NCBI RefSeq assembly: GCF_000284015.1
Contig: NC_016943.1
Coordinates: 1,033,541 to 1,097,540 of the forward strand
Reading direction: 5' to 3'
DNA length: 64,000 bases
From: Blastococcus saxobsidens DD2
Lineage (GTDB): Bacteria; Actinomycetota; Actinomycetes; Mycobacteriales; Geodermatophilaceae
Each line of letters begins with the position of its first letter. Positions within the stretch are counted from its first letter, which is position 1. A model generated the notes under the pieces. That model was not told where the DNA came from and searched no databases. It worked only from the letters and a program-made list of their open reading frames with translations. Below are positions 1 to 64,000 of the stretch, piece after piece. Both the position numbers and the translations under genes were made by a program.

Positions 1-1
1 G

Positions 2-1042
2 GCCGGCATCCTCGCGCTGCTCGGGCCGGCCGGCCCTGCAGCGGCCCACGTGGGCGGGGAGGCGGCCGGGAGCGACTTCGACGGCCGGGTGGTCGCGCTG
101 ACCCCGGAGCTGCCGGGGGTGGGCGTCCGCGTGCTGCAGTTCGGGGACGAACTCGAGCTGGTGAACGACTCGGGTACCGAGGTGCTGGTCCCGGGCTACT
201 CCGGCGAGCCCTACCTGCGGATCGGGCCCGAGGGGGTCTGGCGCAACGCGCACAGCCCGGCCACGTACATCAACCTCGACCGCTACGGCCGGACGGCGCT
301 GCCCGAGCACGCCGATCCGGATGCCACGGCGCGGTGGGAGCAGGTCTCGACGCAGCCGGAGTACGTGTGGCACGACCACCGCACGCACTGGATGAGCGAG
401 GACGTGCTGCCGCCCCGGGTGGCCGCCGACCCGACCCGGGAGCACGTCGTCTCGGAGTGGGTCGTGCCGCTCCGGCACGGGGAGGTCGAGGCCGAGATCG
501 CGGGGGTGCTCACCTGGAGCCCGCCCCCCTCGCCCTGGCTGGTGTGGCCACTGGTCGCCGGGCTGCTCGCGGTGGCGGTCACCGCCGGGCTGGTGGCGCG
601 GACGCCGCGGTTGCTGGGCGCCCTGCTCGGTGCCGGCGCGCTGGCCGCCCTGTGGCACGCGCTCGCGACCCCGGAGCCGTCGGTGACCACGGGATCCCAT
701 GCCGGAGCCATCGTCTCGGCACTCATGCCGGCGACCGCCGCGCTGCTGTGCGCGGTCCTGGGCGTGCGCGCAGCCCTGCGCGGCAACGGCGCGATGACCA
801 GTCTGCTGGCCGTCGTCACCGGCTGGTTGCTGCTCGTGCAAGGGCTGCCCGACGTCGACGTCCTGTGGTCGGCCAACGTCCTCTCCGCCGGGCCGCAGGC
901 CCTCGCCCGGGTCGCGGTGGGGGTGCTGGCGGCGCTGGGCATCGGGCTGCTGATCGGCGGGATCGCCGCCGTGCGCCGGTTCCGGGAGGACCGTGCCGTA
1001 CCCGCGGGAACCGGCGCCGGCCGACCGGTGCCGGTGGCTTGA
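2..1042 (+). CDS. Membrane protein, 5' end outside the window
   Basis: The reading frame is open from the first bases and runs through a signal-peptide-like stretch (AGILALLGPAGPAAAHVGG) into an extracytoplasmic domain of about 160 residues. Four or so hydrophobic segments follow (roughly residues 165-190, 195-210, 225-245, 255-310 counted from the GTG at 50). The true start therefore lies upstream of the window and the GTG at 50 is internal. The extracytoplasmic part is rich in Trp, Tyr and His (for example WHDHRTHWM). I do not recognise a named family; the layout, exported domain plus membrane helices, resembles accessory proteins of actinobacterial copper or haem loci, but nothing here proves that. 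The stop is TGA at 1040-1042, only 22 bases from the end of the convergent gene on the other strand. Confidence 0.7.
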   Translation, partial: AGILALLGPAGPAAAHVGGEAAGSDFDGRVVALTPELPGVGVRVLQFGDELELVNDSGTEVLVPGYSGEPYLRIGPEGVWRNAHSPATYINLDRYGRTALPEHADPDATARWEQVSTQPEYVWHDHRTHWMSEDVLPPRVAADPTREHVVSEWVVPLRHGEVEAEIAGVLTWSPPPSPWLVWPLVAGLLAVAVTAGLVARTPRLLGALLGAGALAALWHALATPEPSVTTGSHAGAIVSALMPATAALLCAVLGVRAALRGNGAMTSLLAVVTGWLLLVQGLPDVDVLWSANVLSAGPQALARVAVGVLAALGIGLLIGGIAAVRRFREDRAVPAGTGAGRPVPVA

Positions 1043-1064
1043 CGGCGGTTCCCGCGGGCTGGGA

Positions 1065-3002
1065 TCAGGCGATCTCGGCGACGATGTTCGGTGCCTCGCC
1101 GCCGAGCAGGGTGTTGGCCCGGACCAGGTCGCCCTCGAAGTCCACCTCGACGGCGTCGTAACCGGAGATGTCCACGGCCCGCACCCGCAGGCCGCGCTCG
1201 GCGATCGCCGTCTCGATGCCCCGCTCGAAGTAGTCCTTGTGCGAGCACGCGTCCAGGTACTCGATGAGCGTCGCCTTGTCGGCGGCGGACACGTAGTTGA
1301 TGCCCACCGCTTCGCCGAGGCCCCCGCGCACGGTCTTGGACAGCTCCCGGATGTAGCCGTCGCCGTCGAGGGTGTACTTGACCTCCTCGTCGGCGACGGT
1401 GTTCGTGTCGACGCAGACGAAGCTCTGGTCGGCCGCCAGATGAGGTAGCGCCTGCTCGAGAACGGCCGGATCGAACACGACGTCCCCGTTGAGCCACAGC
1501 ACGCCGCCCGCACGGGTGGTGCGTAGTGCCCGGAGCAGGCTCTTCGACGTGTTGGTCACCGCGAAGTCGGGGTTGTAGGCGAACAGCAGGTCGGGAGCGG
1601 CCTGCATCACCAGGTCGCTCCGGTACCCGACCACTGCGGTGATCGACACGTCTGCGCCGAGGACGGCGCGCAGGCCCTCGAGCTGCCGCTGCAGGATGCT
1701 GCGCCCGTCGTTGAGCCGGGTCAGGGGCTTGGGCTCCTGCCGGCCGAGCCGGGTGCCCATCCCTGCGGCGAGGATCACGGTCTGCACCGACGACGCCGAC
1801 TGGCGGCCCGCTGGCGTGCGGGTCAGATAGGGAGACAGACGCCGACGGACGGGCTCGAGCACACGGCCACCGGTCCGCACGGACGTCATCTCCCTCAGGG
1901 TCGGTCTGGTGGTCTGCACGGCCGCTGTCGCAGCCGGGAGGATCAGGTCGAGGACGCGCCGCGTGGCGGCGCCGTCCTCCAGGTGGCAGAACGTCTCGCG
2001 GAACCGGGCGTAGCGCTCGGCGTGCTCCGCGGTGACCGCGTCGATGTCCGCGATGGCCTCGACCAGCTCCGTGCTGGTGGACACCAGCGGACCGGGCGCG
2101 ACCTCTGCCAGGTCGAAGTAGAAGCCGCGGAGCCGATCGCGGTAGCGCTCCAGGTCGTAGGTGAAGAACAGCAGCGGCTTGCCCGTGATGGCGAAGTCGA
2201 ACATCGTCGAGGAGTAGTCGGTGACCATCAGGTCGGCGGCGAGGTACAGGTCGCGGACGTCGGGATGGTCGGAGACGTCGATCACCGGGGCCCCCGGAGG
2301 GATCGGCATGCGGCCGGCGACCATGCTGTGCAGCCGCAGCAGCAGGACATGGTCCTGGCCCAGCCGGGCGCTGAACTGGTCGAGGTCGATCGGGAACTCG
2401 AACTCCGGTCGCCCGTCGCCGGCGAACACCAGGTCGTCCCGCCACGTCGGCGTGTAGAGCACCGCGGTCTGGTGCGCGCCGATGCCCAGGCCGGCGCGCA
2501 CTTTCGCCCGGACCTCGTCGCGCCGCGGGCTGCTGAGCAGGTCGTTGCGCGGATAGCCGGTCTCGTGGACGGGGCCGGTGTAACCGAATGCCTTGCGCAA
2601 CCGCTCGGTGGTGGCCGAGTTCGGCGAGAGCAGCAGGTCCCAGCGGGCGACGTCGAGATCGGCCATGGTGAGCCAGCCTTCGGGGCCACCCTGGACGTCG
2701 TGGTGGATGCGCTTGAGCGGGGTGCCGTGCCACGTCTGCAGGTACCTGCTGCCCGGCCGTTTGGTCCACGGCATGGAGATGCAGTCGTTGGCTATGACGA
2801 GGTCGGCCTGCTCCAGCGCCGCCCGTGCCTCAGGCGTCCCGTACCGGACGGTCTCGACCTCCGGGGGGAACATGTGCTGCGTCTGTGGAGTGCACAGCCA
2901 GGTGTGGGCGTGCGCACGACCGTCCCGTTCGGCGAGCTCCTCGTAGAGCGCCCGCGGGTTGTCCGCGAAGAGTCCTCGGAAGCTGTAGTAGGTGACTTTC
3001 AC
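1065..3002 (-). CDS. Two-domain protein: CDP-glycerol glycerophosphotransferase-like plus nucleotidyltransferase
   Basis: The protein has 645 residues. Residues 1-370 match the TagB/TagF family of CDP-glycerol glycerophosphotransferases, with LQTWHGTPLKRIHHD, YTPTWRD, RLHSMV and MVTDYSSTMFDFA, the usual UDP/CDP-sugar binding signatures of this family. Residues from about 406 onward form a sugar-nucleotidyltransferase domain starting VQTVILAAGMGTRLG with the PKPLTRL and WLNGDVVF motifs, as in LicC/GlmU-type cytidylyl- or uridylyltransferases. The fusion suggests one protein that activates a polyol or choline phosphate and transfers it to a cell-wall or glycan polymer (inference). It should act at the cytoplasmic face of the membrane. 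The ATG at 3002 is the only sensible start; the intergenic region to its right is shared with the divergent M23 peptidase. The neighbours give no pathway context. Confidence 0.85.
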   Translation of the reverse strand: MKVTYYSFRGLFADNPRALYEELAERDGRAHAHTWLCTPQTQHMFPPEVETVRYGTPEARAALEQADLVIANDCISMPWTKRPGSRYLQTWHGTPLKRIHHDVQGGPEGWLTMADLDVARWDLLLSPNSATTERLRKAFGYTGPVHETGYPRNDLLSSPRRDEVRAKVRAGLGIGAHQTAVLYTPTWRDDLVFAGDGRPEFEFPIDLDQFSARLGQDHVLLLRLHSMVAGRMPIPPGAPVIDVSDHPDVRDLYLAADLMVTDYSSTMFDFAITGKPLLFFTYDLERYRDRLRGFYFDLAEVAPGPLVSTSTELVEAIADIDAVTAEHAERYARFRETFCHLEDGAATRRVLDLILPAATAAVQTTRPTLREMTSVRTGGRVLEPVRRRLSPYLTRTPAGRQSASSVQTVILAAGMGTRLGRQEPKPLTRLNDGRSILQRQLEGLRAVLGADVSITAVVGYRSDLVMQAAPDLLFAYNPDFAVTNTSKSLLRALRTTRAGGVLWLNGDVVFDPAVLEQALPHLAADQSFVCVDTNTVADEEVKYTLDGDGYIRELSKTVRGGLGEAVGINYVSAADKATLIEYLDACSHKDYFERGIETAIAERGLRVRAVDISGYDAVEVDFEGDLVRANTLLGGEAPNIVAEIA

Positions 3003-3459
3003 CGACGGCGCGGGGGGGACACGAGAGGAGCGCAGGTCACAGGCGGATTTCCTTCAGAAGCGGGCAGGCAGTGGTTCGGGGTCGTTCCGGAAACGGAGCG
3101 GCGAGAACTGTAATGGGACGAGAGGGGCGGTGCCCACGTCCGCGTTCCGGCGCTTCCGTGGCGAGACATCGGGACGGCGGAAACGTGTCTGGCGTCGGTC
3201 AGTGGCGTTGCCCCCACCGAGGCTACGCAAACCGTCGACTCCCTCTGTCGCACCCCATGATCGCCGACCGCCCGGACACCCGCGGAGGCGGGTGGAATCA
3301 CATCCGCGTAGTTATCGCTGTGACCGGTGGGGCTGGTGATGTGGCTCACGACGGCGTGTCTCGCGCGACGCGCCGTGCACCCGGTCACGAACGTGTCACG
3401 CAGTGTTTCGATGTGCGTGAGCCCGATCGGGCGACTCGGACCGCGAGACGGGCAGGTGC
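3003..3459. other. Divergent intergenic region, 457 bp
   Basis: This stretch lies between two divergent genes and must hold both promoters. I looked for a c-di-AMP (ydaO-type) riboswitch, which often precedes actinobacterial M23 peptidase genes, and could not find its conserved blocks. No convincing ORF is present. Confidence 0.4.
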
Positions 3460-4254
3460 ATGGGACCAGGGTCCGGCCAGGAGCCCCGCACGGAGCTGCT
3501 CGGCGCGGTGCAGGCCTCTTCGGGTCGCGCCGCGGCCCGGCCCACCCGCCGCCCCGCCCGGGCGCAGGCGCCCCGGAGCCCGGGGATGCTGCTGGGGGCG
3601 CTGCTCCTCGGTGGGGTCCTGGCCGCCGGCCTCGGCCTGCCCGGCGCCCCGGCTGCCTCGGCCGAGGCAGCCTCCGTGCTCGACGCCCAGGCCGCGCTGC
3701 TCACCGCGGAAGAAGGCGTCGAGGTCCACCCGCAGGCATCCATCTCCGTGGCCGAGGCCCAGGCCCGCCTGCAGGAGGTGGCCGCGTCCCGCGCCGCCCG
3801 CGCCGAGCGGCAGGCCGCGGAAGCGGCCGCAGCGGCGGCCGCTGCCGAGGCCGCCCGTCCGAAGGCGGTGCTGCCGGTCGCCGGCGCGCGTCTCACGAGT
3901 GGCTTCGGCAGCCGGTGGGGCACCTTCCACTACGGGATCGACCTCGCCGCTCCCATGCGCACGCCCGAGTACGCGGCAGCGGACGGGGTGGTCCTGCGGG
4001 CCGGCTCGGCCAGCGGCTTCGGCCTGGCCGTGTACATCCTGCACGAGAACGGCGACGTGACCGTCTACGGCCACATGGACAAGATCCTGGTGAAGCCGGG
4101 GCAGTACGTGCAGGCCGGGGAGACCATCGCCCTGCTCGGCAATCGCGGCCAGTCGACCGGGCCGCACCTGCACTTCGAGGTGCACCAGGGTGGGCTCGAC
4201 GGGAAGCGGGTCGACCCGGTCCGGTGGCTGAACGCCCGCGGTGTCAAGGTCTGA
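3460..4254 (+). CDS. Secreted M23 family metallopeptidase (LytM domain)
   Basis: The protein has 264 residues. It begins with a long basic N-terminus and a hydrophobic export segment (about residues 43-68) ending near PAASAEA. An Ala/Glu-rich coiled-coil linker follows (about 75-130), then a C-terminal LytM domain. The zinc ligands are visible: HYGIDLAA gives the HxxxD motif and HLHFEVH the final HxH. The domain is full length. The family cleaves peptidoglycan cross-bridges or acts as an activator of amidases. The ATG at 3460 follows a weak GACGGGCAGG ribosome site. It stands alone, just upstream of the tRNA-Ala gene, and belongs to the core chromosome left of the island. Confidence 0.9.
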   Translation: MGPGSGQEPRTELLGAVQASSGRAAARPTRRPARAQAPRSPGMLLGALLLGGVLAAGLGLPGAPAASAEAASVLDAQAALLTAEEGVEVHPQASISVAEAQARLQEVAASRAARAERQAAEAAAAAAAAEAARPKAVLPVAGARLTSGFGSRWGTFHYGIDLAAPMRTPEYAAADGVVLRAGSASGFGLAVYILHENGDVTVYGHMDKILVKPGQYVQAGETIALLGNRGQSTGPHLHFEVHQGGLDGKRVDPVRWLNARGVKV

Positions 4255-5659
4255 GCGGAGGGCGTTGCCGGGAGGCGACACCTGGCCACCCCGCTGCGGG
4301 GCCGCACGGGTGGCCCTGTACAGTCGTTCCCGGCTCGGACGCACCGACCGGGCCGGGTTCGGGGCTGTGGCGCAGCTGGTAGCGCACCACACTGGCAGTG
4401 TGGGGGTCAGGGGTTCGAGTCCCCTCAGCTCCACCCCGATGACCAGGCCGTTCCCCATCTGGGGAGCGGCCTGAGTCGTCTCTGGTTGCAGTTGTGGTTG
4501 CAGTTTGCCCACCCTTACCTGGAAGCAGCAGGGTGCCCATGCGGTCGGCGGCCTCGCGGGCCAGGGCGGGCATGACGTGGCTGTAGATGTCCATCGTGGT
4601 GCGCATCTGGCTGTGGCCGAGCAGCTCCATGACCACCCGGGGGTGCACGTTCTCGGACAGCAGCAGGGTGGCCGCGGTGTGCCGGCCGTCGTGCAGCCGG
4701 ACGTGGCGGACGCCGGCCGCCTGCAGTAGCCGGGTCCAGTCGTCGTAGTCGGTCTTCTTGTCGATCGGCCGGCCGTTGGGCTGGGCGAAGACCAGGTCCT
4801 CGTCCTGCCACTCGGAGCCGGCCAGCATCCGCTCGCCGAGCTGCGCGGCCTTGTGCCGGTGCAGCTCGCCGACAAGAGGCATCGGCAGGGCGAGCGTGCG
4901 CTGGCTGCGCCGGGTCTTGGGCTCCTCGTAGATCAGCCCGCCGCCCCGGACGCGGTGGATGCTCCGCCGGACCGTGAGCGTGCCCGTGAGCAGGTCGATG
5001 TCCTTCCACTGCAGCGCCAGGGCCTCGGACTGCCGCAGGCCGAGCGCGAGGGCGACGGTCCAGCGGGCGCAGTTGCGGACGCCGGCCGCGGCGTGCAGCA
5101 CGGCGCGGGCCTCGCCGAGGTCGAGCGCGGTGGCGATGTCGCTCGCGCGCTGGGCGGGTGGATCGACGAGCCCGGCCACGTTGCGGGCGACGTGGCCCCG
5201 TTGCATGGCAACGGTGAGCGCTCGGGACAGGATGCGGTGGTGGCGCAGCACGGTGGCGGGGGAGTAGCCGGCATCGAGCAGGGCGGTGTAGAGCTGGTCG
5301 AGGTGCTCGGGGCGCAGCCGGTCGAGGCGGTGCCGTCCGAGTCCGGGGACCAGGTGCTTGCGGACGGCGGACTCGTAGCTCTCCAGGGTCCGCTGCCGCA
5401 CCCGGCGCGGGGCGATGGTGGTGAGCCAGTGCTCCAGCCAGTCGGCGACGGTCGGGGTGGAGACGGCGTTGATGGTGCCGGCGTCGCGCTTGCGCTCCAG
5501 GTCGCGGACCTTCGCGACGACCACGGCGCGGGTCTTGCCGGTGACGTGCCGGCGGTCGGGCTTGCCGGTGAGGGTGAAGCCGACGGAGACGTAGCCGTGC
5601 CACCGCCCGTCGGCGTCCTGGTAGATTGTCGACTCGCCGTTCGATGCGCGTCCGGCCAT
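4244..5659 (-). CDS. Tyrosine recombinase (island integrase)
   Basis: The frame has 471 residues. An N-terminal AP2-like arm-binding region (1-50) is followed by a SAM-like core-binding domain (about 65-165, WLEHWLTTIAPRRVRQRTL) and the catalytic domain. Catalytic residues are visible: Arg in ALGLRQSEALAL, His-x-x-Arg in LHDGRHTAATLL, GH in LLGHSQMRTT and the nucleophile Tyr in MDIYSHV. It reads toward attL and has no stop before the repeat, so its last 49 residues (from SVVRYQLRH) are translated from host DNA antisense to the tRNA-Ala gene. In the excised circle the frame would end HTARPT-stop, using the sequence left of attR. A GAGGGG ribosome site precedes the ATG. Close relatives in decayed form lie at 18480, 24037 and 27360. 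Confidence 0.95.
   Translation of the reverse strand: MAGRASNGESTIYQDADGRWHGYVSVGFTLTGKPDRRHVTGKTRAVVVAKVRDLERKRDAGTINAVSTPTVADWLEHWLTTIAPRRVRQRTLESYESAVRKHLVPGLGRHRLDRLRPEHLDQLYTALLDAGYSPATVLRHHRILSRALTVAMQRGHVARNVAGLVDPPAQRASDIATALDLGEARAVLHAAAGVRNCARWTVALALGLRQSEALALQWKDIDLLTGTLTVRRSIHRVRGGGLIYEEPKTRRSQRTLALPMPLVGELHRHKAAQLGERMLAGSEWQDEDLVFAQPNGRPIDKKTDYDDWTRLLQAAGVRHVRLHDGRHTAATLLLSENVHPRVVMELLGHSQMRTTMDIYSHVMPALAREAADRMGTLLLPGKGGQTATTTATRDDSGRSPDGERPGHRGGAEGTRTPDPHTASVVRYQLRHSPEPGPVGASEPGTTVQGHPCGPAAGWPGVASRQRPPLRP
4361..4433 (+). tRNA. tRNA-Ala(GGC)
   Basis: The cloverleaf folds by eye. The acceptor stem is GGGGCTG against CAGCTCC with the alanine-specific G3-U70 pair, the D arm is GCGC/GCGC, and the anticodon stem CCACA/TGTGG carries loop CTGGCAG with anticodon GGC. 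The T arm is AGGGG-TTCGAGT-CCCCT and the discriminator is A. CCA is not encoded. The 3' half is the integration site of the island: bases 4392-4433 recur exactly at 18359-18400. Confidence 0.97.
4392..4453. repeat. attL: 62-bp direct repeat (left end of island)
   Basis: Bases 4392-4453 are identical to 18359-18420, offset 13967. The repeat starts in the tRNA anticodon loop, runs through the T arm and acceptor stem, and continues 20 bp beyond the gene. The bases just outside differ on both sides (4391 a versus 18358 c; 4454 c versus 18421 t), so the identity block is sharply bounded. This is the classic signature of tyrosine-integrase insertion into a tRNA 3' end. Confidence 0.95.
4483..4505. 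promoter_or_regulatory. Candidate integrase arm-type sites, left
   Basis: Two copies of TGGTTGCAGTT occur at 4483-4493 and 4495-4505, 12 bp apart, inside the island next to attL. The same pair, with one change, sits at 18220-18242 near attR with the same 12-bp period. Paired direct repeats flanking the core on both sides fit arm-type binding sites of a tyrosine integrase. The role is inferred. Confidence 0.5.
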
Positions 5660-5733
5660 CCGCTACCCCTCGCCGCTGCTTCGAGGGCTCAGTTTCGCCG
5701 AGCACTTAGGCGATGGGCCGACCCGCTGTGGAT

Positions 5734-5976
5734 TCACGCGGCGTCCGGCGAGGGCTGTGGACGGGACGAAGAGGCCTCGAGCCGGCGGACGTAGCGGTCG
5801 AGCTCTGCCTGAGAAATCCGGCAGCTGCGGCCGATGTGCACGGGACGCAGCTCCCCGCTCTTCATGAGCGCGTACACCGTCGTGCGGCCGACGCGGAGAA
5901 CCTCCGCCGCCTCCTCGGGCGTGAGGAGAAGCCGATCGACGACCGAGACCTCCCGGAGCGGCTGCGGATCACCCAT
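5734..5976 (-). CDS. Helix-turn-helix excisionase-like protein
   Basis: The protein has 80 residues with a MerR/excisionase-type winged HTH: LLTPEEAAEVLRVGRTTVYALM, then RPVHIGRSCRISQAELDRYV. This is the usual DNA-binding partner (Xis, helix_turn_helix_17 type) encoded just upstream of actinobacterial island integrases. It probably bends attachment-site DNA and controls excision. It lies 74 bp upstream of the integrase on the same strand. The ATG at 5976 is preferred because GGGAG lies 8 bases upstream; an in-frame ATG at 6024 would add 16 unrelated residues. Confidence 0.85.
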   Translation of the reverse strand: MGDPQPLREVSVVDRLLLTPEEAAEVLRVGRTTVYALMKSGELRPVHIGRSCRISQAELDRYVRRLEASSSRPQPSPDAA

Positions 5977-6241
5977 GTCGACATCTCCCGGATCAGTGGC
6001 GTCGCTGCGTAGAGGCTGCTGCATGACGGTGGGGGAGCGGCCTCCCGAACATCTCCTGTTCCTTTCCTTTGGCGCGCACCGAGCGGTGACCCCTGCCGAC
6101 TGGAGACGCGAGCACATGCCCCTCGTTACTGCAGAGCTCCTGCAGCATCGGTCAGTGCAAGTAGGGAGCGCCGGTGGGATGGGCGCGTCTCCTGTAGCTC
6201 TCCAGTACGGGCTGGAGTGCCCGCGCCAGGGCGGGCGAGGT

Positions 6242-7695
6242 TGTCCCGGGTCTCGTAGAAGTTGAGGTGGCGGTCCCCCGCCCGCACCGGCCGTGAGGTA
6301 GGTGTTGGGCGTCCGCCAAGACACCACTTCGAGCAGGGGACCGCCGTGACCAAGAAGTACCAGAAGGACAAGATCGACACGCCTACCGGCGACGGAGTCG
6401 TCGTGCCGGAGCGGGTGAATGTGGCGATGGCCGAGATCGCCGGCACGATGCGTGAGGGCCTGCTCGCCCTCGCGGTCGGCGCCGGCCTGCAGGTGATGCA
6501 GGCGCTGATGGAGGCCGACGTGACCGGGATGGCCGGGCCGAAGGGCAAGCACGATGCCGGTCGGACCGCGGTCCGGCACGGCTCCGAGCGCGGGTCGGTG
6601 ACCCTGGGCGGGCGGCGGGTGCCAGTGAGCCGTCCGCGGGTGCGCGCCGCTGACGGCTCCGGCGAGCTGTCCGTGCCCACCTACGAGCTGTTCAGCGGCA
6701 CCGAGATCCTCGGGTCGATGGCGATGGAGCGGATGCTGGCCGGCCTGTCCACCCGCCGCTACCGGGTTGGCCTGGAACCGGTCGGCGACCACGTCAGCGC
6801 GGCGGCGAAGGCGACGAGCAAGTCGGCGGTGTCCCGGAAGTTCGTGGCGATGACCGAGACCGCCCTGGCCGAGCTGCTTGCCGCGGACCTGTCCGCATTG
6901 GACCTGGTCGCGCTGATGGTCGACGGGGTGCACTTCGGCGAATCCTGCTGCGTCGTCGCGCTGGGCATCGACTCCGAGGGGGTCAAGCACCCCCTCGCCC
7001 TGGTCGAGGGGGCGACGGAGAACGCCACGGTGGTCACCGACCTGCTGGTCGGCCTGCGCGATCGGGGGCTGGACGTGAGCCGGCCGATCCTGGTCGGCAT
7101 CGACGGGGCGAAGGCGCTGCGCAAGGCCGTGGTCGACGTCTTCGACCACCCGGTGATCCAGCGCTGCCAATTGCACAAGATCCGAAACGTTCAGGACCGA
7201 CTACCGCAGCGGCTACGCGGCCCGGTCGGCACGAAGATGCGCGCGGCCTACCACGCCGACTCGGCGCTAGAGGCCGAGGCGGCGCTGACCGGGCTGGCCC
7301 GGGAGCTGGACAAGACCCACCCGAGCGCGGCTGCCAGCCTGCGCGAAGGCCTGCACGAGACGCTGACCGTGCTGCGCCTGGGGGTGCCGCCCACGCTGGC
7401 CCGCACGCTGCGCTCGACCAACGCGATCGAGTCGATGATCTCCATCTGTCGTGATCACGCCCGCAACGTCAAGCGCTGGCGGGACGGGCAGATGGCCCTG
7501 CGCTGGTGCGCCGCCGGCATGGTCGAGGCCGGCAAGCAGTTCCGCCGGGTCAACGGCCACCTGCACCTGGCGAAGCTGCGCGCCGCGCTCGACGCCGAGA
7601 TCACCGGAACTGTCACACCCGCCGTGCATGATGAGGAGGTCGTCGCAGCCTGACGCACAACGGGCCGCCACCGAAGTTCTACGGAACTCGGGACA
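6242..7695. mobile_element. IS256 family insertion sequence
   Basis: The 1454-bp element has imperfect 36-bp terminal inverted repeats at 6242-6277 and 7660-7695, about 29 of 36 positions matching by eye, starting TGTCCCG at both ends. It carries one transposase. No 8-9 bp target duplication is visible in the flanks (GGGCGAGGT versus TCCTCCTCG), so the insertion is old or one flank was rearranged. Confidence 0.85.
6346..7653 (+). CDS. IS256 family transposase
   Basis: The protein has 435 residues from the GTG at 6346, which follows a GCAGGGGA ribosome site; an upstream ATG frame at 6262 overlaps the terminal repeat and is less likely. Family signatures are clear: LMVDGVHFG (first catalytic Asp), VGIDGAKALRKAV (second Asp region), CQLHKIRNVQDRLP, and LRSTNAIESM (catalytic Glu). 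The MULE/IS256 core appears full length, so the copy could be active. It moves the surrounding IS by a DDE mechanism. Confidence 0.95.
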   Translation: MTKKYQKDKIDTPTGDGVVVPERVNVAMAEIAGTMREGLLALAVGAGLQVMQALMEADVTGMAGPKGKHDAGRTAVRHGSERGSVTLGGRRVPVSRPRVRAADGSGELSVPTYELFSGTEILGSMAMERMLAGLSTRRYRVGLEPVGDHVSAAAKATSKSAVSRKFVAMTETALAELLAADLSALDLVALMVDGVHFGESCCVVALGIDSEGVKHPLALVEGATENATVVTDLLVGLRDRGLDVSRPILVGIDGAKALRKAVVDVFDHPVIQRCQLHKIRNVQDRLPQRLRGPVGTKMRAAYHADSALEAEAALTGLARELDKTHPSAAASLREGLHETLTVLRLGVPPTLARTLRSTNAIESMISICRDHARNVKRWRDGQMALRWCAAGMVEAGKQFRRVNGHLHLAKLRAALDAEITGTVTPAVHDEEVVAA

Positions 7696-8025
7696 TCCTC
7701 CTCGTCGTGCGATTCACCGATACGGGGGCCATCGACCCAGATTCGCTCAGCGACGTGAACGCCGACCATCCGGGCTGCTTCGGGTAGGCAACTCCTGGTT
7801 CGCGGCTCGGCTTGCCGCTTCCGGCGCTACCCGATCGCTCCTGCACGGAGTGGCCACTCAGGTACACCGGCCGGGCACGCCGCAAAGGCGGCTTACGGAC
7901 ACCTACGTTGACGTCTTGACGTGTCTATTCGGCGGCAACCAGGCTGCGGCCTTGAGTGGCCTGCTGGTCGGCCACCATGATGATCGCGTGACCGCTCGCG
8001 TCTGGGCTCTGCCCCTTGCACTGCG
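7696..8025. other. Gene-free stretch right of IS256, 330 bp
   Basis: No convincing gene is visible. A short open run starting at 7696 (ILLVVRFTDTGAIDPDSL) ends at a TAG near 7788 and may be the tail of a gene cut by the IS256 insertion, but no matching front half is evident left of the IS. Confidence 0.35.
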
Positions 8026-8053
8026 TGACCCTTAAGTGGGCCGCTCAAGGACA
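8026..8053 (-). repeat. Cassette repeat A
   Basis: On the minus strand this reads left arm TGTCCTTGAG, loop CGGCCCA, right arm CTTAAGGGTCA, one base longer than the consensus in the right arm. It contains the invariant AGCGGCCCAC. The minus orientation matches the cassette gene just upstream of it on that strand (8112-11207). It is the leftmost class I copy. Confidence 0.85.
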
Positions 8054-8068
8054 CCAGCGCCTATCTCG

Positions 8069-8091
8069 CTCAGAGGGCGGCTTCAGGGGCA
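8069..8091 (-). repeat. Class II cassette repeat (left end of array)
   Basis: The minus strand reads TGCCCCTGAAG, CCGC, CCTCTGAG. It shares the outer arm with the class I repeats but has the centre AAGCCGCC in place of AGCGGCCCAC. It lies 21 bases beyond the stop of the cassette gene at 8112. Similar forms occur at 17762-17790 and 18120-18145. Confidence 0.6.
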
Positions 8092-8111
8092 CCGCCAGCA
8101 GCAGTCGGGGC

Positions 8112-8459
8112 CTAGCCTGCGGCCCGCTCGAACTGGATAAGGACTTCTGTTGGCCAGCGATCGTCGTCGGAGCGGACCGTGAACCTGTAGGACCCCGGTG
8201 CGACAGCGACCTGAATGGGTTCGTCCCACGACGAAGTCCTGGCGATGACCTGACCGGACGGAGCGGCGAAGACTCCCGTCGCTAGTAGCTCCGGCGTCCG
8301 GAGCGTTTCGGCGGACTCGTCGAACACGATGCGCAGGCGGACGTCACCCTCTGCTTCAGGAAGTCCCCGAACGATAATCGTGCTAGCGGTCGCGAAGACC
8401 ACCTGAGCCGACGGATCGAACTCGGGCGGGTCTTCGTCAGCGCCATGGTCGTACAGATA
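8112..8459 (-). pseudogene. 3' part of a cassette gene split by IS21
   Basis: This fragment encodes 113 residues after the insertion point (YDHGADEDPPEFDPSAQVVF to VLIQFERAAG) and ends at TGA 8112-8114. The first 17 codons lie at 11157-11207 on the far side of the IS21 element. Joining the halves through the 6-bp target duplication CAGATA restores one 130-residue frame starting MPIADGTYGLEWSHV-YL-YDHG. The product is acidic, mostly beta by appearance, and of unknown function; a loose resemblance to ComJ-like small proteins is only an impression. Any frame extending into the IS end at 8567 is an artefact of the insertion. Confidence 0.8.
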
Positions 8460-8577
8460 TGTCAAGGGCCATGAGGTTCTGCCCAGCGGCGGTCGTGAGA
8501 CCTGCCCGCTGACGGTCACTCGCTCTGCCCGGTGATGGCCATGGGATCTGCCCAGGCTGGCCATCACCAGTCCGGTG

Positions 8578-9399
8578 TCAGGTCAGTGGCCTCACCCCCT
8601 GCCCGGCCAGGGCCTGGGAGAGGCGGACGCTGTCGCCGCTGGTCTGGCAGACGTGGGCGTGGTGCAGCAGCCGGTCGACTGTCGCGGTGGCGAGGGTCTT
8701 GGGCATGAGCTCGTCGAAGGCTGCCGGGTGCAGGTTGCTGGAGACGGCGACCGAGCGCTTCTCGTAGGCGGCGTCGACGAGTCGGTAGAGCCCTTCGGCT
8801 GCGTCGGTGGCGACCGGGAGTAGGCCGATGTCGTCGATCACCACGAGGTCGGCGCGCAGCACGCGGGCGATGGCCTTGGTGACGGTGTCATCGGCGCGGT
8901 GCCGGCGGACCAGCAGCCCGAGGTCCTCCAGGGTGAACCAGGCGACCTTGAGCCCTTGTTCGACCGCGGAGGAGCCCAGCGCCTCGAGCAGGAACGTCTT
9001 CCCGGTGCCGGAGGGACCGCAGATGACCAGGTTCTCCCGCCGGTGCAGCCACTCCAACGTCCGCAGCGCCTGCTGCGTTGGGGCAGGGATGCTGCTGGCC
9101 TCCGGCGTCCAGGCGTCGAAAGTCTTCCCCGTGGGGAACGCGGCGGCGGCCCGCCGGGTGGCCAACGCCGAGCGGTCCCGGCCGGCGACCTCCTCCCCGA
9201 GCAGCACGCGCAGCACCTCGGCCGGGTCCCAGCGCTGGGCCTTGGCCGTGGCCAGCACGTCAGCGGCATGCCGGCGGACGTGGGGCAGCCGCAGCCGGCG
9301 CAGCAGCGTCTCCAGATCATCCGGCAGCGCCGGTGCCGCCGGCGTCCCGACCGCCGGTCCGACCGCCACCGCGGATGCCGACCTCGTGGCGGCGGTCAT
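8578..9399 (-). CDS. istB: IS21 helper ATPase IstB
   Basis: The protein has 273 residues. It is an AAA+ ATPase related to DnaC with Walker A CGPSGTGKTFLLEAL and Walker B VVIDDIGLL, ending with the family's conserved region. It forms the regulator that selects targets and stimulates IstA. The start ATG at 9399 overlaps the istA stop (ATGA), indicating translational coupling; longer frames reading upstream from 9399 are shadows of istA. Full length for the family. Confidence 0.95.
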   Translation of the reverse strand: MTAATRSASAVAVGPAVGTPAAPALPDDLETLLRRLRLPHVRRHAADVLATAKAQRWDPAEVLRVLLGEEVAGRDRSALATRRAAAAFPTGKTFDAWTPEASSIPAPTQQALRTLEWLHRRENLVICGPSGTGKTFLLEALGSSAVEQGLKVAWFTLEDLGLLVRRHRADDTVTKAIARVLRADLVVIDDIGLLPVATDAAEGLYRLVDAAYEKRSVAVSSNLHPAAFDELMPKTLATATVDRLLHHAHVCQTSGDSVRLSQALAGQGVRPLT

Positions 9400-10967
9400 C
9401 GGGTCACCTCGGCGTCGGCGTCGGTGTCGGGGGCGGCGCCTGGCTTGGCGCTGGGACCGGTGGTCGGTGCGGCGCCGAGGGCGGCCCAGCCCGCGGTGCC
9501 CTGGGTCAGGCTGCGGTCCTCGGCCGCGGAATGCCTGGTCCCGTTCGTGCCGGCGGACCGGTGTTCGAGGATCGAGCCCAGGTCGGCCTCGGCGAAGCGG
9601 GCATGCACCGCGGCGTGCCCCAGCGCCCAGTCCACCTCGCCCGAGCCGACGAGCTTGGCCATCGTCACCGCGGCGGCCATCTTGACCCGCATCTTGGTCG
9701 TGCCCACCGCGGCGGCCTCGGTCAACCACAGCCGGGCCCCGTCGCCCAGAGCCAGGAACTCCACCTCGGCGGCGGTCTTCGGCTTGGGCTGGCGGTCCAG
9801 CGCGCCGACCGGTGCGGGCGGGAAGTGCTCATCGATCAGCTGCGGGCTGCCCGGGGTGGCGCGGGCGTGGCGGGCAACCTCGACCGGCCCGGCGTCACCG
9901 ACGTGCACGATCACCACCCGCTCACCGGAGCCTTGCCCGTGGACCCGGACCCAGACGGTGGCGCTCAGCAGGGTGTGCGGCACCGAGTACTGCCCGCCGT
10001 CGAAGGTGACCAGCGGCGTGTTCACCGCCACCGTGCGGGTCACCCCGAGCGCGACGGTGTGCGGCGCGGCCGGGATCGGGTGCAGCCGCTGCTGCTCCTC
10101 GGCCAGCATGTCCACCGGAGCACGGCGGGTCACCCGGTGGATCCGGGCGTTGACCTGGTCGCAGAACGCCTCGCAGGCGGCCTCCAGCTCGGCGAAGGAG
10201 CCGTAGGCCTCCCGCAGGTTGGTGTCGGTGGGCACCAGGTCGGCCTTGGCCAGCTTCACAGTGTTCTCGCTGCCGCCCTTGGAGGCGGGGTCGGCCGGCT
10301 CGCAGGTGTGGATCGTGATCCCGTAGTGCCGGGCGAAGGCGACGGTCTGCTGATTGCGCACCGGCATCCCGGCGACGTGTTCGACGGTGACGGTCTTCTC
10401 GTTGTCGGTCAGCACGTACGTCGGCGCCCCACCCAGGCGGCGCAGCGTCACGTCCAGCGCGGCGAACACGCTGGCGGTGGTCTTGTCCCGGATCGCCAGC
10501 ACCACCCGGAACCGTGCCCAGGCCAGCCACGCGCAGAACAGCGTGGTCCTCGCCCCGCCGATGAGCGGGCCGTCGCCGAAGTCGTACTGCAGCCACATGC
10601 CCGGCTCGGTCACCCACGGCCGGTGCACCCGCACCCGCCCGGCCCGAAACGCTGTCCGCACCTCCGCGACCGCGCGGCGGGTGGTGCGCTCCGAGCCGGT
10701 GTAGCCGAGGGCAACGAGCTTCTCGTGGGCCTTGTCCGCGCGGATCGTGCCCTTCGAGCGCTCCATCCACTCCTCGACCTTGGGCAGGAACTCATCGATC
10801 AGCCGCGGGCGCGCCGCCGGCCGATCGCTGATCCCGCCGGCCTCACGCCGCCCGACGTAGTGCGCGACGGTGTGATGCGAGCAGCCGGCCAGCTCGCCGG
10901 CATCGCGGTAGGACCCGGTCAGGTCGAACGCTTCCAGAATTTCCATGATCTCCCCTGCAGACTTCAC
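9396..10967 (-). CDS. istA: IS21 transposase IstA
   Basis: The protein has 523 residues. It has an N-terminal HTH (about 8-45, LAGCSHHTVAHYV) and a retroviral-integrase-type DDE core with Asp in LQYDFGDG, Asp in VLTDNEKT and Glu in KGGSENTVK. A C-terminal beta-barrel and a low-complexity tail follow. The gene starts at ATG 10967 inside the right end of the IS. All catalytic residues are present, so the copy may be functional. Confidence 0.95.
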   Translation of the reverse strand: MKSAGEIMEILEAFDLTGSYRDAGELAGCSHHTVAHYVGRREAGGISDRPAARPRLIDEFLPKVEEWMERSKGTIRADKAHEKLVALGYTGSERTTRRAVAEVRTAFRAGRVRVHRPWVTEPGMWLQYDFGDGPLIGGARTTLFCAWLAWARFRVVLAIRDKTTASVFAALDVTLRRLGGAPTYVLTDNEKTVTVEHVAGMPVRNQQTVAFARHYGITIHTCEPADPASKGGSENTVKLAKADLVPTDTNLREAYGSFAELEAACEAFCDQVNARIHRVTRRAPVDMLAEEQQRLHPIPAAPHTVALGVTRTVAVNTPLVTFDGGQYSVPHTLLSATVWVRVHGQGSGERVVIVHVGDAGPVEVARHARATPGSPQLIDEHFPPAPVGALDRQPKPKTAAEVEFLALGDGARLWLTEAAAVGTTKMRVKMAAAVTMAKLVGSGEVDWALGHAAVHARFAEADLGSILEHRSAGTNGTRHSAAEDRSLTQGTAGWAALGAAPTTGPSAKPGAAPDTDADAEVTR

Positions 10968-11156
10968 GGTGTCCCTTCTCGGGTGAGCGGCGCTTCAGCA
11001 CCGCCAGCGCACCCGAGAAGGGGCCTCAACCGCCGCAGGCGGCGAGGCAGACGACGTCGTGTTGGGCAGATCCCGTGACCATCAGCGGGCAGTTCTCATG
11101 TCCGCCAGCGGGCAACTTCGTGGCCGTCTCCGGGCAGAATGCCGTGGCCGCCGACA

Positions 11157-11207
11157 CAGATACACGTGTGACCATTCGAGGCCATACGTCCCGTCTGCGA
11201 TCGGCAT
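11157..11207 (-). pseudogene. 5' part of the cassette gene split by IS21
   Basis: This piece holds the start ATG (11207-11205) and 17 codons, MPIADGTYGLEWSHVYL. The last two codons are the CAGATA target duplication, and they continue exactly in frame with the fragment at 8112-8453. A GGGAG ribosome site lies 8 bases upstream. Confidence 0.75.
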
Positions 11208-11351
11208 GCCAGCCGCTCCCATCAAGAGATCCAGACGCGATCATTTCGGCGTCCAACGGTCAGGAGCCTGAGATGGCGCCAAGCCAAAGTATCGGCCGAA
11301 GCCGCGCCTGCTTCACCGGAGGGCACCGAAGCGCCGGGTCACGCACTGGTG

Positions 11352-11378
11352 TGTCCCATAGTGGGCCGCTCAGTGACA
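11352..11378 (-). repeat. Cassette repeat B
   Basis: The minus strand reads TGTCACTGAG, CGGCCCA, CTATGGGACA. It contains the invariant AGCGGCCCAC. It is the last repeat in minus orientation; copies from 11903 on are in plus orientation. A further GTGTGGGACA follows at 11380 and may be part of a longer composite site. Confidence 0.85.
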
Positions 11379-11407
11379 GTGTGGGACAACGACTTCCCGG
11401 GAGATTG

Positions 11408-11854
11408 ATGAACGCGCAGGGCCCGAGCGATCACGTTCGCGAGCTAGTTGAAAGCTTCTTGGCCGCCAACGATCTGCGGTCAGCGGTTGGCGTGACGTAC
11501 GGGCGGACGTCCGATGGCGATGACTTGATCTCGATCCAGCCGCGTGCGGAGGGTGCTGCCGACCTCGTCCTACGGATCACCGTCCACGGCCGGCGCTACA
11601 CGGTGTACGTCTTCGTTGCCGGTGAGACCCGGCCCATCGAGATCGCCGGTCCGATCAATGTCAACGCCGATCCACCGCGTCGCTCGGCGGATGAGGACCT
11701 ACTCGAGGTCTTGCAGCTTGTGGTCAAGGGCGAGGTATTCGATGAGGTCGACGAGGAGGGGAGCGTCCTCGGGACCGACGTGCCTGATCCCCGTACTGCG
11801 GGCGGCTCTGTCGAAAGCACAGAGCACCGCCGCTGGTACAAACCCTGGTCCTGA
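11408..11854 (+). CDS. Cassette gene, hypothetical protein (148 aa)
   Basis: This small acidic protein has no family I recognise. It begins MNAQGPSDHVRELVESFLA with a short helical N-terminus, followed by alternating hydrophobic strands (LVLRITVHGRRYTVYVFV), an acidic helix and a polar tail. The ATG at 11408 follows a CGGGAGA ribosome site. Longer frames reading from 11075 pass through IS21 end sequence and repeat B and are not genuine. It lies 30 bases after repeat B and ends 49 bases before repeat C, the standard cassette spacing in this array. Confidence 0.7.
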   Translation: MNAQGPSDHVRELVESFLAANDLRSAVGVTYGRTSDGDDLISIQPRAEGAADLVLRITVHGRRYTVYVFVAGETRPIEIAGPINVNADPPRRSADEDLLEVLQLVVKGEVFDEVDEEGSVLGTDVPDPRTAGGSVESTEHRRWYKPWS

Positions 11855-11902
11855 AACCCCTGCAGCCGCAGCGCTTCCCGTCAGGAACGCCACGGCTGCG
11901 TG

Positions 11903-11929
11903 TGTCCCTGAGCGGCCCACCTGGGGATA
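11903..11929 (+). repeat. Cassette repeat C
   Basis: Left arm TGTCCCTGAG, loop CGGCCCA, right arm CCTGGGGATA. It contains the invariant AGCGGCCCAC. It sits 49 bases after the stop of the gene at 11408-11854. Confidence 0.85.
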
Positions 11930-12016
11930 CGCCCCATCCGAGCGAGGATGGTCCTGTGCGGGGCAAGCGTGCCGAGCACGATGTGTGCCTGGTCCGGCGG
12001 TAAGCGGAGAGCAACG

Positions 12017-12273
12017 GTGACCGAAGGCGTCTGTCGCCTATGTGGCCACGACGACGATGACGAGCGGTACTCAGATGGAACGTGCCGGGGTACGTCATCT
12101 GTCCGTGCTGTGGATCCGAATCCGGAGTCGATGACTCAACCCTCGACGAAGTCCCGCACTATCGGTCGGAGTGGGTCAGGCAGGGCTCCGGCTGGTGGTC
12201 CTCGCGTGCCGAGATGCCATCTGGATGGGACTTCCAGGCCCAGATGAAGCTCATCCCGGAGCGATGGCAGTAA
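12017..12273 (+). pseudogene. Cassette gene, CPCC-type zinc-binding protein with a frameshift
   Basis: The N-terminal half starts at GTG 12017 with a GGAGA ribosome site and reads VTEGVCRLCGHDDDDERYSD. The C-terminal half reads in another frame from about 12082: VPGYVICPCCGSESG and then WWSSRAEMPSGWDF to the TAA at 12271. Together they make a small protein with CxxC and CPCC zinc knuckles. Two extra bases (or one missing) near 12080-12081 separate the halves. It may be a pseudogene, a sequencing error or, less likely, a programmed shift. The C-terminal frame alone could be expressed as a 63-residue protein. Confidence 0.65.
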
Positions 12274-12305
12274 GGGGTGACCTGGCTGTCCCTTCGGCGG
12301 CCCAG

Positions 12306-12332
12306 TGTCCCAGAGCGGCCCACTCTGGGCGA
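12306..12332 (+). repeat. Cassette repeat D
   Basis: Left arm TGTCCCAGAG, loop CGGCCCA, right arm CTCTGGGCGA. The inner stem CCCAGAG/CTCTGGG differs from the consensus but remains complementary, a compensatory change. A partial copy (TGTCCCTTCGGCGGCCCAG) lies immediately upstream at 12288-12306. Confidence 0.85.
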
Positions 12333-12355
12333 GCGCGGGGACGTACGGTTCGCTC

Positions 12356-12832
12356 GTGGTCGCGCCCGCATCCGTCCTAATCGCTCGATGGCGGCGCCTC
12401 GACGCGGCCATGAGCCGTGCCCGGGCTGCGGACGTCGGCTCGGCCACGGAAATGCCTGACGCTGTTGTTGCCGTACTGCACGCGACGTACGACCTATGGG
12501 AGGTCTGGCGGCGCGAGGCACAGCTCAGCAGAAAGGCACAGAACGAACGCGCGGGTCGCGACGGCGGCGGGCAGACGGCTGCTGCGCTGATCTCTGCTCG
12601 CGGCGGAACGACTCATGAGCCCGTCGACTTCGCAAGGAACGAGGGCTTCGGACGCCAGCCCTTCGGGGTCACCCCCCTCGGTGGTGGCTGGTACTGGCAG
12701 GCGTACGTCGACGACCGCGAAAAGGTACGCGCCGGCTGGTACGCGAGCCGCGTCCGATGGAAACCGGTACTGCTGCCCCTGGAGGTTGCCCACGAATGGC
12801 TGGCCTCCCAGCCGGAGATCGCTCACCCCTAG
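12356..12832 (+). CDS. Cassette gene, hypothetical protein (158 aa)
   Basis: Starting from GTG 12356 the protein has a helical N-terminal half (about 1-75) and a compact C-terminal region (FGVTPLGGGWYWQAYVDD, then WYASRVRWKPVLLP) that looks like a small beta domain. I recognise no family. A likely -10 box TACGGT at 12344-12349 lies 6 bases before the GTG, so the mRNA is probably leaderless. An apparent N-terminal extension (MSQSGPLWAS) is translation of repeat D and should be ignored. The stop is 24 bases before repeat E. Confidence 0.65.
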   Translation: MVAPASVLIARWRRLDAAMSRARAADVGSATEMPDAVVAVLHATYDLWEVWRREAQLSRKAQNERAGRDGGGQTAAALISARGGTTHEPVDFARNEGFGRQPFGVTPLGGGWYWQAYVDDREKVRAGWYASRVRWKPVLLPLEVAHEWLASQPEIAHP

Positions 12833-12855
12833 GGCCCACTCTGAGCCTTACCCCG

Positions 12856-12882
12856 ACGCCCTAAGCGGCCCACTAAGGGACG
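12856..12882 (+). repeat. Cassette repeat E
   Basis: Left arm ACGCCCTAAG, loop CGGCCCA, right arm CTAAGGGACG. It contains the invariant AGCGGCCCAC. A degenerate partial copy (CACCCCTAGGGCCCACTCTG) overlaps the preceding stop codon at 12824. Confidence 0.85.
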
Positions 12883-12908
12883 CGGATCGGCCGGGCATAG
12901 TTGCCGCT

Positions 12909-13274
12909 GTGGATGTCGTCGTAGAGGTGGGCGGCTGGGAGCACGAGTGCTGTGGAGAAGCCATCGAGCGGAACCAGCTCGTCGACTTCCATTGCATCCG
13001 CTTTACCGGGCCGGACGGCCGGCTACGCCTCGTCGAGTCGCACCACGGCGGACTCAGCGTTGCGGCCGACGAGCGGGTCCAGGGACGCGTGATCGAGATT
13101 CAAGTGGTCGAGGAGGACGGGACAGCGCAGCCGATCCATCGCGTACCGAGCGGGCCGGCGCTGTGCGGCTACGACGACGACGGCGATGACGGCCACCTTG
13201 AGGCTCCCTGGACCGGTGACGTCGTGGCGTCGAGCAGCGTGGAGTTCCTCATTACCGTTCGGACCGCGCAGTAG
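12909..13274 (+). CDS. Cassette gene, small DUF6578-like protein (121 aa)
   Basis: The protein begins VDVVVEVGGWEHECCGEAIE. The W-x-x-E-C-C-G pattern after a short strand resembles the DUF6578 family of small actinobacterial proteins; I am moderately sure of that. The rest alternates beta strands and an acidic loop (YDDDGDDGH) and ends EFLITVRTAQ. A -10-like CATAGT lies 7 bases before the GTG, pointing to a leaderless mRNA. It is a single gene between repeats E and F, starting 27 bases after E and ending 47 bases before F. Confidence 0.65.
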   Translation: MDVVVEVGGWEHECCGEAIERNQLVDFHCIRFTGPDGRLRLVESHHGGLSVAADERVQGRVIEIQVVEEDGTAQPIHRVPSGPALCGYDDDGDDGHLEAPWTGDVVASSSVEFLITVRTAQ

Positions 13275-13320
13275 CAGTCACCGACCGTCGCGCGAGCCAC
13301 CGGTTGACCTCGCTCAACGG

Positions 13321-13347
13321 TGCCCCATAGCGGCCCACTTAGGGACA
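13321..13347 (+). repeat. Cassette repeat F
   Basis: Left arm TGCCCCATAG, loop CGGCCCA, right arm CTTAGGGACA. It contains the invariant AGCGGCCCAC. Confidence 0.85.
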
Positions 13348-13421
13348 GCTATGCCTCATCTGTTTCGTGCGCCGGGAGCGGTGTGTGAGGGACCGTGGTT
13401 CTCAGGACGAAGACATGTTCT

Positions 13422-13865
13422 TCAGTCCGCGCCGGCATCACGCGGGCCTCGGTCATCGAGTCGCCCTAGCGGTTCCGACCCCTTCACGCGGATATAGAAC
13501 CGCGGAGCCGTCTGGGTGAGCGAGCCAAGTCCTAGTCCGGCTAGGCCACTGAGCAGGATCGACGCCCCCGGCTCACCGGAGGTGAGCACTGCGGCCACAA
13601 GCCCCCCGACCAGCACTGCGAGCGAGAGCATGGTGGCGCCTGCCCACGCGTAGTCAATCTGACGAGAACGACGGCCCTCTTCGAGCTCGACAAGCTCGAG
13701 CAGCTCGCCTCGCACTAGCTCGACGACCGGTGGCCGGAGCTCGTCCGGCAGATCCTTCAAGAGAGCGACGTGCTCACGAAGCCGGCGTCGCAGGGTAGGT
13801 AGCCCGCGACTGACGGCTGCCCCAACTAGCGCGGTCACAACGACGGTTAGCAGCTGCTCCCACAC
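13422..13865 (-). CDS. Cassette gene on the minus strand, small membrane protein (147 aa)
   Basis: The protein has an N-terminal hydrophobic segment (LLTVVVTALVGAAV), a charged helical stretch (about 20-68) and two further membrane segments (about 73-95 and 100-115), ending in a polar tail. I recognise no family. The GTG at 13865 follows a TACGCT -10-like box by 8 bases on the minus strand, so a leaderless start is likely. It is the only cassette gene that reads against its flanking repeats F and G, an exception to the orientation rule of the array. Confidence 0.65.
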   Translation of the reverse strand: MWEQLLTVVVTALVGAAVSRGLPTLRRRLREHVALLKDLPDELRPPVVELVRGELLELVELEEGRRSRQIDYAWAGATMLSLAVLVGGLVAAVLTSGEPGASILLSGLAGLGLGSLTQTAPRFYIRVKGSEPLGRLDDRGPRDAGAD

Positions 13866-13888
13866 GACAGGTCAGCGTACGGAGCCGG

Positions 13889-13915
13889 TGTCCCTGAGCG
13901 GCCCACTTAGGGACA
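13889..13915 (+). repeat. Cassette repeat G (matches the consensus exactly)
   Basis: Left arm TGTCCCTGAG, loop CGGCCCA, right arm CTTAGGGACA. The arms pair over nine of ten positions. Confidence 0.9.
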
Positions 13916-14007
13916 GTCCGCGGTGGACGATCACCCACCTACATGCGACACACCTTTTCAGCCTCGCCTTCCACGACGCAGCCTGACGAGTACCGCAGCA
14001 TCGACCC

Positions 14008-14265
14008 GTGTACACCCTCCTCGGCGCCGACGGCCAGCCCTACCCCAGCGAGACGCCCGGCCTGCTGGGCGGCAACTCGGACGACAAAATCTACGGACAG
14101 CTGGACTGCTGGAGCGCCCGCAGGTGGATCGGCCGCGGCTACGAGAGCATCCGCGTCTTCTTCGCCGACGAGCAGACGGCCATCGCGGCCGGCTACCGGC
14201 CGTGCGGCCACTGCATGAGGGATAAGTATCGCGAGTGGAAGAGCCGGCAGCCTGGGAAGCCGTAG
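14008..14265 (+). CDS. Cassette gene, Ada-type metal-binding domain protein (85 aa)
   Basis: This small single-domain protein resembles the N-terminal zinc domain of Ada, the methylphosphotriester repair protein. The fold signature is readable: NSDDKIYGQLDCW, then RVFFADEQTAIAAGYRPCGHC. Three cysteines are visible (DCW and PCGHC), whereas Ada uses four; the fourth ligand may be another residue. Many stand-alone proteins of this type have no known role. The start is GTG 14008. An overlapping frame starting at 13943 is a shadow. It is the first of two genes between repeats G and H. Confidence 0.7.
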   Translation: MYTLLGADGQPYPSETPGLLGGNSDDKIYGQLDCWSARRWIGRGYESIRVFFADEQTAIAAGYRPCGHCMRDKYREWKSRQPGKP

Positions 14266-14455
14266 CAAATGGCGCAGCTCTCGAGCCGGCGCCCTGAACG
14301 TCACCGCGTGCCGCAGTTGAATTGGTGCAGCATCTGCACTGACTGTGTCGAGCTCCTCGCGGCAACCCCTGCGAGCCACCCTCCAGCCAGCACCGACTAG
14401 CTGCGCTGCTGGACGAGGCGGCCTTCGCTCATTGGTGACCACTACGGTCCTGGGC

Positions 14456-15013
14456 GTGGCCGAACCGAAGCTGCCCGACGCCCTGGTGATGGCGATTGGC
14501 AGGGTCGCGGTGAACGGCGCAATGCTCGAGCAGGACGTCGTCCTGTTCATGTGGATGACGCTGGGCCACCGGCTCCCCACAGGCGCGCGTGGAAGTAAGG
14601 CGGTACAGGTGCCCACTGGCCAGTTCTCGCGGGCCATCGACGATCTGCGGAGGATCGCCAGGATCCGCCTCCGAGGAGAACTGCGGAGGGGCTTCCTGGC
14701 CTACCTGGACGCGTCGAAGCGAGTCGCTGAGAAGCGGAACCGTGTCGTGCACGGGACGTGGCGGGCCGTCCCTGACGAAGCCGGGAAGCACCGTGTGCAG
14801 GGCCTTCGCGTATCGCCGCTCACTGGCGAGCCGGTGGTGGACTGGCTGTCAGCTACCGAGATCGGGGCAATCGCCGACGAGATCCACGCGGCTCGGGAGC
14901 TCCTGCGCTCTCTTCAGCCGGGTCTGTGGGCCGCCATCCCCGAGCTAGACGTCGCCAGGATCGCGGGCCCAGTGGCCCCTGATCTTGAGGCCGGCCGGCC
15001 AGGCATAGCTTGA
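14456..15013 (+). CDS. Cassette gene, HEPN-like protein (185 aa)
   Basis: This all-alpha protein contains VAEKRNRVVHGTW, an R-N-x3-H motif of the HEPN nuclease type, on a helix in the middle. The motif is commonest in toxins and defence proteins, but small HEPN-like sensors without nuclease activity also exist, so RNase activity is only possible. The GTG at 14456 follows a TACGGT -10-like box (14443-14448) by 7 bases, suggesting a leaderless mRNA; a GTG at 14435 would add 7 residues. The 140 bases after Ada-like gene's stop hold no repeat, so two genes share this cassette or a repeat was lost. The stop is 132 bases before repeat H. Confidence 0.6.
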   Translation: MAEPKLPDALVMAIGRVAVNGAMLEQDVVLFMWMTLGHRLPTGARGSKAVQVPTGQFSRAIDDLRRIARIRLRGELRRGFLAYLDASKRVAEKRNRVVHGTWRAVPDEAGKHRVQGLRVSPLTGEPVVDWLSATEIGAIADEIHAARELLRSLQPGLWAAIPELDVARIAGPVAPDLEAGRPGIA

Positions 15014-15144
15014 ACTAGCGGCTCACTCATCGCTCGCTATGTCGAGCTGCATTTCTCGCGAGCAGGACTTTGAGCGTTTGCGAGTGCGGGCGCTCACCGG
15101 TGCGGGCTGGGTGCTGGCATCGGGCGAATCAGGCGCCCGCGCGG

Positions 15145-15171
15145 TAGCCCGAAGCGGCCCACTCTGGGACA
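15145..15171 (+). repeat. Cassette repeat H
   Basis: Left arm TAGCCCGAAG, loop CGGCCCA, right arm CTCTGGGACA. It contains the invariant AGCGGCCCAC. The left arm is the most degenerate of the set. Confidence 0.85.
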
Positions 15172-15229
15172 CCTGACACCAACGCTTGCCTTCCGTCGGC
15201 TCGTCCGAGACTGGAACTAGCGTGCGGCC

Positions 15230-15586
15230 ATGATAGAACGCCGCTTTCTGCCTCTCGCTGACATCTGGGATGACCACGCGCCCGGCGCTCTCACGTGGCT
15301 GCAGGGTTGGTACGCCACACAGTGCGACGGGGACTGGGAGCACGGGTACGGCGTGCGGATCGAGACCCTCGACAACCCAGGTTGGCGCGTCCGAATCGAC
15401 TTGGCAGGTACAGGCTGGGCAGCATCGTCAATTGCGTCGATGGAGCTGCATCGCAGCGACCACGATTGGATCAGTGTCCAAGCCAGCGTCGGTGAGTTCG
15501 ATGCCGCATGTGGTCCTCTGAACCTTGGTGAGGTGCTGCACCACTTCCGACTCCTGGTCGACGGACCCCCTCGCCTGCCTGATTGA
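15230..15586 (+). CDS. Cassette gene, Imm53 family immunity protein
   Basis: The protein has 118 residues and matches the Imm53 family of immunity proteins from contact-dependent or polymorphic toxin systems: LTWLQGWYATQCDGDWEHG, then IETLDNPGWRVRIDL and HHFRLLVDGPP near the C-terminus. It covers the full family length. No cognate toxin is present nearby, so it is an orphan immunity gene, which could protect against toxins of kin or neighbouring strains (inference). The ATG at 15230 lies 6 bases after a TAGCGT -10-like box, so the mRNA may be leaderless. It is the only gene between repeats H and I. Confidence 0.9.
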   Translation: MIERRFLPLADIWDDHAPGALTWLQGWYATQCDGDWEHGYGVRIETLDNPGWRVRIDLAGTGWAASSIASMELHRSDHDWISVQASVGEFDAACGPLNLGEVLHHFRLLVDGPPRLPD

Positions 15587-15609
15587 GCGCGGCGCCCGAT
15601 CCCCGCCCC

Positions 15610-15636
15610 TGTCCTTGAGCGGCCCACTATGGGACA
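15610..15636 (+). repeat. Cassette repeat I
   Basis: Left arm TGTCCTTGAG, loop CGGCCCA, right arm CTATGGGACA. It lies 24 bases after the stop of the Imm53 gene. Confidence 0.88.
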
Positions 15637-15707
15637 GACGACGAGCAGAGCAGACATCAAGTCAGCTTCAGCTGAGGCGTGCGACTGCCAACGCCGAAGA
15701 TGTGGGC

Positions 15708-15992
15708 GTGACCGTGGACTTGTTTCGCCGTAGGGCTGCGAATCGACGGTCCAGTCGCTTCTGGGACCGGGGCATGTGGTTCTGCGGGCTGGCCCTCGCT
15801 CTTCTCGTGCTCGGCCTCGGCCTGTGGTCGCTGTCCGCGACGCTGCTCGGCCAGCCGGTCGACGCAAGAGTGCAGTCCTGTGAGACCGAGCTACAGGGTG
15901 CGGGACGCTTCGTCTGGAACGCCACCGACTGCGAGATGACCACCGTGGACGTCGACGGGCAGCCCACGACAGCTCTAGTCGAGACTAGCCGC
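15708..15992 (+). pseudogene. 5' part of a two-helix membrane protein gene split by IS4
   Basis: The first 95 codons begin VTVDLFRRRAANRRSSRFWD, followed by a membrane segment (WFCGLALALLVLGLGLWSL) and an extracytoplasmic part ending ALVETSR. The frame resumes at 17541 after the IS4 element and its 12-bp target duplication. The rebuilt protein has 160 residues with a second membrane helix near the end, like DUF3592-type proteins. The start is GTG 15708; in-frame GTG codons at 15702 and 15714 are alternatives. Confidence 0.8.
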
Positions 15993-17528
15993 AATACCGT
16001 TCAGTTAGGCGTCGGGCTCGGTTGTCAAGGGTCGGGGTGGACCAGGACGTCGATGCTGATGGTGGCCTTGTGGCTGGGGCCGCGGAGGCGCCCGCTGGCG
16101 GTGTGTGGGGCGTAGTTGGAAATCGCCCGCTTGACCACGCGCGGACTGGTCCGGCAGCGGCGGTCGGGCAGCAGGTGCTCAAGGACCTGCCGGCCGATGC
16201 CGCCGAGGAGGTCGACGGTGGTCTCGGCGATGACCCCAGCGGCCTTGATGAGCTGGTCGCGGGCGGTGTTCAGGGCGATGGTGAAGCTGCCCCGGTCGGG
16301 GTCGACGTCGGGTGCGGTGAGGGTGGCGTCGGCGATGGTGATCCGCAGCGCCTGGTAGGCCACCAGCAGGGCGTAGATCTCCTGCTCGAGGCCGGCGGGG
16401 GTGCGTGCGCGCAGGACCCGTCCGTCTCCGATGGTCTGCTTGAGTTCGCAGTAGGCGGTCTCGATCTCCCACCGCTCGTGGTAGAGCCGGACGAGCTCGG
16501 TGGCCGGGCAGTCCGGGTCGGTCACCGTGGTGACCAGTTGGTAGACCTCGGTGCGTTGCCCGCCGGGGGTGGTGATGGTGATCTCGGCTCGGATGACCCG
16601 GACCTCCAGTGGGCCGATCCGGGACAGCCAGGACCCGTCGGCGCAGCGGGCGCAGACCGGCAGCCGGCGTCCGGTCTTGACCCGGACCAGCAGGTCCGCA
16701 CCCCGGTCGGCGATCTGGGCGAGTAGATCGGCGGCGGCGAAGTTGCGGTCGGCCAGCACGATCATCGGCGCGCGCATGGCCGGCACCAGGTCGGTGGCGT
16801 AGCCGGTCTCACCGCGGCCGGTTGTCCCGAACGTGGTGGCCAGCAGCCCCCGGGTGCCGCAGGCGACCAGGGCCAGCAGCCGGATCATCGGATAGCCGGT
16901 GCCGCCGTGGTGCCCGCCGCCCTTGCGGTAGACGACCAGGTTGGCCGGGGTGTCCGGGCAGCACATCGTGGTGCCGTCGATCGCGGTCACCAGCCGGCCC
17001 CGCCACCACACGCCCTTGGTGGCCGGGCCGGCGGCCGGCCCGCGGAGCAGGTCGAACAAGGCTCGCAGTGGTGCCGCACCGATGCGGCGGCGCGCCGCGG
17101 CCAGCGCCGCAGGAGTCGGCGCCGGCACGGGAAGCCCGTCCAGGGCGGCGGTCATCCGATCCCACACCTGCCGGTAGCCGCACTCGGCGAACAGCACCGC
17201 GGACAGCAGCAGGTAGACCACCACCCGCGAGGGCAGGTCCCGCACCCGCTGCTGCACCGTGCCGGTCTTGGCCAGCACGGCGTCGACCATCTCGAACGGC
17301 ACGATCTGGGTCAGCTCACCCAGATGACCCGGCGCGAACCGGCCTCCGGCGACGTTGACCACACGAACGACCTGGCTGATGTCAGACTCGACGGGCAACG
17401 GAGCTCCCGGTGGAGATCGTCTTGGCGGACGTCCCCTCTTACCGGAGCTCCGTTGCCTGTTCCCGCATCGACACGCCGCAACAACGACGTCCTTGACACC
17501 TCACCGCTGCCGCTAACTGAACGGCCTT
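15993..17528. mobile_element. IS4 family insertion sequence with 12-bp target duplication
   Basis: The 1536-bp element has terminal inverted repeats whose outer 16 bases match at 14 positions (AATACCGTTCAGTTAG against AAGGCCGTTCAGTTAG), with similarity extending to TGTCAAGG further in. The target GAGACTAGCCGC is duplicated at 15981-15992 and 17529-17540. A 12-bp duplication is within the range known for IS4. It carries one transposase on the minus strand. Confidence 0.93.
16025..17398 (-). CDS. IS4 family transposase
   Basis: The protein has 457 residues. An N-terminal IS4-type domain (about 20-110) precedes the DDE core: VTAIDGTTMCCPD holds the first Asp, IVLADRNFAAADLL the second, and YHERWEIETAYCELK is the Y-R-E-K signature with the catalytic Glu. 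It appears intact and could be active. Confidence 0.93.
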   Translation of the reverse strand: MPVESDISQVVRVVNVAGGRFAPGHLGELTQIVPFEMVDAVLAKTGTVQQRVRDLPSRVVVYLLLSAVLFAECGYRQVWDRMTAALDGLPVPAPTPAALAAARRRIGAAPLRALFDLLRGPAAGPATKGVWWRGRLVTAIDGTTMCCPDTPANLVVYRKGGGHHGGTGYPMIRLLALVACGTRGLLATTFGTTGRGETGYATDLVPAMRAPMIVLADRNFAAADLLAQIADRGADLLVRVKTGRRLPVCARCADGSWLSRIGPLEVRVIRAEITITTPGGQRTEVYQLVTTVTDPDCPATELVRLYHERWEIETAYCELKQTIGDGRVLRARTPAGLEQEIYALLVAYQALRITIADATLTAPDVDPDRGSFTIALNTARDQLIKAAGVIAETTVDLLGGIGRQVLEHLLPDRRCRTSPRVVKRAISNYAPHTASGRLRGPSHKATISIDVLVHPDP

Positions 17529-17540
17529 GAGACTAGCCGC

Positions 17541-17738
17541 CCATATCCCCAGGGCACCCAGCTCACCTTGACCGCCTTTCGTGGCGCATATGCAGACCCC
17601 ACCCTGAGCAGTCACGAGCGCTGGCTAGTACCTCTCGGGCTGACGGTTGCCGTGGGTACGTGGTGGATGGGTTTCCCGTCGCGAGTCGACGACACATACG
17701 GCCGGCACTCTGCGCCCAAGCCGCAACGCCGGCGATAG
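17541..17738 (+). pseudogene. 3' part of the membrane protein gene split by IS4
   Basis: After the second copy of the target duplication the frame continues PYPQGTQLTLTAFRGAYADP, then a second hydrophobic segment (WLVPLGLTVAVGTWWMGF) and a basic tail ending QRRR at TAG 17736. It joins the 5' part at 15708-15992 without gain or loss of frame, giving a 160-residue protein. Confidence 0.8.
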
Positions 17739-17761
17739 GCGACGTCGCCATGGCCCCGTGG

Positions 17762-17790
17762 TGTCCCTGATGCCGCCTTCGTGGCGCACC
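17762..17790 (+). repeat. Degenerate class II cassette repeat
   Basis: The sequence reads TGTCCCTGATG, CCGCC, TTCGTGGCGCACC. The left arm is intact while the right arm has drifted. It sits 24 bases after the stop of the IS4-split gene and just before repeat J. Confidence 0.5.
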
Positions 17791-17797
17791 GGCCCGG

Positions 17798-17824
17798 CGT
17801 CCCTGAGCGGCCCACCTAGGGACA
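17798..17824 (+). repeat. Cassette repeat J
   Basis: Left arm CGTCCCTGAG, loop CGGCCCA, right arm CCTAGGGACA. It is the rightmost class I copy. Confidence 0.88.
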
Positions 17825-17844
17825 GGTCGACGAGACTGTTGGGC

Positions 17845-18090
17845 ATGACCGTGTTCCTGCTCTGGCACATGCGTCCGTTGGGACCCGACGAGACCAACGA
17901 AGAGCGCGAGACCGATGACAAGTTGTGCGGCGTCTTCTCGACCGAGGAGCGAGCGGAAGCGGCCCGTCAGCAGTTGATGACGGTGGAGGGGTTCATCGAC
18001 TATCCCGAGCACTTCCTCGTGGACGAGTGCGAAGTGGACGGGGTCCAGTGGGACACGGGCTTCGTCAGCCTGCGACCCAACGACGACTGA
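17845..18090 (+). CDS. Cassette gene, small DUF7336-like protein (81 aa)
   Basis: The protein begins MTVFLLWHMRPLGPDETNEE and continues KLCGVFSTEERAEAARQQL. This pattern, a strand with L-W-H followed by an acidic loop and an Ala-rich helix, resembles the DUF7336 family of small proteins with no known role; the match is from memory and moderately sure. It starts 21 bases after repeat J and ends 30 bases before the class II repeat at 18120. A longer frame reading from 17647 runs through repeat J and is not credible. Confidence 0.65.
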   Translation: MTVFLLWHMRPLGPDETNEERETDDKLCGVFSTEERAEAARQQLMTVEGFIDYPEHFLVDECEVDGVQWDTGFVSLRPNDD

Positions 18091-18119
18091 AGACGCGCAC
18101 GAAACCCAGCAGCAGCATG

Positions 18120-18145
18120 TGTCTCTAAAGCCGCCTTCAGGGACA
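18120..18145 (+). repeat. Class II cassette repeat (right end of array)
   Basis: The sequence reads TGTCTCTAAAG, CCGC, CTTCAGGGACA, a palindrome with arms matching at nine of eleven positions and a different centre from class I. It is the last repeat before the attR region and mirrors the class II copy at the left end (8069-8091, opposite orientation). Confidence 0.65.
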
Positions 18146-18219
18146 CGCGGTCGCGGTCGTGCCCGTGGCCTCAGGCACACCGTCGGGGTCGGCCACAGCC
18201 AAGCGAAACCAGCTCCTGC

Positions 18220-18242
18220 TGGTGGCAGTTTTGGTTGCAGTT
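18220..18242. promoter_or_regulatory. Candidate integrase arm-type sites, right
   Basis: TGGTGGCAGTT (18220-18230) and TGGTTGCAGTT (18232-18242) repeat with a 12-bp period inside the island, 117 bases from attR. They match the pair at 4483-4505 in sequence, spacing and direction. The surrounding 18146-18358 holds no gene. Confidence 0.5.
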
Positions 18243-18358
18243 GGTTTAGTTCGATCTTGGTTCGCAGGCGTCCGCCGTGGTTCGGCAACACGGTGAACCC
18301 GCTGCTCAGCAGGCCTTTTCGTACTTCCGTGAACTTCGGCGAACGCCGTCAGGTCGGC

Positions 18359-18420
18359 CTGGCAGTGTGGGGGTCAGGGGTTCGAGTCCCCTCAGCTCCA
18401 CCCCGATGACCAGGCCGTTC
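18359..18420. repeat. attR: 62-bp direct repeat (right end of island)
   Basis: This is the exact copy of 4392-4453 and contains the 3' half of tRNA-Ala(GGC). Together they bound a 13967-bp element. On its right lies a truncated integrase, so this repeat may also have served as the left end of an earlier tandem element. Confidence 0.95.
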
Positions 18421-18479
18421 TCCCTCCGGGAGAGCGGCCTTGGTCGTTCCGGTGCCAGCGTGCTGACCACCGGGGCAGT

Positions 18480-18648
18480 TCACGGTGCCGGCGAGCGCCA
18501 TAGCGCGTTGCCCATGCGGTCGGCGACGTCGCGGCCGAGGGCTGGCATGACCTGGCTGTAGGTGTCCGTCGTGGTTCGCGTCTGTGCGTGGCCCAGCACC
18601 TCCATGACGACGCGGGGATGGACGCCCTCGGACAGCAGCAGGGTCGCG
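18480..18648 (-). pseudogene. Integrase C-terminal remnant
   Basis: Read on the minus strand, 18648 to 18480 encodes FATLLLSEGVHPRVVMEVLG, then HAQTRTTTDTYSQVMPALGR and a short tail ending WRSPAP at TGA 18480-18482. It aligns with the last third of the intact island integrase and keeps the nucleophile Tyr, but all upstream domains and the catalytic Arg are gone. Unlike the intact copy, it stops before the tRNA repeat. Confidence 0.88.
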
Positions 18649-18815
18649 AACTACTAGAGGGAGGCGGCGCCGCCGGTGCCACCGTCGGTTCCGGGCTGTG
18701 CGTCCAGGGTCGCCGAACCCCCAGACGGCGATGTTGATGGCGAATGCGCTCAACATGACCATCCCCGGGACGGCGCAGCTACTCATCCGGCTGGCGGCCG
18801 TCGGCGGCACCTAAG

Positions 18816-20447
18816 CCTCGATCCGCCGGCGGACCTTCTCAGGTGGTGTGATCTTGGTTCTGAGGCCCTGTCCGTGTCGTGGGCATGGGTTGTCTGCCGG
18901 TATATCCGGCTCTTCCACGTGGGTGGTTCCTCACGCCGTGTTCGGCTGGGTGATCAGCAGATGGCCGTGGCCGGTCGCCCGCAGGTGCTGGTGAACAGGT
19001 GGGTCCAGGCGTTCTCCCAGGGCTAGTTCCGGGGCAGGTGCAGCCGGAGCCGGCGGGCGGAGCAGGCGATCCGGGCCGGGATGTTGATCAGCTGGGCGCG
19101 GATCGTGGCGGTGGTGGCCCTGGCATGGAACTTCGAGGCCAGCGCCCCGGCGGCGCGGGTGAGGTTGAACGCGATCGCGGCCAGGACCAGCCAGGCGGAG
19201 TTGGCGGCGAAGGACCCCGAGGGCAGGTGGGCCAGCGGCCCGTTCTTCACATCGGCGATGACCTGCTCGACGATCGCGTGCCGGCGGTGAGTGGCCTCGG
19301 CCTCCAGCGTCGGCTGCGGCGAGTCGGTGAAGACCGCGTGGTAGCGGTAGGCGGTGAACAGCTCGCTCTGCCCGGCCGGCACCGAGGCCGGGTTGAGCCG
19401 CTTCACCCGCCGTAGCCGGGCGGTCACGTGCTCGGCCTTGCGCCGGGAGGTGAAGGCGGTGAACCCGATCTCGGCGACCTCGGCGTCGGAGACCCACCGT
19501 TGCTCGGCGTCGTCGAAGATCGCGTTCGGGTACTTAATGGTCGTCCAGGCGTTCTCGCCGATGGTGGCGATGGCCTTGCGGATCGCGGGGTCCATCCGGG
19601 CGGTGATCGAGAAGCTCGCCCCGCCGCGGATCGCGGCGGCGACCACGTCCCTGTTGTAGTAGGCGCTGTCCGCGCGCACGGTCACCATTCCCGTGACCCC
19701 GGCCTTGCGCGCGGTGACCAGCGCATCGGCGATCATCCGCGGCGCGCCCCGGGCGGAGTTGACCGACCCCTTGCGCAGCCGGGTTCCCGCGATCACCGGC
19801 GCTGCCCGCGGCGTGGAGAGCACCGCCAGCAGCGCGTTGAGGCCCTTGACCTTCGAGTAGCCGTAGCCCACGCCCTGCTTGGCGTAGCCGTGGGTCTCCC
19901 GGATCGTGTCGTCCAGATCCAGGAAGGCGGCCTCGTCGGCGCCGGCCAGTAGCGGCGTCTGGCCGGTCAGCGCGATCAGCAGCCGGGCGGCGATCGCGTC
20001 CAGCTGACGGACGTGCCCGAACCGGAACCCGCGCAGGTGAGTGCCCAGCGTCGTCGGCGCCCGCACTCCCTCGAACAGCCGCCCCATGCCGCCGTGGCGG
20101 AGCAGGTCCATGTCGCTGATGCTGTCCGCGCCGGCGACCATGCCGGCCACCAACGCCGGAACCTTGATCGCCGCGTTCGCCCCGGCCGACCCCGGCACGG
20201 TCAGATGCTCGGTGACCAGCTCGTGCAACCCGGACCGCTCGGCCAACGCCAGCACCGGGGCCAGGCCCGCCGCGGACACGAGATTGGGATCGTCGAAAAC
20301 GGCCGAGACGCCGTGCGAGACTTGCATCTACCGGATGCCCCTGTCGGTCAGTCAGATGGAACCGTCGCAAGTCCCATCATCCCTGGTCGCAGGGGCATTC
20401 GTCTGTCACGGCCTACCGCCAGTCCGAACCACGCCGGCGGATCGAGG
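18816..20447. mobile_element. IS1380 family insertion sequence
   Basis: The 1632-bp element ends in the 15-bp inverted repeat CCTCGATCCGCCGGC (18816-18830 and complement at 20433-20447); identity extends two bases outward. The flanks CTAAG and CTCAG could be a target duplication with one change. It carries one transposase. The bases 18649-18815 to its left hold no gene. Confidence 0.85.
19023..20327 (-). CDS. IS1380 family transposase
   Basis: The protein has 434 residues with the family's N-terminus (FDDPNLVSAAGLAPVLALAE) and DDE residues in FLDLDDTIRETHGYAKQG, TVRADSAYYN and HAIVEQVIADVKNGPLAHLP. It is full length for IS1380 and appears intact. The start is ATG 20327. Confidence 0.93.
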   Translation of the reverse strand: MQVSHGVSAVFDDPNLVSAAGLAPVLALAERSGLHELVTEHLTVPGSAGANAAIKVPALVAGMVAGADSISDMDLLRHGGMGRLFEGVRAPTTLGTHLRGFRFGHVRQLDAIAARLLIALTGQTPLLAGADEAAFLDLDDTIRETHGYAKQGVGYGYSKVKGLNALLAVLSTPRAAPVIAGTRLRKGSVNSARGAPRMIADALVTARKAGVTGMVTVRADSAYYNRDVVAAAIRGGASFSITARMDPAIRKAIATIGENAWTTIKYPNAIFDDAEQRWVSDAEVAEIGFTAFTSRRKAEHVTARLRRVKRLNPASVPAGQSELFTAYRYHAVFTDSPQPTLEAEATHRRHAIVEQVIADVKNGPLAHLPSGSFAANSAWLVLAAIAFNLTRAAGALASKFHARATTATIRAQLINIPARIACSARRLRLHLPRN

Positions 20448-20596
20448 CTCAGTGGGGCAGTCGAGGGTGGATCAGGCGGCGAGGACCTCGATCAACTCGC
20501 CGGCGCCAGCGGGCGGCACGGCGTCGTCGACGGGCAGCGCCTGGACGATCATGCAACACCGTTGCCGCTCCGCCACCTTACGTTCGCGCCGATGCG
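20448..20596. other. Gap between IS1380 and the oxygenase-like gene
   Basis: A short open run on the minus strand ending at 20472 (DDAVPPAGAGELIEVLAA) looks like the tail of a gene cut off by rearrangement. Nothing else is visible. Confidence 0.3.
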
Positions 20597-22861
20597 TCAT
20601 CCCCACGTCGACGTCAGCCACGCCAGGTCGTTCACGGCCTTGTGCCGCGCGTTCGTGGCGCGCGTGAACAGCTCGTCGGTCTTCGTCAGCACCAGCGTGT
20701 ATGGCCGCCCCTGCCGCCGGGTCTGGTGCCGCACCGTCAGCCCCGCGGAGTCGATCTGGGTGTGCACGTGCTGGCGTCCGGCGGTCGCCAGCTTCCACTC
20801 GAAGATCCGCTGTGACCGTGAGCCGAAAAACGTCTCCAACGTGTCGCAGTTCTCGCAGCCGCACCCGGCCCACCTGATCGACCAGTCGTCCTCGTCCCGT
20901 GGCGGCCGTGCGGTGATCGTGCCGAGCCGCTCTGCGCAGTCCCGCGCGACCGCGTCGAGCGCCGTCACACGCCGAGCGTCCGCCAGACGCAGCGCAGGCA
21001 TCAGGCACTCCAGGGCGGTGTCCTCGCACTCGCGCAGCGCTCCAGTGATCTCGTCGCGGAGCTCGTCGTCGGCCGCCTCCAGCAGCCGCACCAACGGCGA
21101 GCTCAGCGCCTCGAGCCGTGGCTGGCGGACCTCGCCGCGTGGGGTGGTGATCCACATCCGGAGCCGGCCGCCCGTCCAGCGCCACGCCCCGGCGGCCAGT
21201 AGCCCGGCCACGTCCGGCCTACCGACGGCACGGAGCGCCCCGCACAGCTCCAGGAGGCTCGTGTCGATCCACTCGGACAGCTCCGTTCCGGCACGCTGCC
21301 CCGGCCCGAACCACCCGTCGACGACGTTTCGCGTCCAGTCCTCGCCATACCGTCCGGCCGCTGTCGCCAAGCCGCCTGCATGTTCCCGCGCGAGCATTTC
21401 CACACGGAAGGGCTCCAGCAGCATCGCCGCCGTCCCGGCGACGTCGAGGGACGCCGCCACGGCCAGGGCCGCCCCGAGCAGTCCCGCCTGTGCTCCGATC
21501 CTCGTCCAGAACGGCGCGAGCGACTCCGCCGCGTCGCGTGCGCCCTCCAGGTCTCCGGCGTCGATGCGGTCGCGGAGCTCGTCGAGGGCCCACTGGGATC
21601 CGGCCTCGGCGCGCGCCGCGAACGCCCTGTCCCGCGGCCACACGACCACCGCGGCCCGCCGGTACCACCGATCCAGCGTGTTGCCGTAGTTGCCCATGTA
21701 GCCCTCGTACTCGGCCTGGTAGGGCGTCAGGCGTGCGTTCGGGGTGGTGGCACACACCTCGTGGTCCGGGACGTGCAGCGAGATCGGCTCACCGCCGGCG
21801 CCGTCCGGGCGGGTCCACCAGCCGAGGGCGATCTCGTCCTCGATCAGCTCATTGAGCTGATAGTCGTGGGAGTCCTCACTCTGGCTGCGGTCGTCGTCCT
21901 CGTAGTAGTCGTGGTAGTCGTCCCACGGGTCGCCGCCGGATGGCAGGGCGTCCCAGGTTTCCCTCACGTCGGCGAGTGCCAGCACCGTCTCGCACCCGGC
22001 CTGCTCCGCCGCAGCTCGCACCAGTGCGGCCCACTCCGCGTCGGCGCCCTTCAGTCGGCGCCAGTTCAGGCCCCGCTGGGTGTACTCGTGGTCGAGAAGG
22101 AAGACCAGCCGGTTCGGCAGGCCGAGGTCGCGGCCGCCGTATCGCGGGGTGGCCGGCGTGGTGAAGTGCTCGGTCAGGCAGTGCGCCAGCTCGGTGACAG
22201 AGTCAACCACGGGAGCCGGCGTCTCGGCGCCGGCGAGCAGGTTGAACGTGAGCGTCGCCCGGTACCCGGACCTGACCGGCGTGACCTGGTGACGGCAGTC
22301 GGCGTAGAACGCGACGAAGGACAGTTCTTCCTTCGACGCTCCGTAGGTGCGGCTCTCCCCGGCGTGGTCGATGACCAGTTCTCCGCCGGTGTGCGTCGAA
22401 GGCAGTGACACCACCAGCGTGCCCACCATCGCGTCGTCCTTCTCCGAGTCCTGGTGGGGAAGGAAGAACTGCCCCTTGCCGTAGAGCAGCATCGAGTGCA
22501 GTTCGGCCCGCAGGCGTGAGGTCTGCGGAAGCCCAAGCTGATCACGGAGGTCTTCCAGCGCGCGGTTCAGCAGCGCCGTCCAGTCGGGTCCCTCGAGCGT
22601 GACCTGATCCGGGGTGAGCTCCCATGTGTCGCGGACGCTGGTGTCGGTCAGCGTCTCGTGCCCTCGCCCGAACATCGCCGGCCGCGCCACTGCGATCAGC
22701 TTCTTCGCCAGGGGTGCGCGGACCGGAAGGGTCACAGGTCCGACGCTCGACACTTCGAGTTGGAGCGAATGCGCCGGCGCCAGCAGCTGAGCGCTGAACG
22801 ACCCGGCCGGCTCCGAGTCGCCGAGGAGCCGCGCCAGCCGTTCCCGCGCCGTTCTCGCCAT
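20597..22861 (-). CDS. 2OG-Fe(II) oxygenase-like protein with a large C-terminal extension
   Basis: The protein has 754 residues from the ATG at 22861, chosen because GCGAGGACGC precedes it; an upstream ATG at 22897 adds 12 basic residues. Residues about 95-250 form a prolyl-hydroxylase-like double-stranded beta-helix: FFLPHQDSEKDDAM gives the H-x-D iron ligands, FYADCRHQV the distal His and SGYRATLTF the Arg that binds 2-oxoglutarate. The remaining ~500 residues are mostly helical, hold an acidic patch (DDYHDYYEDDDR) and end with a cysteine cluster (CGCENCDTL) that may bind metal. I do not recognise this part. The gene lies alone between IS1380 and the MNT/HEPN pair in the island remnant. 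Confidence 0.8.
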   Translation of the reverse strand: MARTARERLARLLGDSEPAGSFSAQLLAPAHSLQLEVSSVGPVTLPVRAPLAKKLIAVARPAMFGRGHETLTDTSVRDTWELTPDQVTLEGPDWTALLNRALEDLRDQLGLPQTSRLRAELHSMLLYGKGQFFLPHQDSEKDDAMVGTLVVSLPSTHTGGELVIDHAGESRTYGASKEELSFVAFYADCRHQVTPVRSGYRATLTFNLLAGAETPAPVVDSVTELAHCLTEHFTTPATPRYGGRDLGLPNRLVFLLDHEYTQRGLNWRRLKGADAEWAALVRAAAEQAGCETVLALADVRETWDALPSGGDPWDDYHDYYEDDDRSQSEDSHDYQLNELIEDEIALGWWTRPDGAGGEPISLHVPDHEVCATTPNARLTPYQAEYEGYMGNYGNTLDRWYRRAAVVVWPRDRAFAARAEAGSQWALDELRDRIDAGDLEGARDAAESLAPFWTRIGAQAGLLGAALAVAASLDVAGTAAMLLEPFRVEMLAREHAGGLATAAGRYGEDWTRNVVDGWFGPGQRAGTELSEWIDTSLLELCGALRAVGRPDVAGLLAAGAWRWTGGRLRMWITTPRGEVRQPRLEALSSPLVRLLEAADDELRDEITGALRECEDTALECLMPALRLADARRVTALDAVARDCAERLGTITARPPRDEDDWSIRWAGCGCENCDTLETFFGSRSQRIFEWKLATAGRQHVHTQIDSAGLTVRHQTRRQGRPYTLVLTKTDELFTRATNARHKAVNDLAWLTSTWG

Positions 22862-23073
22862 GCGTCCTCGCCCGCGCTCGCCATGGTCCTTCCGCATTCC
22901 GACTGTAGCGGCGGGGCGGGTAACGGGGGTTCGGGCGGTGGTCGCTCTCCGGCCGGAGGCCGAGCGGGTGCTTCCGACGGCGACTACGGGCCGGATGCGC
23001 CCACGGCCGCCGCGTTTCTACGGCCAGCGGGAGCTTGCTCACGGCCGATAACGCATTCGGTTATCTTGGTTGG
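22862..23073. promoter_or_regulatory. Divergent promoter region with an inverted repeat before the MNT gene
   Basis: GATAAC (23047-23052) and GTTATC (23060-23065) form an inverted repeat that overlaps a possible -10 box (TATCTT) 7 bases before the GTG at 23074. This fits an autoregulatory operator for the HTH-containing antitoxin. Inferred. Confidence 0.4.
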
Positions 23074-23532
23074 GTGACGAGCAGCTATGGCGATCTCGTT
23101 CGGGCACGCCGGGGCATGCTGGGGATGTCCCAGCGGCATCTCGCCGAGCGCGCCGGTGTCAAGCAACCCCTCATCGCGGCGATCGAGGCCGGCCGCCGCG
23201 GGCCGTCGGACTCCGCGCGCGCCGCACTGGATCGTGCGCTGGCGATCCGGCCGTCGGTGGCGCTGGCCGCCCGGCGAGAGGAGGTGCGAGCACTGTTCGA
23301 CCGGGCCGGACTGCCCGAGCCGCGGGTGTTCGGCTCGGTGGCGCGCGGCGATGACCTGGAGACGTCGGACCTGGACCTGATCGTGGAGTTCACCGACCGG
23401 CACGACATCGTGGACCTGTTGACCCTGGAGAACGACCTCGAGGAACTGCTGACGGTGGCCGTCGACATCGTCGACGCCAGGGCTGGTGGTCGGGTGCTCG
23501 ATTCTGTACGCGACGCGGTCGTGGAGCTTTGA
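23074..23532 (+). CDS. HTH-MNT antitoxin (Xre-type HTH fused to minimal nucleotidyltransferase)
   Basis: The protein has 152 residues. Residues about 5-60 are a Xre HTH (LVRARRGMLGMSQRHLAERA, then KQPLIAAIEAGRR). Residues about 70-150 are a minimal nucleotidyltransferase with the GSVARGDD and TSDLDLIVEF motifs, so both the GS and the D-x-D residues are kept. In known MNT/HEPN pairs the MNT protein AMPylates and silences the HEPN RNase. The GTG at 23074 is preferred; its likely -10 box ends 7 bases upstream. The stop overlaps the start of the HEPN gene, which supports a single operon. Confidence 0.9.
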   Translation: MTSSYGDLVRARRGMLGMSQRHLAERAGVKQPLIAAIEAGRRGPSDSARAALDRALAIRPSVALAARREEVRALFDRAGLPEPRVFGSVARGDDLETSDLDLIVEFTDRHDIVDLLTLENDLEELLTVAVDIVDARAGGRVLDSVRDAVVEL

Positions 23533-23891
23533 CGGAGCACGAGCCCGATCTGGACGCTGAACGCGTCCGACGCCGCCTCCGAGACCTTGCGGACTTCGGC
23601 GCCGACGCCGCCTTCACGGTCGGCCTGGGGATCGATGCGTACCTGGACGGCAGTCCGCAGGGGCGGGTACTGCGGAACAAAGGCCGGCACATCCTGATCC
23701 AGGTCGCCACGGTGGTCGAGAGGCTTCCAGCGGCGTTCAAGGAGGAGCGCGACGGCGTCGACTGGGTGGCCATCAGCCGGATGCGCAACCTCATCGCTCA
23801 TCACTACGACAGGGTGGACGACCGACTGGTGTTCACCGCGCTCGCGAACCGGATTCCTGACCTGCTCGACCGGCTCGGGATAGACCTCTGA
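23529..23891 (+). CDS. HEPN domain toxin (DUF86/HepT type)
   Basis: The protein has 120 residues and is all helical. It contains SRMRNLIAHHYD, the R-x4-H HEPN RNase motif of HepT toxins. The start is TTG 23529, overlapping the antitoxin stop by four bases. Family knowledge: HepT cleaves RNA, in some cases tRNA 3' ends, and is neutralised by MNT-mediated AMPylation at a nearby Tyr; here HHYD offers that Tyr. The pair is complete and likely active as an island-stabilising module. Confidence 0.9.
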   Translation: MTEHEPDLDAERVRRRLRDLADFGADAAFTVGLGIDAYLDGSPQGRVLRNKGRHILIQVATVVERLPAAFKEERDGVDWVAISRMRNLIAHHYDRVDDRLVFTALANRIPDLLDRLGIDL

Positions 23892-24036
23892 CCGGCCCAG
23901 CAGCTTCCGGCTCCGGTACGCCCGCCACCGCGACCCCGCCGGCATGCGCGGCCTGCCCGTCGTTGTCGATCTGCGGGCGCTCATCGGGGCGATCAGGCGG
24001 CTCTGCCACGTGGTGCCACGACGCCTTACCTGGCAG

Positions 24037-24826
24037 CAGCGGGCGCTCATCCGGTCGGCCGCTTCTCGGGCGAGCGCTGGCATCACGTGGCTGTAGATGT
24101 CCATGGTCGTGCGCATCTGGCTGTGACCGAGCAGCTCCATGACCGCGGGTGGACGTTCTCGCTGAGCGGCAAGCTGGCCGCGGTGTGCCGGCCGTCGTGC
24201 AGCCGGACGTGCCGGACGCCGGCGGCCTGGAGCAGCCGGGTCCGGTCGTCGTAGTCGGTCTTCTTGTCGATCGGCCGGCCGTTGGGCTGGGCGAAGACCA
24301 GGTCCTCGTCCTGCCACTCGGAGCCGGCCAGCATCCGCTCGCCCAGCTGGGCGGTTTTGTGTTCCTGCAGCGCGTCGAGCAGGGGCAGCGGCAGCGCCAA
24401 CGTGCGCTGGCTGCGGCGGGTCTTGGGCTCCTCGTACACCAGCCTGCCGCCGCGGACATGGTGGATGCTGCGCAGCACGGAGGCGGGGGAGTAGCCGTCG
24501 TCGAGCAGGGCGGTGTAGAGCTGGTCGAGGTGTTCGGGCCGCAGCCGGTCGAGGCGGTGCCTGCCGATGCCGGGAGTCAGGTGCCTGCGGACCACCGACT
24601 CATAGCTCTCCAGCGTCCGCCGGCGCACCCGGCGCGGGGCGATCGTCGTCAACCAGTGCTCGAGCCACCAGCCAACGGTGGGGGTCGACGTCTCGCTGAC
24701 CGTCCCGGTGTCGCGCTGGCGTTCGGGCTCTCGTGCAGCAGTCCCAAAGTTCACGGCGTTGGTTGACACGCTGTACCGATACGTGCCCCAGCCGCGGTCC
24801 ACGCGGCCAGCCGCCTCATCGCGCAC
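24037..24826 (-). pseudogene. Decayed island integrase (internal deletion and frameshift)
   Basis: The sequence is a close relative of the integrase at 4244-5659. It keeps the core-binding part (WWLEHWLTTIAPRRVRRRTL) and the C-terminal catalytic part (LHDGRHTAASLPL), but about 92 residues are missing in frame between YSPASVLR and SIHHVRGG, removing the first catalytic Arg. A second lesion near 24145 shifts the frame just after the HxxR motif; the tail resumes in another frame with MELLGHSQMRTTMDIYSHV. The N-terminal arm-binding domain is replaced by unrelated residues. It marks the left end of an older element. Confidence 0.9.
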
Positions 24827-25004
24827 ATCGCTGGTCCGTTGTCACTGTCGCCGCCGCGCCCCGACCGCACGGGTACCCGCCGGCGGTCGGGGCAGGCGTG
24901 CGCCCGGATCCGGTGCCGCGGTCGTGCGGGCACGTCGGCTCTCTTGACCGCCAACTCACTGCTTCACTATGGTCCTAGTAAAACAGTGACAGCAAGGAGC
25001 TACT

Positions 25005-25400
25005 GTGTTCGTCTTCCGGCTCGACACCCACTCCGGCGTGCCGCCGTACCTGCAACTCGTCCAGCAGGTCCGCCAGGCACTGCTGCTGGGCTTCCTCCAA
25101 CCCGGTGACCGCCTCCCGCTCATCCGCGAGGTGGTCGAGGACCTGGCGATCAATCCGAACACCGTCGCCAAGGCGTACCGGCAGATGGAGCAGGAGGACC
25201 TGGTCACCGGCCGGCCCGGCCAGGGCACGTTCGTCAATGAACAGCAGTCGGCCGCGATGTCGGCATCGACGTACACGTCGCTGGGTCGCGGCCTGGCGAC
25301 CTGGTTGCGCCGCGCCTACGCGGCCGGCCTCGACGAGCAGGCGGTCAACGCGCTCTTCGCTTCCGTCCACCAGCAGACGAGGAACGAGGACGTGGCGTGA
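25005..25400 (+). CDS. GntR family regulator, YtrA type
   Basis: The protein has 131 residues. The N-terminal winged HTH (about 10-80) reads PPYLQLVQQVRQALLLGFLQ, then INPNTVAKAYRQMEQEDLV. The C-terminus is short and helical, as in the YtrA subfamily, which controls adjacent ABC transporters in response to envelope stress or antibiotics. The GTG at 25005 follows AAGGAG. The 3' end overlaps the ATPase start. It probably represses its own operon; a CACT-N16-AGTG inverted arrangement just upstream could be the operator. Confidence 0.9.
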   Translation: MFVFRLDTHSGVPPYLQLVQQVRQALLLGFLQPGDRLPLIREVVEDLAINPNTVAKAYRQMEQEDLVTGRPGQGTFVNEQQSAAMSASTYTSLGRGLATWLRRAYAAGLDEQAVNALFASVHQQTRNEDVA

Positions 25401-26296
25401 CAGCGACCGAGTTCGCGCTGCGCACCGACGGTGTGGGCAAGCGGTACCGGAGGGGCTGGGCCCTGCGCGACTGCACCCTGGCCCTGCCGGCGGGCGGCGT
25501 GATCGCCCTGGTCGGGCCGAACGGCGCGGGCAAGACCACGCTGCTGCGCCTGGTCGTCGGGTTGCTGGCACCGAGCACCGGCACGGTGGAGGTCCTCGGC
25601 CACGACGTCACCGCCAGCACCCCGCGAACTCTGTCCCGGGTCGGGTTCCTGGCCCAGGACCACCCGCTGTACAAGCGCTTCACCGTCGCCGAGATGCTCC
25701 GCTTCGGCCGGGCCTGCAACCTGCGGTTCGACCAGGGGCTGGCCGAGCGCCGGCTGGCGAAGGCGGGCATCCCGCTCGACCGCAGGGCCGGTGCGCTCTC
25801 CGGCGGGCAGCAGGCCCAGGTCGCGTTGGCTCTGGCCCTGGCGAAGCGGCCGGACCTGCTTGTCCTCGACGAGCCGGTGGCCAGCCTCGACCCGCTGGCC
25901 CGGCGCGAATTCCTGCAGGTCCTCATGGGCGCGGTGGCCGAAGGCGGGGTGACGGTCCTGTTCTCCTCCCACGTCGTGCACGAGCTGGAGCGCGTCTGCG
26001 ACCACCTGGTCGTGCTCAACCAGGGCCGGGTCACGCTCACCGGTGACATCGACACCCTCCTCGCCGAACACCGGCTGCTCGTCGGCCCGCGCACGGCCAC
26101 CGACCTCGACCGGGCCGGCGCGGTCGTGGAGGCCGTCCACAGCGACCGGCACACGACCCTGCTGGTACGCGACGGCGCGATCCCGGCCGCGCCTGGGTGG
26201 CAGGCCCAGCCGGTCGCGCTGGAGGACCTGGTGCTGGCGTACCTGCGCCGGCCGTCCGAGCCGAGCGCCGCGGTCACGTCGGGGGCGGCGGGATGA
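25397..26296 (+). CDS. ABC transporter ATP-binding protein
   Basis: The protein has 299 residues. Walker A is GPNGAGKTTLLRL, the signature motif LSGGQQAQVALAL, Walker B DLLVLDEPVASLDP and the H-loop FSSHVVHELERV. The C-terminal 80 residues are typical of BcrA/YtrB-type exporters. Substrate unknown; the operon type suggests peptide antibiotic or lipid export. Both ends overlap neighbouring genes by four bases, so the three genes are translationally coupled. Confidence 0.93.
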   Translation: MTATEFALRTDGVGKRYRRGWALRDCTLALPAGGVIALVGPNGAGKTTLLRLVVGLLAPSTGTVEVLGHDVTASTPRTLSRVGFLAQDHPLYKRFTVAEMLRFGRACNLRFDQGLAERRLAKAGIPLDRRAGALSGGQQAQVALALALAKRPDLLVLDEPVASLDPLARREFLQVLMGAVAEGGVTVLFSSHVVHELERVCDHLVVLNQGRVTLTGDIDTLLAEHRLLVGPRTATDLDRAGAVVEAVHSDRHTTLLVRDGAIPAAPGWQAQPVALEDLVLAYLRRPSEPSAAVTSGAAG

Positions 26297-27270
26297 CGTG
26301 GTTGATCTGGCGCCAGCACCGGACCGAGGTCTGCGTCCTCGGCTTGCTCGTCGGCATGTTCGGCATTGCCCTGCTCGTGCTCGGGATGCAGGCCCACGAC
26401 CTGTTCCCCGGCGGTCCCGCCCGGTGTGCGGGAGAGGCCGGTACCAACGAGGCCTGCGCGGCCTCCTTCCGCCGGCTCGACGAGGAGTACGGGTACGTCG
26501 AGAACCTCCTGGCGGCCTTCTACCTGGTCCCCGTCGTCATCGGTGCGTTCCTCGGTGCGCCGCTGCTCGCGCGCGAACTGGAGGACGGCACCTGGCAGCT
26601 CGCCTGGACGCAGGCCGTGCCGCGGATGCGCTGGCTGGCGGCCAAGCTCGCGGCACTGGCCGGCGTCACCGTCACGCTCACCGCGATGTTCACTGCGGTG
26701 CTCACCTGGTTCCGTCAGCCATTCGACGCGTGGGAAGGGCGGTTCCAGTACGACGCCTTCGACCTGGAGGGACTTGTTCCGGTGGCGTACGCGCTGTTCG
26801 CGTTCGGCGTCGCCACCGCCGCCGGGGCGATCCTGCGGCGCAGCCTGCCCGCGTTCGGCGTCGCGTTCGGGGCGTTCCTCGCGGCCCGGATGTCGGTGGC
26901 GCTGATGGCCCGTCCCGCGTACGCCACGCCGCTCACCACCATGGAGCCGGTCCCCGTCGGCGGCTCGGGGGACCAGGCGGAGCACCGGCCCGTGCCCGGC
27001 TTCGCTGACTGGGTGATCGAACACGGCTACGCAGACGCCACCGGGCGCAGGCTGAGCTGGACCGAGTACTACGAGCTGGAGGACGCCGCCAACCAAACCG
27101 GCACCAACCTCAACCAGTTCCTGCACGCGCGGGGCATCCAGCAGTTCGGGGTCTACCACCCGGCCGACCGGTTCTGGACGTTCCAGCTCATCGAGGCGGC
27201 CCTGTTCATCGCCGTCGCGGCGGTCCTGATCGGTGTGGTGGTGTGGCGGGTACGGCGCCGTATGGTCTAG
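26293..27270 (+). CDS. ABC-2 type permease
   Basis: The protein has 325 residues from ATG 26293 (MTWLIWRQHRTEV), overlapping the ATPase stop as ATGA. Six hydrophobic segments are visible, with a large outward loop between segments 5 and 6 (about 215-290). It forms the membrane part of the exporter with the upstream ATPase. A longer frame starting at 26197 is a shadow of the ATPase gene. Confidence 0.88.
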   Translation: MTWLIWRQHRTEVCVLGLLVGMFGIALLVLGMQAHDLFPGGPARCAGEAGTNEACAASFRRLDEEYGYVENLLAAFYLVPVVIGAFLGAPLLARELEDGTWQLAWTQAVPRMRWLAAKLAALAGVTVTLTAMFTAVLTWFRQPFDAWEGRFQYDAFDLEGLVPVAYALFAFGVATAAGAILRRSLPAFGVAFGAFLAARMSVALMARPAYATPLTTMEPVPVGGSGDQAEHRPVPGFADWVIEHGYADATGRRLSWTEYYELEDAANQTGTNLNQFLHARGIQQFGVYHPADRFWTFQLIEAALFIAVAAVLIGVVVWRVRRRMV

Positions 27271-27359
27271 TGCCCTGACCACGAACGTTCACGGTGTCCC
27301 GCCCGAGTCGTTCGTGGTGCCACCGTGGTGGCCACCGGAGTCGACCGAGTGCCGGATCG

Positions 27360-27426
27360 GTCCCACAGAGCGCTGCCCATGCGCTCGGCGGCATCGCGGC
27401 CGAGGGGTGGGATGATCGGCTGTAGG
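27360..27426 (-). pseudogene. Short integrase C-terminal remnant
   Basis: On the minus strand this stretch reads HLQPIIPPLGRDAAERMGSA and continues LWDRS, matching the end of the integrase remnant at 18480 (QVMPALGRDVADRMGNALW). The DNA similarity covers about 65 bases only. The rest of 27271-27504 holds no gene. It probably marks the right limit of the island region. Confidence 0.7.
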
Positions 27427-27504
27427 TGCCCGCCCCATCACCTCGGTCCACCTGGCGGCTGGAGTCCGGTGCGAACCGCCCGTCGGCGGCATGTCGGTCG
27501 GTGG

Positions 27505-28221
27505 TCAGGCCGGTCTCGTGGCGAGGTACACCGTGTTCGTGGCCGGGCGGTCCTGGAGCGGGTTGTCGAAGGTGACCACCTCCGCGGCGACGTCCACGAA
27601 CACGTCGGAGAGAACAGCCAGATAGCCGTCATCGGGTGGGTCGTTGGACCACAGGGAGAAGACACCGCCGGGTCTGAGGTGGCGGGCCAGTCGACGGGTC
27701 CCGTCCGCACCGTAGAAGCCGGCGTCGTCGCCGGCCAGCAGGTGCCGGGGCGAGTGGTCGATGTCGACGATCACGGCGTCGAAGGCACGCGCCGGCGCCT
27801 GCGGGTCGAACCCGGCTCCGTCGGACATGGCGAAGAAGTCGCCGTGCGCCAGCCGGCAACGCGGATCGGCCGTCAGCACGGGGCCGACGGGGACGAGGCC
27901 ACGTCGGTGCCAGCCGATGACCGGCTCCAGCAGGTCGACGACCACCAGTTCGCTCACCCGGGAATCGCTCAGCACGGCCTGAGCGGTGTAGCCGAGGCCC
28001 AGGCCGCCGACCGCTACCTCGAGTGCGGGTCCGTCGAGCCGTGCCAGCGCGAGCCGTGCCACCTCGATCTCGGCGACCGTGAAGAGCGACGACATGAGGA
28101 ACTCGTCGCCGAGCTTGACCTCGAAGATGTCGACGTCTCCGTCGGGAGCGCGGCGCCGACGGAGACTCACCTCGCCGATCGGTGTGGCAGCCCAGTCGAG
28201 CTCCTCGAACCTGGCGCTCAC
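27505..28221 (-). CDS. Spermidine synthase-like methyltransferase-fold protein
   Basis: The protein has 238 residues. A small N-terminal beta region (about 10-55) precedes a Rossmann fold with VAVGGLGLGYTAQAVL, VVDLLEPVIGWHR and AVIVDIDHSPRHLL, as in the spermidine/spermine synthase family. Actinobacterial members of this type often lack the polyamine-binding residues, so the reaction is uncertain. The start is GTG 28221. It follows the RNase J gene on the same strand with a 43-base gap. Confidence 0.8.
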   Translation of the reverse strand: MSARFEELDWAATPIGEVSLRRRRAPDGDVDIFEVKLGDEFLMSSLFTVAEIEVARLALARLDGPALEVAVGGLGLGYTAQAVLSDSRVSELVVVDLLEPVIGWHRRGLVPVGPVLTADPRCRLAHGDFFAMSDGAGFDPQAPARAFDAVIVDIDHSPRHLLAGDDAGFYGADGTRRLARHLRPGGVFSLWSNDPPDDGYLAVLSDVFVDVAAEVVTFDNPLQDRPATNTVYLATRPA

Positions 28222-28264
28222 GCGGTCTCTCCTCTCGCATGGACCCTGTCGTTCGGGTGCTCGG

Positions 28265-29950
<1,686 letters not shown>

Positions 29951-30061
29951 ACCCTTACGCTACGGGAGAGTCGCGCCGTGGGCAGGCGCCTCCGGACGTC
30001 TGCCGGCCCACACTCGCTGCGGGCCGTCGGCGACGACGTCCCCGACGCGGCTCGGTCGGCC

Positions 30062-30075
30062 GGGGGGGGGGGGGG
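30062..30075. repeat. Homopolymer of 14 guanines
   Basis: A run of 14 G lies in the 162-base gap between rnj and the MerR gene. Such tracts are prone to slippage and to assembly errors. It is not inside a recognised gene. Confidence 0.8.
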
Positions 30076-30112
30076 CGGTGCCCGAGTCGGCCGTTCGACC
30101 CCGGCCGGCAGC

Positions 30113-30511
30113 TCAGTGCCGGTCGCCCAGGTGACCGGCGAGAGTGTCGGCGAAACCCTCCGCCACCCCGAGTTGCTCGCGGAGGGCCGTGACGCGGGCG
30201 GTCGCGGCCGCGTGGAACATCCGGAGCCGGTCGAGAAGCTGCGCCCGGTCACCGTCGCCGGAGTCGAGATCGGCGAGCAGGGTGAGCAGCTCCTGCATCT
30301 CCTCCAGGCTGAAGCCCAACGGCTTCATCCGCTTGACCACCTCGAGACGGGCGACGTCGTCCTCGCTGTAGAGGCGGAAGCCGCCCTCGGAGCGGGCGGT
30401 GGGGATCACCAGCCCGTTCTCCTCGTAGAAGCGGATCGTCCGGAGGCTCAGGCCGGTGCGCTCCGCGACCTGGCCGATCTGCACCAGCTCGCCACGAGAG
30501 GGGTCGGTCAT
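30113..30511 (-). CDS. MerR family transcriptional regulator
   Basis: The protein has 132 residues. Its N-terminal MerR HTH reads VQIGQVAERTGLSLRTIRFY, then LYSEDDVARLEVVKRMKPLG, followed by a dimerisation helix (about 85-115). No cysteine pair for metal sensing is visible, so the signal is probably not a thiolate-bound metal. The ATG at 30511 is preferred (GAAGGTGGG upstream). It lies directly downstream of the SulP gene on the same strand, 47 bases away, and may regulate it. Confidence 0.85.
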   Translation of the reverse strand: MTDPSRGELVQIGQVAERTGLSLRTIRFYEENGLVIPTARSEGGFRLYSEDDVARLEVVKRMKPLGFSLEEMQELLTLLADLDSGDGDRAQLLDRLRMFHAAATARVTALREQLGVAEGFADTLAGHLGDRH

Positions 30512-30558
30512 CCCACCTTCATAGGTCATCCGGTCGCCGGCCGCTGCCGTGCGGCGCA

Positions 30559-32049
30559 TCAGTGGGCCCCGGCGAGCTGGCCGGTGTGCCGGTCGAACCG
30601 GTCGGCGGAGTGGCCGGTCAGGCCGACGATCTCCACGGTCTTGCCCCGGGTCTCGTACTTGTGGGTGATGGCGTCGAGGACGGCGACCGTGGAGGCGTCC
30701 CAGACGTGGGCGTTCGATAGGTCGATGACCACGGTCTGCGGGTCGTCGTTGTAGTCGAACTGGTAGATGAGGTCGTTGCTGGAGGCGAAGAAGAGCGCCC
30801 CGTGCACGTTGTAGACGCGCGTCCCGCCGTCGGGGTCGGTGACGCTGGTGACGTCGACCAGGTGGGCGACCCGGCGGGCGAAGAGCACGCAGGCGACGAG
30901 CACGCCGGCGGCGACGCCGATGGCGAGGTTGTGGGTGATCAGCGTGCCGGCGACGGTCGTGAGCATCACCGTGGTCTCGCTGCGCGGCATGCGGTGGATG
31001 GTGCGCAGGCTGTGCCAGTCGAACGTGGCGATGGACACGAAGATCATGACGGCGACGAGGGCGGCCATCGGGATGATCGCGACGACGTCACCGAGGGCGA
31101 CGACCAGGATCATCAGGAAGACGCCGGACAGGAAGGTGGAGAGCCGGGTGCGGGCGCCGGACTTCACGTTGATCATCGTCTGGCCGATCATGGCGCAGCC
31201 GCCCATGCCGCCGAAGAACCCGGAGGCGACGTTGGCCACGCCCTGACCCCAGGACTCGCGGGTCTTGTCCGAGGGCGTGTCGGTGAGGTCGTCGACCAGC
31301 TTCGCCGTCATGAGCGACTCCATCAGCCCGACGAACGCCACGCCGAGCGCGTAGGGGGCGATGATCGCCAGTGTCTCGAGGGTGAGCGGGATGTCGGGCA
31401 GGCCGAAGAACGGCAGGCTGTCGGGCAGCTCGCCCTGGTCACCGACGTCGGGAAGGGTCAGGCCGGCGGCCACGGTGAGCCCGGTGAGCACGACGATCGA
31501 GATCAGCGGAGCGGGGACGACCGTGGTCAGCCGGGGCAGCAGGAAGATCATGGCCAGTCCGGCGGCGACCATCGGGTACACCAGCCAGGAGACGTCGATC
31601 AGGTACGGCAGCTGGGCGGTGAAGATCAGGATCGCCAGCGCGTTGACGAAGCCGACCATCACGCTGCGCGGGATGAACCGCATCAGGCGGGCAAATCCGG
31701 ACAGGCCGAGCAGTACCTGGAAGATCCCGCCGAGGATCACCGCGGCGAGCAGGTACTCCACGCCGTACTCCAGCGTCAGGGGCGCGACGACCAGGGCGAT
31801 CGCGCCGGTGGCGGCGGTGATCATCGCCGGGCGACCGCCGGTGAAGGCGATGACCACGGCCATCACGAACGAGGAGAACAGGCCGACGCGGGGGTCGACC
31901 CCTGCCAGGATGGAGAAGCTGATCGCCTCGGGGATCAGCGCAAGAGCGACCACGACTCCGGCCAGGATCTCGGTGCGGGCGACCTTCGGGGAGAGCCAGG
32001 CGGGGCGGCTCAGGCGCGCCTTGGGCGCGACAGGCAGGACTGAGGACAT
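30559..32049 (-). CDS. SulP family inorganic anion transporter
   Basis: The protein has 496 residues with about 11-12 membrane segments and a C-terminal STAS domain (about 395-490, TRVYNVHGALFFASSNDLIY, then VVIDLSNAHVWDASTV). The SulP signature is present near the N-terminus (LALIPEAISFSILAGVDPRVGLFSS). Family members carry sulfate or bicarbonate; no carbonic anhydrase or cys gene nearby settles which. It is divergent from pgi across a 311-base gap. Confidence 0.93.
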   Translation of the reverse strand: MSSVLPVAPKARLSRPAWLSPKVARTEILAGVVVALALIPEAISFSILAGVDPRVGLFSSFVMAVVIAFTGGRPAMITAATGAIALVVAPLTLEYGVEYLLAAVILGGIFQVLLGLSGFARLMRFIPRSVMVGFVNALAILIFTAQLPYLIDVSWLVYPMVAAGLAMIFLLPRLTTVVPAPLISIVVLTGLTVAAGLTLPDVGDQGELPDSLPFFGLPDIPLTLETLAIIAPYALGVAFVGLMESLMTAKLVDDLTDTPSDKTRESWGQGVANVASGFFGGMGGCAMIGQTMINVKSGARTRLSTFLSGVFLMILVVALGDVVAIIPMAALVAVMIFVSIATFDWHSLRTIHRMPRSETTVMLTTVAGTLITHNLAIGVAAGVLVACVLFARRVAHLVDVTSVTDPDGGTRVYNVHGALFFASSNDLIYQFDYNDDPQTVVIDLSNAHVWDASTVAVLDAITHKYETRGKTVEIVGLTGHSADRFDRHTGQLAGAH

Positions 32050-32360
32050 GGGTCCGTCTCGTTCGGTGCGCCGAGACCGGCGCAGGCGGGCAGCACCGAC
32101 GGCGGCGCGTGTGAGGAGTGGGCGCGGCGGTGCACCCGGAAGAGCGCAGCTCGCGCGCGGTCACGACGTCGGGCGGGATCGCCGACTCGGTTCGTCGCTG
32201 CGCTCGGGCGGCATCGCTCGTGTCACCGACAGTCTGCCGGTAACTCGCCCTTCACGTCAGGGTTGAGTGGTGAGCCGTTGGTCACGTTCAGGTTGCGATC
32301 GTCGGGTGACACTCACGGCGACGACGCCGTAGACGTCGGACCACACGAGAAGGAGTGAGC
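32050..32360. other. Divergent intergenic region between SulP and pgi
   Basis: The stretch holds both promoters and the pgi ribosome site GAAGGAG (32348-32354). No ORF or clear operator was recognised. Confidence 0.4.
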
Positions 32361-33992
32361 ATGGACATCACCGAGACCGCGGAGTGGCGCGCTCTGGCGG
32401 AGCACCATCGGGCACTGGCCCCGGCCCACCTGCGCGATCTGTTCGCCGGGGACCCCCGGCGCGGTGAGCGGCTGACCGCGAAGGCCGGCGACCTCTACAT
32501 CGACTACTCCAAGCACCGCGTGACCGACGAGACGCTGCGGCTGCTGATCGCCCTCGCCGAGCGGGCGGGGCTGCGGGATCGCATCGCGGCGATGTTCCGC
32601 GGCGAGCACATCAACACCACCGAGGACCGCGCCGTGCTGCACGTCGCGCTGCGCATGCCTGCGGACGAGGACCTCGTGGTCGACGGTCAACCCGTCGTCC
32701 GCGACGTGCACGAGGTGCTGGGGCGGATGCGCGAGTTCGCCGACCGGGTGCGCTCCGGGGAGTGGCGCGGGCACACCGGGCGGCCGATCCGGGCGGTGGT
32801 CAACATCGGGATCGGCGGCTCCGACCTCGGCCCGGCGATGGCGTACACGGCGTTGCAGGCCTACGCCGCACGGGAGCTGACCCTCCGCTTCGTCTCCAAC
32901 ATCGACCCGACCGACTTCGCCGAGGCGACGCGCGACCTCGACCCCGCAGAGACGCTGTTCGTGGTCAGCTCCAAGACCTTCACCACCCTGGAGACGCTGA
33001 CCAACGCCACGGTCGCCCGCGACTGGCTGCTCCGCGGGCTGGGTGCGGACGAGGCCGCAGTGGCCAAGCACTTCGTCGCGGTGTCCACGAACACCGAGGC
33101 GGTGCAATCCTTCGGCATCGACCCGCAGAACATGTTCGAGTTCTGGGACTGGGTCGGTGGCCGGTACTCCCTCACCTCCGCCATCGGACTCTCGCTCATG
33201 GTGGCGATCGGCCCAGAGGCCTACGACGAGATGCTCGCCGGCTTCTCCGCCGTCGACGAGCACTTCCGCACCGTTCCGCTCGAGGCCAACGTCCCCGTGC
33301 TCCTGGGGCTGCTGAACGTCTGGTACCGCGGCTTCTTCGATGCGCAGACCCACGCCGTGCTGCCCTACAGCCAGTACCTGTCCCGGCTGCCGGCCTACCT
33401 GCAGCAGCTGACGATGGAGAGCAACGGCAAGTCCGTGCGCGCGGACGGGCAGCCGGTCGCCACGGCCACCGGCGAGGTGTACTGGGGTGAGCCCGGGACG
33501 AACGGCCAGCACGCCTTCCACCAGCTGCTGCACCAGGGAACGTCGCTGGTGCCGGCGGACTTCATCGGTTTCGGTGAGCCCAACCACCCTGTCGGCGACA
33601 TGCACGACCTGCTGATGGCCAACATGCTCGCCCAGTCAGCGGTCCTGGCCTTCGGCCGGACGGCGGAGGAGGTGGCGGCCGACGGGACGCCCACGCCGTT
33701 GGTGCCGCACACGATCATGCCCGGCAACCGACCGAGCACGGTCATCCTGGCGCCGCGCCTGACCCCGGCGACCCTCGGTCAGCTGGTGGCCCTGTACGAG
33801 CACGTCGTGTTCACGCAGGGTGTGGTCTGGCAGATCAACTCCTTCGACCAGTGGGGGGTCGAGCTGGGCAAGGTGATGGCCCGAGAGCTGGCCCCCGCGC
33901 TGTCCGGTGCTGAACCGGTGTCCCTCGACCAGGACACATCCACTGCCGCCCTCGTGGCGCACTACCGGCGGCTCCGGGGTCGGCCCGTCTGA
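32361..33992 (+). CDS. pgi: Glucose-6-phosphate isomerase
   Basis: The protein has 543 residues. It interconverts glucose 6-phosphate and fructose 6-phosphate in the cytoplasm. Family signatures are [46 protein letters not shown] and [19 protein letters not shown]. The ATG at 32361 lies 6 bases after GAAGGAG; a GTG at 32355 would touch the ribosome site. The gene stands alone and is followed by a hairpin terminator. Confidence 0.97.
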
Positions 33993-34115
33993 CCGGTGAG
34001 ACGGCATCGCCGGCGCGGCCGGGTCCTGCATCGACCGGGAGCCCGGCTCCGACCCCGCACGCACGGTCGCCTGCCACCCACCGCGACGACTGAGACCACG
34101 TCCTCCCTCACCGCG

Positions 34116-34155
34116 GAGCGTCCTCCCTCACCGTGTGCCGTGGGGGAGGACGCTC
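34116..34155 (+). terminator. Hairpin terminator after pgi
   Basis: GAGCGTCCTCCCTCAC (34116-34131) pairs with GTGGGGGAGGACGCTC (34140-34155), one mismatch in 16, with an 8-base loop. No T-run follows, as is usual in high-GC actinobacteria. TCCTCCCTCACCG also occurs as a direct repeat at 34101. Confidence 0.75.
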
Positions 34156-34279
34156 GATGATCTGGTCACCTGATCCCAGCCGGGGTGCCGGTTGCGGTGG
34201 CCGAGTGTGGGCTGCGTAACTCATACCCGCGTCGGCCGTTGTACCGCGCACAGCTGTCCCCACCTCACCTGGAGAAGAC

Positions 34280-35146
34280 GTGCGCCGTCTCGCTACCTGC
34301 GTCCTGGCCGTGCTCGCCGTCCTGGTCAGCCTGGTCGCTGCCCCGGCGGCCGGGGCGACGCCGTCCCAGCTGCGCTACGTCGCGCTCGGCGACTCCTACA
34401 GCGCGGCCTCGGGCGTGCTGCCCCCCGACCTCACCGCGGCACCGCAGTGCCTGCGCTCGGTCCGGAACTACCCGCACGTGATCGCCGGGGCGATCGGCGC
34501 CCGGCTCACCGACGTGACCTGCGGCGGCGCCGACACCGGCGACTTCTTCGCCGAGCAGCACCAGGGGATCTCGCCGCAGCTGGAGGCGCTGTCGAAGGAC
34601 GCGCAGCTGGTCACCATGACCATCGGCGGCAACGACAGCGGCGTCTTCATCAACTCGATGCTCAACTGCGCCGCGGCCGGCCTGGCCACTCTCGGCCAGG
34701 GCAGCCCATGCAAGGACCGGTACGGCTCCTCGTTCGAGGACACGATCCGGACGACTACCTACCCGGCGCTGGTGGAGGCACTGCGCGCGGTCCGGAGGGC
34801 CGCGCCGAAGGCGGAGGTCGCCATCCTGGGCTACCCGTGGATCATGCCGGCGACCGGCGGCTGCTTCGACCGCATGCCGATCGCCGAGGGTGACGTCCCG
34901 TACCTGCGCAGCCTGCAGGCCACCCTCAACGACGCCGTGGAGCGTGCGGCCGGCCGGACCGGGGTCACCTTCGTCGACCTGAGCGAAGCCTCCGACGGGC
35001 ACGACGCCTGCCAGCCGCTGGGCGTCCGCTGGGTGGAGCCGGTGCTCCAGGGCACCAACGCGGTGATAGTGCACCCCAACGCGCTGGGGGAGGCCGAGAT
35101 GGCGGCCCGGACCATGGAGGTGCTGCGCCTCGACCGCGGTCGCTGA
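34280..35146 (+). CDS. Secreted SGNH-type lipase/esterase
   Basis: The protein has 288 residues. A signal peptide (about 1-26, ending AAPAAGA) precedes an SGNH hydrolase domain. Block I is YVALGDSYSAASG with the nucleophile Ser, block III TIGGNDSG, and block V VHPNALGEAEMA with the catalytic His. Six cysteines could form three disulfides, as in Streptomyces extracellular lipases. It hydrolyses ester lipids outside the cell. The GTG at 34280 follows GGAGAAGAC. Confidence 0.9.
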   Translation: MRRLATCVLAVLAVLVSLVAAPAAGATPSQLRYVALGDSYSAASGVLPPDLTAAPQCLRSVRNYPHVIAGAIGARLTDVTCGGADTGDFFAEQHQGISPQLEALSKDAQLVTMTIGGNDSGVFINSMLNCAAAGLATLGQGSPCKDRYGSSFEDTIRTTTYPALVEALRAVRRAAPKAEVAILGYPWIMPATGGCFDRMPIAEGDVPYLRSLQATLNDAVERAAGRTGVTFVDLSEASDGHDACQPLGVRWVEPVLQGTNAVIVHPNALGEAEMAARTMEVLRLDRGR

Positions 35147-35171
35147 TCGACGCGGTGACCTGCGCGTTACC

Positions 35172-35418
35172 GTGACGGCCGTCTCGGGGGCGTCGGAACA
35201 CGGAAGTGGCCCGCGTGGCGGTCGGGTCGAGGGCAGTTCGCGGGCGCTGGTGCTCGGTGGCGGCGGGAACGCCGGCATCGCCTGGGAGGTCGGCCTGCTG
35301 ACCGGCCTCGCCGAGTACGGGGTCGACGTGCGGGACGCGGACCCGGCAGCCTGCGGCCCTGGCCGGGCGCGCACAGGCCGACGCCGTGTGGGAGCAGGTC
35401 GCCGTGTTCTGGGGTTGA
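35172..35418 (+). pseudogene. Patatin-like phospholipase remnant
   Basis: The first 55 residues carry the patatin glycine-rich loop (ALVLGGGGNAGIAWEVGLL, then GLAEYGVDV). After about 35340 the frame breaks and the next open stretch, in another frame, reads ALAGRAQADAVWEQVAVFWG and stops at 35416, resembling a patatin C-terminus. The central domain with the G-x-S-x-G Ser and catalytic Asp is missing. This is a large internal deletion. Confidence 0.7.
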
Positions 35419-35424
35419 ACGGCG

Positions 35425-35697
35425 TCAGTCCCGCGCGGACGCCGTGGCGCCGAGCCGGCGGGCCGGGCGGGCCGACGTCGGCATCGCCGCGTAGCCGTTG
35501 AGCAGCGCGGCCCGCCGGGCGAACGCACCGGCGCGGTCGTCGGCGATGCAGCGCAGGACGTCGTCGAACTCCGCCTCGACGACGAAGTGGGTCCCGTCGA
35601 CCAGGTGCACCACGGTGTCGCCGCGGTGCTCGATGCGCTCGATGTGGTCGGGGTCGACGGAGAAGTGCTCACCGTTGCGGCAGGTCACAGCGATCAC
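35425..35697 (-). CDS. FlbD-like small protein
   Basis: The protein has 90 residues from GTG 35697. Residues 1-60 match the FlbD fold found in flagellar operons (VIAVTCRNGEHFSVDPDHIE, then DTVVHLVDGTHFVVEAEFDD). No other flagellar gene is present in the window, so a flagellar role is not supported; stand-alone copies of unknown role are common in actinobacteria. An upstream frame to 35757 lacks a ribosome site. Confidence 0.75.
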   Translation of the reverse strand: MIAVTCRNGEHFSVDPDHIERIEHRGDTVVHLVDGTHFVVEAEFDDVLRCIADDRAGAFARRAALLNGYAAMPTSARPARRLGATASARD

Positions 35698-35812
35698 GGG
35701 AGCGCGCCTTTCGATCGGCGACGGGCCGGCGAGATGCCGTCCCGGCAGGTCTCCCATCGGCCGGTCCGGCCTCCGGCTGGAGCGCGGTCGCCCGAACGGG
35801 TGAGCCCGTGGC

Positions 35813-37114
35813 TCAGAACCCGAACAGCAGCCCGAGCCCGCCGACGGTGAAGAGCACCATCACCACGACCAGTGGCAGCTGGTCCGACGCCCGGGCGTGC
35901 CGCTGCAACCGGAGGGCCCGCTCGTGCGCGAGCGTCACGCCCGCCACGTGCCCGGCGACGACCCCGCCCACCTGCACGTAGGCGATGGTGTCCGGGCTGA
36001 CCGCGGTCAGGTCGACGGTGGCGTCGTAGCTGCCGAACAGGTCCACGCCGGGCGTGCCGAAGGGGTTGCTGGCGAGGATCCACGTCGTCTGCCCGTCGAG
36101 GAGCAGCAGGCTGAAGTAGTGGGCGACCGTGTAGCCCAGGACGATCGGGACGACCGTGGCGGCGTACCGGCGCGGCTGGATGCCGGCCGGCTGACCGGCC
36201 AGCCGGCCCGACAGCCGGGTGCCGAGGAGGTACAGCAGCGCGACGGCGGCGATGCTCGCGAGCAGGCCGACGGTGCCCGAGAGCGAGTCGTCCGCCGCAC
36301 CCGGCCCGGTCTGCCACCAGACGGTGCGCGAGAGCCCGTCGAACGCCGTCGAGCCGAGCAGCACGACGACGACCGCGGCCAGGCCGGGGACCCCGGGCGC
36401 CGTCGCGTTGGCCAGGGGGTTGCGCAGCACCAGCCGGCCGTCGTCGCGGCGCCCCCAGGGGGACAGGCGGGCGATGAGCGTGGCGTACACCTCGAACCCG
36501 TCGCCGGAGGCGAACCAGCCCTCGCCGAACCACAGGGCCAGTGCGGTGTGCACCACGACGTAGCCGACGAGGAAGGCCGCCACCGTGGCCGGCTCGGCGC
36601 GGTCCGGGTAGACCAGTTCGAACCACAGGAAGACCAGCAGCGAGACCGCGGCGGGCCAGAGTCCCAGCGCCGGCAGCCGGTCCGCCCCCGGCGCGGAGGC
36701 GGCGATCGGGCGCAGCGCCCGGTGCAGCAGCCGGAGCGGGTTGGCCGCCCGCCAGACCGGCCCGAACAGCAGGCTGACCGGCACCAGCCCCACCCAGAAG
36801 GTCACGTACAGCGCCCAGGGGGCGAGGTTGCGCGCGGTCTCGTCCGGGCCGGCGAGCGCGGCGGCGACCAGCAGGACGGACAGCGCCAGCGCGACCGCCT
36901 GCAGGGATCGCCGGAGGACCGGGCCGTCGAGGACCCGCTGGGCTCCGGCGGGTAGCGGGCGCCCCGAGGACGGGCCGCCCAGCCTCGGCGTCCGCCAGAA
37001 CAGCAGCAGGGCGGCGAAGCTGATCAGGATGGCCGCTCCGGCGCCGTACAGCGTCAGGCCGAGGGGGATCGGCAGGTCGGTCCGGGAGCCGACGCCGTGG
37101 GCGAGCAGGGTCAC
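35813..37114 (-). CDS. Multi-pass membrane protein of the type often labelled fenitrothion hydrolase
   Basis: The protein has 433 residues with about ten hydrophobic segments and starts MTLLAHGVGSRTDLPIPLGL, a conserved opening in this actinobacterial family. The common database name is not backed by any visible hydrolase motif. It is probably the last gene of an operon with the cupredoxin-like lipoprotein and the 613-residue membrane protein upstream. A role in copper or respiratory-complex assembly is possible because of the cupredoxin neighbour, but that is inference. Confidence 0.8.
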   Translation of the reverse strand: MTLLAHGVGSRTDLPIPLGLTLYGAGAAILISFAALLLFWRTPRLGGPSSGRPLPAGAQRVLDGPVLRRSLQAVALALSVLLVAAALAGPDETARNLAPWALYVTFWVGLVPVSLLFGPVWRAANPLRLLHRALRPIAASAPGADRLPALGLWPAAVSLLVFLWFELVYPDRAEPATVAAFLVGYVVVHTALALWFGEGWFASGDGFEVYATLIARLSPWGRRDDGRLVLRNPLANATAPGVPGLAAVVVVLLGSTAFDGLSRTVWWQTGPGAADDSLSGTVGLLASIAAVALLYLLGTRLSGRLAGQPAGIQPRRYAATVVPIVLGYTVAHYFSLLLLDGQTTWILASNPFGTPGVDLFGSYDATVDLTAVSPDTIAYVQVGGVVAGHVAGVTLAHERALRLQRHARASDQLPLVVVMVLFTVGGLGLLFGF

Positions 37115-37187
37115 GAGGCCTCCTCGCTGGCGCTCGTCGGGCTCGTGCCCCGGGGTGCTCTGTCGCCGCGTGACCTCGCGCGCTCGG

Positions 37188-37613
37188 TCACGAGACCTGC
37201 AGCGTCAGCAGCACCGTCCCGGCGTCGTGCAGTTCCAGCTCGAACACCCCAGGGATCGTGGCGTCGAAACTCAGCTCCGCCGGCCGTCCGGGGACCAGAT
37301 CGGCGGTGCGGTCGTAGCCGTGCAGGTGCAGCTCGTCGGCGACGTCGCCGGTGACGACGACGGTGACCGGCTCGCCGAGCGGGACGGGCACCCGGCCGGT
37401 GTCGCCGCTGACCGCACCACCGGCGAGCTGCACCTCGATCCGCCGCCCCGCCGCCTCGGCGGGCTCCGGTGCCGCGGTGGTGGCGGTGGCCGGACCGTCG
37501 GCGGTGACCGCCGCCGACGTGGCCGCCTCCTGCCCGACGGGGACCGTCGTGCCGGCGCACCCGGCCAGCGCCATGAGAAGCAGTGCGGCGACGAGGAGCC
37601 GGCGCGCGGTCAC
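37188..37613 (-). CDS. Cupredoxin-like lipoprotein
   Basis: The protein has 141 residues. It begins with a lipoprotein signal (LLLMALAGC, Cys at residue 19), then an Ala/Thr-rich linker and a beta domain from about residue 57 (RIEVQLAGGAVSGD, DELHLHGYDRTADLVPG, FELELHDAGTVLLTLQV). The fold pattern is cupredoxin-like, but the usual Cys-x-x-x-x-His-Met copper loop is absent; HLHGYD and LHD offer histidines only. The GTG at 37613 overlaps the upstream stop as GTGA, so the genes are coupled. Confidence 0.8.
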   Translation of the reverse strand: MTARRLLVAALLLMALAGCAGTTVPVGQEAATSAAVTADGPATATTAAPEPAEAAGRRIEVQLAGGAVSGDTGRVPVPLGEPVTVVVTGDVADELHLHGYDRTADLVPGRPAELSFDATIPGVFELELHDAGTVLLTLQVS

Positions 37614-39451
37614 CGGCGCGCCGCCCCGGAGCCGGCCGTCGTCCCCTCGGCGCGGCTGTCCGCCGGGGCCTCCGTGAACGGCTCCCGGACGGCGGCCCGT
37701 CGGGCGTACCGCCCGACCCCCCAGGAGATGGCGGCGACGAGCGCCAGCGTGCACAGCAGGACGACCAGGTTGGAGATCGTCCAGAGGCCGCCCTGCGCAT
37801 TCTTGAGCTCGCGCTGGAGGATCTCCACCTCCGGGATGGCCGAGCGGGTCATCCCGTCCTCGGCCGGGACCGCCTCGGCGTCGATGGCGTCGTCCTGGGG
37901 CAGGTAGATCGGCACCGCGGTGAGGACGCGGCCGTCGTGGACGCGCAGCAGCGTCTTCCAGGTGCCGTGCAGCGGGACCGGCTCGGTCGTCCGGTAGGCG
38001 CCCTGGCCCGTCCGCTCCAGCGGCGTGACCACCAGCCCGTCGCCCTGCCAGGAGGTGATCTGCACCCAGGCGGGGTCGTCGGCGACGTCCGCCGGGTCCA
38101 GCTGCACGGTGATGTTCGCCGTCCGCGGGTCGGCCTGTACGTCCTCGATGCCGAACGTGGCCTGGACGTCGTCGGGGACGGTGGCGAGCAGGCCGTTGGC
38201 GACCGCGGCGGCCAGCACGACGAGGGAGCCGGCGAGCACGGCCCGCGCGACCGCGGGGCGGGGCAGCCGGCGGCGCAGGCCGGAGGCGAGCAGGGCGCCG
38301 AAGAGGCCGCCGACGACGCCGCCGGCGATCGCCATCAGGGTGCCCTCGACCAGGATGTCCCTGTTCCACGACAGCGTCTGGGTGAACTGGGTCCAGCCCC
38401 ACTCGGTGGCGTGCCCGATGGTGCCGATCAGCACCCCCGCGACCGCGCCGAACGCCAGCGGACGGCGGGCCGGCGGGAGGGCCGGCGCGAGCAGCTCGAC
38501 CACGATCGCCGACCCCAGGTAGAGCGGGAACGACGGCGTGATCTCGCCGAAGGCGGGCCCGACCACGAGCGAGATGGTGCCGCGGACGACGAGGAAGAAG
38601 GCGACCGCAGCGAGTGCGCCGCCGCGGCCCATGAACAGCCGGGCGGCCACCAGGGCGATGCCTGCGGCGCCGGCGATCATGAGCGGCTCGAGCACCAGCC
38701 GGAACTGGGGGACGTCGAAGTCGTACTCGCCCTGGAACACCGACATGCCCAGCAGCAGCCCACCCATGGCCGACGCCTGCCGGATGAACCGTGCCGTACG
38801 CCCGGCCGTGCGGTCGCCGTCGTCGGTGGACAGGCTGCCGTGGCCCTCCTGTTCGAGGAGGAGCAGCCCGATGATGGACAGCCCGGCGCCGCCGATGAGC
38901 ATCAGGTGGGTCGGGCCCCACAGCGTGACGTCCTGGCCGAACATCCGGTGCCACACGTCGTCGAGGGGGAAGCCGAGCAGGGCGTAGAAGCCGGCAGCGG
39001 TGAGGATGATGCCGCCGACCGGCACGTCCCACCCGCGCAGGAAGTGCACGGCGGCGGGGCCCGGCAACTCGTCCAGCGGCATGGCGCAGGCGAGGACGCC
39101 GCCGGCGAACACCCCGAAGAGACCGAACAGGATGACGAAGTGCGCCGGGTTGGCCAGCGGGCCCTCGTCGCGCCCCACCCCGATGTGCAGGGCGATGTCC
39201 CAGAGCATGCCGAGCAGGGCGGTCAGCAGCGAGACCGTCGTCAGGATCGTCGGCAGCGCCACCCAGGCCGGAACACCGGTGGCGGCCCCCAGCCGGTCGC
39301 CGATCCGGGTGAGCACCGTCGAGCGCCGGGTGCGGTGCGCGTAGACGAGGGCGAGCAGGGCCGCGGTGAGCGCGAGCCCGATGCCGGTGGCGAGCAGCAC
39401 CTCACCGATGGCGGCCCCGCCGGCGGGTCGGGTATCGGCGGCCAGTGGCAT
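37610..39451 (-). CDS. Large multi-pass membrane protein (613 aa)
   Basis: The protein has about 11 membrane segments over residues 15-400, then an extracytoplasmic domain (about 420-540, beta-rich, with ANITVQLDPADVADD and TWKTLLRVHDGRVLT), one last membrane helix (about 560-580) and a polar tail. The extracytoplasmic part resembles an immunoglobulin-like or FixH-like fold. I recognise no exact family. The ATG at 39451 follows GGAGGG. It is the first gene of a three-gene operon and divergent from the MerR gene at 39560. Confidence 0.75.
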   Translation of the reverse strand: MPLAADTRPAGGAAIGEVLLATGIGLALTAALLALVYAHRTRRSTVLTRIGDRLGAATGVPAWVALPTILTTVSLLTALLGMLWDIALHIGVGRDEGPLANPAHFVILFGLFGVFAGGVLACAMPLDELPGPAAVHFLRGWDVPVGGIILTAAGFYALLGFPLDDVWHRMFGQDVTLWGPTHLMLIGGAGLSIIGLLLLEQEGHGSLSTDDGDRTAGRTARFIRQASAMGGLLLGMSVFQGEYDFDVPQFRLVLEPLMIAGAAGIALVAARLFMGRGGALAAVAFFLVVRGTISLVVGPAFGEITPSFPLYLGSAIVVELLAPALPPARRPLAFGAVAGVLIGTIGHATEWGWTQFTQTLSWNRDILVEGTLMAIAGGVVGGLFGALLASGLRRRLPRPAVARAVLAGSLVVLAAAVANGLLATVPDDVQATFGIEDVQADPRTANITVQLDPADVADDPAWVQITSWQGDGLVVTPLERTGQGAYRTTEPVPLHGTWKTLLRVHDGRVLTAVPIYLPQDDAIDAEAVPAEDGMTRSAIPEVEILQRELKNAQGGLWTISNLVVLLCTLALVAAISWGVGRYARRAAVREPFTEAPADSRAEGTTAGSGAARR

Positions 39452-39559
39452 GGCTTTCCCTCCAAGCATGAGGCTATGGGACACCGAGCACGGTGACATC
39501 GACAACTGATACATAGAACGAGCGGGTTGCCGGAAGGTGACGACGGGAAGGAGGAGGAC

Positions 39560-40336
39560 GTGAGTGCAGCGCGGTCCGAGCCGCTGACCGACGGGGTCGA
39601 CACGGAGCTGACGGTCGACGAGCTCGCCGCGCGGGTGGGCGTGACCGTGCGCAACCTCCGGGCGTACTCGGCTCGCGGCCTGCTGCCGCCACCCCGGATG
39701 GTCGGGCGCACCGGCTACTACGGCCGCGAGCACGTCGCCCGGCTCCTCCTCGTGCGGGAGATGCTCGCCGAGGGTTACTCGCTGGCCATGATCGAGCGGA
39801 CGCTGGCCAGCGCACCGCCGACCGCCAGCTCGGCCACCCTCGCCCTCCACCGCGCACTGCTGGCGCCGTGGCTGCCGCCCGAGCCGGAGGTCACCACCGG
39901 TGCCGAGCTGGCCGCACGGGCCGGGGTCGCCGAGGACACCGAGGTCATCGACCAGCTGGTCGGCCTCGGGCTGGTGGAGCGCCTGGACGACGAGCGCATC
40001 CGGGTGCTCGACCCGGCGCTGCTCATGGCCGGGCTCCAGGTCGTGAGCCTCGGCGTGCCGCCGGAGGCCCTCATCACCGCGCAGGCACAGGTCAACGAGC
40101 ACGTGCGGGCGATCGCGCGCACCTACGTGCAGATGTTCGTCGACACCGGCTGGCGGGCGTTCGTCGAGGCGGGCGCCCCCCACGAGCAGCTGCCGGACAT
40201 CCTGGCCACGGTCGGCCGGCTCCAGCCGGTGGCCGCGCAGGCGATGCTCGCGGCCTTCCGCACCGAGATGGCGGCCGAGGTGGCCTCCGCCGTGGAGGTG
40301 GCGCTCGGCGAGCTGGCGGAGCCGGAGGAGGTCTAG
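39560..40336 (+). CDS. MerR family regulator with long C-terminal domain
   Basis: The protein has 258 residues. Its N-terminal MerR HTH reads LTVDELAARVGVTVRNLRAY, then GREHVARLLLVREMLAEGYS. The C-terminal 170 residues form a helical domain shared by a subset of actinobacterial MerR proteins. The GTG at 39560 follows AAGGAGG. It is divergent from the membrane operon at 37.6-39.5 kb and is the obvious candidate to control it. Its end overlaps the convergent small gene by four bases. Confidence 0.85.
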   Translation: MSAARSEPLTDGVDTELTVDELAARVGVTVRNLRAYSARGLLPPPRMVGRTGYYGREHVARLLLVREMLAEGYSLAMIERTLASAPPTASSATLALHRALLAPWLPPEPEVTTGAELAARAGVAEDTEVIDQLVGLGLVERLDDERIRVLDPALLMAGLQVVSLGVPPEALITAQAQVNEHVRAIARTYVQMFVDTGWRAFVEAGAPHEQLPDILATVGRLQPVAAQAMLAAFRTEMAAEVASAVEVALGELAEPEEV

Positions 40337-40563
40337 TCGGCAGGGCGCGGGCGCTCGCCCTCGGGGATCTCCTCCCGCGCCATGCCGCGCCGGTCGGCCT
40401 CCGCCGCGGCCTCGCGCGCGCTGATCCGGCGGTCACGGACCACGGCCGCCGCGACCAGGGCGACCAGGATGGCGGCGGGCACGAAGAAGCCAAGGGTTGC
40501 GATGATGCTCAGGCCGTCCATCGCCAGCAGGTCCACCGCTCCGGTCATCCCTTTATGTGACAC
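40333..40563 (-). CDS. Small single-helix membrane protein (76 aa)
   Basis: A membrane helix near residues 17-42 (LSIIATLGFFVPAAILVALV) is followed by a charged cytoplasmic tail. No family recognised. The GTG at 40563 and an ATG at 40548 are both possible; neither has a good ribosome site. Confidence 0.6.
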   Translation of the reverse strand: MSHKGMTGAVDLLAMDGLSIIATLGFFVPAAILVALVAAAVVRDRRISAREAAAEADRRGMAREEIPEGERPRPAD

Positions 40564-40629
40564 CGTTCGATGTCACCGAGCAAGCCGAGCGGGCGTGAAC
40601 TGGCCGGCTTCCCCCCCGACCGTGTCGCC

Positions 40630-41562
40630 TCAGTCGGAGTCGCGACCCTCGCGCCAGTAGCCCATGAAGGCGACCGACCGGCGGTCGATGCCGACGTCCT
40701 GGACCAGGTGCCGGCGGAGGCTCTTCACGACGCCGGCCTCACCGGCCAGCCAGGCGTACACGCCGGAGGAGCGCCGGGGGAGCGCGTCCTCGCCGGGGAC
40801 CTCCCAGAGGATCCCGGCGTCCACGTCCACGTCGTCGAGGACGACGCCCGGGGTGCGGACGTCGGCCAGTTCGTCGACGGCGGCCACGACGGCCGCGGTG
40901 AGCAGTTCACCTCGCGCGGTCGGCGCGGTGCCGTCGTCCGGCCAGCGCGGCAGCCAGGTGATCTCCACGCCGTCCGGCGCGACCAGGTCGAGGGCATCGG
41001 CCGCGGTGGGGACCTCCAGGAGGATCTTTCCGCGCCGGCCGGGGCGCAGCGTCTCGACGATGGCGCAGATCGCGGGCACGGCGGTCTCGTCGCCGGCGAT
41101 GAGCAGGCAGGAGGCGTCCGCCGGAGGGTGCCATTCGAAGCCGCCGGTGGGCCCGGGGAAGCGGGCGTTGGGGCCGACGAGCACCACCTCGTCGCCCACG
41201 GCGGCCCGCTCGGCCCAGGCCGAGGCGGGGCCGGTGGCGCCGTGGAGGACGAAGTCGACGTCGACCTCCCGCTGCTCCGGGCGCAGCGCCCGGATCGTGT
41301 AGGTGCGGATGGGCATCCGCCGCTCGGGTGGCAGCTCGCGCCATGCGCCGTACCAGTCGTTCCCGGCCGGGCAGTCGAGGACGCTCCGGCCCGGCAACGG
41401 CAGCATGACCTTGATCCGCTGATCGAACCCGTTCGAGGAGAAGTCGGTCATCTCCGGACCGGTGAACGTGATCCGCAGGAAGCTCGGGCTCAGTCGCTGT
41501 ACGTGCGACACCCGCACCGGGAAGGTGCGGTACGCGGGGATCTGCAGGGCTTCGACCGTCAC
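40630..41562 (-). CDS. Siderophore-interacting protein (ferric-siderophore reductase, ViuB type)
   Basis: The protein has 310 residues. An FAD-binding beta-barrel (RTYTIRALRPEQREVDVDFV with the R-x-Y-T flavin motif) precedes a SIP-type NAD(P)H domain (LLIAGDETAVPAI, SGVYAWLAGEAGVVKSLRR, GYWREGRDSD). The family reduces imported ferric siderophores in the cytoplasm and releases iron. It is divergent from the siderophore-binding lipoprotein gene with an IdeR-like box between them, so iron should repress both. Confidence 0.93.
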   Translation of the reverse strand: MTVEALQIPAYRTFPVRVSHVQRLSPSFLRITFTGPEMTDFSSNGFDQRIKVMLPLPGRSVLDCPAGNDWYGAWRELPPERRMPIRTYTIRALRPEQREVDVDFVLHGATGPASAWAERAAVGDEVVLVGPNARFPGPTGGFEWHPPADASCLLIAGDETAVPAICAIVETLRPGRRGKILLEVPTAADALDLVAPDGVEITWLPRWPDDGTAPTARGELLTAAVVAAVDELADVRTPGVVLDDVDVDAGILWEVPGEDALPRRSSGVYAWLAGEAGVVKSLRRHLVQDVGIDRRSVAFMGYWREGRDSD

Positions 41563-41602
41563 GGCGTCTCCCGGGTCGGGCAGGTGCAGACCGTCTGACG
41601 AC

Positions 41603-41619
41603 TTAGGCTAGCCTCACCT
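41603..41619. promoter_or_regulatory. DtxR/IdeR-type iron box
   Basis: TTAGGCTAGCCTCACCT at 41603-41619 resembles the IdeR consensus half-sites TTAGG and CCTAA around GCTA. It lies between the divergent SIP and siderophore-binding genes, 40 and 84 bases from their starts. Confidence 0.8.
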
Positions 41620-41702
41620 GGCTTCGGGCAGTCTCGCACACGGCTGCCCGCCGATCCAGTGCCCTGCCACCGTGCGCAGGCGCTCCGTTCCGAAGGAGAC
41701 CG

Positions 41703-42656
41703 ATGACGATCCGCGTCCTGCAGGCGACCAGCCTCGCCGTGGCGGCAACCCTGGCCCTGTCCGCCTGCGGTGGCACCTCGGGAGCCGAGGAGGCCGCCGG
41801 CCCCACCGCGTCCGGGGACGGCGCGTTCCCCCGCACGGTCGAGCACGCGATGGGCAGCACGGAGATCCCCGAGGAGCCCGAGCGCGTCGTCGTCCTGGAC
41901 ACCGGCGAGTTGGACGCGGCCCTCTCCCTCGGTGTGACGCCCGTCGGCGCGGTGACCACCGCCGTCTCGGAGGAGTTCCTCAGCTACCTGGCCGAGGACG
42001 CCGAGGGCATCGACGTCGTCGGCACGATCGCCGAGCCGGACCTGGAGGCCATCGCGGCGCTGGAGCCGGACCTCATCCTGTCGAACTCGGTGCGGCACGA
42101 GGACATCTACGACCAGCTGTCGCAGATCGCCCCCACGGTGTTCGCCGCGGACCTGGGCGACACGTGGAAGGAGAACTTCCGGCTCGACGCCGAGGCGCTC
42201 GGCAAGGAAGAGGAGGCCGAGCAGCTGCTCGCCGACTACGAGGAGCAGGCGGCCGCGCTCGGCGAGTCGATCGGGAACCCGGCGGACACCACCATCAGCC
42301 CGCTGCGCTTCGTCGGCGGGACGATCCGCGCTTACCAGCCCGACTCCTTCATCGGCACGGTGCTGACCGACATCGGGCTGGACCAGGTCGAGCTCGATGC
42401 CGGGCGCCCGACCTTCGCCGAGCTCAGCCCGGAGCAGCTCACCGAGGCCGACGCCGAGATCGTCCTCTACTCGTCCTACGGTGCGGCCGACGAGTCCGGG
42501 GAGGCCGCCGTCGTCGCCGGCCCGCTGTGGCCACGGCTGGCGGCGGTCCAGAGCGGGCAGGCCTTCGCCGTCGAGGACGACGTCTTCTACACCGGCATCG
42601 GCCTGCGGGCGGCGACGCTGCAGCTCGACGCGCTCGAGGGGCTCCTGGTCGACTGA
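41703..42656 (+). CDS. Iron-siderophore ABC transporter substrate-binding lipoprotein
   Basis: The protein has 317 residues. A lipoprotein signal (LALSACGG, Cys near residue 22) precedes a two-lobed FhuD/FepB-type periplasmic-binding fold joined by a long helix: PERVVVLDTGELDAALSLGV, LEPDLILSNSVRHEDIYDQL, and the C-terminal lobe from about residue 185. It captures ferric siderophores at the cell surface for an ABC permease not encoded in the window. GAAGGAGACCG precedes the ATG. Regulation by the iron box upstream is likely. Confidence 0.92.
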   Translation: MTIRVLQATSLAVAATLALSACGGTSGAEEAAGPTASGDGAFPRTVEHAMGSTEIPEEPERVVVLDTGELDAALSLGVTPVGAVTTAVSEEFLSYLAEDAEGIDVVGTIAEPDLEAIAALEPDLILSNSVRHEDIYDQLSQIAPTVFAADLGDTWKENFRLDAEALGKEEEAEQLLADYEEQAAALGESIGNPADTTISPLRFVGGTIRAYQPDSFIGTVLTDIGLDQVELDAGRPTFAELSPEQLTEADAEIVLYSSYGAADESGEAAVVAGPLWPRLAAVQSGQAFAVEDDVFYTGIGLRAATLQLDALEGLLVD

Positions 42657-42663
42657 CCGCCCC

Positions 42664-42742
42664 GGGGGGACCTTCTCTGCACGGAAGGTTCCCCTCGACG
42701 CAGCGAGGGCCCCCTCCCGGTCACCGGGAGGGGGCCCTCGCT
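42664..42742. terminator. Tandem bidirectional terminator hairpins
   Basis: The first hairpin is GGGGGACCTTC/GGAAGGTTCCCC (42664-42694). The second is a perfect 20-bp stem with a 1-base loop (42702-42742). They separate convergent genes. Confidence 0.85.
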
Positions 42743-42758
42743 GCTGCTGCGGGTGTCG

Positions 42759-43241
42759 TCAGGGCGTCTCGGTGGTGATCTGCGCGGCCAGGTACTGCGG
42801 CGCGCCCACCCGCTCGATGGCGGCCAGCTGGGCCTCGAACCAGTCGGCGTGCTTCTCCTCGTCGAGGACCATCTCCTCGAACACCGAGGCGGTGCCGTGG
42901 TCGCCGAGCTCGTGGCACTCCTTCGCGGAGGCGTTGAACTGGGCGACTGCGGCCTTCTCGCTGTCGAGGGCCAGCACGATCATCTCCTCGGCCGTCTCGC
43001 CCACCCGGATGGCGCCGAGGCGCTGCACGTTGGGGTGGCCGTCGAAGAGCAGGACGCGCTGGATGAGGTCGTCGGCGTCGCGCATCTCGTCGATGGAGAG
43101 GTCGTAGAAGACCTTGCCGAGCTTGGGCAGGCCCCACGCGTCGAGCATGCGGGCGTTCAGGAAGTACGTGTTGGTGACCGTGAGTTCGAAGGTCAGCGCG
43201 TCGTTGAGCAGTTCGACCACGCGGGGGCTAACGGGCTGCAC
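42759..43241 (-). CDS. bfr: Bacterioferritin-like protein
   Basis: The protein has 160 residues from GTG 43241 (GGGAG upstream). The four-helix ferritin fold is clear: ELLNDALTFELTVTN, YDLSIDEMRDADDLIQRVLL, EKAAVAQFNASAKECHELGD and VLDEEKHADWFEAQ. Ferroxidase-site glutamates and the last His are present, but the usual E-M-R-H-A-D motif reads EMRDADD: the metal-ligand His is Asp here. The Met that binds haem at the dimer interface (in DEM) is kept. It stores iron in the cytoplasm. It overlaps the upstream ferredoxin gene by 14 bases. Confidence 0.9.
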   Translation of the reverse strand: MQPVSPRVVELLNDALTFELTVTNTYFLNARMLDAWGLPKLGKVFYDLSIDEMRDADDLIQRVLLFDGHPNVQRLGAIRVGETAEEMIVLALDSEKAAVAQFNASAKECHELGDHGTASVFEEMVLDEEKHADWFEAQLAAIERVGAPQYLAAQITTETP

Positions 43242-43458
43242 CGGATACTCCCAGCTCTCGCTCGGCCGGGTGCTCGGTGGTGCCCCCGGCGCGTACCGGG
43301 CAATGCTGACACACCAGCTCGCGGAGCGAGCCGACGCAGTTGCCGCAGGTCCGGCCCGCCCCCGTCGCGCGTGCCACATCGGCGACGCATCGTGCGCCGT
43401 TGGCGATGGCCTCGAGGATGTCGTGGTCGGTCACCACGCTGCAGTGGCACACGTACAT
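43228..43458 (-). CDS. bfd: Bacterioferritin-associated ferredoxin-like [2Fe-2S] protein
   Basis: The protein has 76 residues. Four cysteines match the BFD pattern: MYVCHCSVV gives C-x-C and GAGRTCGNCVGSLREL gives C-x2-C. It donates electrons to release iron from bacterioferritin. It overlaps bfr, and an IdeR-like box lies 69 bases upstream, so both are probably iron-controlled together. The extra Cys pair (CQHC) near residue 50 is unusual. Confidence 0.9.
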   Translation of the reverse strand: MYVCHCSVVTDHDILEAIANGARCVADVARATGAGRTCGNCVGSLRELVCQHCPVRAGGTTEHPAERELGVSGAAR

Positions 43459-43526
43459 GGATGGGTCGCCTAACCGGGAGCGCGAACGGGGCCATCTCCC
43501 GGAGGTGGATCCCGGGAACTGCGGCC

Positions 43527-43543
43527 AGGTTAGCCTGACCTAA
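43527..43543 (-). promoter_or_regulatory. DtxR/IdeR-type iron box
   Basis: On the minus strand the site reads TTAGGTCAGGCTAACCT, a close match to the IdeR consensus. It lies upstream of bfd-bfr. Confidence 0.85.
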
Positions 43544-43738
43544 GTGGCTGTGGTCAAGTCCTCCTCCGTGTTTTCTGCCGTCGGGTGGCCCTCCGCGCGA
43601 CGGTGCGCCGGTCGGCGAACGCCCCGCATCGACCACGCCGTGCACCGGGCCCGGCACGGTGCACGGCGCCGGTCGCGGTCGAGTTGCGGGCCGGGAAGGG
43701 CGGGTAGGGCCCGGAGTGCCATCCAGGAGAGGACGCAC

Positions 43739-44917
43739 ATGACCGACGACCTGATCACCGGAGACCTGTACGCCTACGAGTCACTGCTGTCGGCCGACGA
43801 GCGCGAGGAGCTCGCCGGCATCCGGGACTTCCTGCAGCGCGAGATCAAGCCCCGGGTCAACGAGCACTGGGAGGCCGCCACCTTCCCGATGGACCTGATC
43901 CCGCGCTTCGCCGAGGCGGGGTTGGTCGGCCGCAGCTACGACACCGAGGGCTCCCCCCGGGGCTCGCGGCTGTTCACCGGCTTCATCGCGCTGGAGACCT
44001 CCCGCGTCGACCCGTCGATGGCCACGTTCCTCGGCGTGCACAACGGGCTGGCCATGGGGTCGATCGTGAACCTGGGCTCCGAGGAGCAGAAGCGCCGCTG
44101 GCTGCCCGGCATGCTGGCGCTGGAGAAGATCGGCTGCTTCGCGCTCACCGAGCCGCACGGCGGGTCCGACGTCGCGCTCGGCCTGGAGACCACCGCCCGG
44201 CGGGACGGCGACGGGTGGGTGCTCGACGGCGCCAAGCGGTGGATCGGCAACGGCACCTTCGCCGACCTCGTCGTGGTCTTCGCCCGGGACCTCGCCGACG
44301 ACTCGGTGAAGACCTTCGTCGTGGAGAAGAACACCCCCGGGTTCACCGCGACCAAGATGGAGGGCAAGTACGCGCTGCGCACGGTGCAGAACGCCGACGT
44401 GAACTTCGAGGGCTGCCGCATCCCGGCCGGGAACAAGCTCGACGGCGGCAACACGTTCGCGGACGTCAACCGGGTGCTCGAGCTGACCCGCGGTGGCGTC
44501 GCCTGGAACGCCGTCGGCTGCCAGATGGGCGCGTTCGAGGCCGCCCTCGCCTACGCCAAGGAGCGCGAGCAGTTCGGCCGCCCGATTGCCGGCTTCCAGC
44601 TGATCCAGGACCTGCTGGCGCGGATGGCCGGCAACGTGACCGCCAGCCTCGGCATGGCCGTCCGCGTGGCCCAGCTCCAGGAGGAGGGCGTGTTCCGCGA
44701 CGACCACGCCGCGCTGGCCAAGAGCTACGTCACCAGCCAGGCGCGGCAGACCGTGGCCTGGGCACGTGAGCTTTTCGGCGGCAACGGCATCCTGATCGAG
44801 CACGACGTCGTCCGGTTCTTCAACGATGCCGAGGCGCTCTACTCCTACGAGGGCACCCGGGAGATCAACCAGCTGATCGTCGGGCGGGCACTGACCGGCA
44901 TCAGCGCCTTCGTCTGA
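43739..44917 (+). CDS. Acyl-CoA dehydrogenase, glutaryl-CoA dehydrogenase-like
   Basis: The protein has 392 residues. Family features are CFALTEPHGGSDV (FAD loop), the central beta domain, REQFGRPIAGFQLIQDLLA and YSYEGTREINQLIVGRALTG with the catalytic Glu. The Glu position and overall sequence fit the glutaryl-CoA dehydrogenase branch. It oxidises an acyl-CoA and passes electrons to ETF. The ATG at 43739 follows CAGGAGAGGACG; the open frame upstream to 43544 has no ribosome site. It stands alone before a strong terminator. Confidence 0.92.
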   Translation: MTDDLITGDLYAYESLLSADEREELAGIRDFLQREIKPRVNEHWEAATFPMDLIPRFAEAGLVGRSYDTEGSPRGSRLFTGFIALETSRVDPSMATFLGVHNGLAMGSIVNLGSEEQKRRWLPGMLALEKIGCFALTEPHGGSDVALGLETTARRDGDGWVLDGAKRWIGNGTFADLVVVFARDLADDSVKTFVVEKNTPGFTATKMEGKYALRTVQNADVNFEGCRIPAGNKLDGGNTFADVNRVLELTRGGVAWNAVGCQMGAFEAALAYAKEREQFGRPIAGFQLIQDLLARMAGNVTASLGMAVRVAQLQEEGVFRDDHAALAKSYVTSQARQTVAWARELFGGNGILIEHDVVRFFNDAEALYSYEGTREINQLIVGRALTGISAFV

Positions 44918-44970
44918 GACTGAGGCCGCCCCGGATCGCCGCTCCGGACGGAGTTGGCAGTCGTCGAGCT

Positions 44971-45012
44971 GCGGCCCGGCCGTCCCGGGTGCAGGGGGGA
45001 CGGCCGGGCCGC
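44971..45012. terminator. Bidirectional hairpin terminator
   Basis: A perfect 16-bp stem GCGGCCCGGCCGTCCC (44971-44986) and its complement (44997-45012) with a 10-base loop. It sits between convergent genes. Confidence 0.85.
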
Positions 45013-45016
45013 GGTC

Positions 45017-46738
45017 TCAGGCGGCGAGGACGGCGGTCGGCACCAGGTAGAGCAGGACGACGACGGCGATCGCGACGGCCAGTCCCGCGTACAGCCGGCG
45101 TTCGCGCAGCCGGTCGGCCTCGGTCTCGTCGGCCAGGGCCATGGGATCGGCCCACACCGGGAAGCGGCCGCCGTAGCGGGCGAGCTCCGCCTCGGTGAGC
45201 ACCACCGGGGGGCTGACCCGGTAGGGCTGTCCTGCTCCGGCCAGTTCGTGGACGCACTCATGCCGCGACCTCCCGGTCTTCTCGGTCGTGTCCCAGGTCA
45301 TCGCGGCCCCGCGGAACTCCTTGACGTAGGCGTCCACGGTGATCGCGCACATCATCGGCCCGAAGCCGACCAGGTAGAGCGCCAGCGGGGCCAGCGGCCG
45401 ACGCCAGCGGGTCCCCTCGAGCCTGCGCACCCCGTAGGCCAGCGGGATGCAGAGCACCAGCCAGCTGTAGACGAACAGCGTCCACACGGTCTCGGCGGTG
45501 TCCGACAGCGGCACCACCCCGGGGAAGGCGGCCGTCAGCAGGACGAAAGGAGATCGCGCCGGGGAACAGCAACGCGTCCCGCCACACCTTCCGGCCGGTG
45601 CCGGGATCGACCGACATGGTCAGCGTGATCATGAAGACGAACGTCGCGATCGGGACGAAGACGGCCGCGCCGAAGACCTCGCCGGCCAGCCGGCTGTCCA
45701 GCAGGTAGAGCCCGATCAGGCCGATCGAGGTGAGCAGCATCGCCACCGGGAGCAGCAGGATGGCGAGCCAGAAGATCCCGAAGAACAGGCCGCCGAGCCC
45801 CGGGTGCACCGACCTGCGGATCCACAGGTGCCGGTACATCGAGGTGATCTGCACGTTGCCGCGGGCCCGGCGCAGCCGCTGCTTCCACAGCGCGTCGACG
45901 CCGGCCGGCTCCTCGGCCAGCACGCGGGCGTGCGGCTCGAAGACGACCTATCGCCCGCCGAGCTGGGTGCGGAACGTGGTCACGGTGTCCTCGGCCAGCG
46001 ACGAGGTGTCGATCTGGCCACCGATGGCCAGGAGGTTCTCCCGGGTGTGCAGCTGCGCACCGCCCGCCAGGCAGGCCATCGCGCCGGCGACGTTCTGCGC
46101 CCGGCGGGAGGCGGCCTACGCGGCCAGGTAGTCGAACCCGATGAACCGGGTCATCCCTTCGGGTCACGGCTGCCCTCGCGGATGTAGGCGGTGACCGCGC
46201 CGACCGTGGGGTCGGCCAGGTGACGGGTCATCTTGCGCAGCGACGCGGGCTCGTAGACGACGCCGGCGTCCATGATCAGGAGCGCCTCCATCCAGTCGTC
46301 GGCCAGGATCTCGCGCAGTCCGTGGTTGAGCGTGTGGACCTTGCCCTGGCCGCCCTGCTCGCGGCGCAGGTGCACGACCCGGCCCGGGAAGCGCTCGGCG
46401 CAGTCGGCGAGCACGGCCGGGGTGTCGTCGGTGCTGGCGTCGTCGACGACGTAGACCCGCAACCGATCCGGCGGGTAGTCCAGCCCCATCAGCCGCTCGA
46501 TGCTCAGGGGAAGCACCGCCGCCTCGTTCCACGCCGGGATCACCACCGCGACGTTGGGCAGGTAGGGGCCGGTCTCGCGGTAGTGGTTGCGCACCGCGTG
46601 CAGCGGGATGACCAAGAACTGCGCCAGCCCGGCCATAACGGGGATCGCGCCGATGCCGACGAGGACCAGCAGGGCGACCGTCAGGACCGTCTCGCCGATC
46701 CCGGCGACGTCGGTGCCGGAGGCGAGGACGGCCCTCAT
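45017..46738 (-). pseudogene. Membrane glycosyltransferase family 2, decayed
   Basis: The reading starts at ATG 46738 (overlapping the PHP stop) with a membrane helix and a GT2 domain: VVIPAWNEAAVLPLSIERL, VYVVDDASTDDTP and LLIMDAGVVYEP, where the usual D-x-D second Asp is Gly. A one-base loss at about 46153 stops the frame after REGSRDPKG. The next frame contains TAG codons at 46116-46118 and 45948-45950 where Gln would be expected, then four membrane segments, and a further frame change at about 45548. The C-terminus ends at 45017. With two shifts and two stops the gene is dead. Confidence 0.88.
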
Positions 46739-47391
46739 CGGACACCCACCAGCCGGGTGGCCGACGCGGCGTCGGACACCCAGGAGTACCGGCCCACGGT
46801 CGAGCATTCGTGGCTGTCGGTGGAGCCGACGAGGGGAACGCCGGCGGCGGCGAGCGCCAGCACCGCGCGGGGGCCGGGGCAGCGCCACTTCTCGTTCACC
46901 TCGACCGCCGTCCCGGTGCGGACGGCGGCGTTGGCGATCGCAGCCAGGTGGTCGTCGCAGAGCGCGCTCTCGTGCAGGCCGATCTTGGGCAGCAGCGAGA
47001 ACAGGTGGGCGAGCTGGCCACGGCCGACGCGCTCCATGGCCCGCACCGTCGCGGTGACCAGGATGTCGAGCAGGATGCGGTCGACTCCGCCCGGGCCGAC
47101 CACCAGGTCGTCGGGGACGTCGAGCCGGCCGGAGGCGTCCAGGATCTTGGCCTCGACGCCGGTGAGCACCTCCAGCCCGTCGATGCGGGGGAGCGCGGCC
47201 ACCTCGGCGAGGAAGCCGGGCACCCACGTCGTCGTCGTCCGGACGTGGTCGACCATGCGGATGCTGGCCAGGCCGGTGTCGCGCGCGGCGACCAGGTTCT
47301 CCCGCGGGGCGCTGACCGCGTCGTCGGACCAGGTGGAGTGCACGTGGTGGTCGGTGAGCAGGAGGTCCAGCGCACCCAGGGCGAGGGTCAT
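46735..47391 (-). CDS. PHP domain metal-dependent phosphoesterase
   Basis: The protein has 218 residues. The PHP signature is clear: LLTDHHVHSTWSDDAVSAPR (H-x-H), IRMVDHVRTTT, LEVLTGVEAKILD, and STDSHECSTVGRY near the end with the final D-x-H. It appears complete, the only intact gene in this operon. It overlaps the genes on both sides by four bases. Family members hydrolyse phosphoesters such as histidinol phosphate or nucleotides; the operon with ATP-grasp and a glycosyltransferase suggests a role in making a small surface molecule (inference). Confidence 0.88.
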   Translation of the reverse strand: MTLALGALDLLLTDHHVHSTWSDDAVSAPRENLVAARDTGLASIRMVDHVRTTTTWVPGFLAEVAALPRIDGLEVLTGVEAKILDASGRLDVPDDLVVGPGGVDRILLDILVTATVRAMERVGRGQLAHLFSLLPKIGLHESALCDDHLAAIANAAVRTGTAVEVNEKWRCPGPRAVLALAAAGVPLVGSTDSHECSTVGRYSWVSDAASATRLVGVR

Positions 47392-48270
47392 CGTCCGGCC
47401 TCCCCGGCGACGATGTCGGCCGGGGCGACGAAGACGTCCTCCAGGTACCGCACGACGGCCAGCTCGGTGAAGGGCACCCGGTCGGGCAGCAGCCGGCCGA
47501 GGGCCAGGTCCAGCGCGAGCGAGGGCATGTCGACGCCGGCCGCCACGGTCAGCGGCATGGCGCCGGGGAACCGCGGGTTGACCTCCAGCAGTGCGGGGCG
47601 GCCCGCGGCGTCGCGGCGCAGCTGCACGTTCGCCACCCCCACCAGGCCGATGGCGGCGGCCACCCGGCGGGCGGTGTCCTCGAGCTCCGCGTCGGCGACG
47701 GTGGCACCGGCGACCGACACCCCGGAGTCCACGCGCAGCCGTGACCGGGGGACGGCGGCGGCCACGTGCCCGTCGGCGTCGGCCAGGGTGTCGACCGAGT
47801 ACTCGTCCCCGGGCAGGTGGGCCTGCACCAGGATGTCCTCGTCGCTGCCCAGGGCGCGCAGCGCGGCGGGGTCCTCGACCAGGTGCACCCCGTGGGGAAC
47901 CGGCGCCGCGGCGCGGCTTGACGATCACGGGGTAGTCCCAGCCGGCGGGATCGGTCTCGCCGAGCAGCGCGGGCCGCGGAGTGGGCAGCACGTCCGCGCA
48001 CCGCTGGGCCAGCACGTCCTTGTCCAGGCAGACCTCGAGGGTCTCCAGGCTGAGTGCGGCCAACGTGGCGCCGACTGCGTCGAGGCGCTTGCGCTCGGCG
48101 GCGAGGCGCGGCAGCTCCACGTCGACGGTGGAGAAGAGGACGTCGACCCGTTCGCGCTCGCAGAGCTCGACGAGGTGGTCGACGAACTCCTCGCTGAGAC
48201 CGGGCCGCACCAGGTGCCGCGCGGGGGCGTCGACGAGGTAGAGACCGCTGGCGTAGCTGGCCTGGGCGGT
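47388..48270 (-). pseudogene. ATP-grasp enzyme, frameshifted and N-terminally truncated
   Basis: The N-terminal part reads ASGLYLVDAPARHLVRPGLS to YPVIVKPRRGAGS. One extra base at about 47890-47898 shifts the frame, and the rest continues VHLVEDPAALRALGSDED to ALLEVNPRFPGAMPLTVAAG with the metal-binding E-x-N of ATP-grasp. The expected N-terminal Rossmann segment is missing; the frame runs directly back into the receiver domain upstream, so a deletion fused the two genes. It is a pseudogene of a CarB-like ATP-grasp ligase. Confidence 0.82.
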
Positions 48271-48629
48271 CTCGGCCAGCCGGCGGATCGTCGCCGCGAG
48301 CGTGTCCTCGGGCACCGGCTTCACCAGGAACTCGTCGGCCGGCGCAGGGCGTCCACGGCGTAGTCGACCGACGCGTGCGCGGTCATGACCGTGATCGGCA
48401 GGTCGGCGCGCAGCTGACGGAGCCGGTCGAGGAACTCCAGGCCGGTCATGCCGGGCATCTCGATGTCGGTGATCGCCGCGCCGAACTCCACGCGGGCGGC
48501 CAGTGCCAGCGCCTCCATGGGGGCGGCGCAGGTGGTCACCGCCATGCCGCCGCGCTGCAGCACCGTGCGTACGAAGAGTGCGATGTCGGGATCGTCGTCG
48601 ACGACCAGGACGTGCAGTGCACCGTCCAC
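48271..48629 (-). pseudogene. Response regulator receiver domain, frameshifted
   Basis: From GTG 48629 (GAGGGAG upstream) the frame reads VLVVDDDPDIALFVRTVLQR, AAITDIEMPGMTGLEFLDRL with the phosphoacceptor Asp, and TVMTAHASVDYAVDALR. It then shifts at about 48340 and stops after RRPTSSW. The correct continuation, ADEFLVKPVPEDTLAATIRR, is in another frame and runs into the ATP-grasp remnant without a stop. Confidence 0.85.
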
Positions 48630-48874
48630 GGTTCCGGCTCCCTCGGTCGGGTCTCCCGGACACGCCGGGAGGGGGACGGGTGCCCCACGCGGGAGTTGAC
48701 GACCGGATCCCGGGCCTTCCTGAGCCGGGTCTCCCTCGCCCCCCCCCGGGTGGGAGGACCCGACCGGGCGAGCCGCCGGGCGCTCAAGCAGCGGAGATGC
48801 GCTGCCGATCACCCGGTCAGGTGACGGGAGGACCGACCTCCCCGCCGGGAATGCGCAGTCGAGGAGGAGTCGTC

Positions 48875-49582
48875 GTGCCGGAGCAGTCCGTGCTCGTGGT
48901 GGAGGACACCGAGGAGATCCGCGAGCTCGTGACCACGGTGCTCGAGCGGGCCGGCTTCGCCGTGCGTGCCGTGGGCACGGGCGCCGACGCGCTGGCCGAG
49001 GTGCGGCGGGACCCGCCGGACCTCATCGTGCTCGACCTCGGGCTCCCGGACGCCGACGGCACCGAGATCTGCCGGCAGATCCGCGCCGAGACGCCTTGCT
49101 ACGTGCTGATGCTGACCGCACGCGCCGAGGAGGTCGACCTGCTCATCGGGCTGGCCGTCGGCGCGGACGGGTACATGGCCAAGCCCTTCTCGCCGCGGGA
49201 GCTCACCGCGCGGGTGCAGGCAATGCTGCGTTTTCCGCGCACGATGCCGGCCGCCGCGCCCGAGCCCGCCGCGCTCCCCGAGTCGGTGCGCCGGCTCGCC
49301 GAGCTCGAGGTGGACCAGGACAGCCGCGAGGTGCGGGTCGACGGCGCCGTCGTGGACCTGACCCGCACCGAGTTCGACCTGCTGGCCGCCCTGGCCTCGC
49401 GCCCGGGCCGGGTGCTGCAGCGGGAGACGCTGCTGCGGGAGGTCTGGCAGACCGACTGGGAGGGCAACCTGCGCCTGGTCGAGGCGCACATGTCCAACCT
49501 GCGCCGCAAGCTGGTGGCCGCCGGTCTGAGCTCTCCGGAGATCCGGACGGTGCGGGGAGTGGGCTACCGGCTCGTCGCCTGA
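48875..49582 (+). CDS. OmpR/PhoB family response regulator
   Basis: The protein has 235 residues. The receiver domain has VLVVEDTEEIRELV and LIVLDLGLPDADG (phosphoacceptor Asp) and KPFSPREL; the C-terminal winged helix reads LTRTEFDLLAALASRPGRVL, then VEAHMSNLRRKL. The GTG at 48875 follows GAGGAGGAG. No kinase lies next to it; candidates are the HPt-like protein at 49741 and the kinase at 52215. Confidence 0.92.
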   Translation: MPEQSVLVVEDTEEIRELVTTVLERAGFAVRAVGTGADALAEVRRDPPDLIVLDLGLPDADGTEICRQIRAETPCYVLMLTARAEEVDLLIGLAVGADGYMAKPFSPRELTARVQAMLRFPRTMPAAAPEPAALPESVRRLAELEVDQDSREVRVDGAVVDLTRTEFDLLAALASRPGRVLQRETLLREVWQTDWEGNLRLVEAHMSNLRRKLVAAGLSSPEIRTVRGVGYRLVA

Positions 49583-49735
49583 AGCGACCGCGCCTCGGCC
49601 CGGCGGCCGCCCTCCGCGCGGGAGCAGACGCCGACCGGTTCGACCGGTCGGGACTGCGCCACGATGCCGCGCCGCGCGTGGCCGGCGATCGCGTGGCAGG
49701 CGGCCGCGGCCTCGCCGTGCCGGAGCTCGCTGAGG
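49583..49735 (-). pseudogene. Decayed HPt-like fragment
   Basis: On the minus strand the stretch encodes LSELRHGEAAAACHAIAGHA, then RRGIVAQSRPVE. This aligns with the end of the neighbouring gene (LGHPEVASVCQAIAADARRG, then VLAHSRVAD). It looks like the left-over end of a duplicated HPt-type gene. Confidence 0.5.
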
Positions 49736-49740
49736 GCGGG

Positions 49741-50409
49741 TCAGGAGACCCGGGTGAGTTCGTGCAGATCGGCGACCCGGGAGTGCGCCAGCACGCCGCG
49801 GCGGGCGTCGGCGGCGATGGCCTGGCAGACGGAGGCGACCTCCGGGTGGCCCAGCTGGCCGCTCGTGCCGGCGAGGGTCTGGGCAGCGGAGGCGACGGCG
49901 GTCGCGTTCCCGGCCCGGGTGTGCCAGTCGATCGCCGACAGGCGGTCCTGCAGCGCATCGGCGTAGATGGCCTGCAGGCGGGTCATCAGCTCGACGTCCA
50001 GCAGCTCGACGTCCTGCCCGGCCGTGCCGGGCGGCCCGGCCTGCGCAGCCGGCCCCGTGGTCCGGCTGCGCAGGAAGTCCAGGAGTGCCCGAGCGGTCAC
50101 GGGCGTGGCGAGCGTGATCAGTGCGCCGGCGGAGGCGGCCTCGAAGCGGATCTCGGCGGTCAGGTCGGTGGTGACGACGACGAACCGGGCGCGCGAGCCG
50201 TTGCGCCGCATCCGGCGGAGCATCTCGGTGCCGCTGCCGCCGGGCAGCTGCGTGTCGGTGACCACCAGGTCGACGTCGGCGATCAGGGCGTGGCGGACGG
50301 CGTCCTCCGGGCCGGTGGCCTGCTGCACCTGCCAGCCACCCAGGCAGAGCAGGTCGCTGACCTGGTCGCGGGCCGTCGGGTCGGAGTCGACGACGAGGGC
50401 GGTCAGCAC
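49741..50409 (-). CDS. Receiver domain fused to an HPt-like domain lacking the histidine
   Basis: The protein has 222 residues from GTG 50409. The N-terminal receiver reads ALVVDSDPTARDQVSDLLCL and DLVVTDTQLPGGSG (phosphoacceptor Asp). The C-terminal helical bundle (about 130-222) has the HPt shape, but where HPt proteins have His in A-H-x-L-K-G it reads ASAAQTLAGTSGQLG, with Gln. It may therefore act without phosphotransfer. The start overlaps the upstream gene by seven bases. Confidence 0.75.
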   Translation of the reverse strand: MLTALVVDSDPTARDQVSDLLCLGGWQVQQATGPEDAVRHALIADVDLVVTDTQLPGGSGTEMLRRMRRNGSRARFVVVTTDLTAEIRFEAASAGALITLATPVTARALLDFLRSRTTGPAAQAGPPGTAGQDVELLDVELMTRLQAIYADALQDRLSAIDWHTRAGNATAVASAAQTLAGTSGQLGHPEVASVCQAIAADARRGVLAHSRVADLHELTRVS

Positions 50410-50822
50410 CGGACTGACGCCGTTCTGGCCGACTCGGCCGTCCAGCCGTAATCGGTGTGCGTGGTGACCGTGAACGTGACGTCCGCGAAGAACCCGAAGA
50501 ACATGAGGTTCGCGGATCCGGCAGTGGCATCGACGTGGTGTTCGTGCACGAAGTTGTCGTTGATGTACGCGGTGACCGTGTAGCCCGTGATCCGTTCCGT
50601 CGTGCTGGGCTCCCAGAAGACTCGGGCAACGAGCCGGTAGTTGTTGAACCGACACTGGATTTTCTCGGCCTTCACCTCCGTGGGAGGCGTTACTGCGACG
50701 GTGCTGATCGTCGTGTCGACCCCGTCGGAGGTACTCCAGCCGGCGAGGGCGGGGAAGGCGCCACCGACGACGACGGCGAGCGCGAGGCCGGTGACGGCCA
50801 GGGCGCGGCGGATGCGGCTCAT
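50403..50822 (-). CDS. Secreted fibronectin-type-like protein (139 aa)
   Basis: A signal peptide (about 1-28, ending AFPALAG) is followed by one beta-sandwich domain with EKIQCRFNNYRLVARVFWEP and TERITGYTVTAYINDN, similar to fibronectin type III modules. Two cysteines (CRFN and the final Cys) could form a disulfide. It overlaps the signal-peptidase gene (ATGA) and belongs to the SipW-TasA cluster. Confidence 0.8.
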   Translation of the reverse strand: MSRIRRALAVTGLALAVVVGGAFPALAGWSTSDGVDTTISTVAVTPPTEVKAEKIQCRFNNYRLVARVFWEPSTTERITGYTVTAYINDNFVHEHHVDATAGSANLMFFGFFADVTFTVTTHTDYGWTAESARTASVRC

Positions 50823-51448
50823 GCTCGGTCCTCGTTCTCGTCGCGGATGGGGCGCCAGATGGTCAGGAGCAGCCAGCCGGCGAGCAGCGCCGGGGCGCCG
50901 TAGAGCAGCACCTGGGAGATGACCGGGGTGCGCAGCGCCTGGATCAGGTGGCCGACCTCGGGGAGGACGGCACGCAGCTCGTAGGCGGTGTCGCCCTGGA
51001 GGCTGGCGATCCAGGGGTCGATCGCCTCGTTGGCGTCGCCCTTGGTCCGGACCTGGACCGAGCCGTCGCTGCCGGTCTCGACCGATACCACCCGGTGGGT
51101 CACGAGGCTGCGGTCGTCGATGGGCTTGTGGTACGCGATCACCATGCCCTCGGTGACCTCGGAGATCGCGATCGGCGTGACCATGGTGACGTCACCCGGC
51201 TCGATCTCGGGAGCCATGCTCGCGGTCAGCATGGTCATGGTGCGGTAGCCGAGCACGTGCGGGCCGACCGCCAGGACGAGGAACGCCAGGACGGCCAGGC
51301 CCATCACTCCGCGGACCAGCCACGGGGCGACGCGGCCCAGGGTCTGGGCGGCCCGGCCGGCCGGGCGGCCGGCGGTGGAGCGCATGTCCTCCGCCAGGGG
51401 CAGCTCGGCGGCTGCCCCCGGACGGGGAACGGGAAGGACGGCGGTCAT
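50819..51448 (-). CDS. sipW: SipW-type signal peptidase I
   Basis: The protein has 209 residues. An N-terminal helix (about 43-68) precedes the catalytic region with Ser in MLTASMAPEIEPGDV and His in LVTHRVVSVET in place of the bacterial Lys, the hallmark of the ER/archaeal SipW type. A second helix lies near the C-terminus. It cleaves signal peptides of TasA/CalY-like matrix proteins, encoded just upstream. Confidence 0.9.
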   Translation of the reverse strand: MTAVLPVPRPGAAAELPLAEDMRSTAGRPAGRAAQTLGRVAPWLVRGVMGLAVLAFLVLAVGPHVLGYRTMTMLTASMAPEIEPGDVTMVTPIAISEVTEGMVIAYHKPIDDRSLVTHRVVSVETGSDGSVQVRTKGDANEAIDPWIASLQGDTAYELRAVLPEVGHLIQALRTPVISQVLLYGAPALLAGWLLLTIWRPIRDENEDRA

Positions 51449-51479
51449 GGCGGGATCTCCGTTGGTCGTCAGGCCGGGA

Positions 51480-52073
51480 TCAGCGGGAGGTGCCGGTGCG
51501 CTGGGTGCCGGTGAAGACCAGGCTCAGCGAGGTCGACGTGCCCTGGAAGGCGTTGTCGGCGGTGGTCGGCAGCGAGATCGTGAATGCCAGGTGGTCGGTG
51601 CCGCCCACGGCCAGGGACGCGGGGGCGGCGAGCGTCCGGGTGCCGATGACCGGGCCGGTGCTCAGCACGGTCTCGCCGGTGGCGCAGGTCTTGTCGGCCG
51701 ACCAGGCGACGGAGCAGGACTTCAGCGCCAGCTGCAGGCCGTTGGTCCCGTCGGTGGTGAGGATCGTCGAGCTGGTGGCGCCGGTGGTGAGCGACACCGA
51801 GCCGAGGGGCGCGGTGCCCTTGTTGCTCAGGCTGACGGTGCCGGTCACGGAGTCGCCGGGGACGAAGCCGGCGGCGTTCACCGCGACGGTCGTGGCCGGG
51901 CCGGTGAGGTCGATGTCGACGGTGCCCGAGGCGATGGTCGCGGTGACCGGGGTGGTGCTGTCGGTGAAGGTACCGAAGGTGCCCATGCCGGCGACGGCGG
52001 CGGCAGCGCCGATGACACCGAGCGAGCCGACGATCTTCCGGGCGGTGGAGCTGGTGGCGGTCGTGGTGCTCAT
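51480..52073 (-). CDS. TasA/CalY family (camelysin-like) secreted protein
   Basis: The protein has 197 residues. The long N-terminal signal ends GAAAAVAGMGTFGTFTDST, matching the TasA/CalY N-terminus with F-x-D-S after the cleavage region. A beta-rich domain follows. Family members form matrix fibres or act as surface proteases and need SipW. The ATG at 52073 has GGAGACGCAGGAC upstream. It is the first gene of the tasA-sipW-fibronectin-like-receiver cluster. Confidence 0.88.
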   Translation of the reverse strand: MSTTTATSSTARKIVGSLGVIGAAAAVAGMGTFGTFTDSTTPVTATIASGTVDIDLTGPATTVAVNAAGFVPGDSVTGTVSLSNKGTAPLGSVSLTTGATSSTILTTDGTNGLQLALKSCSVAWSADKTCATGETVLSTGPVIGTRTLAAPASLAVGGTDHLAFTISLPTTADNAFQGTSTSLSLVFTGTQRTGTSR

Positions 52074-52214
52074 GTCCTGCGTCTCCTGTGTCCGTGTGGC
52101 CCACCGGGTTCCCGGTGACACCGAGGACTCTGGCGGCCCAACCGCAGGTCACCCGCCAGCGTTCCGCAAGGAATCCGCATGGATCCGGCGCCGATCACGC
52201 AGCTTCCGTGGGAG

Positions 52215-54005
52215 TCAGCCGGCGGGGGCGACCGGCAGCGTCATCGTGAAGGTCGTGCCCACGCCCTCGGTGCTCACCAGGTCCAGCGTCCCGCCGTGCG
52301 CGGTGGTGATCGCCTTGGTGATGGTCGACCCGAGGCCCACGCCGGGCACGGCGTTGCGCTGGGCGTTGGAGGACCGGAAGAACCGGGTGAACATCCGCCC
52401 CTGCTCGCCGGCGGGGATCCCCATGCCGGTGTCGGCGACCGAGAGCAGCGCCACCGGCACCGCGTCGGGGGTGCTGCCGTCGACGACCTCGCCGTCGGGC
52501 GACCGCCAGGCCGAGCGCAGGACGAGCTCGATCCGTCCACCGGCCGGCGTGAACTTCACCGCGTTCGAGACCAGGTTGTCGCAGGCCTGCCCCAGGCGGA
52601 CGGCGTCGCCGGAGACGACCAGTCCCTCGTCGGGCACGTCGACGACGATCTGCACCCCCGCGGTGGCCGCGGCCACCCGGGCGGTCTCCTCGGCCGCCCG
52701 CACCACGCCGGCGAGGTCGACCTCGGCCGGCTGCAGGGTGAAGCGGCCGCTCTCGACCTGGGCGGTGAAGAGCAGGTCGCCGACCAGCCGCAGCAGCCGC
52801 TGGGCGTTGCGCTCGACCGTGGACAGGTACTGCCGCTGCTCGTCGGTGAGCGGCTGGTCCTCGTCGTCCATGACCAGCTCGAGGTAGCCGAGGATCGAGC
52901 TGAGCGGCGTGCGCAGCTCGTGGCTGATCAGGCTGACGAACTGGTCCTTCATCCGTTCGGTGGCGCGCACCTCGGTCATGTCGGTGCCCACGAAGTTCCA
53001 GCCCGCGTGGGCGCCCCGGTCGTCCGAGCGCGGCGTGACGGCGACCGAGACGGTCCGGTGCCTCCCGTCGGCGGCGACGTAGGTCCAGTCGCGGACGTCG
53101 CTGCCGTTCTCCCGCGCGGCGTGCACCAGGACGTCGAGCCCGGTGGGTGACTCGCCGTCCTCCGCGGCCGCGGCGAGTTCCTGGGGGAGGTGGAAGTCGA
53201 GGATCGAGCGCGTCCGGACGACGTCCGGGCGCGGGACGCCGAGCATCTTCTCCGCACCGGGGTTCCAGACCCGGATGGTGCCGTCCCGGTCGGTCCCGAT
53301 GATGGACTGCTCGGTGACGGCGTCGATGACGCTGGTCATGGTCTGGGCGCGGGCGGCCAGGATCCGCGAGGCGCTGTCCAGCTCGTCGGCCCGGCTCTGC
53401 ACCTGGGCGAGCAGGGTGGCCTGCTCGCGCTGCAACCGTGTGATGACCTGCGCCTGCGCGACCGCCCGGCGGGTGTTCGCGTTGACCGCGACGCTGCCGG
53501 CGGCGACGGCCAGCGGACCGAGCACCAGCGCGCCGGGCAGGACGGCGGACGCGGCGAACGGCACGTCGAGCAGCTGCGGAACGAGGAGCACGGCCGTGGT
53601 CCCGGCCACGGCGATCGGGACGCCGCGGCGGCGCGGGTGGGTCGACAGCGCCCACACCGGGCTGAGGAGGAGGAACAGCGTCGTCGGGGACCCGGTGCCG
53701 GCGTAGAGCAGGCCGGTGGCGGCCACGTGGGCGACCGGGACGGCCAGGGAGCCGAGCGCGGGAGCCGACGGTCGGGCGACCCAGTCCACCGCCAGGGCGG
53801 CGAACGCGAGGGCGAGCCCGGTGCGCACCAGCGAGCTGTCACCCACCGGCAGGGAGCCGGCCAGCAGCAGCACGGTCGCCATGGCGATCACGACCGTGCC
53901 GGCCAGCGGTGCGCCGGCGGCGGCCCGCCGGACGCGGTGGGCGAGGAGCCGGTGGCGCGGGCGGGGCCGTGCAGCTGTCGGGCGGTCGAGGACGGCGATC
54001 GTCAT
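52215..54005 (-). CDS. Membrane-bound PAS sensor histidine kinase
   Basis: The protein has 596 residues. It has six or so N-terminal membrane helices (about 30-185), a coiled coil, a PAS domain (about 220-345, TDRDGTIRVWNPGAEKML), a HisKA domain with FVSLISHELRTPLSSILGYL (phosphoacceptor His) and an HATPase domain (CDNLVSNAVKFTPAGG, VADTGMGIPAG, PGVGLGSTITKAI). It should autophosphorylate and signal to the receiver protein whose stop overlaps its start as ATGA. The longer frame upstream to 54308 is a shadow. Confidence 0.93.
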   Translation of the reverse strand: MTIAVLDRPTAARPRPRHRLLAHRVRRAAAGAPLAGTVVIAMATVLLLAGSLPVGDSSLVRTGLALAFAALAVDWVARPSAPALGSLAVPVAHVAATGLLYAGTGSPTTLFLLLSPVWALSTHPRRRGVPIAVAGTTAVLLVPQLLDVPFAASAVLPGALVLGPLAVAAGSVAVNANTRRAVAQAQVITRLQREQATLLAQVQSRADELDSASRILAARAQTMTSVIDAVTEQSIIGTDRDGTIRVWNPGAEKMLGVPRPDVVRTRSILDFHLPQELAAAAEDGESPTGLDVLVHAARENGSDVRDWTYVAADGRHRTVSVAVTPRSDDRGAHAGWNFVGTDMTEVRATERMKDQFVSLISHELRTPLSSILGYLELVMDDEDQPLTDEQRQYLSTVERNAQRLLRLVGDLLFTAQVESGRFTLQPAEVDLAGVVRAAEETARVAAATAGVQIVVDVPDEGLVVSGDAVRLGQACDNLVSNAVKFTPAGGRIELVLRSAWRSPDGEVVDGSTPDAVPVALLSVADTGMGIPAGEQGRMFTRFFRSSNAQRNAVPGVGLGSTITKAITTAHGGTLDLVSTEGVGTTFTMTLPVAPAG

Positions 54006-54442
54006 GCCACCGGCTGCCGCACGGTGAGGGCCCGCACCTGCCGCACCAGACCGGCCACGGTGAACGGCTTGGCCAGGTAGGCGTCCGCGCCGGCGGACAG
54101 ACCGCGGGCCACCTCGTCGGGCGAGGCGCCCGCGGACAGCAGGAGAATACGGATGCCGGCGGTCGCCGGGTCCTCGCGCAGGGCGGCGCACACCTCCAGG
54201 CCGGTCGCGCCCGGCATGAAGACGTCGAGGACGACGAGGCCGGGCAGCTCGGCCCGTGCCGCAGCCAGGGCCGCGGTGCCGTCGGAGGCGGACGCGACGA
54301 CCTCGCACCCGGCCTTGCGGACGGCGAGGGACACCAGCTGGCGGATGTCGTCCTCGTCGTCGGCCACCAGCACCCGGGTTCTCCCGGTCAGGCCGGCCGC
54401 GGCCGGCCGGCCGCCGCCGGGGGAGTGCAGGGCCGGGTCCAC
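54002..54442 (-). CDS. Single-domain response regulator
   Basis: The protein has 146 residues from GTG 54442. One receiver domain is present: VLVADDEDDIRQLVSLAVRK, LVVLDVFMPGATGLEV (phosphoacceptor Asp), AKPFTVAGLVRQ. There is no output domain. It is coupled to the kinase gene and precedes it. An HPt or output partner must be elsewhere. Confidence 0.88.
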   Translation of the reverse strand: MDPALHSPGGGRPAAAGLTGRTRVLVADDEDDIRQLVSLAVRKAGCEVVASASDGTAALAAARAELPGLVVLDVFMPGATGLEVCAALREDPATAGIRILLLSAGASPDEVARGLSAGADAYLAKPFTVAGLVRQVRALTVRQPVA

Positions 54443-54586
54443 GTGGGCTCCCGTCGGTCGTGGTCCCGCACCGCTGGTACAGGGCCGATGGCGTCGTCCT
54501 GGGGAGGAACGGCGCGTCGACGAGGTGCCTGCAGCGGGGGCCGCGGGCGGCTCACCCGTTCGGGTGGGAGCGCACCCGGACAGCAC

Positions 54587-54618
54587 TGCGCCCCGCCGGG
54601 AGGACCCGGCGGGGCGCA
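54587..54618. terminator. Hairpin terminator
   Basis: TGCGCCCCGCCGGG and CCCGGCGGGGCGCA form a perfect 14-bp stem with loop AGGA. It follows the stress operon (ending at 54648, minus strand). A smaller hairpin CACCCG-TT-CGGGTG lies at 54553. Confidence 0.85.
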
Positions 54619-54647
54619 GGCGAAGGGGCGGGACGGACCCGCCGGTG

Positions 54648-55334
54648 TCAGGAGCTGGACTTGCTCTGCACCGTCTCCTTGGACTGCTGGGCCTGACCCT
54701 GCACCGACTGCTTGGACTGCTGGGCCTGACCCTGCACGTCCTGAGCCGCGGACTGGCCTTCCTGCTTGACGGTGTCGGCCGCGCCCTGAGCGGTGGACTT
54801 GACCTCCTCCATCGCGTGCTGAGCGGCCGGCTTGAGCTGCTCGCCCATCTCCTGGGCCGCCTGCTTGGCCGGCTCGAGCAGCTCGTCCTTGTGCTCGCGC
54901 AGGGCCGACTCGGCCTGCTGCGCCAGCTGCTGCTCCTTCTGCGAGGCAGGCAGGAGGCTGGACACGAGCCAGCCCACACCGAAGGCGATCAGCCCGGCGG
55001 CCAGGGGGTTGCCCTGGGCCTGCTGGGTGAGCTGCTGGGGCACCTGCTGGACCGAGTCCTTGGCGTGGGCCGCCCTGTCCTGCATGGACCCCGCGGAGTC
55101 CGATGCACTGCCCTGGGCGTGGTGCACCTTGTCCTGCGCGGTGGACATGGTGTCGTGGGCGGAGCCCATCACCTTGTCCTTCAGGCCGCTCACGCGACCC
55201 TTGGCCGCGGTCACCCGACGGTCCATGACGCGGGACGGGTTGACCTTCTCGTTGAGGGCGTCGACGTCGTAGCTGAGTTCGCGCCGGGTGTCCTCGATCT
55301 GCCGCCGGATGACGTCCGGGTCACTGCTGGTCAT
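54648..55334 (-). CDS. DUF3618 domain protein with Gln/Ala-rich helical tail
   Basis: The protein has 228 residues. The N-terminal DUF3618 motif is DPDVIRRQIEDTRRELSYDV. A long helical stretch, one membrane segment (NPLAAGLIAFGVGWLVSSLL, about 113-132) and a tail of repeated A-Q-x-x-K units (GQAQQSKQSVQGQAQQSKET) follow, like LEA or YtjA-type stress proteins. It is the last gene of a three-gene operon with holin-like and coiled-coil membrane proteins. The likely role is envelope protection under desiccation stress (inference). Confidence 0.85.
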   Translation of the reverse strand: MTSSDPDVIRRQIEDTRRELSYDVDALNEKVNPSRVMDRRVTAAKGRVSGLKDKVMGSAHDTMSTAQDKVHHAQGSASDSAGSMQDRAAHAKDSVQQVPQQLTQQAQGNPLAAGLIAFGVGWLVSSLLPASQKEQQLAQQAESALREHKDELLEPAKQAAQEMGEQLKPAAQHAMEEVKSTAQGAADTVKQEGQSAAQDVQGQAQQSKQSVQGQAQQSKETVQSKSSS

Positions 55335-55378
55335 TGGTATCGGCTCCTGCCGTTCAAGAGACCTCAGCGGTCTGCTGG

Positions 55379-55933
55379 TCAGTTGGGCTTCAGGGCGCCG
55401 GGCACCTGCTGCAGGGTGTCCACGGTGCGCTCCGGCTTGGGGTTCACCTGCTGGAACTTCTTGCGGCCCATCACGAAGGCCACGGCGCCGACGATCCCCC
55501 AGAGGACGGCGACGATGAGCCCTGCCCAGCCGGCGGGGATGGCGCTGGCCAGCGCCCACATGAGGGCGAGGGAGAGGAAGAGCGCCACCATGTAGCCGGC
55601 GAAGCCGGCGGCGCCGAACATGCCGGCGCCCTGCCCGGCCTTCTTGGCCTCGACCTTGAGCTCGACCTTCGCGAGCTCGAGTTCCTGGCGCATCAGCGTG
55701 GAGAGGTCCTTGGTGACCTCACCGATGAGCGCGCCGACCGAGACGCCCCCGATGTCGGGGTCCCCGCTGGGGGTGGTCGGCGTTCCGCGGTCACCGCTGT
55801 AGGCCTGGCTGCCCTGGGAGTAGTCGGCCGCGTAGTTCTGCGGCGTCGGCTCGGCGTAGCCCTGGGGCGTCGGCTCGGCGTAGCCCTGCGGCGTCGCCCC
55901 TGCGGGCGTGGCCCCGGAGTAGGGGGTGCTCAT
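55379..55933 (-). CDS. Phage holin family (DUF1469-like) membrane protein
   Basis: The protein has 184 residues. Its N-terminal 60 residues contain a tandem repeat of G-Y-A-E-P-T-P-Q, followed by VSVGALIGEVTKDLSTLMRQ and ELELAKVELKVEAKKAG, the signature of the actinobacterial holin 3_6 family. Two membrane helices follow (about 108-130, 135-155). These proteins are not phage lysis proteins but common envelope proteins next to DUF3618 genes. The start is one base from the upstream stop. Confidence 0.85.
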   Translation of the reverse strand: MSTPYSGATPAGATPQGYAEPTPQGYAEPTPQNYAADYSQGSQAYSGDRGTPTTPSGDPDIGGVSVGALIGEVTKDLSTLMRQELELAKVELKVEAKKAGQGAGMFGAAGFAGYMVALFLSLALMWALASAIPAGWAGLIVAVLWGIVGAVAFVMGRKKFQQVNPKPERTVDTLQQVPGALKPN

Positions 55934-55934
55934 G

Positions 55935-56777
55935 TCAGGCCACCCCACCGGGCCGACGGGCCGGGTTGTCCCAGCCGGCGGGCGTCGCCGGAGGCGCCGC
56001 GGCACCTGCCGGAGGCGCCGCGGCACCTGCCGGGGGCATCGCGGCACCTGCCGGGGGCACCGTGCCGTACGGCGGCGGGGGGAGCGGGGCGCCGGTGCCG
56101 GTGGGCACGCCGGTGGTCGCGGCCGAGTAGTCGGAGTACGTCGGCGCGGGGTCGACGTAGTTCGTCGGCGTGCCCTGGTAGCCGTGGTTGCCGCTGCCCG
56201 AATCGCTGTGCGCGGCCTTGACCCCGCTGGTCATCCGGCCGGCCGCGATACCCGCGACGGCGGCACCCAGGAGGAACATGCCGGGCTTGCGGCGGGCGAA
56301 GCGGCGGACCTCGTCCAGCAGCTCGGCGGGCTCCTTGTTCTGCAGCATCGAGGCGAAGCTCTCGACCGAGCCGGACGCCTGCTGGAGCAGGTCGCGGACC
56401 GGGCCGGGGGCGCCCTCGCTGCTGCCGTCGGCCAGCCCGCGCATCTGCTGGGCGATGGAGTTCAGGCCCTCCGCCGCCTTCTGCTGCTGGCCGACCGCCT
56501 GGTCCTTGAGCTGGGAGCGGCCCTGGTCGACCAGGTCCTTGGCCTGCCGCTGCGTCTCTCCGGCGACCTGCTTGGCCTGGTCGGTGGCGGTCGAGGCGAC
56601 CTGGCTGCCGGCCTGGCTGGCGGTCTGCCCGACGTTGCGGGCCTCGTCCTTGGCGACGTCCCTGGTGTGCCTGGCCTCGTCCTTGGCGGCGTCCTTGGTC
56701 GACGGGCTCTCGGTCGTGGTGGTGCCCGTCGTGGCCGGAACGGGCGGCGGGAACGGGGCATCGATGGAGTGAGTCAT
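55935..56777 (-). CDS. Coiled-coil membrane-associated protein, LEA-like (280 aa)
   Basis: The N-terminal half has repeated helical units (KDAAKDEARHTRDVAKDEAR, then QVAGETQRQAKDLVDQG), reminiscent of LEA proteins and apolipoproteins. A hydrophobic segment follows (about 170-185, MFLLGAAVAGIAAG). The C-terminus is low-complexity with four P-P-A-G-A-A units. The ATG at 56777 follows GAGGAGGACCG. It is the first gene of the operon with the holin-like and DUF3618 proteins. Confidence 0.82.
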   Translation of the reverse strand: MTHSIDAPFPPPVPATTGTTTTESPSTKDAAKDEARHTRDVAKDEARNVGQTASQAGSQVASTATDQAKQVAGETQRQAKDLVDQGRSQLKDQAVGQQQKAAEGLNSIAQQMRGLADGSSEGAPGPVRDLLQQASGSVESFASMLQNKEPAELLDEVRRFARRKPGMFLLGAAVAGIAAGRMTSGVKAAHSDSGSGNHGYQGTPTNYVDPAPTYSDYSAATTGVPTGTGAPLPPPPYGTVPPAGAAMPPAGAAAPPAGAAAPPATPAGWDNPARRPGGVA

Positions 56778-57073
56778 CGGTCCTCCTCGGCATGCTTCGT
56801 GGTCGGTGGGAGCGCTACCCCACCGCGGTTCCGGCACACATCCGGGTAGGTTTCCCACCGGCCCGGGCGGCCGTCACGACGGTGGTCAGCGCCCTGGTGT
56901 CGGGCGGGAGAGCTGACGAAAGTCCACCCGGCGCGTCCATGCGTCTCGGGGCGGGATCGGGGTGGCAGGGAAGGGCAGTGCTGCGCGCTGCACCGTTCCG
57001 CTGCTGCTCCGGAGAGCCCCGTTCCGCGCAGCTGGGGTGGTACCCGCGCGATCGGGGTGATCAAACCGGAAGG
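56778..57073. other. Intergenic region upstream of the stress operon
   Basis: About 296 bp without a credible gene. TAGGTTTCCCACC and TTTCGTC motifs are present, but no promoter could be assigned with confidence. Confidence 0.3.
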
Positions 57074-57853
57074 TCAGCCCGCCCAGGGGAAGTGCGGCGG
57101 CCGCCGTTCGGCGAAGGCCGCGACACCCTCGGCCAGCTCCCCGGCGGCGATGGTCTCCCGGTAGCGGGCGGCGGCGTGGAGTTCGCCGTCACCACCGGCG
57201 GTGAGCGCGGCGAGGACCTCCTTGGTGGCGCGCTGGGTGAGTGCCGAGCGGGACACCAGGACGTCGGCGAACTCCCGCACCTCCGTCTCGAGCCGATCGG
57301 CCGGCGCCAGCCGGTCGACCAGGCCGGTGCGCAGGGCGTCGCCGGCGTCGATCAGCTCGCCGCTGTAGAGCAGGTACTTCGTCGTCGCCGGGCCGACCAG
57401 GTCCAGCAGCGCCTTGGTGGACGCGGGTGTGTAGACGATGCCGACCTTGGCCGGGGTGATCCCGAACGTCGCGGTCGGATCGGCGAACCGCAGGTCGCAG
57501 CAGGTGGCCAGCTCGACACCGCCGCCGATGCAGTGACCGCGGATCATCGCCACGGTGGGCTTCGGGAAGTTCCGGAGGGCGGCCTGCGCGGCGAGGTTGC
57601 GCCGTCGGACGTCGGCCATCGGGTCGGCAGGGTCCTCGCCGCGGAGCAGGTCGGAGATGTCGGCCCCCGCGCAGAAGCAGGGGCCGGCGCCGGTCACCAG
57701 GAGGACCCGCACCGCGGGATCGGTGGCGAGCGGGGCGAGGACGCCGGGCAGCGCCGCCCACATGCCCATGGTCATGGCGTTGCGCTTCTCGGGTCGGTCG
57801 ATGGTCAGGACGGCGATCGGGCCGTCCACGGTCACGGGCAGGTGGTCGGCCAT
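57074..57853 (-). CDS. Enoyl-CoA hydratase/isomerase family protein
   Basis: The protein has 259 residues. The crotonase fold shows PEKRNAMTMGMW, the oxyanion-hole segment CFCAGADISDLLRG, and RGHCIGGGVELATCCDLRFA, with a TPAKVGIVYTPAS segment. Of the two catalytic Glu positions, the one in GVELA is present while the second appears as Tyr or Thr near GIVYTPAS, so the exact reaction is uncertain. The ATG at 57853 is used; the frame extending upstream to 58495 is a shadow of the nitroreductase gene. Confidence 0.9.
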   Translation of the reverse strand: MADHLPVTVDGPIAVLTIDRPEKRNAMTMGMWAALPGVLAPLATDPAVRVLLVTGAGPCFCAGADISDLLRGEDPADPMADVRRRNLAAQAALRNFPKPTVAMIRGHCIGGGVELATCCDLRFADPTATFGITPAKVGIVYTPASTKALLDLVGPATTKYLLYSGELIDAGDALRTGLVDRLAPADRLETEVREFADVLVSRSALTQRATKEVLAALTAGGDGELHAAARYRETIAAGELAEGVAAFAERRPPHFPWAG

Positions 57854-58033
57854 CTCATCCCAGGTCGTCGGTGGCGAAGGGTTCGCAGCGCCGAGGGCTC
57901 CGGTCGCGTAGCCGGTCCGGAACCACGGCTGGCGCCGCTCCGACGTGCCCGTGCGTGACCGTGCCACCGGACGGGGGCGCCCGCGACTCCGGTCGCCGCG
58001 CGGGGGCGTCCGCCCGGTCCTAGATTCGGGGGC

Positions 58034-58477
58034 ATGCCGCTGGAGGGGAAGTACGAGCCGAGTCCGCAGCAGTGGGTCCGGGATCAGGTCGAGCGCTACG
58101 AGGCGACCGGCGGCCGCGAGGCGAACACGCTGCGGGACACCGGTCTGCCGGTGGCCGTCTTCAGCACCCGCGGCGCCACGAGCGGCAAGGTTCGCAAGCA
58201 GCCGCTGATGCGGGTGGAGCACGACGGCGTCTACGCGATGGTCGCCTCGAAGGGCGGTGCACCGACCGATCCGGCCTGGGTGGCCAACCTGCGCGCGCAC
58301 CCGGACCAGGTCACGGTGCAGGACGGCCCCGAGCCGTGGGACGGCGTGGCCCGCGAGATCTCCGGTGCCGAGCGGGACGAGTGGTGGCAGCGGGCCGTCG
58401 CCGCCTACCCGCCCTACGCCGAGTACCAGGAGAAGACCGGGCGGCAGATCCCGGTTTTCCTCGTCGAGCGCCGCTGA
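58034..58477 (+). CDS. Deazaflavin (F420)-dependent nitroreductase family protein
   Basis: The protein has 147 residues. It matches the Ddn family: FSTRGATSGKVRKQPLMRVE, VASKGGAPTDPAWVANLRAH and PPYAEYQEKTGRQIPVFLVE. Members bind coenzyme F420 and reduce quinones or nitro compounds, which fits an actinobacterial host. The ATG at 58034 begins MPLEGKYEPSPQQWV, the usual N-terminus. It is divergent from the enoyl-CoA hydratase gene. Confidence 0.93.
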   Translation: MPLEGKYEPSPQQWVRDQVERYEATGGREANTLRDTGLPVAVFSTRGATSGKVRKQPLMRVEHDGVYAMVASKGGAPTDPAWVANLRAHPDQVTVQDGPEPWDGVAREISGAERDEWWQRAVAAYPPYAEYQEKTGRQIPVFLVERR

Positions 58478-58498
58478 CTCCCGCGCGGAGGCCACGGG

Positions 58499-59569
58499 TC
58501 ACGGCAGCGCGGCGGCCAGGCGCGGGACGGCCGCGGCCAGCTCGTCGTCCCAGGTGGTGAAGGGCTCCGCCTGCACGGTGCGGGACGCACCTCGCCCGGC
58601 GAACCGCCAGGTACCGGTGATCCGGCCGTCCACCACCACGGTGGGTTGGAAGACGCCGTTGCCGCCCGGCACGATCCGGTCGGCGAACGCGGGGTCGAGG
58701 GCGGCCTCCCGGTTCCCGTAGCCCAGGACGAACTCGTCGAAGCCGGGCAGCAGCAGCGGCTCCCGTGCCTGCTCCCGGTGCGCGGCGTACCGGTCCGGCG
58801 TCTCCGGGTCGAGGAAGTACTCGGTGCCGTCGACCTGCAGGCAGGCGAGCTCGTCGCGGACGACCGCGATCCCGGCGCGCACGTCCCGCACCGTGCTGCC
58901 GGCCCAGCGGACCAGGTCGCGGACGGTGGCCGGGCCGTGCCCGCGGAAGTAGCGGAGCGCCAGCTCGGCCAGCGCGTCGTCCCTGGTCGGCCGGCGGGGC
59001 TCCCGCACCCATTCGTCGAGGAGCACGAACAGCTGGTCGCCGTTCGCAGTGGGGCCGAGGCACAGGGTGCCGGTCTGGGCCAGGAACCAGAGCAGGTGGT
59101 ACCCGCGCTGACCGGAGATGTCGACCCCGCCCTCCTCGAGCGCCGCCAGGAGTTCGGCGCGGGCGAGCCGCCGCCCACCGGAGAGGGCCGCGACGGCGAG
59201 CTCGCGGGCGCGTTCGGCATCGGCCTCGGTGAGGCCCAGGTTCGCCCGCCGGCCGGCCAGCCCCGCCATGGCGCGCGGTCCGAGCAGCTCGAGCAGCCAG
59301 GGGAGGTCCTCGGCGGCGACCAGGTGCAGCGTGCCGCGCATGGGCCACGACCGCACGACCGCGCCGGCGTCCAGGGCGGCCAGCACGTCCTCCCGCCGTC
59401 GGCCGGCGGTGCGCAGGGCGACCGAGGTGACCGCACCGGGGAAGTCCTGCCCCTGGAGGGCGGTCATCCGGCGCACCGCGGCAGGGACGTCGTCGGCGGC
59501 CGGGCCGGCGAGCCGCTGGGCCACCAGCCGCATCGGGGCGATGTCGCGCAGGGTCGTCACGCCGGCCAC
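58499..59569 (-). CDS. Winged-helix DNA glycosylase-like protein (AlkZ/HTH_42 family)
   Basis: The protein has 356 residues. The N-terminus contains ALQGQDFPGAV, the Q-x-Q motif catalytic in AlkZ-type glycosylases that unhook interstrand crosslinks. RSWPMRGTLHLVAAEDLPWL and LLLPGFDEFVLGYGNREAAL are further conserved blocks, and the whole length matches the family. Activity on alkylated bases is a family-based expectation. It lies convergent with the nitroreductase gene, 21 bases apart. Confidence 0.9.
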   Translation of the reverse strand: MAGVTTLRDIAPMRLVAQRLAGPAADDVPAAVRRMTALQGQDFPGAVTSVALRTAGRRREDVLAALDAGAVVRSWPMRGTLHLVAAEDLPWLLELLGPRAMAGLAGRRANLGLTEADAERARELAVAALSGGRRLARAELLAALEEGGVDISGQRGYHLLWFLAQTGTLCLGPTANGDQLFVLLDEWVREPRRPTRDDALAELALRYFRGHGPATVRDLVRWAGSTVRDVRAGIAVVRDELACLQVDGTEYFLDPETPDRYAAHREQAREPLLLPGFDEFVLGYGNREAALDPAFADRIVPGGNGVFQPTVVVDGRITGTWRFAGRGASRTVQAEPFTTWDDELAAAVPRLAAALP

Positions 59570-59592
59570 CGTCCCAGGTGGGAGGAACAGGT

Positions 59593-59742
59593 TCAGCCCC
59601 TACCGCCGCCGCGGGCGCCGTTCGACCACCTCGACCGGCGGGGTGGCCGCGTGCCAGGCGCGCGAGCGACCGTGGCGATCCGGGTGATCAGCAGCCCGAT
59701 GGTGACGATGACGACGAGGGAGACGACGGCGATCAGCACCAC
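59593..59742 (-). CDS. Small single-helix membrane protein (49 aa)
   Basis: The sequence begins VVLIAVVSLVVIVTIGLLIT and continues with a basic tail rich in Arg. GGGGGAGG precedes tandem GTG codons. It may encode a small membrane peptide; short length keeps confidence low. Confidence 0.45.
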   Translation of the reverse strand: MVLIAVVSLVVIVTIGLLITRIATVARAPGTRPPRRSRWSNGARGGGRG

Positions 59743-59793
59743 CCTCCCCCCGCCCGATCGTCCACGGCGGGTCCGCGCTGCGACACTGGCGGT

Positions 59794-60372
59794 GTGCGGG
59801 CGGAGGACTGGGACCGGCGCTACGCCGAGCGGCCGCAGTGGTCGGCCGAGCCGAATGCGGTGGTCGCCGAGCTGCTCACCGGCCTGCCGCCGGGTACCGC
59901 CGTCGACCTCGCCGCCGGTGAGGGTCGGCACGCGCTGTGGCTCGCCGCGGCGGGGTGGCGCGTCACCGCCGTCGACTTCTCCGGGGCCGGCCTCGCCCGC
60001 GGCAGGCTGCGGCCCGGGGCCGAGCGGGTGGACTGGGTGACCGCCGACGTCACCGGCTGGACCGCTGCTCCCGGCACCCTCGACCTCGTCCTGGTCGCCT
60101 ACCTCCACCTGCCCGAGCCGGAGACCACCGACCTGCTGACCCGGGCGGTCGGCTGGCTGCGCCCCCGTGGCCGGCTGCTTGTCCTCGGCCACGACGTCGC
60201 CAACGTCGCCGAGGGGGTGGGTGGCCCTCAGGAGCCGGGCATCCTGCACAGCGTGGCGCGGCTGGACCCCGTCGCCCGGCTGCTCGACGTCGACCGGCTG
60301 GAGCAGGTGCGGCGCGAGACACCGGACGGTCCCGCGATCGACACCCTGCTCTGGGGACGGCGCCCGGGCTGA
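59794..60372 (+). CDS. SAM-dependent methyltransferase
   Basis: The protein has 192 residues. Class I Rossmann motifs are VDLAAGEGRHALWLAAAGW, VTAVDFSGAGLARGR and LDLVLVAYLHLP. The opening AEDWDRRYAERPQWSAEPN is typical of the TehB/thiopurine-like branch in actinobacteria. The substrate is unknown. The GTG at 59794 is probably leaderless, with GACACT just upstream. Confidence 0.9.
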   Translation: MRAEDWDRRYAERPQWSAEPNAVVAELLTGLPPGTAVDLAAGEGRHALWLAAAGWRVTAVDFSGAGLARGRLRPGAERVDWVTADVTGWTAAPGTLDLVLVAYLHLPEPETTDLLTRAVGWLRPRGRLLVLGHDVANVAEGVGGPQEPGILHSVARLDPVARLLDVDRLEQVRRETPDGPAIDTLLWGRRPG

Positions 60373-60402
60373 CCAGCACTGTCGGCCGGTAGCCTCGGCG
60401 GC

Positions 60403-60528
60403 GTGATGGGACTGGGTGGCACCGGAGGCCGGGACGCGGAGCGACGACGGCGTCTGGTCGCCGCGCTCATCGTCCTGGCCATGGTGCTGGCCGCCGGTGC
60501 GACGGTGCTCTCGATCGCGCTGGGCTGA
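60403..60528 (+). CDS. Small membrane protein (41 aa)
   Basis: The frame reads VMGLGGTGGRDAERRRRLVA, then one membrane helix (ALIVLAMVLAAGATVLSIAL). A TAGCCT -10-like box ends 7 bases before GTG 60403, so the mRNA may be leaderless; ATG 60406 is an alternative. Similar tiny proteins with the R-D-A-E-R-R-R-R motif are common in actinobacteria. It ends 11 bases before the DUF1801 gene and may be co-transcribed. Confidence 0.65.
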   Translation: MMGLGGTGGRDAERRRRLVAALIVLAMVLAAGATVLSIALG

Positions 60529-60539
60529 GGAGGCCGACG

Positions 60540-60971
60540 GTGTCGGAGACCGCCGGGATCGACGACTGGTTCGCGGCCGCCGGGCCACGGGAGCAGGAAC
60601 TGCGCCGGGCCGACGCCCTCGTGATGCTGGCCGCCCCGGACATCGACCGGAAGCTGGTGCCGATGGGCTCCGGCGCCATGCTCGGCTACGGGATGATGCC
60701 GTACCGGCCCAGGTCGGCGAAGGTGACGACCTCGTGGCCCCTGATCGCCCTCGCCGCGCAGAAACGGCACCTCTCCCTCTACGTGTGCGCCGTCGTCGAC
60801 GGGACGTACCTGCCGGAGGCCCGGGCCGGGAAGCTGGGCCGGGTGTCCTGCGGCAAGAGCTGCATCCGCTTCTCCTCGCTGGACGCCGTGGACACCGGGG
60901 AACTGAGCGCGCTCCTCCGCGACGCGGTCACGGCCACCCGCGCCGGTGGCAACGCCTTCGCTGCGTCGTAG
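60540..60971 (+). CDS. DUF1801 domain protein
   Basis: The protein has 143 residues and matches the YdhG/DUF1801 fold: LVPMGSGAMLGYGMMPYRPR, KRHLSLYVCAVVDG and LGRVSCGKSCIRFSSLDAVD. The family has no known biochemical role, though some relatives bind iron chaperones. The GTG at 60540 is used. Confidence 0.88.
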   Translation: MSETAGIDDWFAAAGPREQELRRADALVMLAAPDIDRKLVPMGSGAMLGYGMMPYRPRSAKVTTSWPLIALAAQKRHLSLYVCAVVDGTYLPEARAGKLGRVSCGKSCIRFSSLDAVDTGELSALLRDAVTATRAGGNAFAAS

Positions 60972-61076
60972 GCGGTCGGGCGTCCGGCGGGACGTAGGTC
61001 CCTGGTGCCCGCGGTTCCGGTACGACAACGTGTGGATCGCCACGCCAGTCGTACTTCCGAGACGTGAGGACCGTCC

Positions 61077-61337
61077 ATGACCCTGGCCGTCCCGCCCAGC
61101 GCCTCCGGCTCGACCCCGGAGCGCTCCGCCGACTCCTGCCGCGACGAGCAGGTCGATCCCTCGGTCGACCAGGCCGTCGACCGGTTGCGCGGGGAGTTCG
61201 CCGGCCGGGTGCGGCCGCAGCTGATCGTGCGGGTGGTGCGCGACTCCCGGCGCGATCTGGGTGGCTCACCGGTCGGGGCGCTGCCGGAGCTGGTGGAGCG
61301 GCTGGCGCGGTACCGCCTGGACCGGCAGATCGGCTGA
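61077..61337 (+). CDS. DUF3562-like three-helix protein (86 aa)
   Basis: The N-terminus is polar and variable; the C-terminal 55 residues (DQAVDRLRGEFAGRVRPQLI, then VRVVRDSRRDLGGSP) resemble three-helix bundle proteins. Function unknown. GAGGACCGTCC precedes the ATG. Confidence 0.7.
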   Translation: MTLAVPPSASGSTPERSADSCRDEQVDPSVDQAVDRLRGEFAGRVRPQLIVRVVRDSRRDLGGSPVGALPELVERLARYRLDRQIG

Positions 61338-61376
61338 CCCCGAGAACCCGGTTGCCCCGCCGGGCAGGATGACGGC

Positions 61377-62996
61377 GTGGGCTACGTGGACGTCACCGGG
61401 ATCCGGCACACCCTCTCCGATGGCCGGGTGCTGCTCGACGACGTCTCCTTCCGCGTCGGCGAGGGCGCCCGTGCGGCACTGGTCGGGGAGAACGGCGCCG
61501 GCAAGACCACGCTGCTGCGGCTCATCGCCGGCGACCTGACTCCCGAGAGCGGCGCCGTCGCACGGACCGGCGGGCTCGGCGTGATGCGCCAGTTCATCGG
61601 TTCCGTGCGCGACGACACCACGGTGCAGCGGTTCCTGGTGGACCTGTCTCCTCCCGCCGTCCGCGCCGCCTGGGACGCCGTCGAGGCGACCGAGCTGGCG
61701 TTGATGGAGACCGACGACGAACGCGCCCAGATGGCCTATGCCGACGCGCTCGCGCAGTGGGGGGACGCCGGCGGCTACGACGCCGAGGTCACCTGGGACA
61801 CGGTCACGGTCGCGGCGCTCGGCGTCCCCTACGACGGCTGCAAGTACCGCGCGCTGTCCACGCTGTCCGGCGGGGAGCAGAAGCGCCTGGCCCTCGAGGC
61901 GCTGCTCCGCGGCCCGGACGAGGTGCTGCTCCTGGACGAGCCGGACAACTATCTCGACGTGCCGGGGAAGCGCTGGCTGGAGGAACGGCTGCTCCAGACC
62001 CGCAAGACCGTGCTGTTCGTCAGCCACGACCGGGAGCTGCTCGACCGCGTCGCCGACCGGGTGGTCACCGTGGAGGGCGGGACGGCGTGGGTGCACGGGG
62101 GCGGGTTCGGCAGCTACCCCGAGGCGCGCGCTGCCCGGCACGAGCGGATGGCCGACGTGCGCCGCCGGTGGGAGGAGGAGCACCAGCGGCTCGTCGACCT
62201 GGTGCGCACGTTGCAGCAGCAGGCGGCCAACTCGCCGGACATGGCCAACCGCTACCACGCGATGCAGACCCGGCTGGCCAAGTTCGAGGCGGCCGGGCCG
62301 CCGCCCGAGCGGCCGCCGCAGCAGAAGGTGGCGATGCGGCTGCGGGGCGGGCGCACCGGGGTCCGGGCGGTCATGGCCGAGCAGCTGGAGCTCACCGGGT
62401 TGATGAAGCCCTTCGACGCGGAGATCTGGTACGGCGACCGGGTCGGCGTCCTGGGGGCGAACGGTGCCGGGAAGTCGCACTTCCTCCGGCTGCTGGCCGG
62501 CCAGGACGTGGCGCACACCGGGAGCTGGCGGCTGGGTGCTCGCGTCGTCCCCGGCTTCTTCGCGCAGACCCACGCCCATCCGGAGTGGCAGGACCGCACG
62601 CCCGTGGACCTGCTGTGGCACGGGGAGCCCGGCCGCCCCGGCGTCGACCGGGGCCGGGCCATGGCCGCGCTGCGGCAGTACGGGCTCACCGACTCCGCCG
62701 ATCAGCCGTTCCGGACCCTCTCGGGTGGGCAGCAGGCGCGGTTCCAGATCCTCCTGCTGGAGCTGTCCGGAGCCACGCTGCTGCTCCTCGACGAGCCGAC
62801 GGACAACCTCGATGTCCTCTCGGCCGAGGCGCTGGAGGAGGCGCTGGCCGCCTTCGACGGAACCGTGCTCGCCGTCACCCACGATCGCTGGTTCGCCCGG
62901 TCGTTCGACCGCTTCCTCGTGTTCGGTGCCGACGGCCGGGTCTACGAGTCGGCCGATCCGGTCTTCGACGAGGCCCGGGTGGCACGCGCCCGCTGA
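61377..62996 (+). CDS. ABC-F family ATPase
   Basis: The protein has 539 residues with two ABC cassettes and no membrane part. Cassette 1: GENGAGKTTLLRL, LSGGEQKRLALEALL, VLLLDEPDNYLDVPG. Cassette 2: GANGAGKSHFLRL, LSGGQQARFQILLLEL, LLLLDEPTDNLDVLS. The linker between them (about 215-300, RRRWEEEHQRLVDLVRTLQQ) is the ABC-F interdomain helix pair. These proteins act on ribosomes, either in translation or in antibiotic protection. The Asn in DEPDNYLD and DEPTDNLD follows the EttA-like pattern. The start is GTG 61377. Confidence 0.93.
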   Translation: MGYVDVTGIRHTLSDGRVLLDDVSFRVGEGARAALVGENGAGKTTLLRLIAGDLTPESGAVARTGGLGVMRQFIGSVRDDTTVQRFLVDLSPPAVRAAWDAVEATELALMETDDERAQMAYADALAQWGDAGGYDAEVTWDTVTVAALGVPYDGCKYRALSTLSGGEQKRLALEALLRGPDEVLLLDEPDNYLDVPGKRWLEERLLQTRKTVLFVSHDRELLDRVADRVVTVEGGTAWVHGGGFGSYPEARAARHERMADVRRRWEEEHQRLVDLVRTLQQQAANSPDMANRYHAMQTRLAKFEAAGPPPERPPQQKVAMRLRGGRTGVRAVMAEQLELTGLMKPFDAEIWYGDRVGVLGANGAGKSHFLRLLAGQDVAHTGSWRLGARVVPGFFAQTHAHPEWQDRTPVDLLWHGEPGRPGVDRGRAMAALRQYGLTDSADQPFRTLSGGQQARFQILLLELSGATLLLLDEPTDNLDVLSAEALEEALAAFDGTVLAVTHDRWFARSFDRFLVFGADGRVYESADPVFDEARVARAR

Positions 62997-63012
62997 CGTC
63001 CCGCCGGCCGAA

Positions 63013-63078
63013 CCAGGCATAGGAAGCTATGCATACGGTTCGAGGGCCGAAACCATAGGTAAAGCTTCCTATGCCTGG
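63013..63078. terminator. Palindrome with 16-bp perfect stem between convergent genes
   Basis: CCAGGCATAGGAAGCT (63013-63028) pairs exactly with AGCTTCCTATGCCTGG (63063-63078). The 34-base centre contains a further imperfect pairing (CGGTTC with GAAACC). It lies between the convergent ABC-F and aldo/keto reductase genes and could end transcription in both directions. The low-GC stem and long centre are unusual for a terminator here, so a small palindromic mobile sequence is an alternative. Confidence 0.65.
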
Positions 63079-63090
63079 CGGCGCGCAGCG

Positions 63091-63984
63091 TCAGAGGTCG
63101 ACGTCGGGCTCTCCGCTGCCGCCGATGCGGTCGAGCTCGGCCAGCTCGGCGGGGCCGAGCGCGCGCGCCGCGGCCTGCAGGTTCTCCTCCAGGTGGGCGA
63201 CCGACGAGGTCCCGGGGATGAGCAGGAGGTTGGGGGAGCGGGCCAGCAGCCAGGTCAGCGCCACCTGCATCGGCGTCGTCTCCAGTCGGCGGGCGATGGT
63301 GTCGAGCGCGGCCGACTGCAGCGGCGTGAACCCACCGAGCGGGAAGAAGGGTGTGTAGGGGATGCCTTCCCGGGAGAGCGCGTCGATCAGCGGATCGTCC
63401 GCGCGGTGCACGAGGTTGTAGTGGTTCTGCACGCAGACCACCGGCGCGATGGCGCGCGCCTCGGCGAACATCTGCGGCGTCACGTTGCTCACGCCCAGGT
63501 GCCGGACGAGGCCTTCCTGTTGCAGAGCGGCCAGCGCCTCGAACGGCTCGGCCAGCGAGCGCTGCACCGGCTCGGCGAAGCCGGGCATGCGCAGGTTGAC
63601 CACGTCGAGGGCTTCGACGCCCAGGTGGTCGATGTTCTCTTGGACGGCGCGACGCAGGTCGGCGGCGTCCAGGGCCTCGGGCCAGCCACCGTCGGCGTCG
63701 CGGCGGGCACCCACCTTGGTCACGATGACCAGGTCGTCGGGATACGGGTGCAGGGCCTCGCGGATCAGTTCGTTGACTACCGCCGGCCCGTAGTAGTCGC
63801 TGGTGTCGATGTGGTTGACCCCGAGCTCGACGGCCCGCCGCAGGACCGCCATGGCGGCGTCGCGGTCGGCCGGCGGGCCCATGACGTGGGGGCCGGTCAG
63901 CTGCATCGCGCCGTAACCCAGACGGAAGACCTCGCGGTCGCCGAGGCGGTAGGTGCCGGATCTCTCTGCGGTGGTGGTCGTCAT
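63091..63984 (-). CDS. Aldo/keto reductase
   Basis: The protein has 297 residues. The family fold shows FRLGYGAMQLTGPHVMGPP, NHIDTSDYYGPAVVNELIRE (catalytic Asp and Tyr), DDLVIVTKVGAR (Lys) and VCVQNHYNLV. The C-terminal NADP-binding block is NLLLIPGTSSVAHLEENLQA. It resembles YajO/PdxI-like oxidoreductases; the substrate is unknown. The ATG at 63984 begins MTTTTAERSGTYRLG. Confidence 0.92.
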   Translation of the reverse strand: MTTTTAERSGTYRLGDREVFRLGYGAMQLTGPHVMGPPADRDAAMAVLRRAVELGVNHIDTSDYYGPAVVNELIREALHPYPDDLVIVTKVGARRDADGGWPEALDAADLRRAVQENIDHLGVEALDVVNLRMPGFAEPVQRSLAEPFEALAALQQEGLVRHLGVSNVTPQMFAEARAIAPVVCVQNHYNLVHRADDPLIDALSREGIPYTPFFPLGGFTPLQSAALDTIARRLETTPMQVALTWLLARSPNLLLIPGTSSVAHLEENLQAAARALGPAELAELDRIGGSGEPDVDL

Positions 63985-64000
63985 GGGTCCTGCGGTACCC

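Follow-up and report, generated by a model that had tools for sequence, protein, structure and literature searches.

The attachment site (attP) of a 14-kb genomic island in Blastococcus saxobsidens DD2 appears to be embedded in the 3' end of the island's own tyrosine integrase gene (int). The island lies in the 64,000-nucleotide stretch of DNA analysed here (the window), and because attP lies inside int, integration swaps the C-terminus of the predicted integrase (Int) at the sequence level. The embedded site would comprise arm-type sites, a hairpin and the antisense 3' half of a tRNA-Ala gene, which holds the core. The circle would close int three codons past the core with a TGA from the opposite attP arm; crossover within the core would part int from that TGA and join it to host DNA, and the integrated frame would continue to the first host stop. 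In the integrated state the swap most likely has no function, the host-derived tail being a disordered by-product, and selection, whether on the gene, the DNA site or both, would maintain the circular-form end. We give this reading as a whole a probability of about 0.78. The placement of attP in int, known from Myxococcus phage Mx8, also occurs in a family of islands at the tRNA-Ala gene of many Geodermatophilaceae.

The integrase reading frame and its two ends

In the integrated state, int runs from 5659 to 4244 on the minus strand and encodes 471 amino acids followed by a stop. The initial annotation had placed no integrase stop within the island; indeed, none lies between the catalytic part and attL, and the frame stays open through attL to 4244, with a stop that coincides in part with the end of a host M23 peptidase gene (3460-4254). 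The last codon to fall fully inside the 62-bp core is that of residue 422, and the annotated gain of 49 residues beyond it was found as described (423-471; 4244-4393 with the stop, minus strand). These residues had all been called antisense to tRNA-Ala, which is true of 11 (423-433); for the remaining 38 the opposite strand is host DNA upstream of the tRNA. When the core is joined to the bases left of 18359, as in the circular form, the frame crosses the core and Int ends ...HTA-R-P-T-stop after 425 amino acids, the three-codon ending originally proposed. The bases supplying this end lie at 18349-18358 (minus strand), the R codon being shared with the core. The attP core is thus placed within the int reading frame, and in the window sequence the 3' end of int is exchanged for host sequence upon integration. 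The window and its relatives bear out a state-dependent C-terminus of the frame; the geometry and both frames can be read directly from the DNA, and both forms of Int are presumably made.

The integrase matches the Pfam families Phage_integrase (PF00589, 8.5e-24) and Phage_int_SAM_3 (PF14659, 2e-9). Tyrosine recombinases share the catalytic motif R-K-HxxR-H-Y, and R209, K248, H323, R326, H349 and Y359, which we take to be the catalytic residues, were invariant across 21 aligned sequences. The catalytic domain aligned with solved integrases up to about residue 374 and its fold ends near residue 378 (about position 4526), the last catalytic helix spanning 364-378 in an AlphaFold model of only moderate quality (mean pLDDT 69.4; 21 sequences). 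Residues 382-471 had pLDDT values below 50, as did residues 1-10 and 350-361; since the latter surround the catalytic tyrosine, low pLDDT is not limited to the tail. An excisionase-type helix-turn-helix protein of 80 amino acids (5734-5976, minus strand; HTH_17, TIGR01764) is encoded upstream of int.

The island and its attachment sites

The island is delimited by an exact 62-bp repeat, with attL at 4392-4453 and the right copy at 18359-18420. The 3' half of a tRNA-Ala(ggc) gene (4361-4435, plus strand) is directly repeated at both ends, and at attL the island rebuilds the tRNA. The initial annotation took all 62 bp as the core. The repeat is exact, but as a core it is probably over-long, the corresponding repeat being 45-48 bp in six relatives with an upstream copy, and the true core is likely to be the tRNA portion alone (4392-4435); the circular product stays the same. 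The additional bases probably match because the window's right copy, which is the attR of island 1 and doubles as an older element's left end, directly adjoins the end of a further, related element.

Beyond island 1, at 18359-24826, two older elements have left remnants. One is a relic of the second integrase type (18506-18660, minus strand; the type of the 66% relatives), in which the frame ends ahead of the core with ...ALWRSPAP-stop (L010), and the other is a broken relic of a first-type integrase (24041-24826, minus strand), beside which no core copy was found at up to three mismatches. The two remnants suggest repeated accretion at one tRNA gene.

Apart from int and the excisionase gene, the six ORFs of island 1 that were scanned comprised transposase genes, one DUF7336 gene and one without a match. 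Actinomycete ICEs (AICEs) are defined by int together with tra and rep modules (PMC3218068). Transposase genes (Mutator-, IS21- and IS4-type, and DDE_Tnp_1_4) crowd the islands at 6262-7653, 8578-10967, 16025-17398 and 19023-20327. A 31-nt palindrome-like repeat (centre GTCCCTGAGCGGCCCACTTAGGGAC) was present in nine copies at 11349-17825 in island 1; its 25-nt centre, at up to three mismatches, gave 13 matches at 12 places in the genome, seven of them in island 1.

DNA features within the 3' end of int

Beyond the part that encodes the catalytic domain, the int ORF spans proposed arm-type repeats, a terminator-like hairpin and, in antisense, the 3' half of tRNA-Ala. Two AACTGCAACC repeats lie inside the ORF at 4484-4505 (minus strand), in DNA that varies little among relatives, and a matching pair (AACTGCCACC, AACTGCAACC) lies across attP at 18221-18242 (minus strand). 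Similar pairs were present in all of the relatives' attR arms displayed except that of L062. At no more than one mismatch, the motif matched four times in the window against 1.09 expected, always adjoining one of the two core copies, and at least four matches occurred in 2 of 100 shuffles. In L042, whose integrase is 66-71% identical, the repeats were by eye the recognisable DNA left in an otherwise diverged linker. From these observations we infer that the AACTGCAACC repeats are arm-type sites that bind Int. Diversity at the three codon positions was 0.029/0.108/0.085 in the arm repeats and 0.062/0.049/0.214 in the catalytic part; because the repeats, unlike the catalytic part, lack an excess at third positions, this stretch seems to be constrained as DNA. 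Diversity was near zero at all codon positions in the tRNA part of the ORF.

A 13-bp hairpin (4444-4473, plus strand) lies just 3' of the tRNA and inside the int ORF (residues ~396-406). In 27 distinct rows, 92.3% of its cells were paired. Two of five hairpin measures did not rise above shuffles: 11 cells were changed on both sides and neither this count nor the covariation score was reached in any of 500 shuffles, while two pairs changed on both sides and eight further pair types were equalled in 70 and 405 of 500, respectively. The hairpin folds strongly on both strands (z of -6.2 on the plus, or tRNA, strand and -4.1 on the minus, or int, strand), and its position in the ORF before the core raises the prospect that the tail is never made. 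Transcription of int could end at the hairpin, or the protein could be clipped, and the same functional protein would be present in both states; a message ending at the hairpin would have no stop codon in either state. We consider this unlikely. The plus strand folds better (-40.2 vs. -34 kcal/mol), so the hairpin is a better fit to the tRNA transcript, neither strand has a T-run after it, and the conserved TGA past the core would be left without a coding role. More probably, the hairpin is the terminator of tRNA-Ala and ends the tRNA transcript. Its segment of the ORF did show a third-position excess (0.103/0.098/0.290), which could mean protein-level selection on the tail and weighs partly against our reading; stem pairing could also produce it.

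Comparison with known systems

The host targets of phage Mx8 are tRNA-Asp genes. According to a 2018 review (PMC6070905, citing Tojo 1996 and Magrini 1999), attP of this Myxococcus phage is located in int and integration gives int a new 3' end, which is reported to alter but not abolish activity and to change specificity. As in the window, attP is inside the int coding sequence and the 3' end of int is replaced upon integration; with Mx8 as a direct precedent, the placement of attP in int is therefore an arrangement already known. The present case differs in being a genomic island at tRNA-Ala in Geodermatophilaceae and in having an ORF that also spans the hairpin and the proposed arm repeats, with the circular stop three codons past the core. 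Mycobacteriophage BPs is similar in that attP lies inside a gene and integration alters the C-terminus of its product. That gene encodes the repressor, however, and not the integrase as in the window; as described in PMC4557955, integration removes a degradation tag, the integrated form being shorter and stable and the viral form carrying the tag. No closer system than Mx8, Mx9 and BPs was recognised in the literature searched.

Conservation of the frame among relatives

Of 79 loci, 31 with full-length integrases above 80% identity formed the set of relatives, from which shorter, broken and more distant loci were dropped. With the window included, the frame was open into the core in 30 of 32 full-length sequences, which are close to one another and not independent. 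The two exceptions, L037 (+4 nt) and L040 (-1 nt), had lost the frame despite an open catalytic part, and the tail frames of L044 and L086, among the dropped loci, were shifted too. Twenty-six of the 31 relatives lay beside tRNA-Ala, 24 of these in the frame of the window, and five beside other sequence. Over the linker and 44 bp of the tRNA, stops occurred in frame 0 of one of the 32 sequences, in frame 1 of seven and in frame 2 of 31; since frame 1 has a stop in only 7 of 32, the open frame alone is unremarkable.

The circular-form end

Core junctions were collected from 112 family genomes by searching for the exact core with a G directly after it, since both known arm types begin with that base; junctions with an altered core or another starting base would escape this search. 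Fifty-four core junctions outside tRNA genes, of two element types, were found in 47 of the 112 genomes. A TGCAACC-type motif lay within 160 bp of the junction, at no more than one mismatch, in 37 of the 54; the GTGGCACCA motif we assign to the second element type at tRNA-Ala. Because 36 of the 54 junctions have an in-frame TGA after three codons, the circular-form end of int looks maintained. Ahead of the TGA, these 36 encode an R whose codon is shared with the core, then Pro or Gly, then Ser or Thr, the last codon being TCA in 16, ACC in 13, TCG, ACT and TCT in two each and AGT in one. The TGCAACC-type motif accompanied 34 of them, one of which also had the GTGGCACCA motif, and two had neither. 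The three-codon stop was absent from all 15 junctions with the GTGGCACCA motif only and from L212, L216 and L242, which had TGCAACC-like matches. By these counts, the stop is usual in elements with an int that reads into the core and absent from the others, an association for which the close kinship of the junctions prevents a formal test. Within the genus, a second core copy (attR) was found in 8 of 11 genomes searched upstream, and where int and attR could be linked in one genome, seven of eight had the TGA after three codons, the exception being G010. With the 54 natural junctions, the conserved parts (repeats, hairpin and circular stop) can in this way be told apart from the host tail, which is not conserved.

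The post-core TGA might instead belong to a DNA site within the attP arm, kept for recombination rather than as a stop, which we regard as a tentative possibility. Post-core bases 16, 18 and 26 likewise never vary among the 36 arms and are consistent with phased GTTCG-type repeats, and L037 and G003 (the L040 genome), where int is out of frame, still have the TGA in the arm. A stop codon accounts better for three other observations: third codon positions 4 and 7 vary while the TGA is constant, the Ser or Thr before it is spelled in six ways, and the 15 junctions with only the type-2 arm motif lack it.

A 47-codon tail read into the type-2 arm was also considered as the circular end of this element and was rejected, that arm carrying the type-2 motif. 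In G014, one contig carries both a type-2 integrase and, about 24 kb upstream of it, the type-2-arm junction L217. Across seven arms, the type-2 arm tail had a dN/dS of 0.64 (the other frames gave 1.05 and 0.83), which is not convincing. Read in the frame of type-1 int, type-2-like arms (among L209-L262) gave 47 codons ending in -AA in 10 of 16 cases (7 of 13 distinct); chance and DNA constraint are indistinguishable as the source of this ending, and either may apply.

The host-derived tail

At 36 tRNA-Ala loci, counting intact and broken integrases alike, the frame of the window's int ran for 23-306 codons (median 89) from the core to its first stop. The other two frames had medians of 81 and 80 at these loci (Wilcoxon p 0.99 and 0.83), and selection on the host tail was accordingly rejected. 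Since their lengths match those of the other frames, the tails are what host DNA gives. Their sequence varies among relatives as does their length, and they lie after the last catalytic helix, which ends at residue 378, in a region predicted to be disordered in the moderate AlphaFold model. The predicted C-terminus of an integrase beside a tRNA gene can therefore be host sequence, and should be read with that warning in mind.

The initial annotation went on to suggest a built-in state switch, in which the long, host-fused Int and the short, circular Int differ in activity, specificity or stability. Mx8, whose integrase reportedly stays active with changed specificity, and BPs, whose repressor loses a degradation tag, provide models for such a switch, and the circular end is conserved. 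Tail lengths no different from those of any frame at the 36 loci, the predicted disorder and the out-of-frame L037 and L040 with their open catalytic parts all speak against it. Degradation tags of the ssrA-like kind end in a C-terminal -AA, which neither tail has. The host tail is thus not supported as an evolved switch that tunes Int, and we consider such a switch improbable; an incidental effect of the tail on Int activity is possible.

In L014, L015, L027, L033, L048 and L061, the frame enters a type-2 arm instead of host DNA, and these loci are probably tandem arrays; no second integrase or tRNA was found downstream within the stretch examined. It is conceivable, and in our view very unlikely, that the int frame reports on its neighbour, with the stop selected only for the circle and fused or non-stop Int degraded, which would lock elements in place. 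Int would then be fused either to host DNA or to the arm of a neighbouring element (in the type-2 case often by 47 codons ending in -AA), and the terminator-like hairpin in the ORF could yield products that are degraded, lowering Int. The alternatives considered here and above are not exclusive of one another or of parts of the main reading, in which the tail is a by-product and the circular end is kept.

Other integrases

The type-2 integrases (L106 and L107), about 66% identical, share with the window the tRNA, the hairpin and a related protein. They differ in their core-near repeats and in that int stops 78 nt before the tRNA end, so integration would leave the type-2 int unchanged. A FastTree tree of 25 rows placed L042, which reads through, together with L265, which does not, as neighbours of the window clade; the type-2 integrases fell outside. 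This topology implies that the read-through trait changed at least twice.

Forty-three distant integrase loci (14 stretches from the window's own genome and 29 from the class) were compared, 40 of them with a usable C-terminal match. Among these loci, 26 had an opposite-strand tRNA within 600 bp (L206 being broken), and three of the 26 (L165, L171 and L184) read into it, which indicates that an int reading into the tRNA is not the usual arrangement. For L165, only an imperfect second core copy was found. L171, at a tRNA-Ala(TGC) of the same genome (~19.7-20.6 kb), is a second integrase with a state-dependent C-terminus. Like the window's int it reads into the tRNA, which contains its 43-bp core, and its island measures about 15 kb, but it is 27.6% identical to the window's integrase over the aligned part and its circular form would be 11 residues longer, not shorter.

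Viral contigs gave exact core matches at L263 and L264, where the integrase matches were only distant (39% and 27%), and 49 integrase relatives, of which the nearest, L265 (74%), stops before its tRNA. Close relatives were found neither in the plasmid collection (460 records, one at 60-80% identity and 459 below 60%) nor in the phage collection (all 2302 records below 60%). The best matches of a broad Pfam survey looked Xer-like by length (~300-330 aa), and that survey was set aside for a protein-based one. The 4.9-Mb genome that contains the window has 20 integrase-like stretches, some of them pieces of one relic and several beside tRNA genes.
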